Below are positions 1-64,000 of a stretch of DNA of 64,000 bases, in pieces. How positions within the stretch are numbered: the stretch's first letter is position 1; every line of letters starts with the position of its first letter. The stretch spans positions 62,001-126,000 of the forward strand of contig JAHJGM010000009.1 of assembly GCA_018824305.1 (NCBI GenBank). The letters run 5' to 3'. The position numbers were made by a program, and so were the translations under genes. Under the pieces are notes generated by a model. The model did no database searches and was not told the origin of the DNA. It was given only the letters and a program-made list of their open reading frames with translations. Source of the DNA: a bacterium. GTDB lineage: Bacteria; Campylobacterota; Campylobacteria; Campylobacterales; Sulfurimonadaceae.

Positions 1-756
1 CTCGCTTTTTGTTTTGACGGTACTGGGTATGGTGATGACGGTACATTATGGGGAGCAGAGGTGCTCATAGCCGATACCAAAGATTATGAAAGAGTCTCTT
101 ATCTGACTCCGTTTCGTTTACTTGGGGCTACAAAAGCCGTACGGGAGCCAAGACGTGTCGGCTTATCGCTTTTATTTGAGTGCTTTACATTAGAAGAGGT
201 ACTTGCGCTTGATAATGAGACGACAAGAAGCTTTATGCAAGAGGAGATAAAATCTCTACATGTAATGTGGCAAAAGGGATTAAACTCTCCGCTTACAAGT
301 TCTATGGGAAGGCTGTTTGACGCGGTGGCTTCACTTTCCGGCATAGCACAGATACTCGGATACGAAGGTGAAAGCGGACTGCTTATAGAGAGCGTCTCGC
401 AAAAGATAGATCTAAGTAAAAAGTTTAGTTATACACTAGAGGAAGATAAGATAGATATACGGGCTATGATAGCTCAGATAGTGCAGATGAAAGAATCGGC
501 TGAGATCTCGGCTATGTTTATCTCGACAATCGCAAATATTATCTTGGATATAGCAGATCAGTATCCTTCACTGCCAGTTGTTCTCAGCGGAGGCGTGTTT
601 CAAAACAAACTGCTTGTCGATATACTTGCAAAAGAGTTTAAAAATAAAAATATTAGATATTATATGCAGCAAGATACTCCTGTCAATGACGGCTCTATTG
701 CTCTTGGTCAGGCATATTATGCATTAAAACATTTATGGAGCAAAGATGAAAAATAA
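1..756 (+). CDS. hypF: Carbamoyltransferase HypF, C-terminal part (5' end outside window)
   Basis: Frame 1 is open from base 1 (LAFCFDGTGYGDDGTLWGAEVLIAD), matching the HypF DGTGYGxDGTxWGxE motif; C-term VVLSGGVFQNKLL...NDGSIALGQA. Confidence 0.93.
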   Translation, partial: LAFCFDGTGYGDDGTLWGAEVLIADTKDYERVSYLTPFRLLGATKAVREPRRVGLSLLFECFTLEEVLALDNETTRSFMQEEIKSLHVMWQKGLNSPLTSSMGRLFDAVASLSGIAQILGYEGESGLLIESVSQKIDLSKKFSYTLEEDKIDIRAMIAQIVQMKESAEISAMFISTIANIILDIADQYPSLPVVLSGGVFQNKLLVDILAKEFKNKNIRYYMQQDTPVNDGSIALGQAYYALKHLWSKDEK

Positions 757-1303
757 GATAGCGGTCATTGGATCGGGAAACGCTTTTTTTAAGGATGAGG
801 GTGTAGGGCTTTATGCTGTCAAGTATATAAAAGAGAACTATGATTTTACTCCTGCAATAGAGTTCGTAGATGGCGGGACACTCGGATTTTTACTGATGCC
901 GCTGCTTCAAGAGTATGAAGAGGTCATCATCGTAAACACAGGATCGGAAGATGACAAAGTAGCAGGAACGATAAGCATCAAAGATTGTGATGAGTTCCTT
1001 GATGGTACCTTGATCAAAAAAACAGCCAATGAGGTCGAGATAGCAGAGATGCTTCAGATATGTTCACTGACGGAAAACATGGCAAAGACTATTTTGATAA
1101 GCATAGCCCCTGAAGATATCATCTCTGTGGAAGTAGGGCTTACTACGACTTTGCAAGATGTCTGGGAAGATTATATAAAAGCGATACTTGAAACGATACA
1201 AAACTGCAAAATAGAAATATCTAAACGTGAATCTAGCGTATCTCTGGCAGATATACTGCACACATTCGCATACCCTAGTATCGAACATAACAGAGGATTT
1301 TAA
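746..1303 (+). CDS. Hydrogenase maturation endopeptidase-like protein (HyaD/HydD family), atypical active site
   Basis: GSGNAFFKDEGVGLYAVKY and FVDGGTLGFLLMPLL family motifs; overlaps the hypF end; expected Ni-ligand Asp and His positions are Asn. Confidence 0.8.
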   Translation: MKNKIAVIGSGNAFFKDEGVGLYAVKYIKENYDFTPAIEFVDGGTLGFLLMPLLQEYEEVIIVNTGSEDDKVAGTISIKDCDEFLDGTLIKKTANEVEIAEMLQICSLTENMAKTILISIAPEDIISVEVGLTTTLQDVWEDYIKAILETIQNCKIEISKRESSVSLADILHTFAYPSIEHNRGF

Positions 1304-1983
1304 AACTTCTCTTCAAAATACTGTTTTTGAAGCAGTTTTATCTGTATCTGGATGGGGTGATTGAATTTAAATTCCGCTTCTTTAAGATAAAGAGGGAAGT
1401 TTTCTGTAGATATACCCTTATAATTTAATATAAACTTTTCAAAATATTCCCAAAAACTGACAATTGTATTGAGATGTTTTGAGATCTTTATGATCTTGCT
1501 TTTTCTTTTGAATTTGGAAAACGCATCATTATAGACCTCTTGTAGATTATCATCTATAAATTGCTGTTTATACATTTGAAGTGTGGGCATGACCAAGGTG
1601 TATATATGGCTGCCATAGTCAAAAGTAAGGAAGTTATGTGCATCAAACACTGCCGATCTATCGTTGCGTTTACTCTGTTCCAGATAGAAATACTCCTCAT
1701 ATTCGCAAGGCTTTTCTCTTGTGCTTTCATACTCTTTTTCAGAGATCTTTGCACAAAGCAGTCTGAAAATATCATAATATCTGTGTATAGAGACATAGGA
1801 AAGGTTGAGTTGCTTCGAGGTTTGAAGAGCATTTTCGTTTTTGCAGAAATATTCGATAAGAGTCATCACTTTATTTATGCGGCGGGGGCTGTATTTTCTT
1901 CTACATGCCGAGCACTTCAACATGCCATCACCCAATCTATACAGTTTATGATCACAGTATATACATTCACTTAGCCATTGCAT
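1300..1983 (-). CDS. IS1595/ISXO2-like transposase-related protein with N-terminal zinc ribbon
   Basis: CIYCDHKLYRLGDGMLKCSACRRKYS zinc ribbon, then HTH-like region; C-term YLKEAEFKFNHP resembles the ISXO2-like E-F-x-F/Y-N-H end. Confidence 0.5.
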   Translation of the reverse strand: MQWLSECIYCDHKLYRLGDGMLKCSACRRKYSPRRINKVMTLIEYFCKNENALQTSKQLNLSYVSIHRYYDIFRLLCAKISEKEYESTREKPCEYEEYFYLEQSKRNDRSAVFDAHNFLTFDYGSHIYTLVMPTLQMYKQQFIDDNLQEVYNDAFSKFKRKSKIIKISKHLNTIVSFWEYFEKFILNYKGISTENFPLYLKEAEFKFNHPIQIQIKLLQKQYFEEKF

Positions 1984-2106
1984 AGGACATTTTACTCTAA
2001 TTATCGTAAATTTTATATTTTCATTAATAAACTATTAACATCGAATTTAAGTATCATTAATAGCGATAATCTATAATTTTACTATCCAAACTAAAAGGAG
2101 TTCGTC

Positions 2107-2619
2107 ATGAACAAAAAAGTTATATTGAGTATAGGTTCTGCAATCGTATTGGCTTCTACATTATTTGCGTATGATATGAGAGGTAATGATGATATGCCTC
2201 CTCGCGGCGGTCAAGGAATGCCGCAGCAGGGTATGAACCAAAGTATGAATCAAGGACAAAACGGTAACAGTAAGATGCGATTTGAACATCATCAAGACCG
2301 TTTCATGTCCACAGTGATGAGACTAAATCTCAGTGATGCGCAAAGAGATAAGATAAAAGCTATACTAGATGAAAATATGAAAAATATTCCTAATCCAAAT
2401 GATGCGTTTGGAGAGACAAGCTTCGATAAAGCGTTGTATGTGAAATTGTCTAAACAAAGAATGGACAATATGCTTGAAAAAAGAGCGGATATGATGGAAA
2501 ATATTTACAAAATTTTGGATGATTCTCAAAAAAAAGAGCTTAAAAAAATTCTTGATGAAAAGCCGATGATGAAGAAAAGGTTTTTTCAAAATCAAGACGA
2601 TGATTCCGGAGAGAGATAG
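2107..2619 (+). CDS. Spy/CpxP-like periplasmic protein
   Basis: Signal peptide; LNLSDAQRDKIKAILDE and Met/Gln-rich region. Confidence 0.55.
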   Translation: MNKKVILSIGSAIVLASTLFAYDMRGNDDMPPRGGQGMPQQGMNQSMNQGQNGNSKMRFEHHQDRFMSTVMRLNLSDAQRDKIKAILDENMKNIPNPNDAFGETSFDKALYVKLSKQRMDNMLEKRADMMENIYKILDDSQKKELKKILDEKPMMKKRFFQNQDDDSGER

Positions 2620-3104
2620 TGGATAAAATAGTAAATAGAGAGTTTGCTACATCCGTGACTGCACTTTTATTTGTGGTCATGGGGATTAGCGGAGTGATGA
2701 TGTTCTTTCACTTGAGTGACCGTTATGTCAAAGAGATGCATGAGATACTGGGGCTTGTTTTTGTCATAGGCGTATTTTTACATATATTTTTTAATTTTAA
2801 AAGCATGCAAAAGTATTTCAACAAAACTATTTTTAAAATTCTTTCGGCAATTGTCATTGTCGTCAGTATGCTCTTTGTTTTTAATGTCAAAGAGGGACAA
2901 GACCCCAAAAGAACTATTATCGAATCGGTCTTTAACGCATCTCTTCAAAACTATTCCACGGTTTTAGGTATGAGCATAGATGATGTAAAAGATAAGCTGG
3001 ACAAAAGAGGTTTTAAGGTAGATATAAAAGATACAATTCAAGAGATCTCTACTAAAAATCATATATCTCCGTTTGAAGTAGTTGATATAATTACCCAAAA
3101 ATGA
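2619..3104 (+). CDS. DUF4405-like membrane protein
   Basis: N-terminal TM helices with ALLFVVMGISGVMMFFH and LHIFFNFKSM. Confidence 0.5.
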   Translation: MDKIVNREFATSVTALLFVVMGISGVMMFFHLSDRYVKEMHEILGLVFVIGVFLHIFFNFKSMQKYFNKTIFKILSAIVIVVSMLFVFNVKEGQDPKRTIIESVFNASLQNYSTVLGMSIDDVKDKLDKRGFKVDIKDTIQEISTKNHISPFEVVDIITQK

Positions 3105-3126
3105 TATAACATAACACTAGAAACAG

Positions 3127-3837
3127 TTGAAAGACAAATCTAAAAAAAGAGTCAATATGATAAAAATCGCGATGATCGAAGATGATACTGAATTAGCAGA
3201 AGTGCTGACTCAATATTTGGCAAAGTTTTGTATAGAAGTCATCAATTTTGATGATCCGTTTATAGCTCTTAGTAACATTGCTCTCAATAACTATGATCTT
3301 ATTATCCTAGATTTGACGCTTCCCGGTCTTGATGGTCTGGAGGTGTGCAAAGAGCTGCTGACGAAACACAAGACACCGATCATCATATCAAGTGCAAGAA
3401 GTGACATTACAGATAAAGTAATAGCTCTTGAACTCGGAGCAGATGATTACCTGCCAAAACCCTATGATCCAAGAGAACTTGAAGTCAGGATAAAGGCGAT
3501 CTTGCGAAGATGTTCAAAAGAGCTGCAGCTGCTAAATCCTGATGTTAAAGATGAACTCTTTACTTTAGATGAAGAGAAACGAGAGATAAAACAAAACGGC
3601 AGGTACTTGAAACTGACACCCGCAGAGTATGAGATAATGTCCTTGATGTGCAAACGGAAGGGTTTTATCGTCTCAAGGTCCGAGATTTTGCAAAACTGCA
3701 GTTTCTTAAACAGTGATGAAGACAGCGGAAGTCTGGCTGTTATCATCAACAGAATTAGAACAAAGATAGAGATCGAAGCGAAAAACCCCAAATACCTGTT
3801 GACCATCAGAGGTTCAGGGTATAAGTTGGTAGAATGA
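3127..3837 (+). CDS. OmpR-family response regulator
   Basis: REC domain (DLIILDLTLPGLDG) plus winged-helix domain (NRIRTKIE...LLTIRGSGYKL). Confidence 0.92.
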   Translation: MKDKSKKRVNMIKIAMIEDDTELAEVLTQYLAKFCIEVINFDDPFIALSNIALNNYDLIILDLTLPGLDGLEVCKELLTKHKTPIIISSARSDITDKVIALELGADDYLPKPYDPRELEVRIKAILRRCSKELQLLNPDVKDELFTLDEEKREIKQNGRYLKLTPAEYEIMSLMCKRKGFIVSRSEILQNCSFLNSDEDSGSLAVIINRIRTKIEIEAKNPKYLLTIRGSGYKLVE

Positions 3838-5060
3838 ATAAAAGATCGATATTATTTACGATAAATTTGACATTTTTTATCGCTTTTTTACTCATAAGTG
3901 TCAGCTTTGGTCTGCTTTATAATATGAACCAGAAAAGAGAAGATTTCTTTATCCATAAACGGGGCATGGATATCTCCAGAATGTTTATGGATGAGCATAG
4001 ATTTTTCGGAATAAGTGAAAAGATGAAACAGGATGTCGAGCGATTTGATTTTTCATTTATCGACAATGAACAAAAGATCGATAAGATCTTGCATGACAAA
4101 AGTCTGAGACTAAGACATAGTGAGCGCAGAAACGTTTTTAATTTTGAGTATTTTGAACTCAATAACAGCTACTACATTTATATCTTTACCCCGAATGAAA
4201 GAGTGATATTAAAAGACAATATAGTAAAGAACAGAATAAACGGAGCTATTATCATCTATTCGGTTATAGTCGCTATCTTCGGTTTTCTTTATTTTTCGAT
4301 CATCAACAAGCTCAAACCGCTGAAAAATCTTAATAACCTGGTAAAAGATTTCGGCAATGAGGAGTTTGATATAAAGTACACGCCATCGGGAGAGGATGAG
4401 ATTTCAAAACTGATACGGGAATTTAATATCTCGGCAAAAAAGCTAAAAAGCATCAAAGAATCCAGAAATATCTTTATACGAAATATTATGCATGAGTTAA
4501 AAACGCCTATCACTAAAGGAAAGTTTTTAATTCATCTTCCAAATACGGAAGCAAATGCCGACAAGATGCAAAAAGTGTTTTACAGACTTGAAGCGCTGAT
4601 AAATGAGTTTGCCGCAATTGAAGAGTTGATATCTGTCAAAAAGGATATTGCAATGAAAGAGTATTATTTAGAGGATATCGTAGATAATGCGATAGATATC
4701 TTGATGTGCGATGAGAACGAAGTCATAAAATATTTTGAAAACCTGAAGTTGAACATCAATTTTGATATCTTCTCCATAGCGGTCAAAAACCTTTTGGACA
4801 ATGGGATAAAGTATTCCGATAACAGAAAAGTCGTCGTAAAAACCGAGGGAACGAATATTGTATTTGAAAACAGCGGAGAGAAGCTTGTCTACCCGCTAGA
4901 AAACTATTTTGAGCCTTTTTTTCGGGGTGATAACGTCAAGTCAAATCAAAGTTTCGGATTGGGTCTTTACATCGTAAAACATATTTTACAAGCACATGCT
5001 CTAATGCTGAAATATGAATATCAAGAGGGAGTCAGCAGATTTATTATCAGCAGAAATTAA
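3834..5060 (+). CDS. Sensor histidine kinase
   Basis: TM regions, HAMP, H-box NIMHELKTPITK, N-box and GLGLYIVKHI; ATGA overlap with upstream regulator. Confidence 0.92.
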   Translation: MNKRSILFTINLTFFIAFLLISVSFGLLYNMNQKREDFFIHKRGMDISRMFMDEHRFFGISEKMKQDVERFDFSFIDNEQKIDKILHDKSLRLRHSERRNVFNFEYFELNNSYYIYIFTPNERVILKDNIVKNRINGAIIIYSVIVAIFGFLYFSIINKLKPLKNLNNLVKDFGNEEFDIKYTPSGEDEISKLIREFNISAKKLKSIKESRNIFIRNIMHELKTPITKGKFLIHLPNTEANADKMQKVFYRLEALINEFAAIEELISVKKDIAMKEYYLEDIVDNAIDILMCDENEVIKYFENLKLNINFDIFSIAVKNLLDNGIKYSDNRKVVVKTEGTNIVFENSGEKLVYPLENYFEPFFRGDNVKSNQSFGLGLYIVKHILQAHALMLKYEYQEGVSRFIISRN

Positions 5061-5144
5061 TTTATTATTAAAGAATGCTGTCACTTTTTAATATTAAGTT
5101 GTATTTTTTACTAAATAATGTGTAATATTAATGAAATAAAAAAG

Positions 5145-5161
5145 GTGTATAATGCATACAC
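5145..5161. promoter_or_regulatory. Inverted repeat GTGTAT-AATGC-ATACAC overlapping a consensus -10 (TATAAT)
   Basis: 6-bp perfect arms; TATAAT at 5148-5153; 31 bp upstream of the ORF at 5193. Confidence 0.5.
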
Positions 5162-5192
5162 AGATATAAGTAATTTATATTAAAGGCTGCAT

Positions 5193-7610
5193 ATGAGAGT
5201 AGTGATCGTCGGTGGCGGTATCGCCGCAGTATATTTGGCAAATAATCTAAAAAAGCAAGATTCCGGTGTTGAAGTCACAATTGTCAGTGACGAGAAAAAC
5301 CCTCCCTATGACAGGATACATCTTTGCCGTCTTGTCGATGAATCCGAAGATATAGGCGGGATATCCCTCCCTCTTGACCCTACCGTAAGACTTGAACTGA
5401 ACCAAAAGATAAACAGGATAGATACAGAGGATAAAAGAGTGTTTTCCGACGATTCTATGTTCAGTTACGACAAGCTCATTATCGCGACAGGTTCTGTTCC
5501 CATCACCCTCTTTGACATAGAAAATATCGAAAATGCAGCGGTTTTTAGAAGTGCGGATGACTGCGACATCATCAAAGCCGGCGTATCCGGACGTGAGGTG
5601 GTCATAGTGGGAAGCGGTCCCATAGGACTCGAACTTTTAGAGACCCTAAACGAGATGCCCGGTATTGAAAAGATAACGCTACTTTCTCGCGGCACTCATC
5701 TTTACAACAGAGAACTTTCGATCGACTCAATAAAGACTATAGAAGAATGCTATACAAAAGCGGGAAAGATAAGAATATCTTATGAAGACGAGATAGTAGA
5801 AAAGAGGATCGTAAATAATGAGATAACGCTCTTAAAGACAAAAAAACATGAGATACAAAATCCGTTCTTGGTCTTTGGTGTCGGTATCAAACCAAATATT
5901 CAAAACTTTAAAGAGAGTCTGAAATGCAATAAAGGGATACTCACAAACCTTTACATGCAGAGTGAAGATGAAGATATCTATGCGGTTGGCGAGTGTGCCG
6001 AGGTCAAAGATATCAACTTTGTAGCAGGTCATGTAAAAGAGTGTACCATGCAGGCAGATTGCGCCATATCTCATATTTTAGGCAAAGATGCAAAAGAGTT
6101 TAAACTCGAAGCTAGTACCGATATGCTCAAAGTCGGCGAGTTCGATCTGGTCGATGTCTCTTCTCCAAAGTTCAGCTGCGGTTATGAAAAAGTAGTCATC
6201 GCCTCAAAAGATGTCAATAGAATAGATGAATATTTTATCAATGATGACAAACTGACTAAATTTATAGGTATTAACTCCAATGTGGATGTGGGATATATCG
6301 AGAGTCTGATAAACAGCGGCGACGAGGTAGATATAAATTATCTTTATCAAAACAGGCTTATCGGTGAGAGAGGAAGACTGATATGCAGTTGTGAGCATGT
6401 GTATCATCAAGATCTAGTCGATATAGTCGTAAGTAGCGGTATAGGTTCATTTTCTGAACTTGCACCGTTTTCTCAGGCTGGAAGAGTTTGTGGTAGATGT
6501 AAGATGATGGTCTCAAATATCATAAAAGAGTCCCAGCATCTCATCGATCCGAATATGCCGAGAAAAACTCCTGAAGATATACAAAGAGAAAAAGAGGTAG
6601 CAGAGGTTGCTAAGCGTATAGCAAAATTTAATACGCTTCATCCGAGAAACAATTTGACGACCGATAATCTAGAAGCTGCGATGGCATCTTTAGATATAGG
6701 AAAGCGCGAGGTCAATAGCTGGATATCTATGGTAACGGCGGATATGAAGCTTCATCCGAGCTTTGAAGAGGTCACTTTAGAAGGGGTTAAGACTCTCAAC
6801 AAAGTTCCTATTGTCTGGTTGGAACTTGCAGATTGCAGCGGAAACTCAGAAAGTTTTATCAAATCGGCCAATCCTGCTATCGAGGACCTTATTTTTGATT
6901 ATATATCACTTGATTACCATGAGCTGCTGATGAGTGCAAGCGGTGATCAAAGCGAGACCATTTTAGAAGATATCATCAAAAATCAAAAGGGTGAGTATGT
7001 CCTTATAGTAGAGGGTGCGATCCCGCTGGCGATGGATGGAAAATATCTTCGTATCGGTCCAAAAGGGGAGACGGGTATAGATCTTTTGAAAAAATGTGCA
7101 AAAGATGCGGCACTGATCATCGCCGTTGGAAGCTGTGCGTTTGACGGCGGAGTCGTTGCGGCTTCTCCAAATCCTACGGGTGCTGTAGGCGTAGCCGATG
7201 CGCTGGGGCGTAATGATGTCATTAACATCTCGGGATGTCCGACAAATCCGATAAACATCGTAGGAACACTGCTTTCATATATCATGTTTGAGGAACTGCC
7301 GGAACTTGATCAGTTTAATCGTCCTCTTTGGGCTTACGAGGGTCGTGTCCATGATAACTGTGAAAGACGCGGACACTATGAACTCGGCGAATTCGTCAAA
7401 GAATGGGGCGATATCGGTGCCAAAAAAGGGTGGTGTCTGTTTGAGATGGGATGTAAAGGTCCATATACAAACGTCAACTGTCCGACGATGAAGTTTAACG
7501 GCGGGACAAGCTGGCCTGTCCAAGCAGGACACGGTTGTATGGGATGTACGGAGAAGGGCTTTTTTGATAAGTTTGCAAATGAAAGAAAATATGTTGAGGA
7601 AGAAAACTGA
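5193..7610 (+). CDS. Fusion: NirB-like FAD/NAD(P)-binding oxidoreductase + BFD-like [2Fe-2S] domain + [NiFe]-hydrogenase small subunit
   Basis: VVIVGGGIAAVYLA and VVIVGSGPIGLELLE Rossmann motifs; CSCEH...GRVCGRC; then VPIVWLELADCSGNSE...VGSCAFDGG...SGCPTNP...GHGCMGC; no Tat signal and no C-terminal TM. Confidence 0.93.
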   Translation: MRVVIVGGGIAAVYLANNLKKQDSGVEVTIVSDEKNPPYDRIHLCRLVDESEDIGGISLPLDPTVRLELNQKINRIDTEDKRVFSDDSMFSYDKLIIATGSVPITLFDIENIENAAVFRSADDCDIIKAGVSGREVVIVGSGPIGLELLETLNEMPGIEKITLLSRGTHLYNRELSIDSIKTIEECYTKAGKIRISYEDEIVEKRIVNNEITLLKTKKHEIQNPFLVFGVGIKPNIQNFKESLKCNKGILTNLYMQSEDEDIYAVGECAEVKDINFVAGHVKECTMQADCAISHILGKDAKEFKLEASTDMLKVGEFDLVDVSSPKFSCGYEKVVIASKDVNRIDEYFINDDKLTKFIGINSNVDVGYIESLINSGDEVDINYLYQNRLIGERGRLICSCEHVYHQDLVDIVVSSGIGSFSELAPFSQAGRVCGRCKMMVSNIIKESQHLIDPNMPRKTPEDIQREKEVAEVAKRIAKFNTLHPRNNLTTDNLEAAMASLDIGKREVNSWISMVTADMKLHPSFEEVTLEGVKTLNKVPIVWLELADCSGNSESFIKSANPAIEDLIFDYISLDYHELLMSASGDQSETILEDIIKNQKGEYVLIVEGAIPLAMDGKYLRIGPKGETGIDLLKKCAKDAALIIAVGSCAFDGGVVAASPNPTGAVGVADALGRNDVINISGCPTNPINIVGTLLSYIMFEELPELDQFNRPLWAYEGRVHDNCERRGHYELGEFVKEWGDIGAKKGWCLFEMGCKGPYTNVNCPTMKFNGGTSWPVQAGHGCMGCTEKGFFDKFANERKYVEEEN

Positions 7611-9286
7611 TGAGCACGAAAAAAATTGTCATAGACCCGATAACAAGAATAGAAGGGCATTTACGAGCCGAAGTAGAAGTAGATGAAGATGGAGTCGTTC
7701 AAGAAGCGTATGTCAGCGGGCAGCTTTTTCGCGGGATAGAAGTCATATTAAAAGGCAGAGATCCTCGTGATGCAGGACTTTTAGCCGGCAGGATATGCGG
7801 TGTTTGTACAAATGTGCACTTTCGCGCTGCCATTACCTCCGTGGAAGACGCCTACAAGATAGAACCGCCAAAAAATGCCCAGATCATACGAGACCTGATT
7901 ACGATGGCGCTTTTTATCCAAGACCATGTGGTGCATTTTTATCATCTTCACTCTTTGGATTTTGTCGATGTGACAAGTGCGCTACAGGCAGATCCGAAGC
8001 TGACATCAAAGGAAGCCGATAAATACTCTGACCATCCATTTAGAAACTCCGACACGCACTATGAGGCGGTGCTAACAAAACTTCAAAACTTTGTCAAAGC
8101 GGGAAAACTCGGACCTTTTAACAATGGATACTGGGGACATAAAGATTATAGACTTAACCCTGAGCAAAATTTGATTCTTATCTCTCACTATTTGGAAGCT
8201 TTAGAGTTTCAAGCGACCATGGGCAAGGCTGTGGCGATATTTGGAGCCAAGTCTTCGCATCCTCAGACACAAGTCGTAGGCGGTGTCACAAGTGTTGCCG
8301 ATATGCTGAACCCCCAAAGGTTAAACGATTATCTGTTTGTGATAAAAGAGGCAAAAGAGTTTATCAACCGTGCGTATCTGCCGGATATGAAGATCATTGC
8401 TTCGGCTTACCGTGATGAGATGAAAGCGGGGCTCGGTCGAGCTAATGGCAATTTTTTATGTGTAGGCGGATATGAGTTTGAAGATGACCAAAGACTGTTT
8501 TGCAACGGAGTGATCTATGGACATGATTTTAGCAAGATAGAAGAGTTTGACGAGAGTCTCATAAGTGAAGAGATCGATCGCGCTTGGTACAGCGGAGAGG
8601 GCAGAGCAAATGAAGTCTGCTACACAGACCTCAATGAAGACGGAAGCCTCAAAACAGCGAAAAACGATGACAAATATTCATGGATAAAAGCTCCGAGATA
8701 CGACGGCAAGACGATGGAAACAGGACCGCTTGCAAGGATACTCATTAGCTATTCAAAAGATAATCAGCTTATAAAGTCTTTTGTGGATGAGTTTTTAAAT
8801 GAGACGGATTTGGAACTCATAGACCTCTCTTCCACCGTGGGTAGAAACTGTGCAAGAGCCATCGAGACGAACTATATCTGCGAATATATCTTTAAACTTG
8901 TCTCACGTTTAATCCAAAATATTAAGTATTACGATACGGAGACTTGGACGAAATATGACTTCAATTCACTAGAAAAAAGTGCAAAAGGAAGGGCGTTTTT
9001 TGAGGTGCCGCGCGGTGTCTTGTCCCACTTTGTTAATATAGAGAATGAGAAGATAGGAAACTATTCAGTCATAGCACCTACGACTTGGAACGCATCACCA
9101 AAGAACTTTGATGGCAAGCGTGGTGCTTATGAAGAGGCTTTGGTCGGGATCAAGATAGAAGACACCTCTAAACCGCTTGAAGTATTGAGAGTCTTGCACT
9201 CTTTTGACCCGTGTCTTGCATGTGCCGTACATGTGATCGATGCAAAGGGTAGAGAACTCAGTAGTTATAAGATAAAAACACTATGA
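7610..9286 (+). CDS. [NiFe]-hydrogenase large subunit (partner of the fused small subunit)
   Basis: RICGVC...; C-term DPCLACAVHVIDAKGRELSSYKIKTL with cleavable-type extension; ATG overlaps upstream stop. Confidence 0.95.
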   Translation: MSTKKIVIDPITRIEGHLRAEVEVDEDGVVQEAYVSGQLFRGIEVILKGRDPRDAGLLAGRICGVCTNVHFRAAITSVEDAYKIEPPKNAQIIRDLITMALFIQDHVVHFYHLHSLDFVDVTSALQADPKLTSKEADKYSDHPFRNSDTHYEAVLTKLQNFVKAGKLGPFNNGYWGHKDYRLNPEQNLILISHYLEALEFQATMGKAVAIFGAKSSHPQTQVVGGVTSVADMLNPQRLNDYLFVIKEAKEFINRAYLPDMKIIASAYRDEMKAGLGRANGNFLCVGGYEFEDDQRLFCNGVIYGHDFSKIEEFDESLISEEIDRAWYSGEGRANEVCYTDLNEDGSLKTAKNDDKYSWIKAPRYDGKTMETGPLARILISYSKDNQLIKSFVDEFLNETDLELIDLSSTVGRNCARAIETNYICEYIFKLVSRLIQNIKYYDTETWTKYDFNSLEKSAKGRAFFEVPRGVLSHFVNIENEKIGNYSVIAPTTWNASPKNFDGKRGAYEEALVGIKIEDTSKPLEVLRVLHSFDPCLACAVHVIDAKGRELSSYKIKTL

Positions 9287-11043
9287 CTCCCTACAGCATT
9301 CTTATTGTATCGCCTTTGGTTTTTGCATTGGTCGTATTAGTGGGCAATGCTGTTGTTAGAAATATATTTACTATCATCTTTGTTATCGGTTTAAGTGCTT
9401 TGAGTCTTGGCAATATTGCACTTTTTAGCATATCGTCTGAACTCCATCTGTCACATTTATTTCATAATCTATTTATTTTACTTGATATTATTGTTCTTTT
9501 CTACTTTCTTTGGCGGGGTGTTGTCTCTAAACACTCTTTAGTGATCATATTGGCACTGCTGCAGATCGTTCTTTACGGTGTAGTCATTACGTTGTCCCCT
9601 AAACTTATTTCAAGTGATATTTTAGTCGATCAAATATCTTCGATCATGTATCTTGTCATAAATATGGTCGGCGGTATCATCATCGTGTATGCACTCAAAT
9701 ATATAGAGAGCGAAGAGTTCTCAAGGCTAAAGAAAAACGGTTTTATTGCGATGCTTTTTTTCTTTTTGGCTGTGATGAACTTTATCGTTTCTACCAATAA
9801 TATAGAGATATTTTTCCTGCTTTTTGAACTTACGACGCTCTGTTCTTATATTCTTATCGGCTACAGAAACGATGAGGTCTCGGTAAAAAATGCATTGAAA
9901 GCTCTTTGGATGAATCAGATAGGCGGGGTGGCTATTTTGGTAGCTTTACTCGTTTCTATACTGCAATATGACACAGTATACTTTAATATCCTAATACGTA
10001 TTATAGATGTAAACTACCTGTTACCTATAGTTTTCTTGGCGATTGCGGCATTTGTCAAGGGAGCGAGTATTCCCTTTGACAAATGGCTTATCGGAGCCAT
10101 GGTGGCACCTACACCCGTGAGTGCGATCTTGCATAGTGCGACGATGGTAAAGATCGCTCCATACCTTATGTTAAAACTGGCACCGGCTATGAGCGGATTT
10201 GTCTCTATCACAGTGACTTTAATCGGTACCTTTGTATTTTTTGCGGCAACGCTTATCGCTTTAAGCAAGGATTATTTTAAAGAGATACTCGGTTATTCCA
10301 CTATCGCACTGCTTGCTTTGATGATGAGTCTGGCAGCCATAGGAACTCCTGAGGCCATAACGGCATGTATACTCCTTATCATGTTCCATGCCGTCTCAAA
10401 AGCATTGCTGTTTTTGCAAGCGGGTATACTGGAAAAAAACTTTCATCTAAAATATGTCAATGACATTAACGGCTTAGTAAACCACTCAAAGCTCGTAGTG
10501 TTTTTCATAATCGTGGGTTTTGCTTCTTTGACGCTTCCTCCATTTGGCGTGTTTATCGGCAAGTTTATGGCGATCGAGTCTATTTCAAAAGAATTGCTAA
10601 TGCATCCCCTTTATGTTTTCGCACTTATCTTTTTGGCACTTGGCAGTGTCGTTATGACACTGCTTTATTTTAAAGTCGTGGCAAAACTGTTTGCAAAAGA
10701 CGTTGATCTGAAACTTCCGCATGTAGAGATATCAAAGTTTTATACCATCCCCTCATTTTTACTTTTGATATTGCTTTTCATAGGGATAGCCATAAGTTTT
10801 GAAAGAGAGTTCTTAAGCTCGGCGCAGATCATCGTGCCTTTGGTCTTGATACTTTTGATCCCGATCTTGTTCTCGACACTGCTGTTTAAAAATGCCCACA
10901 GGGTAAAAGAGTATAACTGTGGTGAAAAAGATGGACTGAAACTGGGGATGTATTACTTCTATCTGACTGAGCGTACTACAAAGAGCATTAGTGCTGTGAG
11001 TATCATCGGGCTGTTGATACTCATCATAGGAGTATTGTTATGA
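9283..11043 (+). CDS. echA: Ech-type hydrogenase subunit A (NuoL/HyfB-like antiporter-type)
   Basis: Proton_antipo_M-like: KGASIPFDKWLIGAMVAPTPVSAILHSATMVKIAPYL. Confidence 0.82.
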   Translation: MTPYSILIVSPLVFALVVLVGNAVVRNIFTIIFVIGLSALSLGNIALFSISSELHLSHLFHNLFILLDIIVLFYFLWRGVVSKHSLVIILALLQIVLYGVVITLSPKLISSDILVDQISSIMYLVINMVGGIIIVYALKYIESEEFSRLKKNGFIAMLFFFLAVMNFIVSTNNIEIFFLLFELTTLCSYILIGYRNDEVSVKNALKALWMNQIGGVAILVALLVSILQYDTVYFNILIRIIDVNYLLPIVFLAIAAFVKGASIPFDKWLIGAMVAPTPVSAILHSATMVKIAPYLMLKLAPAMSGFVSITVTLIGTFVFFAATLIALSKDYFKEILGYSTIALLALMMSLAAIGTPEAITACILLIMFHAVSKALLFLQAGILEKNFHLKYVNDINGLVNHSKLVVFFIIVGFASLTLPPFGVFIGKFMAIESISKELLMHPLYVFALIFLALGSVVMTLLYFKVVAKLFAKDVDLKLPHVEISKFYTIPSFLLLILLFIGIAISFEREFLSSAQIIVPLVLILLIPILFSTLLFKNAHRVKEYNCGEKDGLKLGMYYFYLTERTTKSISAVSIIGLLILIIGVLL

Positions 11044-11864
11044 TAGAGATACTTTTGATACTTTTTGCTCCTATATTGGGCGGTCTTGTCTACGGATTTG
11101 AGAGAGTGGTAAGGGCACGTATGCAAAACAGACAAGGGCCTCCTCTTTTACAGCCCTTTTATGACATGTATAAACTTATAGATAAGCAGAGCTTCATCGT
11201 CAACCCGTATCATTCTATTTTGGGTGTGATGCATTTTTTGACTTTGTGGGCGGTCGTGGCGTTTGTTATCCTCGGAGGCAATCTCCTTTATATCGTATTC
11301 TTACATCTGCTCTCAGTCATCTTTATCATTCTTGCCGGTTTTAGCGTGAACTCTATCTATTCTCACATCGGTTCAAACAGAGAACTTTTGGCGACTCTTG
11401 CTTACGAGCCTGTTTTAGTGATGCTCTCAGTCGGCTTTTTTATGCTTAACGGCAGTTTTGATATATCTGTTATCAGAGAACATACATCATCTATCTTTCC
11501 GCTTTTCTTGCTCTTTTTGGCTTTTTTACTCGTGATACCGATCAAGCTGAAAAAGTCTCCTTTTGACGCTTCTGAAGCACATCAAGAGATAGTCGGCGGT
11601 GTCGAGATCGAGTTTAGCGGAGTGTTCTTCGAGTTCATATATATGGCAAAATGGCTTGAGTATGTCTTTATCTATCTTCTGCTTTTGTTGTTTGCGGGCA
11701 ACAATATAATCCTCGGAGCAGGTTTGGCAGTCGCTGTTTTCTTTTTGGTAAATCTGGTGGACAACTCCACTGCAAGGGTCAAGATGGTGCATCTTGTTAA
11801 GATAGTATTAGGTATCGGCGTGACGCTTGGTATGTTAAATCTTTTAGGACTCGGTTATGTTTGA
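11040..11864 (+). CDS. echB: Ech-type hydrogenase subunit B (NuoH/HyfC-like)
   Basis: KKSPFDASEAHQEIVGGVEIEFSG. Confidence 0.85.
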   Translation: MIEILLILFAPILGGLVYGFERVVRARMQNRQGPPLLQPFYDMYKLIDKQSFIVNPYHSILGVMHFLTLWAVVAFVILGGNLLYIVFLHLLSVIFIILAGFSVNSIYSHIGSNRELLATLAYEPVLVMLSVGFFMLNGSFDISVIREHTSSIFPLFLLFLAFLLVIPIKLKKSPFDASEAHQEIVGGVEIEFSGVFFEFIYMAKWLEYVFIYLLLLLFAGNNIILGAGLAVAVFFLVNLVDNSTARVKMVHLVKIVLGIGVTLGMLNLLGLGYV

Positions 11865-12390
11865 TCTTAAAAAATACAGAAAAAAATCTCCCTGGATACT
11901 CCACTATAATGCAGGCAGCTGTAACGGATGCGATATCGAGATACTCGCCTGTCTTTCTCCAAAGTATGACTTGGAGAGATTTGGTGTTATCAATACGGGA
12001 AATCCAAAGCAGTCGGATATCTTTTTGGTGACAGGTCCCGTTACATTTCGGACAAGAGAGAGACTTGTAGAACTCTACACTCAGATGCCGGAACCAAAAG
12101 TGGTCATAGCCGTAGGAAGCTGTGCATGTACGGGATGTGTGTTTAGAGATATGTACAACGTGGAAGTCGGGATCGACAGATATATTCCTGTGGATGTCTA
12201 TGTACCGGGATGCGCGTCATCTCCGGAACTCATCATCGACGGAGTGGTAAAAGGGTTGGAGATACTGGAACAAAAAACCAAAGAGATGGAAAAACCGTTC
12301 AAGCTGTTTAAAGAGGCGACGACCGATGACGGCATCGTAAACAGACGCCACAGCGCACTGAAAGTAGGGGAAGACGATGCAAAAGATTGA
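11857..12390 (+). CDS. echC: Ech-type hydrogenase small subunit (NuoB/HycG-like)
   Basis: NAGSCNGCDIEILACLSP...AVGSCACTGC...VPGCASSPE. Confidence 0.9.
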   Translation: MFDLKKYRKKSPWILHYNAGSCNGCDIEILACLSPKYDLERFGVINTGNPKQSDIFLVTGPVTFRTRERLVELYTQMPEPKVVIAVGSCACTGCVFRDMYNVEVGIDRYIPVDVYVPGCASSPELIIDGVVKGLEILEQKTKEMEKPFKLFKEATTDDGIVNRRHSALKVGEDDAKD

Positions 12391-12724
12391 GGTCTCATTA
12401 GAGAACGTACGAGACGAAATAAAAAAGTTTTATGATTACAAGCAGTGGCATTTTCTTACTCTTAACGGCTTGGCACTTGCAGATGAAAAAATGGAAGTCC
12501 AGTGGATATTTTCCAAGTATGAGGCGATGGATGAGATAGTTATCTACTATGCCGTTATAGATTACAACGAGATCATCCCCTCGGTCGTAGATATGATACC
12601 CTCAGCGATCATCTCGCAGCGTGAACTGGTAGATATGTTCGGTGTGCAGGTCGAGGGCAGCGAAAAAGGCTTGTATCTTGATGAGGATTCCCAAATGTCT
12701 CCTTTAAAAGGATGTTCGATATGA
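12377..12724 (+). CDS. echD: Ech-type hydrogenase subunit D (NuoC-like)
   Basis: Position in operon and NuoC-like SAIISQRELVDMFGVQVEG. Confidence 0.75.
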   Translation: MQKIEVSLENVRDEIKKFYDYKQWHFLTLNGLALADEKMEVQWIFSKYEAMDEIVIYYAVIDYNEIIPSVVDMIPSAIISQRELVDMFGVQVEGSEKGLYLDEDSQMSPLKGCSI

Positions 12725-13806
12725 AAAAGACGATAAATATCCCTTTAGGCTCGCAGCATATCTCCCTTTTAGAACCCGTGCGTTTCAAGTTCGAATGTGA
12801 GAACGAGAAGATCATCGGTGTCGATGCTGATGTGGGATTTGTGCACAGGGGAGTCGAAAAGGCGTGTACGACAAGTTTTAAGTTTGATGCTATCGGTTAT
12901 GTGGTCGCCAGAGTCTGCGGACTTTGCGCCATCACCCATTCACTTACCTATACTGCTGCGGTAGAAAAGCTTTTGGGAGCCCAGATCACATCCAAGGCAA
13001 AGTATCTAAGGATACTGCTCTTGGAACTCGACCGCATCCACTCTCACATGCTTTGTCTCTCCCACACCTGTGAAAATGCGGGTTTTGAGGCGATGTTTAT
13101 GCGAATCATGGGCGACAGAGAACACATTATGGAGATACAAGAACTCATCACCGGCAACAGGGTGCAGTTTGACTATATAAGCATCGGCGGGGTCAATAGA
13201 GATTTAGCCCCAGAGTCGGTACAAAAGATAAAAGAGAACCTTTATATCGTCAAACAAAAAGTACAGGGGTATATGGACGAGTTTACGAATAACTGGAGCC
13301 TCTCTTTAAAGTTCAAAGGCATAGGAATGTTGAGTCTTGACGATGCTTACATGTACAACGCCATAGGCCCGCTTGCCCGTGCTTCTGGACTGAGAATCGA
13401 TGTGCGAAACGAGATAGACTACCTTCCATATCATGAGGTCGGTTATAAGATGCAGACACATACGGATGGCGATATCAATGCAAGAAATCTGGTCAGACTC
13501 GCCGAGTTGGTAAACTCCATCGAGATGTGTGAGAACATTTTAAACGGACTGCCTGAAGGTGACATATTTACAAAGATAAAAGGCAAACCGCAAGGTGAGG
13601 CATTGATGCGTTTTGAGGCTCCGCGAGGGGAGTTGATGTACTATATAAAAGGCAACGGAAGTGCGATGCTTGAACGCGTTCGCATAAAAACACCGACATT
13701 TTCATGTATCCCGGCGTTTTCTCATATATTTTTAGGCGGGGATTATGCGGATGCTCCTGCAGTGCTGGCATCTTTTGATCCATGTATGTCGTGTACGGCT
13801 AAATAG
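12712..13806 (+). CDS. echE: Ech-type hydrogenase large subunit (NuoD/HycE-like), no C-terminal extension
   Basis: FVHRGVEK, RVCGLCAITHS, DRIHSHML; ends FDPCMSCTAK*. Confidence 0.9.
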   Translation: MFDMKKTINIPLGSQHISLLEPVRFKFECENEKIIGVDADVGFVHRGVEKACTTSFKFDAIGYVVARVCGLCAITHSLTYTAAVEKLLGAQITSKAKYLRILLLELDRIHSHMLCLSHTCENAGFEAMFMRIMGDREHIMEIQELITGNRVQFDYISIGGVNRDLAPESVQKIKENLYIVKQKVQGYMDEFTNNWSLSLKFKGIGMLSLDDAYMYNAIGPLARASGLRIDVRNEIDYLPYHEVGYKMQTHTDGDINARNLVRLAELVNSIEMCENILNGLPEGDIFTKIKGKPQGEALMRFEAPRGELMYYIKGNGSAMLERVRIKTPTFSCIPAFSHIFLGGDYADAPAVLASFDPCMSCTAK

Positions 13807-13815
13807 AGGTCAATT

Positions 13816-14217
13816 ATGTTTACATCATTCATAAAAGCATTGGCCAATCTTTTTAAAAAGCCGCAGACCATAGACTATCCCGTTACTCCAATAGCAAAAG
13901 ATAAAGAGTATAGAGGACTCATAGAGTACGGCGAGGAGTCATGTATCTATTGTCTCAAGTGTGAACATGCCTGTCCTCCTGGAGCTATTTTGTTTGTTCC
14001 TGTAGAAAATCCATCGACAAATGAAAAAAATAAAAAAGGGCTTGCATATAACTACAATCCCTATCTTTGTATCTACTGCGGAGAGTGCGTCAGAGCCTGC
14101 CCGAAACCTGAAGAAGCTCTTTGGCAAAGCAACAAAAAACCGGATGTCGCAGTGAAGAGTGATAATGTAAACTCAGGCTGGTTTGAACTTGAAAAACAGC
14201 ATAAAGAGCAATTGTAA
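13816..14217 (+). CDS. echF: Ech-type hydrogenase ferredoxin-like subunit F (2x[4Fe-4S])
   Basis: CIYCLKCEHACPPGAI and CIYCGECVRACP. Confidence 0.87.
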   Translation: MFTSFIKALANLFKKPQTIDYPVTPIAKDKEYRGLIEYGEESCIYCLKCEHACPPGAILFVPVENPSTNEKNKKGLAYNYNPYLCIYCGECVRACPKPEEALWQSNKKPDVAVKSDNVNSGWFELEKQHKEQL

Positions 14218-14222
14218 TTAAA

Positions 14223-14245
14223 ATATTACAATTCAAGTGTAATAT
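14223..14245. repeat. Inverted repeat ATATTACA-N7-TGTAATAT between echF and eno
   Basis: 8-bp perfect arms, directly upstream of eno. Confidence 0.45.
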
Positions 14246-14268
14246 GGGGACAAAGAAAAGGAGAGGTT

Positions 14269-15546
14269 ATGCAACACAACATCAAGAATATCAATGCTAT
14301 GGAGATACTAGATAGCAGAGGCAATCCGACGCTCAGAGTATTTGTCGAGTTAAACAGCGGTACTGTTTCGTCCGCTTCCGTACCTAGCGGAGCGAGTACG
14401 GGTGAGCATGAAGCTATTGAGCTTAGAGACGGCGATAAAAAGAGATACCATGGCAATGGCGTCTTAAAAGCGGTTCAAAACGTCAATGAGATAATCGCAC
14501 CCGATCTAGTAGGTATGAAAGTCTTTGATCAAAGCATAATCGATTATAAGATGATAGAACTAGACGGTACTGCAAATAAGGCAAATCTTGGTGCAAATGC
14601 AATCTTGGGCGTGTCAATGGCTGTTGCAAAAGCAGCTTCAATGCATAGCAAGACATCCCTATACAAATATTTAGGCGGAAGTAATGCCAGAAGAATTCCC
14701 GTACCGTGTATGAATATTTTAAACGGCGGAGCACATTCCGATAACAGTGTGGATTTTCAGGAGTTTATGGTGGTACCCCATGGCGCACCCACATTTAAAG
14801 AGGGTCTTAGATATGCAGCCGAGACATTTCATGAATTAAAAGCGATCCTAAAAGCAAAAAACAAAGCTACAAGTGTTGGAGACGAGGGTGGTTTTGCACC
14901 TGATCTTGATTCAAACGAAGAAGCGATAGAGTTGATACTAAAAGCGATAGAAAATGCGGGCTATAAGCCAGGGATAGATATTTCACTTGCCATAGACAGT
15001 GCTGCGAGTTCATTTTTGGCAAAAGGAAGTAACAACAGTTATGACTTAAAATGGTCAAAAGGCGGGTTGAAATCCAGTGATGAGATCATCGAGATGGCAA
15101 AAGCATGGGTAAAAAAATATCCTATTATCTTATGGGAAGACCCGCTGGGTGAAAATGATTGGGACGGATTTGCCAAATTTACAAAAGAGCTGGGTGGTAA
15201 GATCGAGGTAGTTGGAGACGATCTGTTTGTAACAAATACAAAATATATCAAAAAAGGTATAGAGAACAATAGTGCCAATGCATCTTTGATAAAACTCAAC
15301 CAAATAGGGACGGTAACAGAGACCATTGAAGCGATCAAGATGTGTCAAGAAGCGAATTGGAGAGCATTTGTCTCTCACAGATCAGGAGAAACAGGCGATA
15401 CATTCTTGGCAGATTTTGCCGTAGCAATGGGAACCGGGCATCTCAAAGCAGGTTCAAGCAGCAGAGGCGAAAGAATAGAAAAATACAATAGATTGCTTGA
15501 GATTGAAAGAGAGCTTGGAGAAACTGCACAATATTACTGGCAATAA
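14269..15546 (+). CDS. eno: Enolase
   Basis: EILDSRGNPTLRV, SGASTGEHEAIELRDGD, SHRSGETGDTFLADFAVA. Confidence 0.97.
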   Translation: MQHNIKNINAMEILDSRGNPTLRVFVELNSGTVSSASVPSGASTGEHEAIELRDGDKKRYHGNGVLKAVQNVNEIIAPDLVGMKVFDQSIIDYKMIELDGTANKANLGANAILGVSMAVAKAASMHSKTSLYKYLGGSNARRIPVPCMNILNGGAHSDNSVDFQEFMVVPHGAPTFKEGLRYAAETFHELKAILKAKNKATSVGDEGGFAPDLDSNEEAIELILKAIENAGYKPGIDISLAIDSAASSFLAKGSNNSYDLKWSKGGLKSSDEIIEMAKAWVKKYPIILWEDPLGENDWDGFAKFTKELGGKIEVVGDDLFVTNTKYIKKGIENNSANASLIKLNQIGTVTETIEAIKMCQEANWRAFVSHRSGETGDTFLADFAVAMGTGHLKAGSSSRGERIEKYNRLLEIERELGETAQYYWQ

Positions 15547-15596
15547 CCATTAATACTCTATAAGGAAAAAATCCTTATAGAAAGTAAGTTCTCATA

Positions 15597-17054
15597 TCAG
15601 CATTTATTTGCTGCTATGGTTGTAAAAAACTCCATCTCCTGTTTTCTTAAGAGTCTGATCATATTAATGGAGCCGCTGACTCCGGTCGGGTCTCCTGCTG
15701 TTAAAATATAGCTTTTTTTTAAGTCAAGTACCCCATCTTTTAATCCTCTGATGATCACGTCTCGAAGTGTCTGCCCAAGTGAGTTTTTTTGAACAGAAAA
15801 AACAGGGACGACACCCCAAGAAAGTGTAAGCTGCTGTCTAACTCTATCATCATGAGTGATCCCGTAGATCGGCTTGTCTGGATGGTATTTTGCCAATTTT
15901 CTGGCTGAACTGCCGGAACTTGTCAAGGAAAGAATTCCCGTGACGTTTAAGTCACGGCTGAGTCGTACGGCTGACTCATCTATGGCATTTGTTACATCAT
16001 CGTTGTACGTATAGTCAAATTGGTAGTAGGGGTACTCTTTTTCCGTTTCGACGATGGTCTCAAACATTGTTTGCACTGCAAGGACAGGATACTCGCCTAC
16101 AGCACTCTCTTCGGAAAGCATCACGGCATCCGTACCGTCTAATACCGCGTTTGCAATATCGCTGATCTCAGCACGTGTGGCACGCTGTGAATATGTCATG
16201 GAAAGAAGCATCTGTGTAGCGGTAATAACGGGTTTTGAAGCTGCATTGGCTTTTCGTATGAGCATCTTTTGGATGTTGGGGACTTCGTAATAGGGGACTT
16301 CTATCCCCAGATCTCCGCGGGCGACCATGATGCCATCTGAGACTTCAAGTATAGCATCGATATTTTCGACAGCATCAAATTTTTCTATCTTTGCGATGAG
16401 CATCTGTTTGCCGCCAAGCTCGTTTATGATCCCCCTTGCTTTGAGCATGTCATTCTCATTTTGGACAAAAGAGATCGCCATGAAATCTACGCCGTTTTTG
16501 ACACCCCACTGCATATCTTTCATATCTTTTTTTGTCAACACATCGACACCGAGTCTGGTAGAAGGGAAATTCACCCCTTTCTTGGATGAGAGCATACCTT
16601 GGTTTTCAACTAAAACGGTGACCGATTCATCGGTGCAGGAGATCACTTTTGTGCGGATGATCCCGTCATACAAGTAGATATAGTCATCATTTTTTAATTG
16701 GGAAAGGATTTGCGGGTAGTTGATGCTGACTTCATACTTGTCAACAGCTGTTTTTTTACCGATGATATGTTTTTTGTGAAATATGATAGTGTCGTTTTCC
16801 TCTAGGTTAAAACTCTCTTCAAGTTCGCCTATACGGATCTTAGGACCGCTTATATCTTGTAAGACACCCACAACTAGCCCCGTTTGTCTGGATGCTTCTC
16901 TTACATGTGACAAAACTTTCTCATGGTACTCGTACGTCCCGTGGCTGAAGTTCAGTCTAAAGACGTTTACCCCCGCGCGCATCAGCTCTATTATCTTTTC
17001 AAGAGTTTCAGACGCGGGACCGAGTGTCGCTAAGATCTTGGTTCTTTTTTTCAT
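15597..17054 (-). CDS. pyk: Pyruvate kinase
   Basis: RTKILATLGPAS, MVARGDLGIEVP, PVITATQMLLSM. Confidence 0.96.
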   Translation of the reverse strand: MKKRTKILATLGPASETLEKIIELMRAGVNVFRLNFSHGTYEYHEKVLSHVREASRQTGLVVGVLQDISGPKIRIGELEESFNLEENDTIIFHKKHIIGKKTAVDKYEVSINYPQILSQLKNDDYIYLYDGIIRTKVISCTDESVTVLVENQGMLSSKKGVNFPSTRLGVDVLTKKDMKDMQWGVKNGVDFMAISFVQNENDMLKARGIINELGGKQMLIAKIEKFDAVENIDAILEVSDGIMVARGDLGIEVPYYEVPNIQKMLIRKANAASKPVITATQMLLSMTYSQRATRAEISDIANAVLDGTDAVMLSEESAVGEYPVLAVQTMFETIVETEKEYPYYQFDYTYNDDVTNAIDESAVRLSRDLNVTGILSLTSSGSSARKLAKYHPDKPIYGITHDDRVRQQLTLSWGVVPVFSVQKNSLGQTLRDVIIRGLKDGVLDLKKSYILTAGDPTGVSGSINMIRLLRKQEMEFFTTIAANKC

Positions 17055-17076
17055 AGAATCTTCCTAGCTGTAGATT

Positions 17077-18288
17077 TTATTCTTTTCTGTCCAGATTTTT
17101 AAATCCCGGTAAGATCTTGCCCTCAAGCAGTTCCAAACTGGCACCGCCTCCGGTCGATATAAAACTAAAGTTTTCAGACTCGCCGCATCTATCTACCGCA
17201 TCGGCAGTGTCTCCGCCGCCCACGATAGTATATGCGTAGCTGTCTGCGATGGCGGTCGCAAGCTTGAATGTGCCTTTTGAAAACTTGTCGGATTCATAGA
17301 TTCCCATCGGACCGTTCCAGATGATGGTATTTGATAGACCGACTACCTCACTAAAGAGTTTGACCGTAGCAGGACCTATATCCACTGCCATAAAGGTATC
17401 CATTACATCTTGTGCAGGGACGACTTTGATATCTATTGGCTGTTCTATAGAATCGGTTACGACCAGATCTACAGGCAGATAGACTTTGACGCCGCTGTTT
17501 TTTGCCTCATTGAGCACTTGTATCGCTGTGTCGACATAATCGGCCTCATAAAGAGAGCTTTTCATATCATATCCAAGAGCTTTTAAAAAGGTGTTGCTCA
17601 TAGCGCCGCCGATTATCAGCTTGTCGATCTTTTTGAGCACCGATTCTAGCAGGGTGATCTTAGTCGATATCTTGGCACCGCCGACAACAAGTGTGATAGG
17701 GTGCACAGGTACTTCAAGCGCTTTTGAAAATGCTTCTATCTCGCGCATCATCAAAAATCCCGCAACTTTGGTATCTACAAACTCCGTGATTCCGAATGTG
17801 GAGGAATCTTCTCTGTGTGAGGTTCCAAAGGCATCGTTTACGTAAATATCACAGATAGAAGCCAGTTTCTTTGAAAACTCTCTGTCATTTTTTTGTTCGC
17901 CCGGATGAAAGCGGATATTTTCAAGTAAAAATACACGTTCGAGTGAGCAGGTCGCTATCTCGTCTTTTGATTTTTCAAAATCATCGATAAACTCGACGTT
18001 TTTATTTAAAAGTCTTTCCAGTCTTTTCTTTACATGTACGAGAGAGTATTTCTCATCATAAGCACCTTTTGGTCTTCCAAAATGGGTGACCAGCGTAATG
18101 GAACAGGCATTATGATCGATACAGTAGTTGATAGTCGGAAGAGCTGCGCGGATCCTTCTGTCATCGGTGATGTTGTTATGGGAATCTACGGGGACATTAA
18201 AGTCCACGCGTATCAACACTCTCTTACCGCTTATGTCTACATCTTTTAAGCTTTTGACACCGCTCATATATTTGATATTGGATATCAT
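17077..18288 (-). CDS. pgk: Phosphoglycerate kinase (start may be the internal Met of MSGVKSLKDV)
   Basis: KRVLIRVDFNVP, WNGPMGIYE, STGGGASLELLEGK. Confidence 0.96.
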   Translation of the reverse strand: MISNIKYMSGVKSLKDVDISGKRVLIRVDFNVPVDSHNNITDDRRIRAALPTINYCIDHNACSITLVTHFGRPKGAYDEKYSLVHVKKRLERLLNKNVEFIDDFEKSKDEIATCSLERVFLLENIRFHPGEQKNDREFSKKLASICDIYVNDAFGTSHREDSSTFGITEFVDTKVAGFLMMREIEAFSKALEVPVHPITLVVGGAKISTKITLLESVLKKIDKLIIGGAMSNTFLKALGYDMKSSLYEADYVDTAIQVLNEAKNSGVKVYLPVDLVVTDSIEQPIDIKVVPAQDVMDTFMAVDIGPATVKLFSEVVGLSNTIIWNGPMGIYESDKFSKGTFKLATAIADSYAYTIVGGGDTADAVDRCGESENFSFISTGGGASLELLEGKILPGFKNLDRKE

Positions 18289-18297
18289 GGCCTTGCC

Positions 18298-19293
18298 TTA
18301 TTTGTTGCCGACAAACACACACATGTCAACTAGACGACTGCTATATCCCCATTCATTGTCATACCACGCAAGTACTTTGACCGTTTTGCCATCAACGACA
18401 CTGGTCATATCAGGAATGTAAGTCGCACTGTAAGTGGAACCTATAAAGTCGGTAGATACTCTTTTGTCGTTATCTATCTCTATAAGCCCTGCAAAATCTA
18501 TTTTTGCCGCTTTTTCAAACGCTGCGTTTATCTCTTCGACGGTGACATCTTTTTTAAGGTTTACCGTAAGGTCCACGACTGAAACATCGGGAGTAGGGAC
18601 ACGCATCGCATAACCGTTTAGTTTTCCTTTGAGTGATGGCATTACTTTTCCGATGGCTTTTGCCGCACCCGTTGTTGTAGGGATCATATTGATCGCTGCC
18701 GCTCTTGCTCTGCGTACATCTGAGCTGTGTTTTACATCTAGAATATTTTGATCGTTTGTATAAGAGTGGATAGTCGTCATCAGACCGTTCTCTATACCAA
18801 ACGCATCATCAAGGACTCTACAGATAGGTGCTAGACAGTTTGTCGTACAGCTTGCGTTTGAGATGATAGCTTCGCCTTTGTAGTCTTTTGTATTGATGTT
18901 TAAGACATAAGTCGGCGTATCATCTTTTGCAGGAGCGCTCATTACAACCTTTTTGACACCGTCTTTAAGGTAAGCTTTTGCTTTTTCCGTAGTTAAAAAT
19001 ACGCCCGTACACTCGATGACGACCTCTGCACCAGCTTTGCCGAACTCTAGATCCTGCGGATTTCTTGTAGCAGACATCGCCACTTTTTTACCGTTTATCA
19101 TAATGGTTTTTTCATCAATGACTTTTGCGTCTATACCTGTATGGACACTGTCATATTTAAAAAGATATTCGAGCATTTTTGCTTCAGCAGTCGTATTGAT
19201 AGCAACCAACTCTATATCATCTCTTTTTGCTATTATCTTAGCCACGATCATCCCTATGCGTCCCGTTCCGTTAATTGCTACTTTTACTGCCAT
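18298..19293 (-). CDS. gap: Glyceraldehyde-3-phosphate dehydrogenase
   Basis: INGTGRIGM, NASCTTNCLAP, WYDNEWGYSSRLVD. Confidence 0.96.
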   Translation of the reverse strand: MAVKVAINGTGRIGMIVAKIIAKRDDIELVAINTTAEAKMLEYLFKYDSVHTGIDAKVIDEKTIMINGKKVAMSATRNPQDLEFGKAGAEVVIECTGVFLTTEKAKAYLKDGVKKVVMSAPAKDDTPTYVLNINTKDYKGEAIISNASCTTNCLAPICRVLDDAFGIENGLMTTIHSYTNDQNILDVKHSSDVRRARAAAINMIPTTTGAAKAIGKVMPSLKGKLNGYAMRVPTPDVSVVDLTVNLKKDVTVEEINAAFEKAAKIDFAGLIEIDNDKRVSTDFIGSTYSATYIPDMTSVVDGKTVKVLAWYDNEWGYSSRLVDMCVFVGNK

Positions 19294-19475
19294 GATATTT
19301 CCTTTTTTTATAGTCTAACACCATTTTGATTACAAAATGATGACAATGGTTTGATTTTACCATGTTTAGTCGGAAAAATATATAAAGAAATAAGATAAAT
19401 ACGGTAACACAGGCTTAAATGACAGCAGGACGTTCTCCTTATAATTGCAAATCTTTATATTTATTGATACAATAA

Positions 19476-19489
19476 TGAACTATTATTCA
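19476..19489. promoter_or_regulatory. Putative operator TGAACTATTATTCA upstream of tetR
   Basis: TGAAY-N4-ATTCA pattern shared with 22319, 26622 and 27527. Confidence 0.5.
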
Positions 19490-19510
19490 TATTAAAAAGG
19501 ATTTTATATT

Positions 19511-20098
19511 TTGAACGATAAAAAAGAACAGAAAAAAGAGCAGATCATAGTAGCTTCTTTGCATCTTTTTGCAACCAAAGGTTTTTATAACACTACTATC
19601 CCCGATATCGCTTTGTCTTTAAAGATGAGTGTCGGAAATATGTATAACTATTTTAAATCAAAAGACCTGCTTGCAAAAGAGATCATCAAATTCGTATCTT
19701 CATATTTCGGCAGAAAAATAAAAGCGATAAACGAAGAAAATATATCTACAAAAGAAAAGACAAGAAAGATCGTCGAGGTCTATTTTCAAACAGCTTTACT
19801 AAAACCCGAAATGATAGATTACTTTTTGAGGATCTATCTTTCTACCCGCGAAGTGTTTAAAGAGGGATGCGAAGGGATGATATGCGTGAACGATTTTGTG
19901 ACCGAGATCATGATCTATTTCGAAGAGGGCGTAAAATGCGGCGATCTGAGAGATCAGGATTTTTTCAGTGCGTTTGGACTTTTTATGGGTTACATGGGCG
20001 GAATGGTGTTTCTTAAAGGTGAAAACGTACTGCCAAAAGAACTAGACCAATACATAGACGACGTATCATCAAATATCTATAAAGCCCTAAGCGCATAA
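19511..20098 (+). CDS. TetR/AcrR-family transcriptional regulator
   Basis: N-terminal HTH: IIVASLHLFATKGFYNTTIPDIALSLKMSVGNMYNYFKSKDLL. Confidence 0.92.
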   Translation: MNDKKEQKKEQIIVASLHLFATKGFYNTTIPDIALSLKMSVGNMYNYFKSKDLLAKEIIKFVSSYFGRKIKAINEENISTKEKTRKIVEVYFQTALLKPEMIDYFLRIYLSTREVFKEGCEGMICVNDFVTEIMIYFEEGVKCGDLRDQDFFSAFGLFMGYMGGMVFLKGENVLPKELDQYIDDVSSNIYKALSA

Positions 20099-20100
20099 TC

Positions 20101-20979
20101 ATGAAAAAGACAAGGGTATTATGGCTGACTCTTATGAGCTGCAACGGCAATACCCACTCCTTTTTAAACTACCCTTATATAGAACAGTTTTTAAATGATT
20201 TCGAGTTTATCTATCATCCTATCATAGATTCGGATTACACTTTAGAAGAGATCATCTCTCAAGATATAGCTTGCGATATTTTGCTTATCGAGGGTTCGGT
20301 AGCAGATGATTTTATCAAAGCGGGAGTACCCGGAATCGACATCATCAAGAGATACGCAAAAATAGTCGAAAAGATCGTCACGGTAGGAACATGTGCCACT
20401 TTTGGCGGGATCTTTAGAGAAAGTAATTATAAAGACGTATCGGGATTGCATTTTCAAGAAGAGCGCCGAACCGACAAATATAACGATCTGTTTGAAAAAA
20501 CTGTTTCGATCTCAGGCTGCCCCGTACATCCAGAAGTACTAGTCAGTACGCTTTATGCTATCAAAAAGGGATTATCTTTAAAACTCGATGCGTACTTAAG
20601 ACCAAAAGAGTATTTTTCATATACGATACATAACGGCTGTACGAGAAACGAATACTTTGAGTATAAGGTAGACAACCATCATTTCGGCGAGTTGGAAGGG
20701 TGTATGTTTTACGACCACGGATGCAGAGGTCCCTTTACGCACGGCAGCTGCAATAAGATACTCTGGAATGAGGTAAACTCAAAGACAAGAGCCGGTCTGC
20801 CATGTATGGGGTGTACCGAGCCGAGTTTTCCAAAACGAAACATCTTTGAGACAAAAAAGAATATGGGAATACCGGAATTTCTTCCTGTGGGCGTCTCAAA
20901 AAGAACATATTTGACATTGGCGGGGATTACCAAAGCCTTTACGATAGATAGACTGGAAAAGAAGTTATTCGATGATTAA
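20101..20979 (+). CDS. [NiFe]-hydrogenase small subunit, cytoplasmic, regulatory/group 2-like
   Basis: LMSCNGNTHSF, VGTCATFGG, SGCPVHPE, GLPCMGCTEP; no Tat signal; starts 2 nt after the tetR stop. Confidence 0.88.
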   Translation: MKKTRVLWLTLMSCNGNTHSFLNYPYIEQFLNDFEFIYHPIIDSDYTLEEIISQDIACDILLIEGSVADDFIKAGVPGIDIIKRYAKIVEKIVTVGTCATFGGIFRESNYKDVSGLHFQEERRTDKYNDLFEKTVSISGCPVHPEVLVSTLYAIKKGLSLKLDAYLRPKEYFSYTIHNGCTRNEYFEYKVDNHHFGELEGCMFYDHGCRGPFTHGSCNKILWNEVNSKTRAGLPCMGCTEPSFPKRNIFETKKNMGIPEFLPVGVSKRTYLTLAGITKAFTIDRLEKKLFDD

Positions 20980-22231
20980 GTTAATAGAAAAGATAGAGGG
21001 TGAAGCCAAGCTCAACTTTAGTTTTAAAGATAATAAAATAGATGACGTCAGTGTTGATTTTATGTCGACGCGGCATGTAGAGGATATCTTAAAAGGAAAA
21101 ACACCTCTTGATGCTCTAGTCATCAATCCAAGAGTCTGCGGAATATGCGGACACGCGCATCTTATTGCTACGGTGCGGGCACTGGAAGCATGTTATGAAG
21201 ATATCCAAATATCAAATAAAGCAAAAATCATCAGAGAACTAACGCTTACATTTGAACTTATCCAAAACCACTTCAAATGGTTCTATCTTACGATATTTCC
21301 TTTCTTCGGTGTGAAGCAAGAGATTGCAAAAGCGCTCTATCCTACTCAATTAATGGGAAAAGCCATCGCAGTTTTTGGCGGACAATATCCTCACACCTCT
21401 TATGCTATCGTAGGGGGAGTCGTGTGTGAAGTGACAAATATGGATATTATCAAAGTGCAGCGCTACATCGATGAGACGACCGATTTTTTTGAGAAGAACG
21501 TACTAAGCATACAAAACAGTGATCTCAAAACATTAAATACTCTCAATGATCTCTCACATGTAAAGGGAGACCTGAGAGATATCTTGAAGAAAATAGAGCA
21601 AAACGATTGGCAGAATCTGGGAAAAAGTTACGATAGATTTATAGCTTTTGGAGAGAGCAGTTATTTTAAAAAGGGCAAATCGATCAAAACAAGAGTGACA
21701 CAAAACTTAGCGATAGACGATGTCAAAGAAACAGACTCAACGACCTCTTTTGCCAAAAGTGTGCATTATCATGACCAATATTATGAAGTCGGACCACTGG
21801 CTCGTGCGATGATCGGTAAAAATCCGTTGATAAAAGATGCACATAGAAGATATGGGGATAGTATCTTCACGAGGATATTGGCAAGAGTGTATGAGATACC
21901 ACAGCTTTTAGAGCATACCAAAATATTAATAGAGAGTTTAGATCTTAGTGAACCCTCATATATAAAACCGGAGGTCGATATCTCACAGTTGAATGCAGTG
22001 GGAATCTCGGCAGTAGAGGCGGCTAGAGGAACTCTTATCCATAAGGTAGAGATAGAGGATTTAAAAATAAAAAGCTATGAGATCATCACACCCACGCAGT
22101 GGAATCTATGCGGCGGGCATGAGCAAAATCTCGGTGTTTCACAAAAAGCAATGATAGGACTTGATAATGTAAAACTTGCAGAAATGGTCTTTAAGACATT
22201 TGATGTCTGTTCCGTTTGCACTACTCATTAA
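20972..22231 (+). CDS. [NiFe]-hydrogenase large subunit without C-terminal extension
   Basis: RVCGICGHAHLIATV; ends FDVCSVCTTH*. Confidence 0.9.
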   Translation: MIKLIEKIEGEAKLNFSFKDNKIDDVSVDFMSTRHVEDILKGKTPLDALVINPRVCGICGHAHLIATVRALEACYEDIQISNKAKIIRELTLTFELIQNHFKWFYLTIFPFFGVKQEIAKALYPTQLMGKAIAVFGGQYPHTSYAIVGGVVCEVTNMDIIKVQRYIDETTDFFEKNVLSIQNSDLKTLNTLNDLSHVKGDLRDILKKIEQNDWQNLGKSYDRFIAFGESSYFKKGKSIKTRVTQNLAIDDVKETDSTTSFAKSVHYHDQYYEVGPLARAMIGKNPLIKDAHRRYGDSIFTRILARVYEIPQLLEHTKILIESLDLSEPSYIKPEVDISQLNAVGISAVEAARGTLIHKVEIEDLKIKSYEIITPTQWNLCGGHEQNLGVSQKAMIGLDNVKLAEMVFKTFDVCSVCTTH

Positions 22232-22318
22232 TGATGCAAGAAGTCTATTAACAATTCATATATTACTTTTTGTTATTTAAGCGATCTTGAAGATTTATTT
22301 CTTTACAATTTAGCTAAT

Positions 22319-22332
22319 TGAATGAATATTCA
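22319..22332. promoter_or_regulatory. Putative operator TGAATGAATATTCA upstream of hydA
   Basis: Identical 14-mer at 27527; 17 bp before the hydA start. Confidence 0.55.
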
Positions 22333-22349
22333 TTTTTTAAGGAGTTAGG

Positions 22350-23582
22350 ATGTCAGAAAGAATCGAAGGGGTGAAAAAGCTTTTTACCTCCAAAAGCACT
22401 AGAGTGGAGACAAACCGAGGTGAGTCTTATTATGCGGACTTGTTTGAGAAGTGTCAAGCAAGACTCAAAGAGCTGCGAGAGAACGGTCCTATAAACAGAC
22501 TGGATTTCAGTGAAGTATTAAGTGAGAACGGCGTCGATAGACGTGACTTTATGAAGTGGGTCAGTGCAACTACTGCGATGCTTATGCTTCCTCCGATGTT
22601 TTCTCCGCTTGTAGCAGAAGCAGCAGAGCTTATGAACCGTGCTCCTGTTATCTGGCTTGAACTCCAAGACTGTGCAGGGAACTCAGAAGCACTGCTTCGT
22701 TCAGACGGACCAAAGATAGATGAGATCGTACTTGATATCATCTCTTTAGAGTTTCATGAGACGCTTCAGGCTGCATCAGGCTTTCAGGCTGAAAAACAAT
22801 TAGATGATGCTATCGAGACTTTTAAAGGGAAATACCTTCTTTTCGTCGAGGGTTCTATCCCAATGGGAATGAATGGTCAGTTCGGTACCATAGGTGCAGG
22901 TGCAGAGACATTTTATGATCACTTGATGCGTGTATCTAAAGATGCGGCGGCTGTTATAGCAGTCGGTTCTTGTGCGACATTTGGCGGTGTTCCTGCAGCT
23001 TCTCCAAACCCGACAGGTGCTGTTGGAGTTATGGATGTAGTAAAAGGCAAGCCTATTATCAACATCCCTGCATGTCCTGCAAACCCTGCAAATATGGTCG
23101 GTGTGGTACTTCATTACGTATTGACGGGTCAAGTCCCTGAGTTAGATTCACTTCTTCGCCCTAAGTTCGCATTTGGTTACAGAATCCACGATAACTGTGA
23201 AAGACGCGCACACTTTGATGCAGGCGAGTATGTGGAAGAGTGGGGCGATGAGGGTGCTAAAAACAACTTTTGTCTTTATAAAATGGGATGTAAAGGTCCT
23301 ATGACCTTCAATAACTGTTCTATCGTACGCTACAACGAAGCGGTCAACTGGCCGATCGGAGTCGGACGCGGATGTATCGGTTGTTCTGAGCCTGATTTCT
23401 GGGATAAATATGCATATGAGCGTCCGATGGCGGATGCGAAGATAAAAGCACCTACTGGCGGAGTTGAAAAATCTGTCGATGAATTCGGTTTAGGACTGCT
23501 TACAGCAGCGGGTATAGGAATAGGTATCCACGCGGTCGCAAGTGCCGTAGCAGGTAAAAAAGAAGATGGAGGAGAGGCATAA
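22350..23582 (+). CDS. hydA: Uptake [NiFe]-hydrogenase small subunit, Tat-exported
   Basis: Tat signal DRRDFMKWVSATTAMLML; IWLELQDCAGNSE; VGSCATFGG; GRGCIGCSEP; C-terminal TM. Confidence 0.95.
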   Translation: MSERIEGVKKLFTSKSTRVETNRGESYYADLFEKCQARLKELRENGPINRLDFSEVLSENGVDRRDFMKWVSATTAMLMLPPMFSPLVAEAAELMNRAPVIWLELQDCAGNSEALLRSDGPKIDEIVLDIISLEFHETLQAASGFQAEKQLDDAIETFKGKYLLFVEGSIPMGMNGQFGTIGAGAETFYDHLMRVSKDAAAVIAVGSCATFGGVPAASPNPTGAVGVMDVVKGKPIINIPACPANPANMVGVVLHYVLTGQVPELDSLLRPKFAFGYRIHDNCERRAHFDAGEYVEEWGDEGAKNNFCLYKMGCKGPMTFNNCSIVRYNEAVNWPIGVGRGCIGCSEPDFWDKYAYERPMADAKIKAPTGGVEKSVDEFGLGLLTAAGIGIGIHAVASAVAGKKEDGGEA

Positions 23583-25360
23583 TGAGTAAGAAACATATCG
23601 TAGTTGACCCGATCACACGTATCGAGGGACATTTAAGAATCGAGGCAGTCATCGATGAAAACAATACAATTGTTGATGCTTATAGTGCTTCAACGATGTT
23701 CCGCGGGATAGAAACGATCCTAAAAGGAAGAGACCCTCGCGATTGTGGACTTTTAGCTATGCGTATCTGCGGTGTTTGTACGGGTACTCACTACCAACGT
23801 TCGATCGAAGCGGTAGAGGATGCGTTTAACGTTACTATTCCTAAAAATGCGCGTATCGTTCGTAACCTTATCCAAGGTGCACTCTATGTGCATGACCACC
23901 TTGTTCACTTTTACCATCTTCACGCTTTAGACTTCGTAGATGTGGTCTCGGCACTCTCAGCCGATCCTGCAAAAACAGCAGAAGAGGCCAGAAAGTGGGC
24001 GGGTGTCGCAGGCGTTTCTCCATATACTGATGGACCAAGCGAGTTCAAAGAGATCCAAGACCGTGTGGCAAAGTTCGTTAAACAGGGACGTTTGGGGATA
24101 TTTGGAAACGGATACTGGGGAAATAAACACTATAAACTCACTCCAGAACAAAACCTTATCGGTGTGGCACACTACCTTAAAGCACTTGATATCCAACGCG
24201 ATCTGGCTAAGATGCAGGCGATATTTGGCGGTAAGAACCCGCATCCACAGTCTATCGTCGTCGGCGGTGTTACATGTGTGCAAGATATAGAGAACCCTGC
24301 ACGTATAGCACTGTTTAAACAACTGCTTGCTGATGGTACGAAATTCGTAAAACAAGCTTACCTCCCCGATGTGTATATGGCAGGAACAATGTATGCTGGC
24401 GAAGCGACAGACTCTAAAGCGACGTTCACAGAACTTATGCAGGGTAAAGGCGTAGGGGGAACAGGCGGCGGACTTCTTAACTTCATGAGTTACGGAGATT
24501 TCCGTTTGGATGATACAGGATTTTACAAGTCAGCTCTGCTTTTTCCTAGCGGTATAGTTTACGGCGGAGATATCTCAAAAGTAGAAGAGGTAGATCCTGA
24601 GAAGATCGCAGAAGATGTGACTCACTCTTGGTATGAGGGTGCAAAACCTCTTCACCCTTATGATGGACAAACGATTCCAAACTATACGGGTCTAGATAAA
24701 CGTCCAGACGGTATAGCGTACCTAAAAACAGATGAGAAATACAGCTGGATCAAATCACCTATCTATAATGACACACGTGTAGAGGTCGGACCTTTGGCTC
24801 GTATGGTCATAGGTGTTGCACGTAAAGATGAACGTATCACTAAGTATGTGATGAACTTCCTCAAACGCGGAAATCTTCCTGTATCGGTTCTCTTTAGTAC
24901 CATAGGAAGAACAGCGGCTCGTGCGATCGAGACAGAACTGATGGCAGATATCCTAGTAGAGTGGGCTGATGAGTTGGCAAAAAATGCGGCAAGCGGCGAC
25001 CTTCGCACTTGGACGGAGTTTGACTTCGATAAAGTAAGCGTCAAGACAAAAGGTATGGGACTTGCAGAAGCACCTCGCGGGGCACTTGGACACTGGGTTC
25101 GTGTGGAAGAGGGTAAAGTGGCTAACTACCAAGCGATCGTACCTTCTACTTGGAATGCGGCACCTCGTGATTATAAAGGAAGACTGGGCGCTTATGAAGC
25201 GAGCTTGATCGGTATCAAGGTCGCAGATCCTGAACAACCGCTAGAGATCATTCGTACGATCCACAGCTTTGACCCTTGTATTGCGTGTGCCGTGCACGTA
25301 GTCGATACAAAAGGCAAAGAGTTAGGTGTCTATAAGATAGATACGCAATGCAGTATCTAA
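23582..25360 (+). CDS. hydB: Uptake [NiFe]-hydrogenase large subunit
   Basis: RICGVCTGTH; DPCIACAVHVVDTKGKELGVYKIDTQCSI. Confidence 0.97.
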   Translation: MSKKHIVVDPITRIEGHLRIEAVIDENNTIVDAYSASTMFRGIETILKGRDPRDCGLLAMRICGVCTGTHYQRSIEAVEDAFNVTIPKNARIVRNLIQGALYVHDHLVHFYHLHALDFVDVVSALSADPAKTAEEARKWAGVAGVSPYTDGPSEFKEIQDRVAKFVKQGRLGIFGNGYWGNKHYKLTPEQNLIGVAHYLKALDIQRDLAKMQAIFGGKNPHPQSIVVGGVTCVQDIENPARIALFKQLLADGTKFVKQAYLPDVYMAGTMYAGEATDSKATFTELMQGKGVGGTGGGLLNFMSYGDFRLDDTGFYKSALLFPSGIVYGGDISKVEEVDPEKIAEDVTHSWYEGAKPLHPYDGQTIPNYTGLDKRPDGIAYLKTDEKYSWIKSPIYNDTRVEVGPLARMVIGVARKDERITKYVMNFLKRGNLPVSVLFSTIGRTAARAIETELMADILVEWADELAKNAASGDLRTWTEFDFDKVSVKTKGMGLAEAPRGALGHWVRVEEGKVANYQAIVPSTWNAAPRDYKGRLGAYEASLIGIKVADPEQPLEIIRTIHSFDPCIACAVHVVDTKGKELGVYKIDTQCSI

Positions 25361-25370
25361 GGAGATTATC

Positions 25371-26072
25371 ATGAGCTCTGAATATAAACAGGTAAAACGT
25401 ATGACTAGTACTAGTCGTATTATCCATTGGGCAAATGCCATATCAATGATAGTCGCGATCATCACAGGGTTGTATATAGGTCATCCATATTACGAAACAC
25501 TCATCGCAGACGGTGCGGTGGACAAGTATGTAATGGCATGGAATAGATGGGGACATTTTATAGTGGCGATCATATTTGACGTCACATCGGTAGTGATCGC
25601 ATATCTCTACTTTTTCAGCAGATTTGAAAAAGCATATAAGAAAGTGATCCCGACAACTAAGAACATCGCTGAGTTCTTTGAAGTCGTGCTCAACCTCTTT
25701 ACTCTTAACAGACGTAAAAAGTTTGATTCGACACACATGGACAGCTTTAATGCAGTCTATTTTTTAATATTCCACCTCCTGCTTGCATGGATGCTTTTTA
25801 CAGGTTTACAACTGTATGTAGGCGGTTTGGAATCAGGAATCAGCTCTATAGGAGCTTGGTGGCCTTGGCTACTTCATGTGGCAACGGATTGGACGATTCC
25901 AGTTACGGGTGGGACTATCATGGATGTAAGAATCGCACACCATTATAGTATGTGGTTCATCGTGATCTGGGTAGTATTTCATATCTACTACCAAGTATGG
26001 AGAACCATTTTCTGGAAAGAGGGCGATATCGCGATCGTCATAGGCGGAAGCAAATTTGTTAAAGAGAAATAA
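25371..26072 (+). CDS. hydC: Hydrogenase cytochrome b subunit
   Basis: Multi-TM with RIIHWANAISM, HHYSMWFIVIWVVFHIYYQV. Confidence 0.93.
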   Translation: MSSEYKQVKRMTSTSRIIHWANAISMIVAIITGLYIGHPYYETLIADGAVDKYVMAWNRWGHFIVAIIFDVTSVVIAYLYFFSRFEKAYKKVIPTTKNIAEFFEVVLNLFTLNRRKKFDSTHMDSFNAVYFLIFHLLLAWMLFTGLQLYVGGLESGISSIGAWWPWLLHVATDWTIPVTGGTIMDVRIAHHYSMWFIVIWVVFHIYYQVWRTIFWKEGDIAIVIGGSKFVKEK

Positions 26073-26120
26073 TACTTCTCATATATAAATATCCGGCTAC
26101 CTTTGCAAATCAAAGTATAG

Positions 26121-26169
26121 GCACTTTCGAGGTTTTTAGGAATCCTTAGACCTCGAATAAAAAAGTGCT
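26121..26169. terminator. Hairpin between convergent hydC and DUF4395 genes
   Basis: GCACTTT-CGAGGT ... ACCTCG-(AATAAA)-AAAGTGC nested arms; overlaps the 3' end of the minus-strand CDS. Confidence 0.45.
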
Positions 26170-26585
26170 CTCCATAGCGGATACATTTCACAACCGACAC
26201 AAAACGCAAAAACAGCTTCTAAAAAAGCACAAATACTTAATATGACAATGATATAAGCAGCTGTGTAACCATAATCATTTACATAAGCGACAATGGCACT
26301 GATGATAAATATAAGTCCTATTTTCGCCGCAAACTGTTTAGGACCTGCATCGACTATATGAGGTTGTAATGACATCACGTTGACAAGGGATCTGCTTAAC
26401 AGAAACAGCGGACTAAATCTAGGATAACCGATGATCCTTACAATAAAATCGTACAGTAAGATAGCAAGCCAAACTATATTGTCATTGACAATAAAGATCA
26501 AACCAAGAATACATATAAATGCTGCATGCATCCTCACTGATGTCTCATCTACTTTTTGAAAACTTATCGGACACGCTTTTAACAT
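26136..26585 (-). CDS. DUF4395-like membrane protein
   Basis: CPISFQKVDETSVRMHA; GYPRFSPLFLLSRSLV; FAFCVGCEMYPL. Confidence 0.75.
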   Translation of the reverse strand: MLKACPISFQKVDETSVRMHAAFICILGLIFIVNDNIVWLAILLYDFIVRIIGYPRFSPLFLLSRSLVNVMSLQPHIVDAGPKQFAAKIGLIFIISAIVAYVNDYGYTAAYIIVILSICAFLEAVFAFCVGCEMYPLWRALFYSRSKDS

Positions 26586-26621
26586 TGCTTTTCCTTTTTA
26601 TTTATATGCTGAAATTATAAA

Positions 26622-26635
26622 TGAATAGTCATTCA
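26622..26635. promoter_or_regulatory. Putative operator TGAATAGTCATTCA upstream of the DUF4395 gene
   Basis: Reverse complement TGAATGACTATTCA differs by one base from the 22319/27527 sites. Confidence 0.5.
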
Positions 26636-26808
26636 CTATCAATCGTATCTCAATATTCAGACTGTAAAAATTAAAAGTTTATATGTAAAAAGCCTAATTT
26701 TAGGCTATTGAAGAGTGTAGTAGATAATCCATATAAAACAGAGTGTTTTACTAATGTATTGAATTGTTTATTTGTCTTTTTGCAACAAATGTGTTTGTGA
26801 GAATGATT

Positions 26809-27357
26809 TTATTCTCTGGCAGGATTTTTAAAGTTTTCTATGATCGTCTCAAGCTCGATGATATTCTCTTTTTTTATAACGCCGATACTGTTTTTTTCGA
26901 GTATTTTTATGACATTGTCTATGTAAGTAGAAAATACATTTTTGATCTCAGGCGTAAGTCCTATGCCGATCTCTACCGTTTTTGGGATGATGCCTAAGAC
27001 ACTTGATTGGGGAAGCGGCTTACCCATGAGTTCGAGGATATCCAAACATTGTATGACTCCCACCTCATGCGCACCTCCTGAGTTTATGCCATACCCGCTT
27101 ATCTCGCTTGATGGGATATGGTAGATACTGCATGGTGCATCGTCGATATCTATCGCATCTAGTATCAGGATATGATCGTTTTCTAAAAAGAGGTTGAGAA
27201 GATTGATCCCCTCGACACCGCCATTGATGATCTCGATGTTTGGTTCAAACAGATAATTATTTTCTAAGTAGGCTGTAGCATACACTGCGACACCGTCGTC
27301 TAGTTCTAAAATATTACCGACACCCAGAACGACAAATTTGGATAGTTTCATAATCAT
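26809..27357 (-). CDS. hydD: Hydrogenase maturation protease HydD/HyaD family (canonical ligands)
   Basis: GVGNILELDDGVAVYA; INGGVEGINLL; ILDAIDID; GGAHEVGVIQCLDILELMG. Confidence 0.92.
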   Translation of the reverse strand: MIMKLSKFVVLGVGNILELDDGVAVYATAYLENNYLFEPNIEIINGGVEGINLLNLFLENDHILILDAIDIDDAPCSIYHIPSSEISGYGINSGGAHEVGVIQCLDILELMGKPLPQSSVLGIIPKTVEIGIGLTPEIKNVFSTYIDNVIKILEKNSIGVIKKENIIELETIIENFKNPARE

Positions 27358-27526
27358 TCTCCTACAGAAATACTACCGTAAAAACATTTTATTCATTTTA
27401 CTTTTATAACAAAACCTGATTTTTATTGCAGTTATGAAATTTTTTCTTTATTTAGTCCTAAAAATATATAAGAAAGAAAAATATTTAGGTTTCTTTTACG
27501 TAAATATACTATAATTTTTTTAAATC

Positions 27527-27540
27527 TGAATGAATATTCA
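27527..27540. promoter_or_regulatory. Putative operator TGAATGAATATTCA upstream of cbiM
   Basis: Identical 14-mer to 22319; 13 bp before the likely ATG at 27554. Confidence 0.55.
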
Positions 27541-27553
27541 CCAAGGAGTCCAT

Positions 27554-28222
27554 ATGCATATCCCTGACGGTTTTTTATCTCCTTCTACATACATACCTGC
27601 GAGCATCATTGCAGTACCTTTATTGATAAGCGCTTTTAAAAAGACAAAAGAAGCGATCAACGACGAGTCGTTCGCATTTCTTTCCTCTTTAAGCGCTTTT
27701 TCGTTCGTCGTCATGATGTTCAACATTCCTATTCCCGGAGGCACAAGCGGACATGCTATAGGTGCGGCAATGCTCGCCATACTGTTTGGTCCGTGGGTGG
27801 CGGCTTTTTGTATATCGCTTACGCTGTTCATTCAGGCGCTTGTCTTCGGTGACGGCGGTTTGAGTGTGTTTGCAGTCAACTCTTTAGCGATGGGTTTTTC
27901 CGCTTCTTTTGTCGCTTTTTATGTGCATAAACTCCTTCATAATAAAATAAGCAACAATATCGTCTTGTTCCTTTCAGGCTGGAGCAGTATCGTAGCAGCG
28001 TCGGTCGTCGTCGCCGTAGTGCTGGGAATTCAACCGCTTTTTGGTGTCGATGCTTCAGGGCATCCGATCTATTTTCCTTTTGGTCTGAGTGTCACCATTC
28101 CGGCGGTCGTTGGCTCGCATATGCTCTTTTTTGGGGTAGTGGAAGGGATTGCTACCATGCTTGTCATGCGATTTGTAGAAAAGCTTATGCATCAAAATAC
28201 AAATAAAGAGGGTGTGCTATGA
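27554..28222 (+). CDS. cbiM: CbiM/NikM-like nickel/cobalt ECF transporter component
   Basis: MHIPDGFLSPSTY; GGTSGHAIGAAMLAILFGPW; supplied ORF starts 27530, conserved start is MHIPDG. Confidence 0.93.
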   Translation: MHIPDGFLSPSTYIPASIIAVPLLISAFKKTKEAINDESFAFLSSLSAFSFVVMMFNIPIPGGTSGHAIGAAMLAILFGPWVAAFCISLTLFIQALVFGDGGLSVFAVNSLAMGFSASFVAFYVHKLLHNKISNNIVLFLSGWSSIVAASVVVAVVLGIQPLFGVDASGHPIYFPFGLSVTIPAVVGSHMLFFGVVEGIATMLVMRFVEKLMHQNTNKEGVL

Positions 28223-28521
28223 GTCGCAATGTAAAATACCTGCTTGCTTTTGTCGTTATCGCCATTGTGCTGACACCTCTTGGACTTATCGCCGAGGGCA
28301 GCGCATGGGGAGAATGGAGCATAGCAGAGATCAAAACGATGCTTGGTTTCGTACCTCAGTCCATAGAGAATGCAAAACCGTTGGTACATGTACTGATCCC
28401 AGACTATGAGATAAGCGGACTCGGTGCCGTGGCTTCGACGTGGATCAGCGCAATTTTAGGCGCTGTTTTGGTGTTTTTGGTCATGGCAGGAATTAAAAGA
28501 TCGGCGAAACGTGCGAACTAG
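28219..28521 (+). CDS. PDGLE/NikN-like small membrane component
   Basis: Position between cbiM and cbiQ; LTPLGLIAEGSAWGEW; TM ends. Confidence 0.75.
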   Translation: MSRNVKYLLAFVVIAIVLTPLGLIAEGSAWGEWSIAEIKTMLGFVPQSIENAKPLVHVLIPDYEISGLGAVASTWISAILGAVLVFLVMAGIKRSAKRAN

Positions 28522-29060
28522 ACTCTATTTTGTCATCTACATCGGTGCGCTTGTAGCTATCTCTACACTAAAGAGTTATGAACCGCTTTTGGTTGTTTTT
28601 GCGATACTTCTCATGATGTCTGGAAAAGAGGCTTTTGTCCTTGCACGCAGATCATTAATCATGGTAGCACTCTTTTCGTTTTTCATTACACTCAGCTATT
28701 CGGTCACGCTTTACATGCAAAGCCAGCCGTTTTGGAACTATTTTTTTTACTGTCAATCTAAGGTCGCTGGATATGGTGTTTTTGACACTGCTTTTTACGG
28801 CGAGAGTCAACATCTACGAAGCACTCTCGTTTTCAAAAGAGCTGAGTTTTTTACTTGTTTTGAGTGTCTCGAAGATCATGACGATGCAAAGGGTGTTTGC
28901 CGATTACTCCGACGCACTTAGATCAAGAACACTCATAAAACCAAGCCGAGGTCAGATATATGAGTATCTCGGTTCTGCGATCGCGGGATTTTTAGACAGA
29001 AATATCCAAGAGGGCAAAGAAAACTTCGAAGCGATGAGATCAAGAGGGTTTCATGTTTAA
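28511..29060 (+). pseudogene. cbiQ: CbiQ-like transmembrane component, split by a frameshift at a T8 tract (28741-28748)
   Basis: Frame 2 reads as CbiQ until WNYFF; frame 3 continues TVNLRSLDMVFLTLLFTARVNIYEALSFSKEL...ALRSRTLIKP; removing one T joins them. Confidence 0.75.
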
Positions 29061-29763
29061 GATCAATGACGTTACGCTAAAAAGAGACGACAATATCGTT
29101 TTTGAAAACCTGAATCTAACTATCGATGCGGGTGAAAAAGTGGTGCTTCTTGGTGTGAACGGCAGCGGAAAAAGCACTCTTTTAAAGCTGCTCAACGGAC
29201 TGGTATTCGTTCAAAAAGGGGAGCTTTTTTTTGAAGATACTGCATTGACGAAAAAGGCGCTTAAAGAGAAACAGACAAATGAGTATTTTAGAAAAAGCGT
29301 CGGGCTTGTCTTTCAAAATATCGATGCGATGCTCTTTAACCCTACGGTCTATGATGAGATAGCTTTCGGTCCAAGACAACTCGGATTTGATGATGTGGAT
29401 GCAAGAGTACGCAATTATGCAGAGCTGTTTGGACTCACACCCTATCTGCAAAGTGTGCCGTTTAAACTCAGCGGCGGACAAAAGCAGAAGATAGCCTTGG
29501 CTTGTGTCATGTCGCTTTCGCCAAAAGTCTTGCTTTTGGATGAGCCTACAAGTGCGCTTGATCCTGCCGGTACGGCAAAGTTTTTAGATATGATAGCGGC
29601 ACTGGATATCACGACTATTACCGCGACTCACAATCTTACCATTGCGCCAAGACTGGGGGAGAGGGTCATCATCTTGGATGAAAAGGGTAAAATCGTCTAT
29701 GACGGTAAAAGCGAAGATGCTTATGAGATCGATCTGCTTAAACTAGCAGGATTGATCATATAA
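29053..29763 (+). CDS. cbiO: CbiO-like ABC transporter ATPase
   Basis: GVNGSGKSTLLKLL; LSGGQKQKIALACV; LLLDEPTSALDP. Confidence 0.95.
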   Translation: MFKINDVTLKRDDNIVFENLNLTIDAGEKVVLLGVNGSGKSTLLKLLNGLVFVQKGELFFEDTALTKKALKEKQTNEYFRKSVGLVFQNIDAMLFNPTVYDEIAFGPRQLGFDDVDARVRNYAELFGLTPYLQSVPFKLSGGQKQKIALACVMSLSPKVLLLDEPTSALDPAGTAKFLDMIAALDITTITATHNLTIAPRLGERVIILDEKGKIVYDGKSEDAYEIDLLKLAGLII

Positions 29764-29769
29764 TGAATC

Positions 29770-29853
29770 TTTCGCATTTATGCGAAAAGCTTTAGGGGGT
29801 TGCAAGGGACAAGTTTGTCCCTGCCATTCAAAGCGGCTTTGCCGGTTTGAATG
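29770..29853. repeat. Three consecutive hairpins between cbiO and hypB
   Basis: TTTCGCAT-TT-ATGCGAAA (29770-29787); AGGGACAA-GT-TTGTCCCT (29805-29822); CATTCAAA-gCGGC-TTT-GCCGg-TTTGAATG (29825-29853). Confidence 0.8.
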
Positions 29854-29879
29854 TATATATTAAATTAAAAGGATAAAAA

Positions 29880-30752
29880 ATGTGTAAAGATTGCGGATGT
29901 TCGATTACGACAAATAACCACCTACATGAGCATACTCATGTAGATGAATATGGCAGAGAATACACACATGTACACGACCATGAACATGCAAAAGGTGCAG
30001 ATACTCACGAGGGAGGACATCATCATCATGAACACGACGATGCGTCTGTTCAACATCAAGAAGCGCATCAGCATCTTCATGACAACCCGCAGTTAAACGA
30101 TCCAAAGACGATCTCGGTCATCACGAAGATACTCGATAAAAACGACCACGAGGCGCGTCATAACAGAGCGCACTTCGATGAACACGGCGTACTTTGTATC
30201 AATCTTATGAGTAGTCCGGGAAGCGGAAAGACGACGATGCTTGAGCACATGGCATCTCTGGCTCCTTTTAAATTCGGCGTTGTCGAGGGTGACTTGGAGA
30301 CGAGCCGCGATGCAGACAGACTCAAAGCAAAAGGAATACAAGCCCACCAGATACAAACAGGCTCGGCATGTCACTTGGATGCGTTTATGGTTCATAAAGC
30401 CCTGCATCACATGGACATGGATGCGATGGATGTCTGTTTTGTAGAAAATGTCGGCAATCTTGTCTGTCCTGCGAGTTATGATGTGGGAAGCCACCTGAAC
30501 ATAGTCCTTGTCTCTGTTCCAGAGGGAAATGACAAGATAGAGAAATACCCAGTGATGTTCCGTCAAGCAGACTTGGTACTTATCACAAAAACGGATTTAT
30601 TACCGCATTTTGACTATGATATCGAACATGAAAAAGCCGAGGCGAGAAAACTCAAACCAAACGTGGATATCTTAGAACTCAATATCAAAGACGAGGCATC
30701 CATAAAACGTGTGATAGATTGGATAGAGTTCAAAAGAAAGATGAGGAGCTAA
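29880..30752 (+). CDS. hypB: Hydrogenase nickel incorporation GTPase HypB with His-rich N-terminus
   Basis: His-rich HDHEHAKGADTHEGGHHHHEHDD; SSPGSGKTTMLE; ENVGNLVCPASYD. Confidence 0.97.
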   Translation: MCKDCGCSITTNNHLHEHTHVDEYGREYTHVHDHEHAKGADTHEGGHHHHEHDDASVQHQEAHQHLHDNPQLNDPKTISVITKILDKNDHEARHNRAHFDEHGVLCINLMSSPGSGKTTMLEHMASLAPFKFGVVEGDLETSRDADRLKAKGIQAHQIQTGSACHLDAFMVHKALHHMDMDAMDVCFVENVGNLVCPASYDVGSHLNIVLVSVPEGNDKIEKYPVMFRQADLVLITKTDLLPHFDYDIEHEKAEARKLKPNVDILELNIKDEASIKRVIDWIEFKRKMRS

Positions 30753-30754
30753 AT

Positions 30755-31042
30755 ATGTGTTTGTCGATTCCAAGCAAAGTGGTAAAAATAGATAAAGAGA
30801 AGAACACTGCCATCGTCGATACCATGGGTGTGACTCGTGAGGCAGGGCTTGACCTTATGGAAGAGGGAAGCGTACATGTAGACGATTACGTGCTTATCCA
30901 CATCGGTTTTGTGATGAACAAGATAGATGAGGAGGATGCTCTGGAATCCCTGAAAGTCTACCGCGAGATCATAGAGACGATGGATGAAGCAGACCGACTC
31001 GCCGCTATACAAGAAAGTGACAACTGTCCGAGCGGAGCATAA
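30755..31042 (+). CDS. hypC: Hydrogenase assembly chaperone HypC
   Basis: MCLSIPSKVVKID; VGDYVLIHIGF-like VDDYVLIHIGFVMNKID. Confidence 0.95.
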   Translation: MCLSIPSKVVKIDKEKNTAIVDTMGVTREAGLDLMEEGSVHVDDYVLIHIGFVMNKIDEEDALESLKVYREIIETMDEADRLAAIQESDNCPSGA

Positions 31043-31043
31043 A

Positions 31044-32165
31044 ATGGGTTTGGAACTAAAAAATCTCTATGATGATTTTAGAGATGCCGACACCATAAAA
31101 GCGTATGCGAAGATCATCAACGAAGATGCAAAAAAATTGCCTCACATCATAAACATCATGGAAGTGTGTGGCGGACATACGCATACCATCATGAAGTACG
31201 GCATCCTTCAGCTTTTGCCTAAAAACATCAAGTTCGTTCATGGACCGGGATGTCCTGTGTGCATCATGCCAAAAGAGCGCATCGATCATGCTTATGTACT
31301 GAGTATGCAAGAGGATGTCATCCTCGTAACTCTGGGCGACATGATAAAAGTACCGGGAAGCAACGGAAGTCTGCAAGATGCTAGAAGCAAAGGCGCGGAT
31401 GTGCGCTTTGTCTACTCTCCGCTTGATTGTCTGAAGATAGCAGAGGAAAACCCTGCGAAGAAGATCATCTTTTTTGCCATAGGTTTTGAGACGACGACCC
31501 CGATGACTGCCGCACTTCTTGACTTAGTCATAAAACGTGACATCAAAAACATCTACTTTCACATCAACCACGTAACGGTTCCCGAAGCGATGAGCGCACT
31601 CTTGTCAGATGATGAGTGTAAGATAGACGCGTTTTTGGGACCCTCACATGTAAGCGTCATCAGCGGAAGCAAGATATATGAAGAGTTTCCGCGTGACTGG
31701 GGCAAACCTGTCGTAGTTTCAGGATTTGAGCCTGTGGATGTGATGCAGTCGATCAGCATGATAGTCAAACAGTTCATTGAGGGCAGATGTGAGCTTGAGG
31801 TAGAGTACAAACGCGCCGTCAACCGTGAGGGCAACACCAAAGCCCAAGCACTCATAGACAAATACTTCCAAAAAGCGGAACAGTTCAGATGGAGAGGTCT
31901 TGGCGACATCCCTAGAAGCGGTCTAAAACTAAGAGCCGAGTATGATGCCTACAACGCAGAAGTCATCTACAACGACATCCTGCCAAAACAGCCCATAGAC
32001 GACCACAAACTCTGCATCTGCGGAGACATACTAAAAGGCAAAGCAACACCGCCACAGTGTACGATATTTGGCACTGCATGTAAGCCGACAAGTCCTGTTG
32101 GAAGCTGTATGGTAAGCAGTGAAGGTGCTTGCGCGGCTTATTATAAGTATGGGAATCTTATATGA
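31044..32165 (+). CDS. hypD: Hydrogenase formation protein HypD
   Basis: IMEVCGGHTHTIMKYG; HGPGCPVCIMP; GFETTTPMTA; supplied ORF starts 30984. Confidence 0.96.
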   Translation: MGLELKNLYDDFRDADTIKAYAKIINEDAKKLPHIINIMEVCGGHTHTIMKYGILQLLPKNIKFVHGPGCPVCIMPKERIDHAYVLSMQEDVILVTLGDMIKVPGSNGSLQDARSKGADVRFVYSPLDCLKIAEENPAKKIIFFAIGFETTTPMTAALLDLVIKRDIKNIYFHINHVTVPEAMSALLSDDECKIDAFLGPSHVSVISGSKIYEEFPRDWGKPVVVSGFEPVDVMQSISMIVKQFIEGRCELEVEYKRAVNREGNTKAQALIDKYFQKAEQFRWRGLGDIPRSGLKLRAEYDAYNAEVIYNDILPKQPIDDHKLCICGDILKGKATPPQCTIFGTACKPTSPVGSCMVSSEGACAAYYKYGNLI

Positions 32166-32851
32166 GAGATAATACTGTGAGTGTTGACTTGAAGAATGAA
32201 GCAGAGGAATTTCTTGAAAAACTTTTTGAATTTACGAAAAATTTTGAAAAACTTCCTTCTATCTCAAAAAAATTTAATTGGTATATAGAACCATTAATCC
32301 AATTAAGATCATTAAAAAAACTTTTTCAAGAATGTGAAAATGAAAAGAAAGTTGATGAAATATTGAGTAAACATTACAAAAAAAATATAAAGAGAATATT
32401 TGATGATTTAAAAAATGCTTTTCCAACTAGAAAGAATATATTTGATGAAATTTATTATGCACATAAGAAAAAACTTTATTACTTATCTACAATAGCTCTT
32501 ATGACACAGATTGATGGTCTTGTTTATGATGTTTTTAATGGAAAAAATTATTTTCAAGGTGACTTTTTTAAGAAAAAAATTGAGATGTTAGAAGAAAGAG
32601 AAAAAACAGTAGGTTTATGTTTTTTAAAACAGCTTTTTAATAACGAATTACCAATAAGAATAAGTCAAAGTAAAAGAACGTTAGAATTTGAACATATGAA
32701 TAGACATCAGATGCTACATGGTGAAACTTTAGATTTTAATACAGAAATAAATAGCTTAAAGGCAGTATCCTTATTAGCAACATTAGCTTTTAACATGAAA
32801 TATTTAGATGAACTTAATATAAATGATATATCGAAGAATGGAGAAATATAA
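32162..32851 (+). CDS. HEPN-like protein of unknown function
   Basis: C-terminal [27 protein letters not shown] contains R-X4-H (RHQMLH); ATGA overlap with the hypD stop. Confidence 0.45.
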
Positions 32852-32852
32852 T

Positions 32853-33086
32853 ATGACTGAAGAAGAAAAAGAGAAGAACAAAAACAATCCGCTGCACGGC
32901 ATCAAACTTCAAGAGATTTTGGAAAGTCTGGTGGAGCGTTACGGGTTTAAAGAACTCAGTGAGCGCATAAATGTCCGATGTTTTTTGATAAACCCGACTA
33001 TCAGTTCATGTCTGAAGTTTCTTAGAAAGACATCTTGGGCGAGAACGAAAGTGGAAGAGTTGTATAAAAAAACCATGAAGAAGTAG
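32853..33086 (+). CDS. VF530-family (DUF2132-like) small protein
   Basis: [61 protein letters not shown]. Confidence 0.8.
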
Positions 33087-33100
33087 GCGGGGTAAGATGT

Positions 33101-33122
33101 TATTGCAAGGTGCAATATTTTT
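33101..33122 (+). terminator. Candidate weak intrinsic terminator
   Basis: TATTGCA-AGG-TGCAATA followed by TTTTT. Confidence 0.4.
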
Positions 33123-33186
33123 AAAAATCGACTAAAAAATAATTTACAATATACTCACAACTGATATTGAATCATGAGGATAGATT

Positions 33187-34176
33187 ATGAAGCAAGAAGA
33201 TAATAAAAACAATATTATCATATACGAAGATGGCAAACTTGAGCTTAACATAGAGTTTGACGGTGAAACGGTTTGGTTAAGACAAAATGAGATTGCCGAG
33301 ATATTTAGTAAAGACAGAACGGTTATAACAAAGCACATAAATAATATTTTAAAAGATAAAGAGATTGATGAAAAAAGCAATGTGCAAAAAATGCACATTG
33401 CAAATTCTGATAAACTTGTCAATTTTTATAGCTTAGATATTATACTTGCCGTTGGGTATAGAACGAACTCTTCAAAAGCTATAAAGTTCAGACAGTGGGC
33501 GACAAAAATACTCAAACAATACCTGATAGACGGATATGTGGTAAATAAAGGAAACTTGCAGCAGCAAAAGCTTTACGAACTAACACAAACATTAGAACTT
33601 ATTAAGCAAAGTATAGAGAACAAAGAACTAGGCTCTGCGGAATCTAAAGGTTTTGTAGAGATTATCTCAAACTATGCAAAAAGCTGGGCGCTGCTTCAAG
33701 GGTATGATGAACAGAGTCTGGAAGAGGTCATTAACCATAGGAAACAAAAGTTTATACTGGATTATGATGAATCGAAAAAAGCGATAGAAGAGTTTAAAAA
33801 AGCTTTGATGTTAAAAGGTGAAGCGAGCAAACTTTTTGGGCAGGAAAAAGCGGATGAACTGAAAGGTAATCTTTTAAATATCTATCAGACTTTTGGTGGT
33901 GAGGAACTTTTGCCATCCATAGAGCAAAAAGCGGCAAACCTGCTTTATTATGTCATAAAAGGACATCCCTTCAATGATGGAAACAAAAGAATAGGCGCGT
34001 ATCTTTTCATATTGTTTTTATCCAAAAACAGTGCGCTTTATAAATCAAATGGCGAGCTAAAGATAAATGACAACGCTTTGGCATCTTTAGCACTTTTGGT
34101 CGCTACAAGTAAACCGGAGCAAAAAGATATTATTATAAAGTTAATAATGAATATACTCTATGAGGGAGAACAATGA
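33187..34176 (+). CDS. RhuM-family / Fic-DOC fusion protein
   Basis: N-term VWLRQNEIAEIFSKDRTVITKHINNILKD...FYSLDIILAVGYRTNSSKAIKFRQWAT (RhuM); C-term HPFNDGNKRIGAYLF (Fic motif). Confidence 0.85.
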   Translation: MKQEDNKNNIIIYEDGKLELNIEFDGETVWLRQNEIAEIFSKDRTVITKHINNILKDKEIDEKSNVQKMHIANSDKLVNFYSLDIILAVGYRTNSSKAIKFRQWATKILKQYLIDGYVVNKGNLQQQKLYELTQTLELIKQSIENKELGSAESKGFVEIISNYAKSWALLQGYDEQSLEEVINHRKQKFILDYDESKKAIEEFKKALMLKGEASKLFGQEKADELKGNLLNIYQTFGGEELLPSIEQKAANLLYYVIKGHPFNDGNKRIGAYLFILFLSKNSALYKSNGELKINDNALASLALLVATSKPEQKDIIIKLIMNILYEGEQ

Positions 34177-35171
34177 CAAAAACAGTAACACTAGCCCAAG
34201 GTAACGGCGGGGAAGAGAACAACGAGCTGATATCTAAAGTTTTTTATAAAGCTTTTAAAAACGAGATACTAGAACGTAGCGAAGATGCGGCGGTCATTCA
34301 CGGCGGAGAGTTGGCTTTTTCTACTGACAGTTTTACCGTTTCACCCCTGTTTTTTGCGGGAGCGGACATCGGCAAGCTTGCCGTGTGCGGTACATGTAAC
34401 GACCTTGCCATGATGGCGGCACGTCCAAAGTACCTTACATGTAGCGTCATTATAGAGGAGGGCTTTGAGCTTGAGAGCTTGGAGCGCATCGTCGATAGTA
34501 TGAAGCAAGAGCTGGAAGTAAACGGTGCTATTGTCGTGAGCGGAGATACCAAGGTCGTGCCTCGCGGGAGTGTAGATAAGATATTTATCAACACTACGGG
34601 TATCGGCGAGATAGAGAAAAAAGGTATCAGCTCCAACAACATTACATGTAACGATCTCATCCTTGTAAACCGCGATATCGGCTGTCACGGTGCTACCATT
34701 TTTGCAGCGCGCGAGGGGATGGAGATGAGCAGTGCTTTAAAAAGTGACTGTAACTCACTCTATCCGCAGGTAAAAGCTCTGCTTGATGCAAACATCGGCA
34801 TAACTGCTATGAGAGATGCGACGCGCGGCGGCGTGGCGGCGGTGCTTAACGAGTGGGCGAAACAGTCAAATGTCTGCATTGAAGTTGAGGAAGAGAAGAT
34901 CCCCGTGAGCGATGAAGTAAACGGCATCTGCGAGATGCTTGGTTTTGAAGCGACCGCTTTAGCCAATGAGGGCACATTTGTACTAGCTGTAAAAAAAGAG
35001 GATGCCGATAAAGCAGTGGAGATACTAAAGAGTTTTGATGTGTGTGAAAAAGCATCTGTCATCGGCAGTGTAACCTCTACGCATCCAAAAAAAGTGGTTT
35101 TAAAAAGCGGATGGGGAACTTCAAGATTTTTAGAAACTCCAAACGGCGAGTTATTGCCGAGAATCTGTTAA
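34173..35171 (+). CDS. hypE: Hydrogenase expression/formation protein HypE
   Basis: AFSTDSFTVSPLFFAGADIGKLAVCGTCNDLAM; C-terminal PRIC. Confidence 0.96.
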   Translation: MTKTVTLAQGNGGEENNELISKVFYKAFKNEILERSEDAAVIHGGELAFSTDSFTVSPLFFAGADIGKLAVCGTCNDLAMMAARPKYLTCSVIIEEGFELESLERIVDSMKQELEVNGAIVVSGDTKVVPRGSVDKIFINTTGIGEIEKKGISSNNITCNDLILVNRDIGCHGATIFAAREGMEMSSALKSDCNSLYPQVKALLDANIGITAMRDATRGGVAAVLNEWAKQSNVCIEVEEEKIPVSDEVNGICEMLGFEATALANEGTFVLAVKKEDADKAVEILKSFDVCEKASVIGSVTSTHPKKVVLKSGWGTSRFLETPNGELLPRIC

Positions 35172-35181
35172 GGGGTAAATG

Positions 35182-35523
35182 ATGCATGAATACAGCGTAG
35201 TTCAAGCTTTACTCACTCAGTGTGAAGAACATGCAACGGCAAACGAGGCGACAAAGATCACAAAAATCGTAGTGAAGATAGGCGTGATGAGCGGAGTCGA
35301 GCCGTATCTGTTAGAAACTGCTTTTAACACTTTTAAAGACACGACGGTCTGTGAGAGTGCGGAGTTTGTGCTCAACATCCAGCCGCTTACCATTACATGT
35401 AACGATTGTCACACGACGAGCGAACTCGAAAGTAGAAACTACTGCTGTCCAAAGTGTGAGAGTGTAAACGTAAAAGTCACTGACGGGGAAGATATGTTCC
35501 TCATGAGTCTAGAGATGGAATAA
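35182..35523 (+). CDS. hypA: Hydrogenase nickel incorporation protein HypA
   Basis: MHEYSVVQALL; zinc motifs CNDC and CCPKC. Confidence 0.95.
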   Translation: MHEYSVVQALLTQCEEHATANEATKITKIVVKIGVMSGVEPYLLETAFNTFKDTTVCESAEFVLNIQPLTITCNDCHTTSELESRNYCCPKCESVNVKVTDGEDMFLMSLEME

Positions 35524-35533
35524 AGGAGATTAT

Positions 35534-36286
35534 ATGCAAGAGTATTGGGAAGCTTACATGAAGCCGATGGATGGAAGTCCTGCGAGTGTCTCTTTGAATG
35601 TAGAGGTGTCTAATGGGAGTTTGAGTGAAGAATATGGTTACATGGGATTTGTAAAAGTGTTCTTGCATGAGCCCAGCGATGACGGACTTATGAAAGAGGA
35701 AGAGAGTGATGACCTCTCATTTATTGAGGATTCCCTCGAGATGGAGTCTTTGCGTTATCGTATAGGAAAGTATGTGGGGCGCATCGTTGCGCAGGGAAGT
35801 GTCAACTTTATCTATTACCTTAAGTATGATTTTGAGTGGCAAAATGCCGTCGATGATGCGATGAAAAAGTTTGATAGCTACAAGTATGAGTTTGGTGCTC
35901 GTATGGATAGTGAATGGGAAGTCTACAAAAAACTGCTTTGGCCCACATCAAAACAGTGGCAGCTCATCCAAAATCATCGTACATGTGAGATGTTAAAAGA
36001 AGCGGGTGACAACCTGAGACTCAAACGTGCCATAGAACACAAGATATATTTTCATTCGGCACAAAACAGAGATAGTTATAAGAGTTATATCCAAAATGAG
36101 GGATTTAAAATCCAAAAAGAGATACAACCGACAGAAGATATGAAGATGATGTATGGATTGCAGTTTTACCGTATCGATGTGCCGTATTACTATGAGATAG
36201 ACGAACTTACGATGAGTCTTATAGATAACGCAGCAGAATATGGCGGCGAGTATGACGGATGGGAAACGAGCGTAGTTAAAGTGTAA
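35534..36286 (+). CDS. Hypothetical protein downstream of hypA
   Basis: Intact ORF with plausible upstream AAAGGAG. Confidence 0.7.
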   Translation: MQEYWEAYMKPMDGSPASVSLNVEVSNGSLSEEYGYMGFVKVFLHEPSDDGLMKEEESDDLSFIEDSLEMESLRYRIGKYVGRIVAQGSVNFIYYLKYDFEWQNAVDDAMKKFDSYKYEFGARMDSEWEVYKKLLWPTSKQWQLIQNHRTCEMLKEAGDNLRLKRAIEHKIYFHSAQNRDSYKSYIQNEGFKIQKEIQPTEDMKMMYGLQFYRIDVPYYYEIDELTMSLIDNAAEYGGEYDGWETSVVKV

Positions 36287-36393
36287 ATACAATTTTCTTT
36301 GTTTATACCATTATTTTACATATGGAACCGATATGTCCCCGATTAATAGGTAGAATTGCTAAAAATGACTTAGCATAAATACAAGGGGATTAG

Positions 36394-38511
36394 ATGATAA
36401 ATTTAAGTATAAGCCAAAAATTGCATATTCCGCTTATCGCATCCATTATTTTTGGTTTTGTAGTTATAGGGATAAATTACTTTTACTCAATAGATAATAT
36501 TCAAAAAGATGTTTATCAACAAGAAACTGCAAATCTGCGAGCAATTTATAATGACTTATTGGAGAATAAGGAAGATATTGGTCTCACAAACGCCATAAAT
36601 ATAGCTGAGAACTATTACACCATTAGGTCTTTAAAAGAAAACAACAGAGAAATAGCTACACAAGGGCTAAACGATCTTTCAAAAAAGTTCAAAGAAAATA
36701 CGGATCTCAATAATGTAAAAATTCATATTCATGATGCAAATATAAGAAGTTTTTTACGAGTCTGGAAACCTGAAAAGTATGGAGATGACCTTAGTGGTTT
36801 TAGAAAGACTATTATTCAAGTAAAAGAGAGTAAAAAACCTTTAGTAGCTATCGAGCTTGGTCGTGCAGGTCTTATTTTGCGAGGGCTTTCTCCAATTATT
36901 GATAATGGTGAATATTTAGGATCGGTAGAGTTTATGCAAGAACTCAATTCTATTGTAAAGACTGCTAAAAAAAATTATGGGATCGATATGGCTATTTTTA
37001 TAGACAATAAATATCTTAATATAGCAACCGATCTTTCAAATGCTCCTAAAATCGGACTTTATACTCTTGCCGTTCATCAAAGCAACGTTGATGAACATTA
37101 CTTTAATGAACTTGCTGTTCTTGATCCAAAAGAGTGTAGAAATATTCAAAATAGTAAAGATTATGCTGTCGTTTCAGAACCTATCGTTGATTTTTCAGGA
37201 GAGACAGTAGGCTATGTTATGATTGGTCAAAAAAGAGCAAAACTTGAAAATATGGTTTCTAAGGCGGAGAGCTCTCTTATAAGACAAATTATTATTATGG
37301 CGCTTATTGATATCTTTATTCTTATCTTTTTGTTGGGTGTGATTAAAAAAGGTGTTACAGAACCTATATTAAACCTTGATCAAGTCGCTTTAGAACTAGC
37401 TCAAGGCGATGCAGACCTTTCAAAAAGACTTCCTATAGTCTCAAATGATGAACTAGGCAGTGCAAGCAGAAGCTTCAACACCTTCTTAGATAAGGTCGAA
37501 GCTATTTCAAATACAGCAAAAGCAGAAGCACAAAAAGCTGAGGATGCGGTACAAAACACTACTAAGGTATTGAAACAAAATGAATTTCATTTGGAGCTTT
37601 CTCATGAGATGATTTCAGGTTCAATCAGCAATGTCAATGATTTAAGTTACAGTATGAAAGAAAATATTGATAATGTTCATCAAGTAAACGAATTAAATAA
37701 TGTTACGGCGGAGGTCATTATGAGAGTGACTTCATCCACCGATGAGATCATTTCATCTATCTCAAATATCACAGAGATGATAAGCGATTCAAAAATATCA
37801 GCAGAGCAGCTTAATGCAAATGTAGCAGAGATATTTAGCGTAATCACTTTGATTAAAGATATCTCCGATCAAACAAATCTACTTGCACTTAATGCTGCCA
37901 TAGAAGCTGCCCGTGCAGGTGAACATGGACGAGGTTTTGCTGTTGTTGCTGATGAAGTAAGAAAACTTGCAGAGCGTACTCAAAAAGCGACAAGCGAAGT
38001 GGAAGCAAATATCAGTGTACTTAAGCAGAACTCCATAATGATGACCGAGAACAGTGAAAAAATAGATAAATCTGCATCAGCATCACAATCAATACTTGAT
38101 GAATTTAAGAAGACGTTAAATGAAATGGTTACTAATGCTGACAAGATTAAAGAGTACAATTCGATTATCGGACATGAACTTTTCATCAATATTGTTAAAC
38201 TTGATCATATGATCTTCAAATCGAGTGCTTATTCGTCAGTATTTGATAACAAGACAAAGCAAGAATTTGGTAGTCATACTACATGTAATCTTGGAAAATG
38301 GTATGCAGGTGAGGGGAAAAAGACATTTGGAAATAAAAGTTCATTTAATGAACTTGACGCTCCTCACACTTTGGTTCATAAGAACATTCAAAAGGCTATT
38401 AAATTGATAGATTCAAATCAAGTTGACAGCGATGAAATACTTCAATTATTTAAAGGGGCAGAGAAAGCTTCGAGTGAACTTTTCGTGAAATTAGATACCC
38501 TTACGAAGTGA
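36394..38511 (+). CDS. Methyl-accepting chemotaxis protein with periplasmic sensor and C-terminal CZB-like domain
   Basis: TM-sensor-TM-HAMP; [39 protein letters not shown]-term KLDHMIFK...CNLGKWY...HTLVHKNI. Confidence 0.92.
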
Positions 38512-38595
38512 TTTTTTAAAAGTGTTTCTGGTATTAAAAGCATAATAGAGATTTTTCTGCGCTATAATTGAATTAGATCAAAATAAGGATAGCTT

Positions 38596-40023
38596 ATGAG
38601 AAGGGATAATCTAAAAGAGTTGTTGAATCAGGGACACGAAAAAGAACCACTGTCAAGACGTGACGCGATAAAGTTAATGGGGATATCACCTATTGCAGCT
38701 TCTGTAATCGCATCTGTGGGCAGCGGAAGCGTTACTAATGCCGAAGCTGTCGATGTAAAGGGTAAGATACTTATAGTAGGTGGCGGAAGCGGTGCTTTGA
38801 TGGTTTTGGCTAGATTAAACAGAGCTATCTCTAATCCTGATATCACTGTTATCGCTCCTAATGAGACACATCTTTATCAACCGGGTCAAGTCTTTGTCGC
38901 TGCGGGGCTGATGACACAAGATGAACTCCAAAAACCAAACAGCGACTATATAAATGGTAATGTCAACTGGATAAAAGATGAAGTCAAAACATTTGATGCG
39001 GACAATAACACCGTCACTACGCGCGGCGGACAAGTTGTAGGGTATGACTACATGATAGTCGCTACGGGTGTGGTCAATCGTTTTGACAAGATAGCGGGAT
39101 TGAAAGAGGAAGATATAGGGACAAACGGGATCACCAGTGTTTACCTGAGCGATCTAGAAAAGGGTACTGCTCGCGGGGCGACGGCTACATGGGATTGGTA
39201 CAACGAGGTGAAAAAAGCCGCAGAAACCAAAAGACCGACGGTACTTTATACACAACCCGATACTCCTATAAAATGTGGCGGTGCGCCGCAAAAGATGCTC
39301 TATCTTAGTGCTGATTATCTTAAAGAAGCTGGGCTTAGTGCGGATTATTATTTCTACACAGGACTCAAAAAACTGTTCCATCTGCCAAAAGTAGATGAAG
39401 AACTCACTAGAGTTCAAAAAAGCTATGACAAGATCGAGACAAAGTATTCTCACTTTTTACGCTCCATTGATGTCAAAGCAAAAAAAGCCACATTTATTCA
39501 TGCGTATGAAAAAGAGGTGATAGATGAGGATTTCGGCGAAAAATCAATGCAGAGTTTTGCCGATGAGGTTGTCGTAAAATACGATTTTATTCATGTCGTA
39601 CCGCCTATGACTCCACCGGCAGCACTTGAAAAATCAAAGCTTGTCAACGATTCTGGATGGCTTGATGTAGATAAATTCACGTTGCAACACAGCAAATATA
39701 AAAATGTCTTTGGTATAGGCGACGTTTGTGGCATCCCTATGGGAAAAACGGGAGGAACGGCTCGACACCAAGGACCTATAGTAGTCGGAAATCTTTTAGC
39801 GGTGATGCAGGCAAAAGAGCTCAAAGAGAAGTTTGACGGATATACGGTTTGCCCTCTTAAAACTCAATACGGCAAGATACTCATGGCAGAGTTTAACTAC
39901 GAGGGACCAAAACCGACCATCCCGTTTTTAGATTATTCAAAACCAAGATGGATGTGGTGGGAGTTTGACCGCTATATGCTAGAGCCGATGTATTGGCGTT
40001 TGATGCTCACCGGACTTTTTTAA
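38596..40023 (+). CDS. Sulfide:quinone oxidoreductase-like FAD protein with Tat-type signal
   Basis: SRRDAIKLMGISPIAASVIA; KILIVGGGSGALMVLARL; YLYQPGQVFVAAG-like LYQPGQVFVAAG; IKCGGAPQKM. Confidence 0.82.
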   Translation: MRRDNLKELLNQGHEKEPLSRRDAIKLMGISPIAASVIASVGSGSVTNAEAVDVKGKILIVGGGSGALMVLARLNRAISNPDITVIAPNETHLYQPGQVFVAAGLMTQDELQKPNSDYINGNVNWIKDEVKTFDADNNTVTTRGGQVVGYDYMIVATGVVNRFDKIAGLKEEDIGTNGITSVYLSDLEKGTARGATATWDWYNEVKKAAETKRPTVLYTQPDTPIKCGGAPQKMLYLSADYLKEAGLSADYYFYTGLKKLFHLPKVDEELTRVQKSYDKIETKYSHFLRSIDVKAKKATFIHAYEKEVIDEDFGEKSMQSFADEVVVKYDFIHVVPPMTPPAALEKSKLVNDSGWLDVDKFTLQHSKYKNVFGIGDVCGIPMGKTGGTARHQGPIVVGNLLAVMQAKELKEKFDGYTVCPLKTQYGKILMAEFNYEGPKPTIPFLDYSKPRWMWWEFDRYMLEPMYWRLMLTGLF

Positions 40024-40126
40024 TAGTTCTATGTATAATCTGCCTCGAAAGAGGTAAGTTGCGTTATCTTTACATGTAAGGCACTTTGCGGTAAAATTGC
40101 ACAAATTTTTTTATAAGGTCAGGTAT

Positions 40127-40693
40127 ATGGCAACAATAGGTATGGGTGATATCAAAAAAAATATACGTCTAGAGATCTCTGACGTACCATATAAAGTAGT
40201 AGAGTTCCAACACGTTAAACCGGGTAAGGGTGCAGCTTTCGTACGTATGAAGGTAAAGAGCTTTTTAAACGGAAAAGTTATTGAAAAGACTGTTCATGCA
40301 GGTGATAAATTTGAAGTTCCTGTAATCGAATACAAAACTATGCAGTATCTTTATGACGACGGTGAGATGCTACAGTTTATGGATAATGACACTTATGACC
40401 AAATAGGTCTTACTTATGAACAGTGTGATGATGCTATGAAATGGCTAAAAGACGGTATCAACGTAGATATGATCTTCTACAAAGGCGATGCGATCTCTGT
40501 AACACCTCCTGAAACTATGGAATTGGTAATAACCGACACTCCTCCAAACTTCAAAGGCGACACTTCAAGCGGAAGCAGAAAACCTGCGACTCTAGAGACC
40601 GGTGCTGTGGTTCAAGTTCCGTATCACATACTTGAAGGCGATACTATTAAAGTAAATACTGTAGATTGTGAGTATCTAGAAAAAGTAAAATAA
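40127..40693 (+). CDS. efp: Elongation factor P (ORF 40097; likely start MATIGMGDIKKN)
   Basis: IRLEISDVPYKVVEFQHVKPGKGAAFVRMKVKS. Confidence 0.95.
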   Translation: MATIGMGDIKKNIRLEISDVPYKVVEFQHVKPGKGAAFVRMKVKSFLNGKVIEKTVHAGDKFEVPVIEYKTMQYLYDDGEMLQFMDNDTYDQIGLTYEQCDDAMKWLKDGINVDMIFYKGDAISVTPPETMELVITDTPPNFKGDTSSGSRKPATLETGAVVQVPYHILEGDTIKVNTVDCEYLEKVK

Positions 40694-40713
40694 TCTTTTT
40701 AAAGGGAGATATC

Positions 40714-41271
40714 ATGGCAGTAGTTTTAGTACCTTTGGCAACAGGTTTTGAAGAGATCGAAGCGATATCTATCATAGATACGATAAGACGCTCTTCTATA
40801 AACGTGATCGTTGCTTCTGTTGATGGTAATGAAGATGTCCGCGGAGCACACGGCATCATTATAAAGACAGATAAAAGTATAAAAAATATATCTGCCGATG
40901 ATATCGACATGATCGTACTACCAGGCGGCTGGGGCGGGACCAAAATACTGGCTACCGATGAAAAAGTACAATCGCTTTTAAAAGAGATGGATGCAAAAGG
41001 CAAGCAGATAGGTGCTATCTGTGCTGCTCCGTATGCATTGGAAAAAGCAGGTGTATTAAAAGAGAAGTTTACTTGCTATCCTTCTGTTAAAGAGGATATA
41101 GAAAATACAGGGTATGATGCAACCAAAAAAGTTGTGAGTGATAAAAATATCCTGACGTCTCAAGGTCCTGCTACAGCTATCTGCTTTGGACTTGAGATCG
41201 TTAAGATTTTGTTGGGTGAAGAGGCAAAAGAGAAAGTAAAGACAGGCCTTTTAGCCGACTCCTGCGAATAG
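40714..41271 (+). CDS. DJ-1/PfpI family protein
   Basis: VPLATGFEEIEAISIID; LPGGWGGTKIL; IGAICAAPYAL. Confidence 0.92.
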   Translation: MAVVLVPLATGFEEIEAISIIDTIRRSSINVIVASVDGNEDVRGAHGIIIKTDKSIKNISADDIDMIVLPGGWGGTKILATDEKVQSLLKEMDAKGKQIGAICAAPYALEKAGVLKEKFTCYPSVKEDIENTGYDATKKVVSDKNILTSQGPATAICFGLEIVKILLGEEAKEKVKTGLLADSCE

Positions 41272-41282
41272 ATATTTTAAAT

Positions 41283-41732
41283 TTACCTCGTCGGTAAAGC
41301 CGCGAGGTTTAACACTTCATTTGCGAGAGAGTATTCGATCGCATACTCTAAGATCATAAAACTGTGATTGATAAGTTCTTCCATCTCATCTCCTGCAGAT
41401 TCACACACAATAGAGCTGAAATATTTAGCATCTATCGTACCGAGTGCATCTTCTGTTTTATATAAAAGTTTTTCTACGATAGTGATAGCTTGAGACAGAT
41501 CAATGGCTTCAAGTCCGATGGCACAAAGACGAGAGTCAAGTCTAATAAATTGATCTGTTTTTCTTATATGATTCAAAAAATAATCGTCATCGATATTTTT
41601 AGCATAGATTATAAAAAGACAAAAAGGCAGTTTATATCTCTTATGTCTATACCAAAACGGTTCGATAAGATGAGCGAGAGTTTCTCTTTTATCATGTAAA
41701 AGTACATGTATTTCGTTATTTGTAATATTCAC
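41283..41732 (-). CDS. Hypothetical protein
   Basis: Intact ORF in a convergent intergenic setting. Confidence 0.5.
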   Translation of the reverse strand: MNITNNEIHVLLHDKRETLAHLIEPFWYRHKRYKLPFCLFIIYAKNIDDDYFLNHIRKTDQFIRLDSRLCAIGLEAIDLSQAITIVEKLLYKTEDALGTIDAKYFSSIVCESAGDEMEELINHSFMILEYAIEYSLANEVLNLAALPTR

Positions 41733-41840
41733 TAATATCCTTCTTTATAACACGATTTTAACATAAAATAATAGATAAGTTTACTATATTTCCTGAAAAA
41801 CGACTCTTATCTTCCGTAATAATTTCTTTTTGTAAAAATT

Positions 41841-42521
41841 TTAATATTCAAAGATGTAGCCCTCTCCTTTGATATTTTTAATGGGAGCACTCGGAAATAT
41901 CTTTTTTAAGTCCCTCATCGTCGAAAGGATCGTACTGTGCGAGATATCTTTGCTATCCCAAACATAGTCAATGAGCATAGAAAAGGTCACAAGGGCATTT
42001 AGATTCTTTATGATGAGATAGAGAAACTTTTTTTGTGTGGAACTGAGTTTACATGTAACATCATTTTTTAAAAGAGCACGATTCTCTAAGTCGTATTTGA
42101 AAGTATCATCGATTTTAATGAGATTACAGCTTGATCTTTTTGAATTGATATGCATCATCCTTACTTCCAGTTCTGCTAGATCAAAAGGTTTTTTAAGATA
42201 GTCTTCTGCTCCGAGTTCAAAGGCTTTTAGGACTTTTTGCACATCAGTGAGTGCGCTGATAAACAGTGCAGGTGTCGGGACATGATTGTTGCGTATATAT
42301 GTCAGTACCTCAAATCCATCTATCTCAGGTGTATTTACATCTAGGATCATACAATCGTAATCATAAGGATTGGCGTTTTGAAGTAGTTGTTCTCCATTTT
42401 CAAAATCATCTACGTCATGACCTTTGATAGTTAAAAACTTTTTAATATTTTGTCTTAAATGTAGTTCATCTTCCATTAGCAATATTTTCATTTTGTTTCT
42501 ACCAGTTCCATTTTCATGCAA
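41841..42521 (-). CDS. OmpR-like response regulator
   Basis: REC MILDVNTPEIDGFEVL; C-terminal winged-helix-like NIKGEGYIFEY. Confidence 0.88.
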   Translation of the reverse strand: MHENGTGRNKMKILLMEDELHLRQNIKKFLTIKGHDVDDFENGEQLLQNANPYDYDCMILDVNTPEIDGFEVLTYIRNNHVPTPALFISALTDVQKVLKAFELGAEDYLKKPFDLAELEVRMMHINSKRSSCNLIKIDDTFKYDLENRALLKNDVTCKLSSTQKKFLYLIIKNLNALVTFSMLIDYVWDSKDISHSTILSTMRDLKKIFPSAPIKNIKGEGYIFEY

Positions 42522-43519
42522 AAAATGCTCTCATTTAAAGTAGCATTGATTTTTATATTGTTCTCTTTACAAATAGATTGTACGAGATTGAGTCCAAGAC
42601 CGACTCCAAACACCTCTTCCTCTTCCCTATAAAATCTATTAAAGACACTTTCTACGTCTATCTCTTTGGAAGTAGGATTACATATTGATAATTGCCATTT
42701 GTCTTCATTGTTTTTGAGAGAAATAGTTATATTGCTATTTTTTTGTGTATATTTGAGAGAATTTGAAAGCAGATTGTCTACGACTCTTTCAATATCTTGC
42801 AGATTTATCTCGATCAACATCTGATCGGGAAAATCTGTCTTAAATGTCAACGAACGGCTTTGCGCTGCAAGACTAAAATAATCGATGCGCTCATGTAAAA
42901 GATTGCAAAAATCAAAAACAGATTTTGGTCTTGCTCTGCTTGAAAAACTGATAGAGTAATAAAGATCATCATAAATGTTTTGAAGCGTTCTACATGCAGC
43001 TAACGTCATCTGTGTATACTGTGTCTTTTCATGTTCCAACTCCTGCATCTGCATTGCGGAACTGATGATACTTAAGGGAGTATATAATTCATGAAATGAA
43101 TATTCCATCAATCTTTTTAAGTTTCCAAATAGTCTTGCCTTTTGAAGGTGTGTATCCACTCTTGCAATAAGTTCTTTAGGATGAAAAGGTTTTGCTATAT
43201 AATCTACGACACCTGCTTCAAACCCTTTAATAATGTCTTCTGTCGTATCTTTTGCCGTTAAAAAAATCACAGGGATCTCGCGAGTCGATTTATTTTTTTT
43301 TAGTTCTTGGAGGACTTCGTATCCGTTTATATTCGGCATTACAACATCAAGAAGTATAAGTTCAGGATAGAGGTTTTTTACTATTTTGAGTGCGGTTTCT
43401 CCACTAGTTGCAACACTTAAATCGTAATTATAGGGACGAAGAATATCCCTAAAGAGAGTGAGGTTTTCAGGATTATCATCGACAATAAGTATTTTAGGAT
43501 TCACTGATTGCAGGTTCAT
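42488..43519 (-). CDS. REC-histidine kinase hybrid
   Basis: REC LILLDVVMPNINGYEVL; H-box SFHELYTPLS; N-box DNLLSNSLKYT; GVGLGLNLVQSI. Confidence 0.9.
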   Translation of the reverse strand: MNLQSVNPKILIVDDNPENLTLFRDILRPYNYDLSVATSGETALKIVKNLYPELILLDVVMPNINGYEVLQELKKNKSTREIPVIFLTAKDTTEDIIKGFEAGVVDYIAKPFHPKELIARVDTHLQKARLFGNLKRLMEYSFHELYTPLSIISSAMQMQELEHEKTQYTQMTLAACRTLQNIYDDLYYSISFSSRARPKSVFDFCNLLHERIDYFSLAAQSRSLTFKTDFPDQMLIEINLQDIERVVDNLLSNSLKYTQKNSNITISLKNNEDKWQLSICNPTSKEIDVESVFNRFYREEEEVFGVGLGLNLVQSICKENNIKINATLNESIFCMKMELVETK

Positions 43520-44315
43520 TATCTACTCTTTGTGCCCATAAGATGATCTCTTCAAAATTAAAAGAAAAAAGTTTCTCTTTTAGAAATTTTTTTGTTGCTG
43601 CATTATCACATTGGTCAATAAGATTTTCTAAGCAGCTGACCCTACCGACTTTGGCACATTCAGTAAGTTCCGAAAGATAATCTATCGACAGCTTGTTAGC
43701 AGGAATGCTTTCCTCTTGCATGATATCTGTAAATGTAGCAATAATCTCTTGTATCTGATTTCTATAAAATGGTTTAGCAAGGCATTTTTCAAAAATACTG
43801 TTTTCGTATGTTTCAAATTCGATTGCGTTCATATCCCCTGTTAATGCAATTATTTTTATATCAGACTGGTGTCTTTTTATGATCTTTGCCGCTTCTTTCC
43901 CGCTTATATCCGGTAAATGCAAGTCCATGAAGATAAGATCAGGTTGTTCTATATTGGCTATTTCTATAGATGTTAAACCGTTTTGAGCAAAAAATATCTG
44001 TAAAGGAAATTTTTTTAAAAAAAGTTCTAGAATATTACGGTTATCTTCATTATCATCGACAATAAGAATCTTTGTCTTTTTATTTATTGTATTCTTTGGA
44101 GGAATAATATCGTCATCTATCAACTTCTTTTTCTTAGTAGATAAGAGCAGTTCTATCTGTTGTGCTGATGTTGCAATTGATTTTGCCATTTTTATCTGCT
44201 CTTCTGAGAGTGAGTCTTCCTCTTGAAGAATTTCAGAATATCCCAATATCCTATTTAATTTATTACGGATATCATGCAACATTTCAGATGTTAATAATAT
44301 TGAATCATTATTCAT
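43494..44315 (-). CDS. HisKA-like/REC protein without an evident HATPase domain
   Basis: SEMLHDIRNKLNRILGYSEIL; REC LIFMDLHLPDISGKEA; no G-box motifs. Confidence 0.75.
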   Translation of the reverse strand: MNNDSILLTSEMLHDIRNKLNRILGYSEILQEEDSLSEEQIKMAKSIATSAQQIELLLSTKKKKLIDDDIIPPKNTINKKTKILIVDDNEDNRNILELFLKKFPLQIFFAQNGLTSIEIANIEQPDLIFMDLHLPDISGKEAAKIIKRHQSDIKIIALTGDMNAIEFETYENSIFEKCLAKPFYRNQIQEIIATFTDIMQEESIPANKLSIDYLSELTECAKVGRVSCLENLIDQCDNAATKKFLKEKLFSFNFEEIILWAQRVDNEPAISES

Positions 44316-44554
44316 GTTGCTACCTGTTATTATGATGATGTTTATTTTAGTACAACTTACTTAATTAAGTCAAGTGTAAAAATTTGTAAAATAATCTTAT
44401 ATTATAGTCTTTTTTACTGAAACTATGAAAATCTGCATTCTTTTTGCATTCTTATTTGATTTAATACTCTCATAAAATGTTGATAATGACAATGTTGATA
44501 ATGACTTTGCTGTGAAAGTAAATTATTAAACAAACTAAATAAAAAAGAGTAATA

Positions 44555-45988
44555 ATGAATAACTTAAGACTTCTGATTGTCGATGATGAAGAAGATAACC
44601 GTATAGTTTTAAAAGCAATCTGTAAAAAACTTAATGGTTTTGAAATAAGAGATGTCATTGACGGAATTGAGGCACTAGAAGTTGTAGAATCATGGCATCC
44701 GCATATTGTTCTAATGGATATTATGATGCCGAACTTGGATGGCTTTGAAGCTTCAAAGATCATAAAAGCAAAATATCCCGATACAGTAATCATAGTAGTT
44801 ACAGCAGCATATAATCCAAGTATGCAAGATAATTTGAGTGCAATAGGGGTAGATATTTATATACATAAACCTATTGACAGAGAGCTAATTAGATACAAGC
44901 TTGAAAGTGTCGGATCATCACTACGTGCCAAAAGCGGTAATTTTAAAAATCTTTCGAAAAAAAATGCTTTAAACCCTTTTAACTCGGATATCCGTTCATT
45001 TAAAACTTTCTTTGAGATTACAGATACAGAAGCTATGATGGATTTTGGTATGTGGTTGTTTGACCAATACAACGGCAAATCAGCGACCTCTTGCAAATTT
45101 GACAAAGTCATTGAGATCTTTTATAAACTGATGAATGTTGGATATAAAAAAGGAGAAACTACAAATATCATCATAGAAGAGAGTTATGAGGAGTTTTATA
45201 TCACTATTAAATTTGACAGTGAGATCAAGTTGGAAGATAATTTATTGAATATGCTGCAAGAGTTTGGAACAGGGTTCGTTGCCCAAAAAAATATTGTCTG
45301 TGTAAGTTTAAGCAAACCGTGTGATATAAAAGTTGAGAAAACAGAAACTCCTGTGGAAAAGGAGAAGATACCTAATAAAACTATTAAAGCCAAAGAGACA
45401 AAAAAAGTGACTAAAGAAGTGACTAAAGAAGTGAAGCAGGATGTTGTAAAACAAGTAAAAGTTGTTCACTCTAAAGAGAAAGAGCTCTTAAAACAAACTT
45501 TTGTTAACAAAACAAGTGCCGTAGATTATGTAGAGGATATTGGTGGAGATGTTCTAGAAGAGATCCGAGATTTAGCTAGTCTCGATGAAGAGTGGATGAT
45601 GAAGCTTAGAATGATAGAAGAGGAACCTACACAGACATCTCTTATAGATTTTGCTGATTCAGTACTTGGTACATATGTCAAAGTAATTAACAACCTTTTT
45701 GAATTTACTGCGCTTGCTTATGCTCTTTCATCGTTGGGGGTATTTATCAAAGAGAGTGCAGTGATGGTGAGTCAAGACAGTGCAAAATTAAAGATGTTCA
45801 TAATGTTACTGGAACATTTAGGGACGGATCTTACATCTTGGAGAGAACATGTCTTTATTTTTCAAGATACGGCGGATATCCATTATCTGGACAGTTCATT
45901 TTTCAGTTCATGCATGCAGATCGAGGGAATTATAGACAATAAACATATCAATGCTCATGACGATGAAAACGATATGGAATTTTTCTAA
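44555..45988 (+). CDS. Response regulator receiver protein with long C-terminal extension
   Basis: IVDDEEDNRIVL...VLMDIMMPNLDGFEASKI; Lys/Glu/Val-rich linker. Confidence 0.85.
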   Translation: MNNLRLLIVDDEEDNRIVLKAICKKLNGFEIRDVIDGIEALEVVESWHPHIVLMDIMMPNLDGFEASKIIKAKYPDTVIIVVTAAYNPSMQDNLSAIGVDIYIHKPIDRELIRYKLESVGSSLRAKSGNFKNLSKKNALNPFNSDIRSFKTFFEITDTEAMMDFGMWLFDQYNGKSATSCKFDKVIEIFYKLMNVGYKKGETTNIIIEESYEEFYITIKFDSEIKLEDNLLNMLQEFGTGFVAQKNIVCVSLSKPCDIKVEKTETPVEKEKIPNKTIKAKETKKVTKEVTKEVKQDVVKQVKVVHSKEKELLKQTFVNKTSAVDYVEDIGGDVLEEIRDLASLDEEWMMKLRMIEEEPTQTSLIDFADSVLGTYVKVINNLFEFTALAYALSSLGVFIKESAVMVSQDSAKLKMFIMLLEHLGTDLTSWREHVFIFQDTADIHYLDSSFFSSCMQIEGIIDNKHINAHDDENDMEFF

Positions 45989-46008
45989 ACTAAACAAGGA
46001 GAGACAAA

Positions 46009-46395
46009 ATGGCAAAAAAAGTTATTATAGTAGATGATTCAAGAGCAGTCATAGCAACAGCAGAATTGGCTTTAGAAGAGATGATAAGCACGGGTGTGAT
46101 CGAATTTTAATCTTATCTAAATCCAATGGACTTATTGGGTGCATTGCAAAATGGAAGTGAAAACTTTGATTTGCTTATCAGCGATGTTAACATGCCTCAG
46201 CTTAATGGTTTAGATTTGGCACGTTCTATCAAGTCTGACGACAGACATAAGAACAAACCGATTATCGTTTTGACAACTGAGAGTTCAAATGATATGAAAA
46301 TGTTAGGAAAAGAGATAGGTGTGACAGGCTGGATGGTCAAACCTTTTAGTGACGATAAGCTTGTCAAGTCCATCAAAATGGTACTAGGAGTATAG
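46009..46395 (+). pseudogene. CheY-like receiver interrupted by an in-frame TAA at 46108-46110
   Basis: MAKKVIIVDDSRAVIATAELALEEMISTGVIEF*SYLNPMDLLGALQNGSENFDLLISDVNMPQLNGLDLARSIK in a single frame. Confidence 0.8.
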
Positions 46396-46396
46396 A

Positions 46397-46894
46397 ATGG
46401 GTGAAAACATAGTTCAGGCAAAAAGAGAGAGGTATCTTACATTTTATCTAGGTGATGAGCAGTATGGCATTGCTATAGATAAGATCAAAGAGATTATTGC
46501 GATGATGAAGGTGACAAATGTCCCTAAAACACCATCGTTCATGCGAGGAGTTATCAATCTGCGCGGTTCAATTATTCCTGTCGTAGATACAAGACTGCGT
46601 TTTGGGATGGAACACAGAGAAGCTGATATGCATACTGCGATCATCATCGTTGATGTTGAAAAGATAAATATCGGTTTTATAGTGGACAGAGTTGAAGAGG
46701 TCTCATCTATTGATTCCTCAAATTTAAGTGAACCGCCTAAGTTTGGCAGTCATGTAGATACTGACTTTATTTGTAATGTAGCGCAAGTAGAGGATGACGT
46801 AGTGATGATATTGGATGTTTTGAAGCTTTTTGAAGCGGATGAACTTGTAAGTTTAGAACAGATACAACAAAAACAAATAACAGAGGGAGAGTAA
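46397..46894 (+). CDS. cheW: Chemotaxis coupling protein CheW
   Basis: YLTFYLGDEQYGIAIDKIKEII; MRGVINLRGSIIPVVDTRLRFG. Confidence 0.95.
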   Translation: MGENIVQAKRERYLTFYLGDEQYGIAIDKIKEIIAMMKVTNVPKTPSFMRGVINLRGSIIPVVDTRLRFGMEHREADMHTAIIIVDVEKINIGFIVDRVEEVSSIDSSNLSEPPKFGSHVDTDFICNVAQVEDDVVMILDVLKLFEADELVSLEQIQQKQITEGE

Positions 46895-46896
46895 TT

Positions 46897-48534
46897 ATGA
46901 GTTGGTTAGAGAATATGATTTTACAGACAAAGTTGGTTTTATTAACAGGGATAATGGTTGTAGCGATGATGGTACTTGCATGGATGGGCTTTACTGCGAC
47001 ATCAAGCTGGAAAGCGGATATTGTTGAAGTAGGCGATGTACGCGTGCCTTCATTGGTAAGTGTCGGGACGGTTCGTAACGGAATTCAAAACGTAGTTATT
47101 CAACAAAACAGAGTTAGAGGATTAAAAGGACATCCTCAAATGAAAGAGGTGATGGCAAATGCCTCAGAAAATATGCAAGCCGGATTTGACCGCATGGAAA
47201 AGGGTATCGCTATTTATGCTCCGCTTCCACAGACGCCTCAAGAAGCGATCGAATGGCAAAAATTTGAAAAAACATATGCGGAATGGAGAAAAAGAAGTAT
47301 AGAGTTTCAAACAGATGTTGTGGGCAAGTTGTCAAAAACGGAGAATCCTGAAGAGATAGATGCTCTTTTTGGTAAGATGACAGGCTTTGTGGAAGGAATA
47401 AGAGCAGTACGTACCGATATGTTTAGCGCTTTGCAAAACGTGTATGATATCAACAAACAAGTCGTTGACGAGACAAACGTACGTGCAAAAGAAAAATCAT
47501 CATCATACAAGCAGATGTTTATGATCGTGGCTCTATTATCGATTTTGTTTGCTGTCATCTTGGCATGGCTGTTAATCAAATCCATCACACGTTCGATCAC
47601 ACAAAGCGTTACGACTATTCGTGACGGTGCGATGCAGATCACTTCGGCATCGGATCAGGTCGCTTCATCATCTTCATCTTTGGCGCAGGGTGCGAGTGAA
47701 CAGGCTTCAAGTGTCGAAGAGGTCAGTGCCACTTTAGAAGAGAGCACGGCTATCAATACTCAAAATGTCGATAATGCGCGTCAAGCGGATATATTGGCAA
47801 AAAATGCAAATGATTCGGCACGTACAGGATACCAAAAAGGCGAACAGCTTTCTCAGTCAATGCATGCGATCACCGAATCGGCTGCAAAAATTTCAGGGAT
47901 CATCAAGGCTATCGATCAGATCGCATTCCAAACCAATCTTCTTGCACTTAATGCAGCAGTCGAAGCGGCACGTGCAGGTGAACACGGTTTAGGTTTTGCG
48001 GTGGTTGCAGATGAGGTGCGTAATCTTGCACAGCGTGCGGCGGCAGCGGCAAAAGAGACATCGGATATCATCGAAGAGGTCGTAGGACAGATCAAAGAGG
48101 GTAATGAGATCGCACTTGCAACACATACCTCTTTCCAAGAGATAGTCGAGCAATCGAAAAAAGTGTCTGACCTTATCGGAGAGATATCTATCGCAGGTAA
48201 AGAGCAAAGCGAAGGGATGGGTCAGATCAACCAAGCGATGGGACAGGTCGATCAAGTCACACAACAGGTGGCTGCCAACTCAGAAGAAGCAGCAGCTGCC
48301 GCAGAAGAACTGAATGCTCAAGCTACATCGATGATGGAGACTGTAAGGATACTTGCAAAAATGGTAGGTATGGAGTCTGATGCACCTGCTGTTGTATCAA
48401 AAAAACACCTTCATCGCACAGATGTTAAACAAATACATGTACAACAGAAAAAACCTCTTGCAAAAAAAGCGCCTGTGAGCAATAAAGCTGAAGAGATCTT
48501 TCCTTTACATGAAGATGATCTAAGAGAGTTCTAA
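46897..48534 (+). CDS. Methyl-accepting chemotaxis protein
   Basis: Two TMs; [42 protein letters not shown]. Confidence 0.95.
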   Translation: MSWLENMILQTKLVLLTGIMVVAMMVLAWMGFTATSSWKADIVEVGDVRVPSLVSVGTVRNGIQNVVIQQNRVRGLKGHPQMKEVMANASENMQAGFDRMEKGIAIYAPLPQTPQEAIEWQKFEKTYAEWRKRSIEFQTDVVGKLSKTENPEEIDALFGKMTGFVEGIRAVRTDMFSALQNVYDINKQVVDETNVRAKEKSSSYKQMFMIVALLSILFAVILAWLLIKSITRSITQSVTTIRDGAMQITSASDQVASSSSSLAQGASEQASSVEEVSATLEESTAINTQNVDNARQADILAKNANDSARTGYQKGEQLSQSMHAITESAAKISGIIKAIDQIAFQTNLLALNAAVEAARAGEHGLGFAVVADEVRNLAQRAAAAAKETSDIIEEVVGQIKEGNEIALATHTSFQEIVEQSKKVSDLIGEISIAGKEQSEGMGQINQAMGQVDQVTQQVAANSEEAAAAAEELNAQATSMMETVRILAKMVGMESDAPAVVSKKHLHRTDVKQIHVQQKKPLAKKAPVSNKAEEIFPLHEDDLREF

Positions 48535-48535
48535 A

Positions 48536-48799
48536 ATGGAAATCAATGGCGATGTACTTACTATAGACATCGATATGTCTATGGAAGAGATTTTGGAATT
48601 TGAAGAGTTTATACGTCCTAGGATCGATTATATAGAAGTAGTCGAGGTAGAAGAGAATGGTCTATTAAGAAGTCCTACTCTTTTATCTCTCTTAGCAAGT
48701 TTAAAACGTACTAGACCTGAACTACAGATCCCTTTTTTAGATAAAAAGGTGATCAGTTCACCGATATATGGAATAGTTCATTGGATCTATCATGACTAA
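48536..48799 (+). CDS. Small hypothetical (possibly STAS-like) protein in chemotaxis operon
   Basis: Tightly packed between MCP and cheA, overlapping cheA start. Confidence 0.55.
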   Translation: MEINGDVLTIDIDMSMEEILEFEEFIRPRIDYIEVVEVEENGLLRSPTLLSLLASLKRTRPELQIPFLDKKVISSPIYGIVHWIYHD

Positions 48800-50903
48800 A
48801 CAGGAACAGGTAAAAGCTATTTTTATAGAAGAAGCCGGAGAAATAATAGAAAAACTGGATATCGACATTATTCGTTTTGAAGAGAATTCTGCAGATTTTA
48901 ATTTATTGAATGAGATCTTTCGTGGGGTTCATACATTAAAAGGAAACGCAAATGCATTCGGATTTATTCGTTTGGGTGAGTTTGTTCACCATTTTGAAGA
49001 CGTATTGGATCATTACAGAAATACTCAGGAAAGCATAGAGGAACATAACTTAGAGCTTTTTGTCGGAAGTGTCGATGTCATCAAAGAAGTGATGACGTGT
49101 GAGTTGGATGCCATTGATCAGCTGCCAGCAAGTTATAATGAATGCTTGGAGAGAATCAAAAATCTTCTTGCCCTCAAAAAGGGCAAAGAGATCGCTTCCG
49201 TTCAGACGCAAAGCGCAGCTACATTGAACGATCTGGCATCTGAATTTGGTTTTGAAGTTGGGGAACAACCAGAAGAGAGCATAGAAAAGAGTGTCCAAAT
49301 ACATCAAGAGATGCGCACAGATGGACTAAATCTCTATAAAATAGATTTGATGCTTGATACTGATTGCTACAAACGCGGTTTTGAGCATCTTTTATTTATA
49401 AAGATATTGGGAGAAAAAGCACAATCAATAGAAAGCTTTTTTGATATACGGGATGTTAAGACTATTGATCAGTTCAAGAGCGATGAAAATGCGTTTACAA
49501 AAGTCACGATAGTCGTTTTGACACCTTTGTCAAATGATGATGTACATGAGATATTTGAATTTTTGCTTGATGATGAGTATAAGATCACATTGATAGAAAA
49601 GAGTGTAGAACCTACCTCTTCTAATGTGGTCGTAAATGTTCCTCTACATGTAGAACCTAAATCTAAAAATGCTATAGTAAACGTTCCTGATCTTGATGTC
49701 AAATCTGCATCATCTACGTCAATGACATCAAAGTCGACTATACGCATAGATACGTTTAAGCTAGATGAGCTATTTGACTCAGTCGGTGAACTTGTCATCG
49801 CTCAAAACTTCATCGCTCAAAATGAAAAGATCCGAGCCATAGAAGATGAGTCCATTTCTCGTACAATTGAGACTCTCTCAAAGATCACAAAGAGGATCCA
49901 AGATCGAGTTATGAGCTTGAGGATGGTCGCTATCAAAGATACGTTTGAAAAGATGAAACGTGTCGTAAGAGATACCTCTAAAAAAACAGGTAAAGAAGTA
50001 CATCTGATAGTACAAGGTGAAGATACCGAGATAGATAAGACTATGATAGACAGCTTATCTGATCCTTTGATCCACATTATTCGTAATGCGATTGACCATG
50101 GGCTTGAAGCAGATGCCGATGAGAGAGCACGTGCAGGCAAAAGTTCTGACGGCAGTGTAACTTTAAAAGCCTTTCATAAAAGCGGAAGTATTGTAATCAG
50201 TGTCAGTGATGATGGAAGAGGGATCAACAAAGAGAAAGTCTTGCAAAAAGCTATTGAGCGCGGTGTGATTAATGGAGATGAGAATCTTACAGATTCACAA
50301 ATATTTGGTCTTATCATGCAACCGGGATTTTCAACAGCTGAAACGATTAGTGATCTTTCCGGACGCGGAGTAGGACTTGATGTCGTAAAGACATCGATAG
50401 AAAAGCTGCGAGGAAAGATAGAAATAGATTCAAAAGAGGGGGAAGGTACGACTCTTTCTATGATATTGCCGCTTACGTTGGCTATCATCGACGGTATGCT
50501 TGTAAGTGTAGCAGATGACATTTATATTATTCCTACGTTGAGCGTAGTTGAATCATTTCGTCCTGATGAAGAGATCGTCCATATCGTAAAAGGAAAAGGC
50601 GAATTTGTAAGTTTGCGCGGACAATATATTCCTATTATCAGATTAAGCGATGTATTTGATTTACAGACCAAAAGGATAGAACCATGGGAAGGAATACTTG
50701 TCTGCGTGGAGACTGAAGCAGGGCGCATCGCTGTTATGGTCGATGAGCTCGTCGGGCGTCAACAGGTTGTTATTAAGACACTTGGAAAATCATTGGCTAA
50801 ACTCAAAGAGATATCAGGCGGAGCAATTCTAGGAAACGGAGATATCGCACTTATACTTAATGTTGATGAGTTGCGGCCTCTTATAGAGAACGTACATGCT
50901 TGA
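48792..50903 (+). CDS. cheA: Chemotaxis histidine kinase CheA
   Basis: Hpt FRGVHTLKGNANAFGF; IRNAIDHGLE; DDGRGINKEKV; C-terminal CheW domain. Confidence 0.97.
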   Translation: MTKQEQVKAIFIEEAGEIIEKLDIDIIRFEENSADFNLLNEIFRGVHTLKGNANAFGFIRLGEFVHHFEDVLDHYRNTQESIEEHNLELFVGSVDVIKEVMTCELDAIDQLPASYNECLERIKNLLALKKGKEIASVQTQSAATLNDLASEFGFEVGEQPEESIEKSVQIHQEMRTDGLNLYKIDLMLDTDCYKRGFEHLLFIKILGEKAQSIESFFDIRDVKTIDQFKSDENAFTKVTIVVLTPLSNDDVHEIFEFLLDDEYKITLIEKSVEPTSSNVVVNVPLHVEPKSKNAIVNVPDLDVKSASSTSMTSKSTIRIDTFKLDELFDSVGELVIAQNFIAQNEKIRAIEDESISRTIETLSKITKRIQDRVMSLRMVAIKDTFEKMKRVVRDTSKKTGKEVHLIVQGEDTEIDKTMIDSLSDPLIHIIRNAIDHGLEADADERARAGKSSDGSVTLKAFHKSGSIVISVSDDGRGINKEKVLQKAIERGVINGDENLTDSQIFGLIMQPGFSTAETISDLSGRGVGLDVVKTSIEKLRGKIEIDSKEGEGTTLSMILPLTLAIIDGMLVSVADDIYIIPTLSVVESFRPDEEIVHIVKGKGEFVSLRGQYIPIIRLSDVFDLQTKRIEPWEGILVCVETEAGRIAVMVDELVGRQQVVIKTLGKSLAKLKEISGGAILGNGDIALILNVDELRPLIENVHA

Positions 50904-51720
50904 GATACCGTTAACACCTGAAGAGTTCGCTTTATTTCGCCGTTATATTTATGAAAAAGTAGGCATATCGTTATCTGATCAAAAAACAACCTTAGTCAAA
51001 GGTCGTCTCAACAAGCGATTAAATCAGTTGGGATTGAGATCTTTCAGAGATTACTATGACCATCTTGTACAGGACAAGAGCGGTAATGAACTTACATATT
51101 TTGTAAGCGCCATCTCGACAAATGTCACATCGTTTTTTCGTGAGTCGGCACAATGGACATGGTTGAAAGAATATGTGCCTGAACTTATCGCATCCAAAAA
51201 AGACAAAAAGATAAGGATATGGTCGGCAGGATGTTCCAGCGGTGAAGAACCGTACACTATTTTAATGTTTTTGCAAACGCACCTTCCCGATTTTGAAAAG
51301 TGGGACATCAAGATATTGGCTACGGACATATCATCAAAAGTATTATCACATGCCGTGACAGGACAATATGAAGCAAAGAGCGTCGAACAGCTGCCAAAAG
51401 ATATAGTCATAAAATCTTTTGAAAAAGTGCGTGTAGGCAATGAGATCAAATATGCAGTACGCCCATTGTTAAAAGAGAAAGTCTTATTTCGCATGTATAA
51501 CCTCATCACGGATCCGTTTTTTTTCAAAAACAAGTTCGATATGATCTTTTGCAGAAATGTAATGATCTATTTTGATGATATAAATAGACAACAGCTGGTA
51601 AGTCGATTTGCAGGGCTGCTGCCAAAAGGTTCCCCTCTTTTTTTAGGAAGTTCAGAGTCTCTTACGACACATAAAGACACATTGAAGCTTTTAGGGTCTT
51701 CGATTTATAGAAAATTATAA
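50896..51720 (+). CDS. cheR: Chemotaxis methyltransferase CheR
   Basis: IRIWSAGCSSGEEPYTILMFL; FDMIFCRNVMIYFD. Confidence 0.97.
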   Translation: MLEIPLTPEEFALFRRYIYEKVGISLSDQKTTLVKGRLNKRLNQLGLRSFRDYYDHLVQDKSGNELTYFVSAISTNVTSFFRESAQWTWLKEYVPELIASKKDKKIRIWSAGCSSGEEPYTILMFLQTHLPDFEKWDIKILATDISSKVLSHAVTGQYEAKSVEQLPKDIVIKSFEKVRVGNEIKYAVRPLLKEKVLFRMYNLITDPFFFKNKFDMIFCRNVMIYFDDINRQQLVSRFAGLLPKGSPLFLGSSESLTTHKDTLKLLGSSIYRKL

Positions 51721-51728
51721 GGGAAAAA

Positions 51729-53093
51729 GTGGAAAAAATAGATACTGCTATTTTGATGAAAGAAGCAAAATTTGATTTGAATGAGTTGTTTTTTTCTATA
51801 ACAAAGTATGATAGCACTATCATCTCCGGCAATGAGACCTTTGTGCGTATCAGCGGCTATGAAGAAGATGAAATTATAGGAAGATACCATAATATTATTC
51901 GTCATCAGGATATGCCTAAAGTCGTGTTTAAGGTTTTTTGGGATTATCTAAATGCAAATAAGCCGGTTGTTGCCTATGTCAAAAATAAAACAAAAGAGGG
52001 ATCTTATTATTGGGTATTTGCAGTCGTATTTCCATTGAATGACCGGTATATATCTATACGTATCAAGCCAAATACATCGATTTTTCCTTTAGTAAGAGAA
52101 CTTTATTTTCGATTATTGATGGCTGAAAACAAACTCGATATGTCTGAGAGTGAGAAACTGCTTGTAGAGCTTTTAAACGCTCTGGGATTTCGTGACTATG
52201 ACCATTTTATGAACGAAGTCTTACTCGCAGAGCTTTTGGAAAGAAAAAAACTGCTGAGAGCCGCAGAGAGTTTAAAGGAGACCGATGATCTTAAGAATGG
52301 GGCATATCCTGATTCAAATCCGTTATGCAGGGTAAGTAAAGTATTGCAGGAGGAATATGCAAAGTGGTTTGATAAAATCGAGTCCTTTATGCGCGTTAAA
52401 TCTACATTGGAAGAAAAAGGTCAAAGCTTGCGCCTTCTTGCGAGAGATATTGTTCTATTATCCTTAAATGCATCTGTGGCATCTTATAAACTTGAGACAA
52501 ACGGAGAGACATTTGGAGTCTTGGCAAGTGATATCAGAACAAATGCAAAAGAAAATGATACTCTTATCTCAGAGATACATGCAACTTCTCAAGCTTTAAC
52601 AGAGTCTTTAAATGAGATCATATTTTTTGTATCGTATCTTAGTCTGCAGATGGAGATGGTCGTATATTTTATTCAAGAATTGCTTCAAGATACCGAAAAA
52701 AAAGCAAACGAAAGTATCGATATTTTATTTGAATTAGTCTCTAACTACAATGCGAAGCTGATGATCCTTCCGTACTCCTTTGATAAGCTGATCAAAAGAA
52801 GTATCGCATCTCTTGAAGAGCTTGAGCAGCAGATGATGTATTTGGGATATGTGCAGGTATACGGAGTCATAGAATCAGCAAGGTTTAATGATGACAGATT
52901 GGGCTTTGGAGAGATATTTTCACAGTTAAAAGTTTTAATCGCAAAAACTTCCGATGAGATTTCATTAATGAACAAAATGTCAGAAGTGTTTTTAAAAGAT
53001 AATTATATGTTAATGAATGAATCTGAAGAGATCACGATGATGTTAGAGAGATTTCAAACAGAGATATCTAATATGCAAGGTATAAAAGGGTAA
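51729..53093 (+). CDS. Aer-like PAS protein with divergent MCP signalling region
   Basis: PAS VRISGYEEDEIIGRYHNIIRHQDMP; LLSLNASVASYKLETNGETFGVLASDIR. Confidence 0.75.
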   Translation: MEKIDTAILMKEAKFDLNELFFSITKYDSTIISGNETFVRISGYEEDEIIGRYHNIIRHQDMPKVVFKVFWDYLNANKPVVAYVKNKTKEGSYYWVFAVVFPLNDRYISIRIKPNTSIFPLVRELYFRLLMAENKLDMSESEKLLVELLNALGFRDYDHFMNEVLLAELLERKKLLRAAESLKETDDLKNGAYPDSNPLCRVSKVLQEEYAKWFDKIESFMRVKSTLEEKGQSLRLLARDIVLLSLNASVASYKLETNGETFGVLASDIRTNAKENDTLISEIHATSQALTESLNEIIFFVSYLSLQMEMVVYFIQELLQDTEKKANESIDILFELVSNYNAKLMILPYSFDKLIKRSIASLEELEQQMMYLGYVQVYGVIESARFNDDRLGFGEIFSQLKVLIAKTSDEISLMNKMSEVFLKDNYMLMNESEEITMMLERFQTEISNMQGIKG

Positions 53094-53095
53094 TC

Positions 53096-53896
53096 ATGAA
53101 AGATATATTAGATAATAATGCCATGAATGAAGAATTGGACTTTTTAAGCAAAAAGATCTTGGATCTAAATAAAAAACTGATAGACAGTGAAAAAGCAAAA
53201 TCTCGCTTTTTATCATTAGTGGCAAGTGAACTCAATAATCCTATGACAGCTCTTTTGGGGATGATCCCTCATTTGAAAGTTGTAGATGATGAACAAAATA
53301 AAAAAATATTCGATCTGATCTATAATGAGGTGTTAAAACTTAATTTTAGAATTCAAAATCTGGTTATGGCAGCTGAAATAGAAAGTGGAACTATTGATAT
53401 TTCCAAGAGCTCTTTTGAGGTGAAAAATATTGTAGATGATGTAATAAAAAGTTTGAAATATCTAGTCCAAGAAAGAAATATTCAGATAAACATAATCAAC
53501 AAAATTACGAAAAAAATTATAGCAGATCCGAAAAAAGTCTATATCATTGTAAAAAATCTCATTTCAAACGGATGTAAATACGGTATTGAAAACGGAATCG
53601 TAGATATCGTTTTAGAGATAAAAGATGCTATGTTGACAATAACTGTTAAAAATGAAGGTGATGGGCCTCATATCAATTATAAGCCCGAGGTATTTACACG
53701 TTTTGCCAAAGATACTGTCGGCGAACATGGACTTGGACTTGGTCTTAGTATCGTACGTGAGCTGTGTGAAAGATTAGACGGCAGCATCGATTATACGGCA
53801 GAAGAGGGAGTTGTCACTTTTATTGTAAAGTTGTCATTTGATGATAATGAAAATGAAGTGATATTTGATTCATTTGACAATGCGATTGAGATATGA
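53096..53896 (+). CDS. Histidine-kinase-like protein lacking the canonical H-box His
   Basis: FLSLVASELNNPMTALLGMI; N-box VKNLISNGCKYG; GLGLGLSIVRELCERLDG. Confidence 0.8.
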   Translation: MKDILDNNAMNEELDFLSKKILDLNKKLIDSEKAKSRFLSLVASELNNPMTALLGMIPHLKVVDDEQNKKIFDLIYNEVLKLNFRIQNLVMAAEIESGTIDISKSSFEVKNIVDDVIKSLKYLVQERNIQINIINKITKKIIADPKKVYIIVKNLISNGCKYGIENGIVDIVLEIKDAMLTITVKNEGDGPHINYKPEVFTRFAKDTVGEHGLGLGLSIVRELCERLDGSIDYTAEEGVVTFIVKLSFDDNENEVIFDSFDNAIEI

Positions 53897-54366
53897 TGAT
53901 TTCTGGTAATTCAACTTTCATACATGTAGGGCAGCTTCACGTTGATGCTGCTCCTCGTGCAATCTCGACCGTATTAGGTTCGTGTGTCGCAGTCTGTTTG
54001 TATGATAAAAAGTTGGGTATAGGCGGTATGAACCATTATTTACTTCCGTTTTGGAACGGAAATGGTCTTCAGTCTGTGAAGTTCGGAAATATTTCTATTC
54101 CAAAATTGATAAAAGTTATGCAAGAGCAGGGATCTAGTGCAAAGTCGATTGAAGCAAAAATATTCGGAGGTGCATCGATGAGTATATCTTCATCCGACAA
54201 TATGATGATAGGCGAAAAAAATATCTTGGTAGCAAGAGAGATATTAAAAGAATACAAGATAGCTATTGTAGCCGAGGATATCGGCGGACAAAACGGCAGA
54301 AAGATCCAATTTAATTTGGAACACGGAAAAGTGTTGCTGAAATACACTTCCAATAAACAATGTTAG
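53893..54366 (+). CDS. cheD: Chemoreceptor deamidase CheD
   Basis: STVLGSCVAVCLYDKKLGIGGMNHYLLP; KIFGGA. Confidence 0.96.
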   Translation: MMISGNSTFIHVGQLHVDAAPRAISTVLGSCVAVCLYDKKLGIGGMNHYLLPFWNGNGLQSVKFGNISIPKLIKVMQEQGSSAKSIEAKIFGGASMSISSSDNMMIGEKNILVAREILKEYKIAIVAEDIGGQNGRKIQFNLEHGKVLLKYTSNKQC

Positions 54367-54376
54367 GAGTCAATTA

Positions 54377-55399
54377 ATGGCTATACGAGTATTAATTGTA
54401 GATGATAGTGCTACTGCACGTGCGGTATTAAGTGAAATCTTGGAATCCGATTCATCTATCGAAGTCGTAGGGACGGCATCTGATGCATATATAGCAAGAG
54501 ATAAGATCGTCGAACTCAAACCTGATGTTGTTTGTTTGGATGTTGAGATGCCTAGAATGGACGGCATCACATTTTTAAAAAAACTTATGCACTATATGCC
54601 TGTGCCGGTCATTATGGTCTCATCATTGACACAAAGCGGTGCAAAAACTACTTTGGAAGCACTAGAAGCAGGTGCAGTCGATTTTGTTCCAAAGCCTCAT
54701 TCCTATATCTATGACGGCAAAGATGAGATGAAAGATGAGCTCCTTTCAAAAATAAAAACAGCAGCGAAAGTAAAAGTACTTAAAAAGGAGCTTATCAATC
54801 CTAGACAGGCAAATACCACTTCATTGGCTGAAACTACAAATAAGATACTTGCAATCGGCGCTTCAACCGGCGGTACGGAAGCACTAAAAGAGGTGTTGAT
54901 GGGTTTGCCTAGAAATGCACCGGGTACGATTATCGTTCAGCACATGCCGGCAAATTTTACCGCACCGTTTGCTCAGAGATTAAACTCATTATGCGCAATG
55001 GAAGTCAGAGAAGCTAAAAATGGTGATTCTATAACTCCGGGTGTCGTCTTAGTGGCACCGGGAGATTACCATATGGTAGTGAGACGTTCGGGGGCTAGGT
55101 ATTATGTGGAAATAGGAAGCGGTGAAAAAGTCTCAGGACACAGACCATCAGTGGATGTATTGTTTAACTCAGTCGCAAAGATTGCAGGTTCCAATGCTAT
55201 AGGTGTGATTTTAACCGGGATGGGCGCAGACGGTGCGAAAGGTCTGCTTGCTATGAAAAATGCCGGTGCCAAGACGATAGGACAAGATGAATCAAGCTGT
55301 GTTGTCTATGGTATGCCTAAAATCGCTCACGACATGGGTGCAGTCGATAAACAAGTGCCGCTTGGCAAAATAGCGAATGCTATACTTTCGTTAATCTAA
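54377..55399 (+). CDS. cheB: Chemotaxis methylesterase CheB
   Basis: REC CLDVEMPRMDG; AIGASTGGTEAL; IIVQHMPANFTAPFAQRLN; LTGMGADGAKGL. Confidence 0.97.
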   Translation: MAIRVLIVDDSATARAVLSEILESDSSIEVVGTASDAYIARDKIVELKPDVVCLDVEMPRMDGITFLKKLMHYMPVPVIMVSSLTQSGAKTTLEALEAGAVDFVPKPHSYIYDGKDEMKDELLSKIKTAAKVKVLKKELINPRQANTTSLAETTNKILAIGASTGGTEALKEVLMGLPRNAPGTIIVQHMPANFTAPFAQRLNSLCAMEVREAKNGDSITPGVVLVAPGDYHMVVRRSGARYYVEIGSGEKVSGHRPSVDVLFNSVAKIAGSNAIGVILTGMGADGAKGLLAMKNAGAKTIGQDESSCVVYGMPKIAHDMGAVDKQVPLGKIANAILSLI

Positions 55400-55422
55400 T
55401 TAAAGAAAAAAAAGGATGATAA

Positions 55423-55797
55423 ATGAGAATATTTTTAGCAGAAGATAATGAAGATAATTATTTGGTCGTAAAATCTAACTTAAGAAAACTACAAATACCT
55501 GTTGAGCTTATCTGGGCAAAAGATGGAGCGATCGGTATCGAAATGTTAAGTCATGAGGATAACATCGATATATTTTTAGTGGATATAGAGATGCCAAAAG
55601 TTGATGGAGTGGAACTGACGAAATGGATTCGCAGTCAAGAGAGGTTTGCTGATGTGCCTGTTGTCGCGGTAACGGCTTCGGTTTTTGCAGAGATGAAAAA
55701 AATGTATTTAGAAAAAGGGTTTGATCATATTTTAGAAAAGCCCTTTGCAAGAAATGAATTTATCGAGATGTTGAAAAGTATTTTACGGATATCGTAA
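55423..55797 (+). CDS. Single-domain response regulator
   Basis: LAEDNEDNYLVV; DIFLVDIEMPKVDGVELT. Confidence 0.92.
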   Translation: MRIFLAEDNEDNYLVVKSNLRKLQIPVELIWAKDGAIGIEMLSHEDNIDIFLVDIEMPKVDGVELTKWIRSQERFADVPVVAVTASVFAEMKKMYLEKGFDHILEKPFARNEFIEMLKSILRIS

Positions 55798-55856
55798 AAG
55801 GGTCAATTGTTTTAATTAGAACATTGTATTATATATAAAAATAAAAGATATAGAAA

Positions 55857-57752
55857 ATGATGAGATCACTAAAGAGAAATAAACTATTGCCATTTATACT
55901 ATTACTGGTATTGACGGTAATAACATATCAGTATTACAAGACTATACGTGATTCTGTATATTTAGATCATCAGACCGAATTCGCTTTAAATGTACAAAAG
56001 ATCAAGACGCATATCGAAGAGCGGATGTTGGCTTATGAAAATGTTTTAAACAGCACAAGGGGTTTCTTTCTAGCCTCAGGGTCTGTGTCTAGAAGCGAAT
56101 TTAAAGTCTACATAGATGCTTTGATGCTGGATAAAACATTCCCCGGTATTCAAGGTGTAGGTTATGCTGTCATAGTGCCTTCAGAAAAAAAAGATGCTTT
56201 TGTGGAAGAAGTACGAGCTCAGGGGTTTGGTTCATACGGTATCACTCCGACGACACCCCGTGATTTCTACACTACCATTATCTATCTGGAGCCATTTGAG
56301 TACAGAAATCAAAGAGCATTCGGTTACGATATGTTAACAAATCCCAAAAGAAGAGGGGCTATGGAGTTGTCACGAGATAACTCCACGGCCGTCATATCTT
56401 CAAAAGTGACTCTTTTACAAGAGGATGGTATAGCCGAACAAGCCGGTTTTTTAATGTATTTGCCGGTTTTTAAAAATAATACGGAAAATAAAACGGTGAA
56501 GGAACGTAGAAAAAATATCATAGGATGGATTTATGCTCCATTTAGAATGAATGATTTTATGCGCGGTATCACAGATGAAAAAGACAAGAATTTTGATATC
56601 GAGATATACGACAATGGTATTGTCAATGATAAAACTCTTATGTATGATGGAGATATGCGTAATGAAAGCCCACTTTTCAGTCGACAGGTAGAGATCAATA
56701 TAGCGGATCATAATTGGACACTTTTGATCAAGTCAACATCGGATTTTGAAAAAAGTGTCGATACGAGCAAAGCGACACTCATACTGATCTTCGGATTTTT
56801 GTTTAGTATCGCTTTGGTATATATAATCTGGCAGCTCATCAGCCATAAAGAGTATGCTGAGATCAAAGCTGTAAAAGTGAATAAAGAGTTAATATCAAGT
56901 AAAAATAAACTTAAAAATTTAAATATAACACTTGAAAGAAGAGTAGAGGAAAAGACATTAGCGTTACAAACGTCAAATGAGATACTAGAAGCGCATATCG
57001 CGGATTTAAATGTTTTAAATTCTCAACTTATAAAAGCTAAAGAGGAAGCACAACAGGCTGAACAGGCCAAATCAAATTTTGTCAGCGGTATATCACATGA
57101 ATTGCGCACACCGTTAAATGCGATAATCAATTTTACGGATCAGGTCGTAGAAGATTTTGAAGAGATGTTAGTGGACAAAGAGTTGCAAGAAGATACAAAA
57201 GTTTTTTTAAAAAGAGTAATAGTCAATTCCAGACACCTTCTTCAGCTTATAAACGATCTGTTGGAGTTTACAAAAGCGGAAGCCGGGAAAATGGAGTATA
57301 AAATAGAAAGAAACGATATCAATCCTATTTTATCGGCAGCCTATAATAATACATATTCACTTTTAAACGGTACGGATGTGAAATTTCATCTTATATTGTC
57401 TGAAAAACCGTTAACCGCAATGGTGGACGCAAGAAGATTTTTACAGATACTGCTCAATCTGCTTTCAAATGCGATCAAGTTTACAAAGCATGGCTATGTG
57501 GAGTTAAGAAGTTTTCTAGAGGATGAGAATATTATAGTAGAAGTGGAAGATACGGGTAAAGGGATCCCGCAAAACAAACAAAAGATAATATTTGAACCGT
57601 TCATGCAAGTCGATAGTGCAGACAATGGAACAGGGCTCGGACTCGGACTTGTTAAGAGGATGTGTGATGATATGGATATAAAAGTATCGCTGGATTCTAG
57701 TGAAAATATCGGTACTACGTTTAGATTGACAATAAAAAAATTACATGGATAA
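55857..57752 (+). CDS. CHASE-domain sensor histidine kinase
   Basis: N-terminal CHASE-like LDKTFPGIQGVGYAVIVP; H-box ISHELRTPLNAIINF; N, G boxes. Confidence 0.9.
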   Translation: MMRSLKRNKLLPFILLLVLTVITYQYYKTIRDSVYLDHQTEFALNVQKIKTHIEERMLAYENVLNSTRGFFLASGSVSRSEFKVYIDALMLDKTFPGIQGVGYAVIVPSEKKDAFVEEVRAQGFGSYGITPTTPRDFYTTIIYLEPFEYRNQRAFGYDMLTNPKRRGAMELSRDNSTAVISSKVTLLQEDGIAEQAGFLMYLPVFKNNTENKTVKERRKNIIGWIYAPFRMNDFMRGITDEKDKNFDIEIYDNGIVNDKTLMYDGDMRNESPLFSRQVEINIADHNWTLLIKSTSDFEKSVDTSKATLILIFGFLFSIALVYIIWQLISHKEYAEIKAVKVNKELISSKNKLKNLNITLERRVEEKTLALQTSNEILEAHIADLNVLNSQLIKAKEEAQQAEQAKSNFVSGISHELRTPLNAIINFTDQVVEDFEEMLVDKELQEDTKVFLKRVIVNSRHLLQLINDLLEFTKAEAGKMEYKIERNDINPILSAAYNNTYSLLNGTDVKFHLILSEKPLTAMVDARRFLQILLNLLSNAIKFTKHGYVELRSFLEDENIIVEVEDTGKGIPQNKQKIIFEPFMQVDSADNGTGLGLGLVKRMCDDMDIKVSLDSSENIGTTFRLTIKKLHG

Positions 57753-57755
57753 AAG

Positions 57756-60053
57756 ATGAGAATAAACTCTGTAGTATTTAAAATGCTTATACCGTTGATC
57801 ACTGTCGCCATATTGGTGCTCGGTATCACTTTAATTGTCACGCAGACATACTTAAAGCAAGTCATCGAAAATATTTTTATAGAACTGCAGGTACATCATC
57901 TAGAAAAATTATATAGTCTGAAAATGGAAAATATTTTAGCGACAATCAAACAAAACGGGATCGCTGTCGCCGATTCAGACGACGTGAAAAAATTTCTTGC
58001 CAGTGATGATGCCAAAAAAGGAAAAATCTCTGAAAAAATGAAAAAAAAGCTGGACGATCTAAAACGGTTTTACAATTTAGAACATATATTTATTGTCCAG
58101 GCAGAGAGCGGAAATTATTTTACAGAAAAGGGCTTTATCAAAGTTATAGATACTTCAAACAAAGAGAGTCAGTGGTTTTTAAGGACAATAAATAGTGAGA
58201 AAAGATTTTTGATCAATGTGGACAGCGATATAACGGGAAGTCTGCATATTTGGTTAGATGCAGTCGTCGGAGACGTAAACAAACCACTTGGACTAGCCGG
58301 AACAGGGATGGATATCAGCAGTATTTATGAAATTGCATTGGAGGACTTTAAAAAAGAGAGTGCAGATGTAATGATCATGGATAACGCAAAAGTGATTATC
58401 GGCTCTTCGAATAATAAAAAACAAATAAATTCTTCAAAGATAGCAGCTATGCAAAAGGAAAAACACAATAACGAAAATCTTGTCCAATATCGTTTAAAAA
58501 ATGAAGACAGATATCTGTTGTTCATCCCGATAAATGAATTAAGTCTGACAATTATCGTAGATTTTTCAAAGGAAAAATTTCTAAATCCTTTGCGCGGTGT
58601 ATATGACAGGATTATCATAGGCGGATTCATTCTATTACTCTTTATTTTTATTATCGGTATTTGGACATTTACATATTTTGTATCAAGACCATTAAAAAGA
58701 ATAGCTTCAGCCGTCAGCAACTATGATTATTTTTCTGATTTGGGGCTAAAAGGTTTCCAAAATATGGGTTATGAAGTCGATATGATATGTGACGCGTTTA
58801 ATACAAATACAAGAATGTTAAAAAGTACGATAGATAATTATAGACAAAATGAAGAGTTGTTAAGAAGTATCATCAATGCAGCGGATGATTTGATATTTTA
58901 CAAAGATATGAAGCTGAGATATATAGGATGTAACAGTGCTTATGAAAAGTGGAGTGAAACTAGTGTCGATCAGATAATAGGTCTAACAGACAGTGACCTT
59001 TATCCGCCCGATATAGCTGAGAGTCATATGAAATTTGATCAAATGGTCATGAAGCAAAAACGGACAATTATTGTTGAAGAAAAGTTTGAAAAACCTGAGG
59101 GGACAATAATTCTTGAAGTTAAAAAAAGTCCGTTTTATGATCAATTTGGTAATTTAAAAGGTCTTGTTGTAGTTGCTCGCGATATCACGGTGGTGAAAAA
59201 TATGGAGACGAGTCTGCGAACATTGAATATAACGCTTGAAAGAAGAGTAGATGCCAAGACGCAAGAGCTGCAAAAGTCCAATGAGATACTTGAGACACAT
59301 ATAGCGGATCTAAATATTTTAAACTATAAGCTGATAAAAGCCAAAGAGGAAGCGCAACAAGCTGCACAGGCAAGATCAAACTTCATCAGCGGTATATCAC
59401 ATGAGTTGCGCACACCGTTAAACGCGATAATAAATTTTACGGATCAGGTCGTAGAAGATTTTGAAGAGATGTTAGTGAACAAAGAGCTGCAAGAAGATAC
59501 AAAAGGGTACCTAAAAAGAGTGATGGTCAATTCAAGGCACCTTCTTCAGCTCATAAACGATCTGTTGGAGTTTACAAAAGCAGAAGCAGGGAAAATAGAT
59601 TATAAAATTGAGAAAAATAATATAAACACTATAATCAAGATGGCATTTAGTAATACATATTCGCTTTTAAACGGTTCACAAGTCGAGTTTTTTTTAAAAT
59701 TGGATGATGACCATATGGAGGGTATGGTGGATGCAAGGAGATTTTTACAGGTACTGCTCAATCTGCTTTCAAATGCGATCAAGTTTACAAAGCATGGCTA
59801 TGTAGAGTTAAGAAGTTTTCGAGAGGATGAAAATATTATAGTCGAAGTGGAAGACACGGGTAAAGGGATCCCGCAAGATAAATACAAAATAATATTTGAA
59901 CCGTTTTTGCAAGTAAATAGTACGGATAGCGGAACGGGACTGGGACTGGGACTTGCAAAAAGGATGTGTGATGATATGGGCATTGAGATCTCATTTACTT
60001 CCGTTGAAGGAGAGGGCACTATCTTTAGACTTGCTATAAAGATGGCGTCATGA
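57756..60053 (+). CDS. Sensor histidine kinase with extracytoplasmic sensor and PAS domain
   Basis: TM-Cache-like-TM-HAMP-PAS; H-box ISHELRTPLNAIINF; N, G boxes. Confidence 0.9.
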   Translation: MRINSVVFKMLIPLITVAILVLGITLIVTQTYLKQVIENIFIELQVHHLEKLYSLKMENILATIKQNGIAVADSDDVKKFLASDDAKKGKISEKMKKKLDDLKRFYNLEHIFIVQAESGNYFTEKGFIKVIDTSNKESQWFLRTINSEKRFLINVDSDITGSLHIWLDAVVGDVNKPLGLAGTGMDISSIYEIALEDFKKESADVMIMDNAKVIIGSSNNKKQINSSKIAAMQKEKHNNENLVQYRLKNEDRYLLFIPINELSLTIIVDFSKEKFLNPLRGVYDRIIIGGFILLLFIFIIGIWTFTYFVSRPLKRIASAVSNYDYFSDLGLKGFQNMGYEVDMICDAFNTNTRMLKSTIDNYRQNEELLRSIINAADDLIFYKDMKLRYIGCNSAYEKWSETSVDQIIGLTDSDLYPPDIAESHMKFDQMVMKQKRTIIVEEKFEKPEGTIILEVKKSPFYDQFGNLKGLVVVARDITVVKNMETSLRTLNITLERRVDAKTQELQKSNEILETHIADLNILNYKLIKAKEEAQQAAQARSNFISGISHELRTPLNAIINFTDQVVEDFEEMLVNKELQEDTKGYLKRVMVNSRHLLQLINDLLEFTKAEAGKIDYKIEKNNINTIIKMAFSNTYSLLNGSQVEFFLKLDDDHMEGMVDARRFLQVLLNLLSNAIKFTKHGYVELRSFREDENIIVEVEDTGKGIPQDKYKIIFEPFLQVNSTDSGTGLGLGLAKRMCDDMGIEISFTSVEGEGTIFRLAIKMAS

Positions 60054-60151
60054 TTCTTTACACTGTTTCATTGATTTTAGATTAAAACTAGATTTTATGA
60101 ACAACATACTATAATAAAAAGTTACTAATTTACTTTTTATAGGCAATCATT

Positions 60152-63100
60152 TTGAGCAAAAAACCAGCATTTACGCATCTACATCTTCATACGGAATATT
60201 CACTTTTAGACGGTGCGAACAAGATATCAAATTTAGTAGAGCGGGCAAAAGAACTCGGTATGACATCCGTGGCTATGACGGATCACGGAAACATGTTTGG
60301 AGCCATAGATTTTTACCATCAGATGAAAGGTGCCGGACTAAAGCCTATCATCGGGATGGAGGGTTACATCCATAACGGCGAAGAGATAGACGACAAGTCC
60401 ACAAAACAGCGTTTTCATATCTGTCTGTTCGCCAAAAACGAGATCGGTTACAAGAATCTTATGTATCTCTCTTCAAAAGCCTTTATTGATGGCTTTTACT
60501 ATTTCCCCCGCATCAATAAAAAAGAGCTTCGCGAACACTCTGAGGGGCTTATTTGTACCTCCGCTTGTCTTCAGGGTGAAGTAAACTGGCATCTCAACAC
60601 TCAAAGTGAGCGTAATGTCAAAAACGGTGCTTTAGGGTATGAGGGTGCTAAAAAAGCAGCCCTTGAATACAAAGAGATCTTCGGCGAAGATTTTTACCTA
60701 GAACTGATGCGTCACGGTATCCCTGACCAGATGTTTATAGATGAGACCGTATTGACTTTGGCACGTGAGCTTGAGATCAAAGTCGTTGCGACGAACGACA
60801 CCCACTATACATACTCTGACGATGCCCAGTATCACGAAGCGTTTATGTGTATCGGGATGAATAAACTCTATGATGACCCAAACCGTATGCGTCACTCCGT
60901 ACATGAGTTTTATCTCAAATCCCCTGAACAGATGGCGCGTCTTTTTGCGGACATCCCTGAAGCACTGGAACATACACAGGAAATAGTCGAGAAGTGTCAG
61001 CTTGAACTCAACCTCGGAAATCCTACCCCTCCAAACTTCAAATTTACAAAAGAGTATGCCGCTAAAGAGGAACTTGGCATCGACAATGTCGATGATGATG
61101 AGAGTGTCCCTGTAAAAGAGCGCAAGACTGCACTGGATAAAAACGATGCTGAGTATTTTATTCATCGCTGCCGTGTAGGTCTACAAAACAGACTCGTACA
61201 TGTACCGCAGGAAAAACATGAGGAATACAGAGAGCGTTTAGAGTTTGAGATAGCGGTCATCAACTCAATGAAGTTCCCGGGATATATGCTCATCGTCTGG
61301 GATTTCGTAAAAGAAGCTAAAAATATGGGTATTGCCGTAGGACCAGGACGTGGTTCTGCAGCTGGGAGTCTGGTTGCATACTCTTTAGAGATAACCGATA
61401 TCGACCCGATGAAATACGACCTGCTTTTTGAGCGTTTCTTGAACCCTGAACGTGTAAGCATGCCCGATATCGATATGGACTTTATGCAGGCACGTCGCGG
61501 CGAGATCATCGACTATGTGGTTAAAAAGTATGGACGTAATCAGGTCGCACAGATCATCACCTTTGGTTCGCTTCTGGCTAAAGGGGTCATCCGTGATGTT
61601 GCGCGTGTCCTTGATATGCCGCTCTCTCAAGCAGACAAGATGGCAAAACTGATCCCTGATGAACTAGGTATAACACTAAACGGCAAGAGTAAAAAAGGCG
61701 AGTTTATCGAGGGTGCTTATCAAAAAGAACCAAAACTCGTCGAGATGATAGAAACAGACCCTCAGGTCGCAAGAGTTTGGGAGTTTAGTAAAAAACTAGA
61801 GGGTCTAAAACGTAACTCGGGTATGCATGCCGCAGGTGTCGTTATCTCAAACGAAGAGCTTTGGAAAAAGACGCCTATCTATAAACCCTCAGGCGAGGAT
61901 ACCTTTGTCACACAGTATTCGCTAAACTACCTTGAAGATGTCGACTTAATCAAATTCGACTTCTTGGGTCTGAAGACTTTAGATGTTATAGACAATGCTA
62001 TCAAGCTTGTAAAAGCGCGTTATGATGTAGATGTAAACTGGCACGCCATAGATGAAAACGACCCGAAAGTCTATGATGTTATCCGCGGCGGAGACACGGT
62101 AGGGATGTTTCAGATAGAGTCTTCGGGTATGCAGGACCTTAACCGCCGTTTGATGCCCGACAGCTTCGAAGACCTGATCGCGGTCTTGGCACTATATCGT
62201 CCGGGACCGATGGAGTCGGGGATGCTTGACAGCTTCATCGAACGTAAACACGGGCGTGAGCCGATCGAGTACACGTTTGCAGAAATGGAGCCTATCTTAA
62301 AGCCCACGTATGGGGTCATCGTCTACCAAGAACAGGTCATGCAGATCGTTCAGACCATAGGCGGTTTCTCTCTTGGTTACTCGGATATTATCCGTCGTGC
62401 CATGGGGAAAAAGAAGGATATGTCCGCATATAACGACGAGTTTTCTCAAGGTGCCAAGGGGCAGGGACATGATTATGATAAGGCGTCAAAGCTCTTTGAT
62501 CTGATCGAAAAGTTCGCGGGATACGGTTTTAACAAATCCCACTCTGCGGCTTATGCGATGGTCACGTTTCAGACTGCATGGCTGAAAACCTACTATCCAA
62601 ATGAGTTTATGGCAGCACTATTGACCAGTGAAAAAGACAACACGGACAAGGTCGTAAAATATATCGATGAAGTAAAACACATGGGTATCACGCTTTCACC
62701 GCCTGATATCAACCACTCACAGTTAGAGTTTTCAGCAATAACAAAAGATGATCAAGATGTTATCCTTTTTGGGCTAGGCGCCATTAAGGGTGTTGGAAGT
62801 GCTGCTGTCATGTCGATACTTGAAGTCATTAGAGAGGGTGGCGAGTTCACTTCTATGGAGGACTTTGTTAACCGCATAGAACCTAGCAAAGTCAATAAAC
62901 GCGTTATTGAGTCGATCATCAAAGCGGGCGGTTTTGACAGATTCGAATTTTCAAGAAAAGCACTGCTTGACCAGATAGAACTGCTTGTAGATACTGCAAA
63001 AAAAGCAAGTGATGCGAAGAAAAATGCGATGGGCAGCCTTTTTGGAGATGATGCTGAGATAACTCAGGTTAAACTTGATCTGAAAAATTCAGGCGAATAT

Positions 63101-63739
63101 GAACTACGCGAGATTTTAGAGTTTGAAAAAAATACGCTGGGATTTTATGTATCGGGGCATCCGCTTGACAGTTACCGCGAGGAGATGGATGGTCTAAACT
63201 ATGCACTTTCATCCGATATCGAAAATATAGAGGATGGTTCAACGGCTATCTTTATCGGTAAAGTTGAAGAGATACAAAAGAAGGTCTCTAAAAAAGGCAA
63301 CGCTTTTGGTATCGTGACTTTAATGGACTTTCACGGGAACATCGAAATGATGCTTTTCTCAGACAAGCTTGAAGAGTTAAGTACGATGGACCTGGATGAG
63401 CCTGTCGCTTTTAAAGTGAAAGTCACCCATACAGAGATGTTTACACGCATCGCCGTTTTAAAAGTCCTCTCTTTAAAAGATGTTAAAAAAGAGTCGAAAA
63501 AGGTGAAGACCACCATAATGGAAAAACCTCAAGAACCGTTAAATATCAGCATCCATCTTAATTCAGCGACAAAAGAGTTAGAAGAGTTATATACGATTGT
63601 AAGACGCCATCCCGGAAAACGTGCGTTAAAGCTTACCATCGTCTCGAAACTTCAAAATGTCGTGATCGAGTCTGCCATCAGGGTCGATAATGCAATTTTA
63701 GAAGAGTTGCAGAAGTTGGAATACATCAATATCTTGTAA
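60152..63739 (+). CDS. dnaE: DNA polymerase III alpha subunit
   Basis: PHP FTHLHLHTEYSLLDGA; PDIDMDFMQARRGEII; GYGFNKSHSAAYAMVTFQTAWLK. Confidence 0.97.
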   Translation: MSKKPAFTHLHLHTEYSLLDGANKISNLVERAKELGMTSVAMTDHGNMFGAIDFYHQMKGAGLKPIIGMEGYIHNGEEIDDKSTKQRFHICLFAKNEIGYKNLMYLSSKAFIDGFYYFPRINKKELREHSEGLICTSACLQGEVNWHLNTQSERNVKNGALGYEGAKKAALEYKEIFGEDFYLELMRHGIPDQMFIDETVLTLARELEIKVVATNDTHYTYSDDAQYHEAFMCIGMNKLYDDPNRMRHSVHEFYLKSPEQMARLFADIPEALEHTQEIVEKCQLELNLGNPTPPNFKFTKEYAAKEELGIDNVDDDESVPVKERKTALDKNDAEYFIHRCRVGLQNRLVHVPQEKHEEYRERLEFEIAVINSMKFPGYMLIVWDFVKEAKNMGIAVGPGRGSAAGSLVAYSLEITDIDPMKYDLLFERFLNPERVSMPDIDMDFMQARRGEIIDYVVKKYGRNQVAQIITFGSLLAKGVIRDVARVLDMPLSQADKMAKLIPDELGITLNGKSKKGEFIEGAYQKEPKLVEMIETDPQVARVWEFSKKLEGLKRNSGMHAAGVVISNEELWKKTPIYKPSGEDTFVTQYSLNYLEDVDLIKFDFLGLKTLDVIDNAIKLVKARYDVDVNWHAIDENDPKVYDVIRGGDTVGMFQIESSGMQDLNRRLMPDSFEDLIAVLALYRPGPMESGMLDSFIERKHGREPIEYTFAEMEPILKPTYGVIVYQEQVMQIVQTIGGFSLGYSDIIRRAMGKKKDMSAYNDEFSQGAKGQGHDYDKASKLFDLIEKFAGYGFNKSHSAAYAMVTFQTAWLKTYYPNEFMAALLTSEKDNTDKVVKYIDEVKHMGITLSPPDINHSQLEFSAITKDDQDVILFGLGAIKGVGSAAVMSILEVIREGGEFTSMEDFVNRIEPSKVNKRVIESIIKAGGFDRFEFSRKALLDQIELLVDTAKKASDAKKNAMGSLFGDDAEITQVKLDLKNSGEYELREILEFEKNTLGFYVSGHPLDSYREEMDGLNYALSSDIENIEDGSTAIFIGKVEEIQKKVSKKGNAFGIVTLMDFHGNIEMMLFSDKLEELSTMDLDEPVAFKVKVTHTEMFTRIAVLKVLSLKDVKKESKKVKTTIMEKPQEPLNISIHLNSATKELEELYTIVRRHPGKRALKLTIVSKLQNVVIESAIRVDNAILEELQKLEYINIL

Positions 63740-63748
63740 GGAGCATGT

Positions 63749-64000
63749 ATGAGAGTCATAGTATCTATTTTGTTATTAGCCCTAACACTATTAGGTGCTA
63801 CCTCTCTTAATCGTGCCATTTTAGATGTGAATGAAGAGAAGATCTATGAGCTTTTACATGAGTGTAAAAATATCAATCTTCAAGACCATAATGGGAACAC
63901 GCCTTTGCACGCCGCAGCAAGAGTAGGTCGTGTAACTATTGTCAAAGCTGTCCTTAAATGTAAGCCTGATGCAGATATAAAAAACAAAAGAGGCAACACG
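63749..64000 (+). CDS. Ankyrin-repeat protein with signal peptide (truncated at window end)
   Basis: MRVIVSILLLALTLLGATS; NLQDHNGNTPLHAAARVGRVTIVKAVL. Confidence 0.8.
   Translation, partial: MRVIVSILLLALTLLGATSLNRAILDVNEEKIYELLHECKNINLQDHNGNTPLHAAARVGRVTIVKAVLKCKPDADIKNKRGNT

Follow-up and report, generated by a model that had tools for sequence, protein, structure and literature searches.

The window, a 64,000-nucleotide stretch of DNA from a member of the Sulfurimonadaceae, encodes what we consider likely, on balance, to be a cytoplasmic [NiFe] hydrogenase, probably working in both directions, in which electrons pass directly between H2 and NADP(H). Its small subunit is fused to a NirB-like flavoprotein and a BFD-type [2Fe-2S] module (Table 1).

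Domain architecture of the fused hydrogenase

The first-pass annotation had placed the fused gene and its large subunit at positions 5193-9286, which is correct. The fused ORF reads in one frame through a NirB-like FAD/NAD(P) reductase, a BFD [2Fe-2S] module, a putative relic linker and a [NiFe] small subunit. Pyr_redox_2, Fer2_BFD and the small-subunit families, the three domain types proposed for searching, all matched, the last through Oxidored_q6 (residues 548-695, E 1e-28) and NiFe_hyd_SSU_C (residues 715-795, 2e-29), and all four Pfam matches exceed their curated cut-offs. Among NCBIfam models, TIGR00391 (hydA) spans residues 491-795 (4.5e-112) and NirB residues 1-446 (7e-45, under the NirB model's own cut-off). 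The AlphaFold model of the full chain is confident for the flavin/BFD half and poor for the small-subunit half, and a Foldseek search with the predicted model returned putidaredoxin reductase and BphA4 ferredoxin reductases (target TM-score about 0.8). A survey for the same fusion yielded 71 further full-length copies, nearly all from Campylobacterota, and conservation is given below for the resulting alignment of 72. Since these 71 copies stay in one frame, a missed stop or frameshift between the two halves is excluded, and they likewise rule out an artefact or chimaeric contig as the source of the fusion.

Table 1. Features of the fused hydrogenase and its surroundings in the window.
Feature	Position	Strand	Basis or remark
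Two-component system (RR/HK)	3127-5060		just upstream of the fusion
Fused hydrogenase small subunit, 805 aa	5193..7610	+	Pfam and NCBIfam domains; alignment with 71 other full-length copies
Pyr_redox_2 two-Rossmann flavoprotein domain, aa 1-288	5193..6056	+	Pfam E 7e-43
S165-R166-G167, predicted site for the 2'-phosphate of NADP(H), where strand 2 of the NAD(P) fold ends	5685..5693	+	alignment
BFD-like [2Fe-2S] module, aa 396-446, C398xC400...C433xxC436	6378..6530	+	Fer2_BFD 5e-8; four Cys in 72/72
Linker, aa 462-536	6576..6800	+	hhalign to HydA N-termini
[NiFe]-hydrogenase small-subunit domain, aa 537-795	6801..7577	+	Pfam, NCBIfam, alignment
[NiFe]-hydrogenase large subunit (HydL), group-1 type, 17-residue C-terminal extension	7610..9286	+	PF00374 end to end
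Six-gene Ech-type energy-converting hydrogenase set	9283..14217	+	NuoL/H/B/C/D/I-like, in order
NuoL-like	ORF 9283	+	first ATG overlaps HydL stop by 4 nt
NuoH-like	ORF 11040	+	
NuoB-like	ORF 11857	+	
NuoC-like	ORF 12377	+	
NuoD-like	ORF 12712-13806	+	Ni-site motifs RVCGLCAITH, DPCMSC
NuoI-like	ORF 13816	+	
TetR + small hydrogenase pair	19511-22231		
Membrane-bound HydABC uptake hydrogenase	22350-26072		

As annotated before, the stop of the fusion overlaps the start of HydL, here by 1 nt (TGATG, 7608-7612). HydL carries the L1 (RICGVCTNVH, for RxCGxCxxxH) and L2 (DPCLACAVH, for DPCxxCxxH) motifs, and L0, L1 and L2 are present in all 56 of 56 large-subunit orthologues. The large subunit adjoins the fusion in 55 of 61 loci and is encoded elsewhere in both genomes tested among those with a non-adjacent arrangement. 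Its C-terminal extension and its match to PRK10467 (471 bits, against a partial 108 bits for sulfhydrogenase alpha) bear out the earlier assignment to group 1 rather than group 3, and the group 3 combination of a group 3 large subunit with a NuoF/HoxF-type diaphorase was not found. Orthologues have been placed in group 1b by their motifs (PMC4744846).

Previous reports of the fusion

The first-pass annotation had allowed that the fusion might be uncatalogued, but it has already been described (Scott et al. 2006 via PMC4744846; PMC6501319), and the architecture is not new, since related bacteria were shown to have it in papers of 2006 and 2016. Hansen & Perner 2016 (PMC4744846) cite Scott et al. 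2006 for Hydrogenovibrio crunogenus XCL-2, list the fusion in Sulfurimonas autotrophica, Sulfuricurvum kujiense, Sulfurovum sp. AR and Arcobacter nitrofigilis, and describe the enzyme as group 1b, probably cytoplasmic and unproven in activity. According to the same paper and PMC6501319, XCL-2, for which no [NiFe] hydrogenase other than the fused enzyme is known, lacked hydrogenase activity in all fractions, and uptake activity in SP-41 resides in the membrane fraction, not the soluble one; transcription of the SP-41 orthologue peaks with H2 as sole donor (PMC6501319). The papers searched for BFD/NirB modules combined with hydrogenases yielded no characterised fusion. To these accounts we add the NADP-type site, CxGN in exported HydA, the Tat relic, the single origin and the Ech neighbours. 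The first-pass annotation had passed over the CxGN motif, the Tat relic in the linker, the NADP-type signature and the six Ech-type genes downstream.

The nucleotide site points to NADP(H)

Possible loss of FAD- or NAD(P)-binding residues had been flagged earlier, but the nucleotide site is complete and the FAD glycines are kept across the 72 fusions with two exceptions, both at Gly8. Arg166 is present in 71/72 fusions and an acidic residue at position 165 in none (0/72). The S165-R166-G167 stretch aligns with engineered BphA4 E175A/T176R/Q177G, and the best PDB sequence matches of residues 1-190 are BphA4 variants with E175A, E175Q or E175C plus T176R/Q177G, with the wild type behind. A genuine NirB found within the order carries Glu at the corresponding position. 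With x-R-x standing where NADH enzymes have Glu, this single sequence signature predicts NADP(H) as the nucleotide.

The same electron path might instead end at NAD(H): NirB works with NADH, as do most ferredoxin reductases that share this fold, and CoA-disulfide reductases, which share it too (3cgb), can use either nucleotide. We regard this as rather unlikely in view of the missing acid, the nearly invariant Arg166 and the Glu of the same-order NirB compared. NAD(H) is also the published proposal for XCL-2, where a "NADH-binding site" was suggested (PMC4744846, citing Scott et al. 2006). Cys45 and Cys284 of the flavoprotein are invariant (72/72) and missing in the NirB used as control, which hints at extra chemistry, and the fold is that of reductases exchanging electrons with small Fe-S partners; a different soluble acceptor, for instance a sulfur compound, a disulfide or a partner protein, could receive the electrons of H2 (or NADPH) from the flavin-BFD end. 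We think this improbable, as the conserved, complete nucleotide site and the fused [2Fe-2S] domain already provide both ends of the chain and the compared loci share no conserved partner gene beyond protease, Hyp, Ech or TetR-hydrogenase genes.

Iron-sulfur ligands and probable loss of export

The ligand positions of the proximal (C548/N551/C648/C682), medial (C763/C782/C785) and distal (H720/C723/C748/C754) clusters are each invariant in 72/72 fusions. The proximal motif is C548-S-G-N551, that is, CxGN rather than the four-Cys CxxC, and inspection of the alignment by eye found no compensating fourth proximal ligand. The earlier description of a complete small subunit needs correcting at the second proximal Cys, which is Asn551. 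Ordinary Tat-exported HydA of Campylobacterota has CxGN as well, which weakens the published doubts about Fe-S binding; PMC4744846 calls these sites "not conserved", which the alignment does not support, as no ligand position varies and the change from CxxC to CxGN is the sole departure from the textbook set. In the favoured H2:NADP(H) enzyme, electrons would run from the NiFe site of the large subunit through the proximal Fe-S cluster (three Cys plus Asn), the medial [3Fe-4S] and distal [4Fe-4S] clusters, the BFD [2Fe-2S] and FAD to NADP+. The conservation of this ligand set and of the nucleotide site agrees with the H2-to-NAD(P)H transfer predicted before from the sequence.

No twin-arginine motif occurs in any of the 72 fusions, whereas HydA at 22350 carries one (DRRDFM). 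No cytochrome b gene lies beside the fusion within the window, where HydL and then the Ech-type set follow, and no membrane anchor gene adjoins it. The missing Tat signal was thus read correctly, and the proposed cytoplasmic location, itself a deduction from sequence, is upheld. The linker matches HydA N-termini (hhalign E 2e-12; best of 30 shuffles 0.043) and appears to be a degenerate Tat leader plus N-terminal extension, derived from a HydA that was exported. The ancestor would have been a group 1 uptake hydrogenase exported in this way, and the NirB-type front half would have taken the place of its membrane cytochrome b partner. The usual view of group 1 [NiFe] hydrogenases is that they are respiratory and membrane-linked, but the fusion lacks the features of periplasmic, membrane-linked respiratory uptake of group 1 (1b) and seems to belong to the group by ancestry, not by predicted location.

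Hansen & Perner considered a decaying, inactive hydrogenase as a possible reading for XCL-2, and the inactivity of that strain, Fe-S motifs off the group consensus and the lost Tat signal and cytochrome b speak for it (PMC4744846). We find it very unlikely, because ligand positions invariant among copies that diverge from the window copy by up to about 47% indicate purifying selection, CxGN occurs in ordinary exported HydA, and a relic leader with a fused reductase resembles remodelling.

Genomic context and possible role

The six genes 3' of HydL have overlapping reading frames, and their order and the Ni-site motifs of the NuoD-like subunit mark them as Ech-type. Where both flanks of a locus could be compared (32 loci), such a set adjoins the fusion in 11, about a third. 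The genome encodes ATP-citrate lyase but neither a NuoF-type NADH module (PF01512) nor PntB transhydrogenase (PF02233). The fused enzyme would probably supply NADPH from H2 for biosynthesis in an rTCA autotroph, next to an Ech complex that would reduce ferredoxin with H2, driven by ion-motive force. A bolder and doubtful idea is that all eight genes (5193-14217) form a single H2-cycling module. At the membrane, the Ech-type complex would interconvert ferredoxin and H2; in the cytoplasm, the fused enzyme would do the same for H2 and NADPH. In a genome that lacks PntB and NuoF, the pair would then work as an ion-coupled transhydrogenase from ferredoxin to NADP+, linked by diffusing H2. A role as H2 sensor or regulatory hydrogenase, suggested by the hydrogenase island and the two-component system just upstream, is hardly credible, since the maturation extension is retained, the fused part is a redox module and not a PAS or kinase link, the same RR/HK pair lies upstream in only one other compared locus (L062), and the TetR + small hydrogenase pair is a better sensor candidate. 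Nine scanned neighbouring ORFs with no known hydrogenase role are unrelated genes.

Distribution and origin

The fusion occurs in 21 of 299 sampled Campylobacterota genomes (7%), and no plasmid record contained 80% of it. A 100/100 branch in the small-subunit tree sets all sampled fusions apart from the other sequences, and the copy of Hydrogenovibrio sp. 3SP14C1 (L133), the only credible case outside Campylobacterota among 80 genome-contig loci, nests inside this clade (XCL-2 itself lies outside the tree sample). The fusion has a single origin, with one gammaproteobacterial copy nested within.

Such fusions have so far been filed as respiratory by subgroup or, in XCL-2, suspected to be inactive. 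Should they reduce NADP+ directly with H2, 7% of sampled Campylobacterota genomes would hold an anabolic H2 route hidden by subgroup labels. This would explain how the hydrogenase can be conserved and yet, in XCL-2, not sustain H2 consumption. An H2:NADP+ enzyme made of two proteins would also offer an uncomplicated catalyst for recycling NADPH.

Comparison with known systems

The closest counterpart is the "cluster I" group 1b hydrogenase of XCL-2 and SP-41 with its fused 813-aa small subunit, group 1 large subunit and neither Tat signal nor cytochrome b (PMC4744846, PMC6501319). The window enzyme matches this type in size (805 against ~810 aa), N-terminal pyridine nucleotide-disulfide oxidoreductase domain, lack of a Tat signal and of cytochrome b in the operon and, through L133, common descent with Hydrogenovibrio copies. 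It differs in belonging to an array of overlapping genes that includes an Ech-type set, and the parts consulted of both accounts do not mention the BFD [2Fe-2S], an NADP preference or a Tat relic. HydABC of Campylobacterota shares homologous small and large subunits, the CxGN proximal site and a homologous N-terminal leader, but is Tat-exported, membrane-anchored, quinone-linked and without a flavin module. Group 3 hydrogenases (HoxHY-FU, sulfhydrogenases, MvhAGD) resemble the prediction for the fusion in coupling H2 to pyridine nucleotides in the cytoplasm; the diaphorase of the fusion, however, is of the NirB/ferredoxin-reductase type and shares a chain with the small subunit, in a genome without a NuoF-type subunit. 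Its fold is that of BphA4 and putidaredoxin reductase (TM about 0.8), and the N-terminal half of NirB/NasD likewise has the two-Rossmann FAD/NAD fold and, in NirB, a BFD domain; unlike these proteins, the fusion carries a hydrogenase small subunit in place of the sirohaem reductase domain and a predicted NADP-type rather than NAD-type site.

Architecture and distribution of the fused hydrogenase

Pfam and NCBIfam models place a flavoprotein, a BFD [2Fe-2S] module and a full [NiFe]-hydrogenase small subunit in a single frame and in the order that the first-pass annotation had described, with a NirB model spanning the first two as a single unit. The predicted stop/start overlap with the gene of the large subunit (HydL) is a TGATG, and HydL is a full PF00374 protein with group-1 motifs and the expected group-1-type C-terminal extension, which is 17 residues long. 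The other [NiFe]-type large subunits of the genome are two ordinary HydB-type proteins, that of a smaller pair and an Ech-type NuoD-like protein.

Features discussed in the text (aa, residues of the fusion)
Feature	Location	Strand	Length
Fusion ORF	window 5193-7610	+	805 aa
Pyr_redox_2 flavoprotein	aa 1-288
NirB model	aa 1-446
BFD [2Fe-2S] module	aa 396-446
Linker between BFD and small subunit	aa 462-536
Small subunit (TIGR00391)	aa 491-795
Flavoprotein Cys45	window 5325-5327
Flavoprotein Cys284	window 6042-6044
HydL	window 7610-9286	+	558 aa
Zinc-ribbon-like ORF	window 1300-1983	-	227 aa
TetR cassette	window 19511-22231
Small hydrogenase pair of the cassette	window 20101-22231		292 + 419 aa
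Exported HydA	window 22350
Sulfurovum fusion	L125 2605-5034
Split large subunit	L108 8947-10635

The survey for the same fusion that had been proposed found 17 further full-length copies among 60 relatives, and a scan of the genome collection found 80 loci matching the flavoprotein/BFD half, 71 of them full length. A missed stop or frameshift between the halves was not seen, since the proximal motif of the small subunit follows in the same frame at 76 of the 80 loci and the remaining four end before it; the 71 further full-length copies in other genomes also lead us to reject a sequencing or assembly artefact. In an even draw, 21 of 299 Campylobacterota genomes (10 of 58 genera) carry the fusion. 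Of the 61 loci with room for it, 55 have the large subunit immediately after the fusion; in both non-adjacent cases checked, it is encoded elsewhere in the genome. At L108 (same contig as L048, G012), the large subunit beside an intact fusion is broken into two ORFs, possibly by frameshift, decay or assembly error. Two contig titles seem misassigned: an environmental MAG labelled Helicobacter pylori PMSS1 (L137) and a Flavobacteriaceae MAG contig (L092) each carry a campylobacterotal fusion.

Whether the fusion had already been catalogued was initially in doubt, but the architecture was published in 2006 and 2016. An 813-aa fused small subunit was first found in the genome of Hydrogenovibrio crunogenus XCL-2 (Scott et al. 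2006, cited in PMC4744846), and carriers reported in 2016 include Sulfurimonas autotrophica, Sulfuricurvum kujiense, Sulfurovum sp. AR, Arcobacter nitrofigilis and Thioalkalimicrobium microaerophilum. Because our literature search found no biochemical study of it, the window fusion belongs to an already known but biochemically uncharacterised type. The available text of the published descriptions makes no mention of the BFD module, an NADP preference, a Tat relic or an Ech association.

Conservation of cofactor ligands

In an alignment of 72 fusions (window plus 71), the BFD cysteines (C398/C400/C433/C436) and the ligand positions of the proximal (C548/N551/C648/C682), medial (C763/C782/C785) and distal clusters (H720/C723/C748/C754) are each present in 72/72. 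Loss of FAD-binding residues was not seen, as the FAD motif is retained throughout except for two single-residue changes at Gly8. The motifs RIEGH, RxCGxCxxxH and DPCxxCxxH occur in 56/56 full large subunits. Cys45 and Cys284 of the flavoprotein are likewise found in 72/72 fusions and are Thr and Gly in a control NirB.

The sole deviation from the textbook Fe-S set is a proximal CxGN in place of CxxC, common to ordinary Tat-exported Campylobacterota HydA including both HydA genes of the source genome. We observed it in the exported HydA of the window, of L002 and L027-L037, and also of Sulfobacillus (L140). Cys, not Asn, occupies this position in E. coli HyaA and HybO, in Cupriavidus HoxK and, within Campylobacterota, in two divergent HydA (L051, L125). 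Campylobacterotal group 1 enzymes of S. denitrificans and Wolinella are active on expression (PMC6265342).

Origin of the fusion

Over 72 columns, hhalign matches the linker to the region of exported HydA that comprises the Tat leader and the N-terminal extension (probability 97.9, E 2e-12; best of 30 column shuffles E 0.043, reversed alignment E 0.13). The linker lacks the twin-arginine pair in 72/72 fusions. A maximum-likelihood tree of small subunits places the fusions on one side of a 100/100 branch with the Hydrogenovibrio copy nested inside them (support 98/89). This topology is consistent with the fusion having arisen once and been transferred later; Hansen & Perner had earlier proposed that Thiomicrospira acquired this hydrogenase horizontally (PMC4744846).

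Genomic context

The HydL stop overlaps by 4 nt the first start of a six-gene set that by Pfam has the Ech order NuoL, NuoH, NuoB, NuoC, NuoD (with Ni-site motifs) and NuoI-like. Among 32 loci with flanking sequence on both sides, 11 have genes of this set within the flanks examined (4 upstream, 7 downstream), where the estimated chance at a random position of a ~2.3 Mb genome is far below 1%. The association is real, although not shared by all loci. A maturation protease gene, Hyp genes and a TetR/small-hydrogenase cassette also recur in the neighbourhood of the fusion. PF01512 (NuoF/HoxF) and PF02233 (PntB) are both absent from the source genome, which encodes ATP-citrate lyase, so that a direct route from H2 to NADPH would be useful to an rTCA autotroph.

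In the window's cassette, a TetR-type regulator precedes a hydrogenase pair whose small subunit has CNGN and whose large subunit terminates at DVCSVCTTH without a C-terminal extension. In Sulfuricurvum (L113, L120, L121, L123, L130, L132), this cassette lies immediately downstream of the fusion operon, and a plasmid of Sulfurimonas paralvinellae (L142) has a TetR gene and hydrogenase pair upstream of HydABC. The cassette is possibly an H2 sensor acting via its TetR regulator instead of a kinase. The zinc-ribbon-like ORF (N-terminal CxxC...CxxC, no Pfam match) is possibly transposase-related or a small regulator; its relatives in L041 and L085 lie close to genes for hydrogenase maturation.

Nucleotide specificity and proposed electron transfer

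The window fusion reads LLSRG where strand 2 of the NAD(P) fold ends. Of the 72 fusions, 71 have Arg at position 166 and the remaining one, L125, has Gln; none has an acidic residue at position 165. The top PDB sequence matches of aa 1-190 are the BphA4 mutants 4h4x (E175A/T176R/Q177G), 4h4z (E175Q/T176R/Q177G) and 4h4v (E175C/T176R/Q177G), all above wild-type BphA4, with residues 175-177 aligning one-to-one with S-R-G of the window. These mutants were reportedly built to move NADH use towards NADPH. A NirB control from the same order has Glu at this site. Together, these features predict NADP(H) as the nucleotide of the fusion. In rice MDHAR, a Glu in the corresponding region determines NADH preference (PMC5031999); it aligns with window G167, two residues further on. 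The Sulfurovum fusion of L125, a natural variant and candidate for changed cofactor use, has SQN rather than xRx at the predicted NADP site, and its BFD module has CCC rather than CSC.

In the proposed mechanism, the NiFe site would split H2 and electrons would travel along the small-subunit clusters (proximal, medial, then distal) to the BFD [2Fe-2S], FAD and finally NADP+. The parts of this chain are present and conserved, and we infer the order from distal cluster via BFD to FAD, its direction and the cofactor. Published activity data count against such an H2:NADP+ role: hydrogenase activity was absent from every fraction of XCL-2, where this is the only [NiFe] hydrogenase known, and was confined to the membrane in H. 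crunogenus SP-41, which has the same cluster and another hydrogenase (PMC4744846, PMC6501319). Transcription of the fusion gene in SP-41 was highest with H2 as sole donor (PMC6501319).

An AlphaFold model of the fusion (52-sequence alignment, mean pLDDT 75) resolves the flavin/BFD half with confidence but is poor in the hydrogenase half, which was modelled without its large subunit. Foldseek matched the confident half to putidaredoxin reductase and BphA4. In both enzymes, electrons move between FAD and a [2Fe-2S] partner, a role that fits a flavoprotein with its own [2Fe-2S] domain attached.
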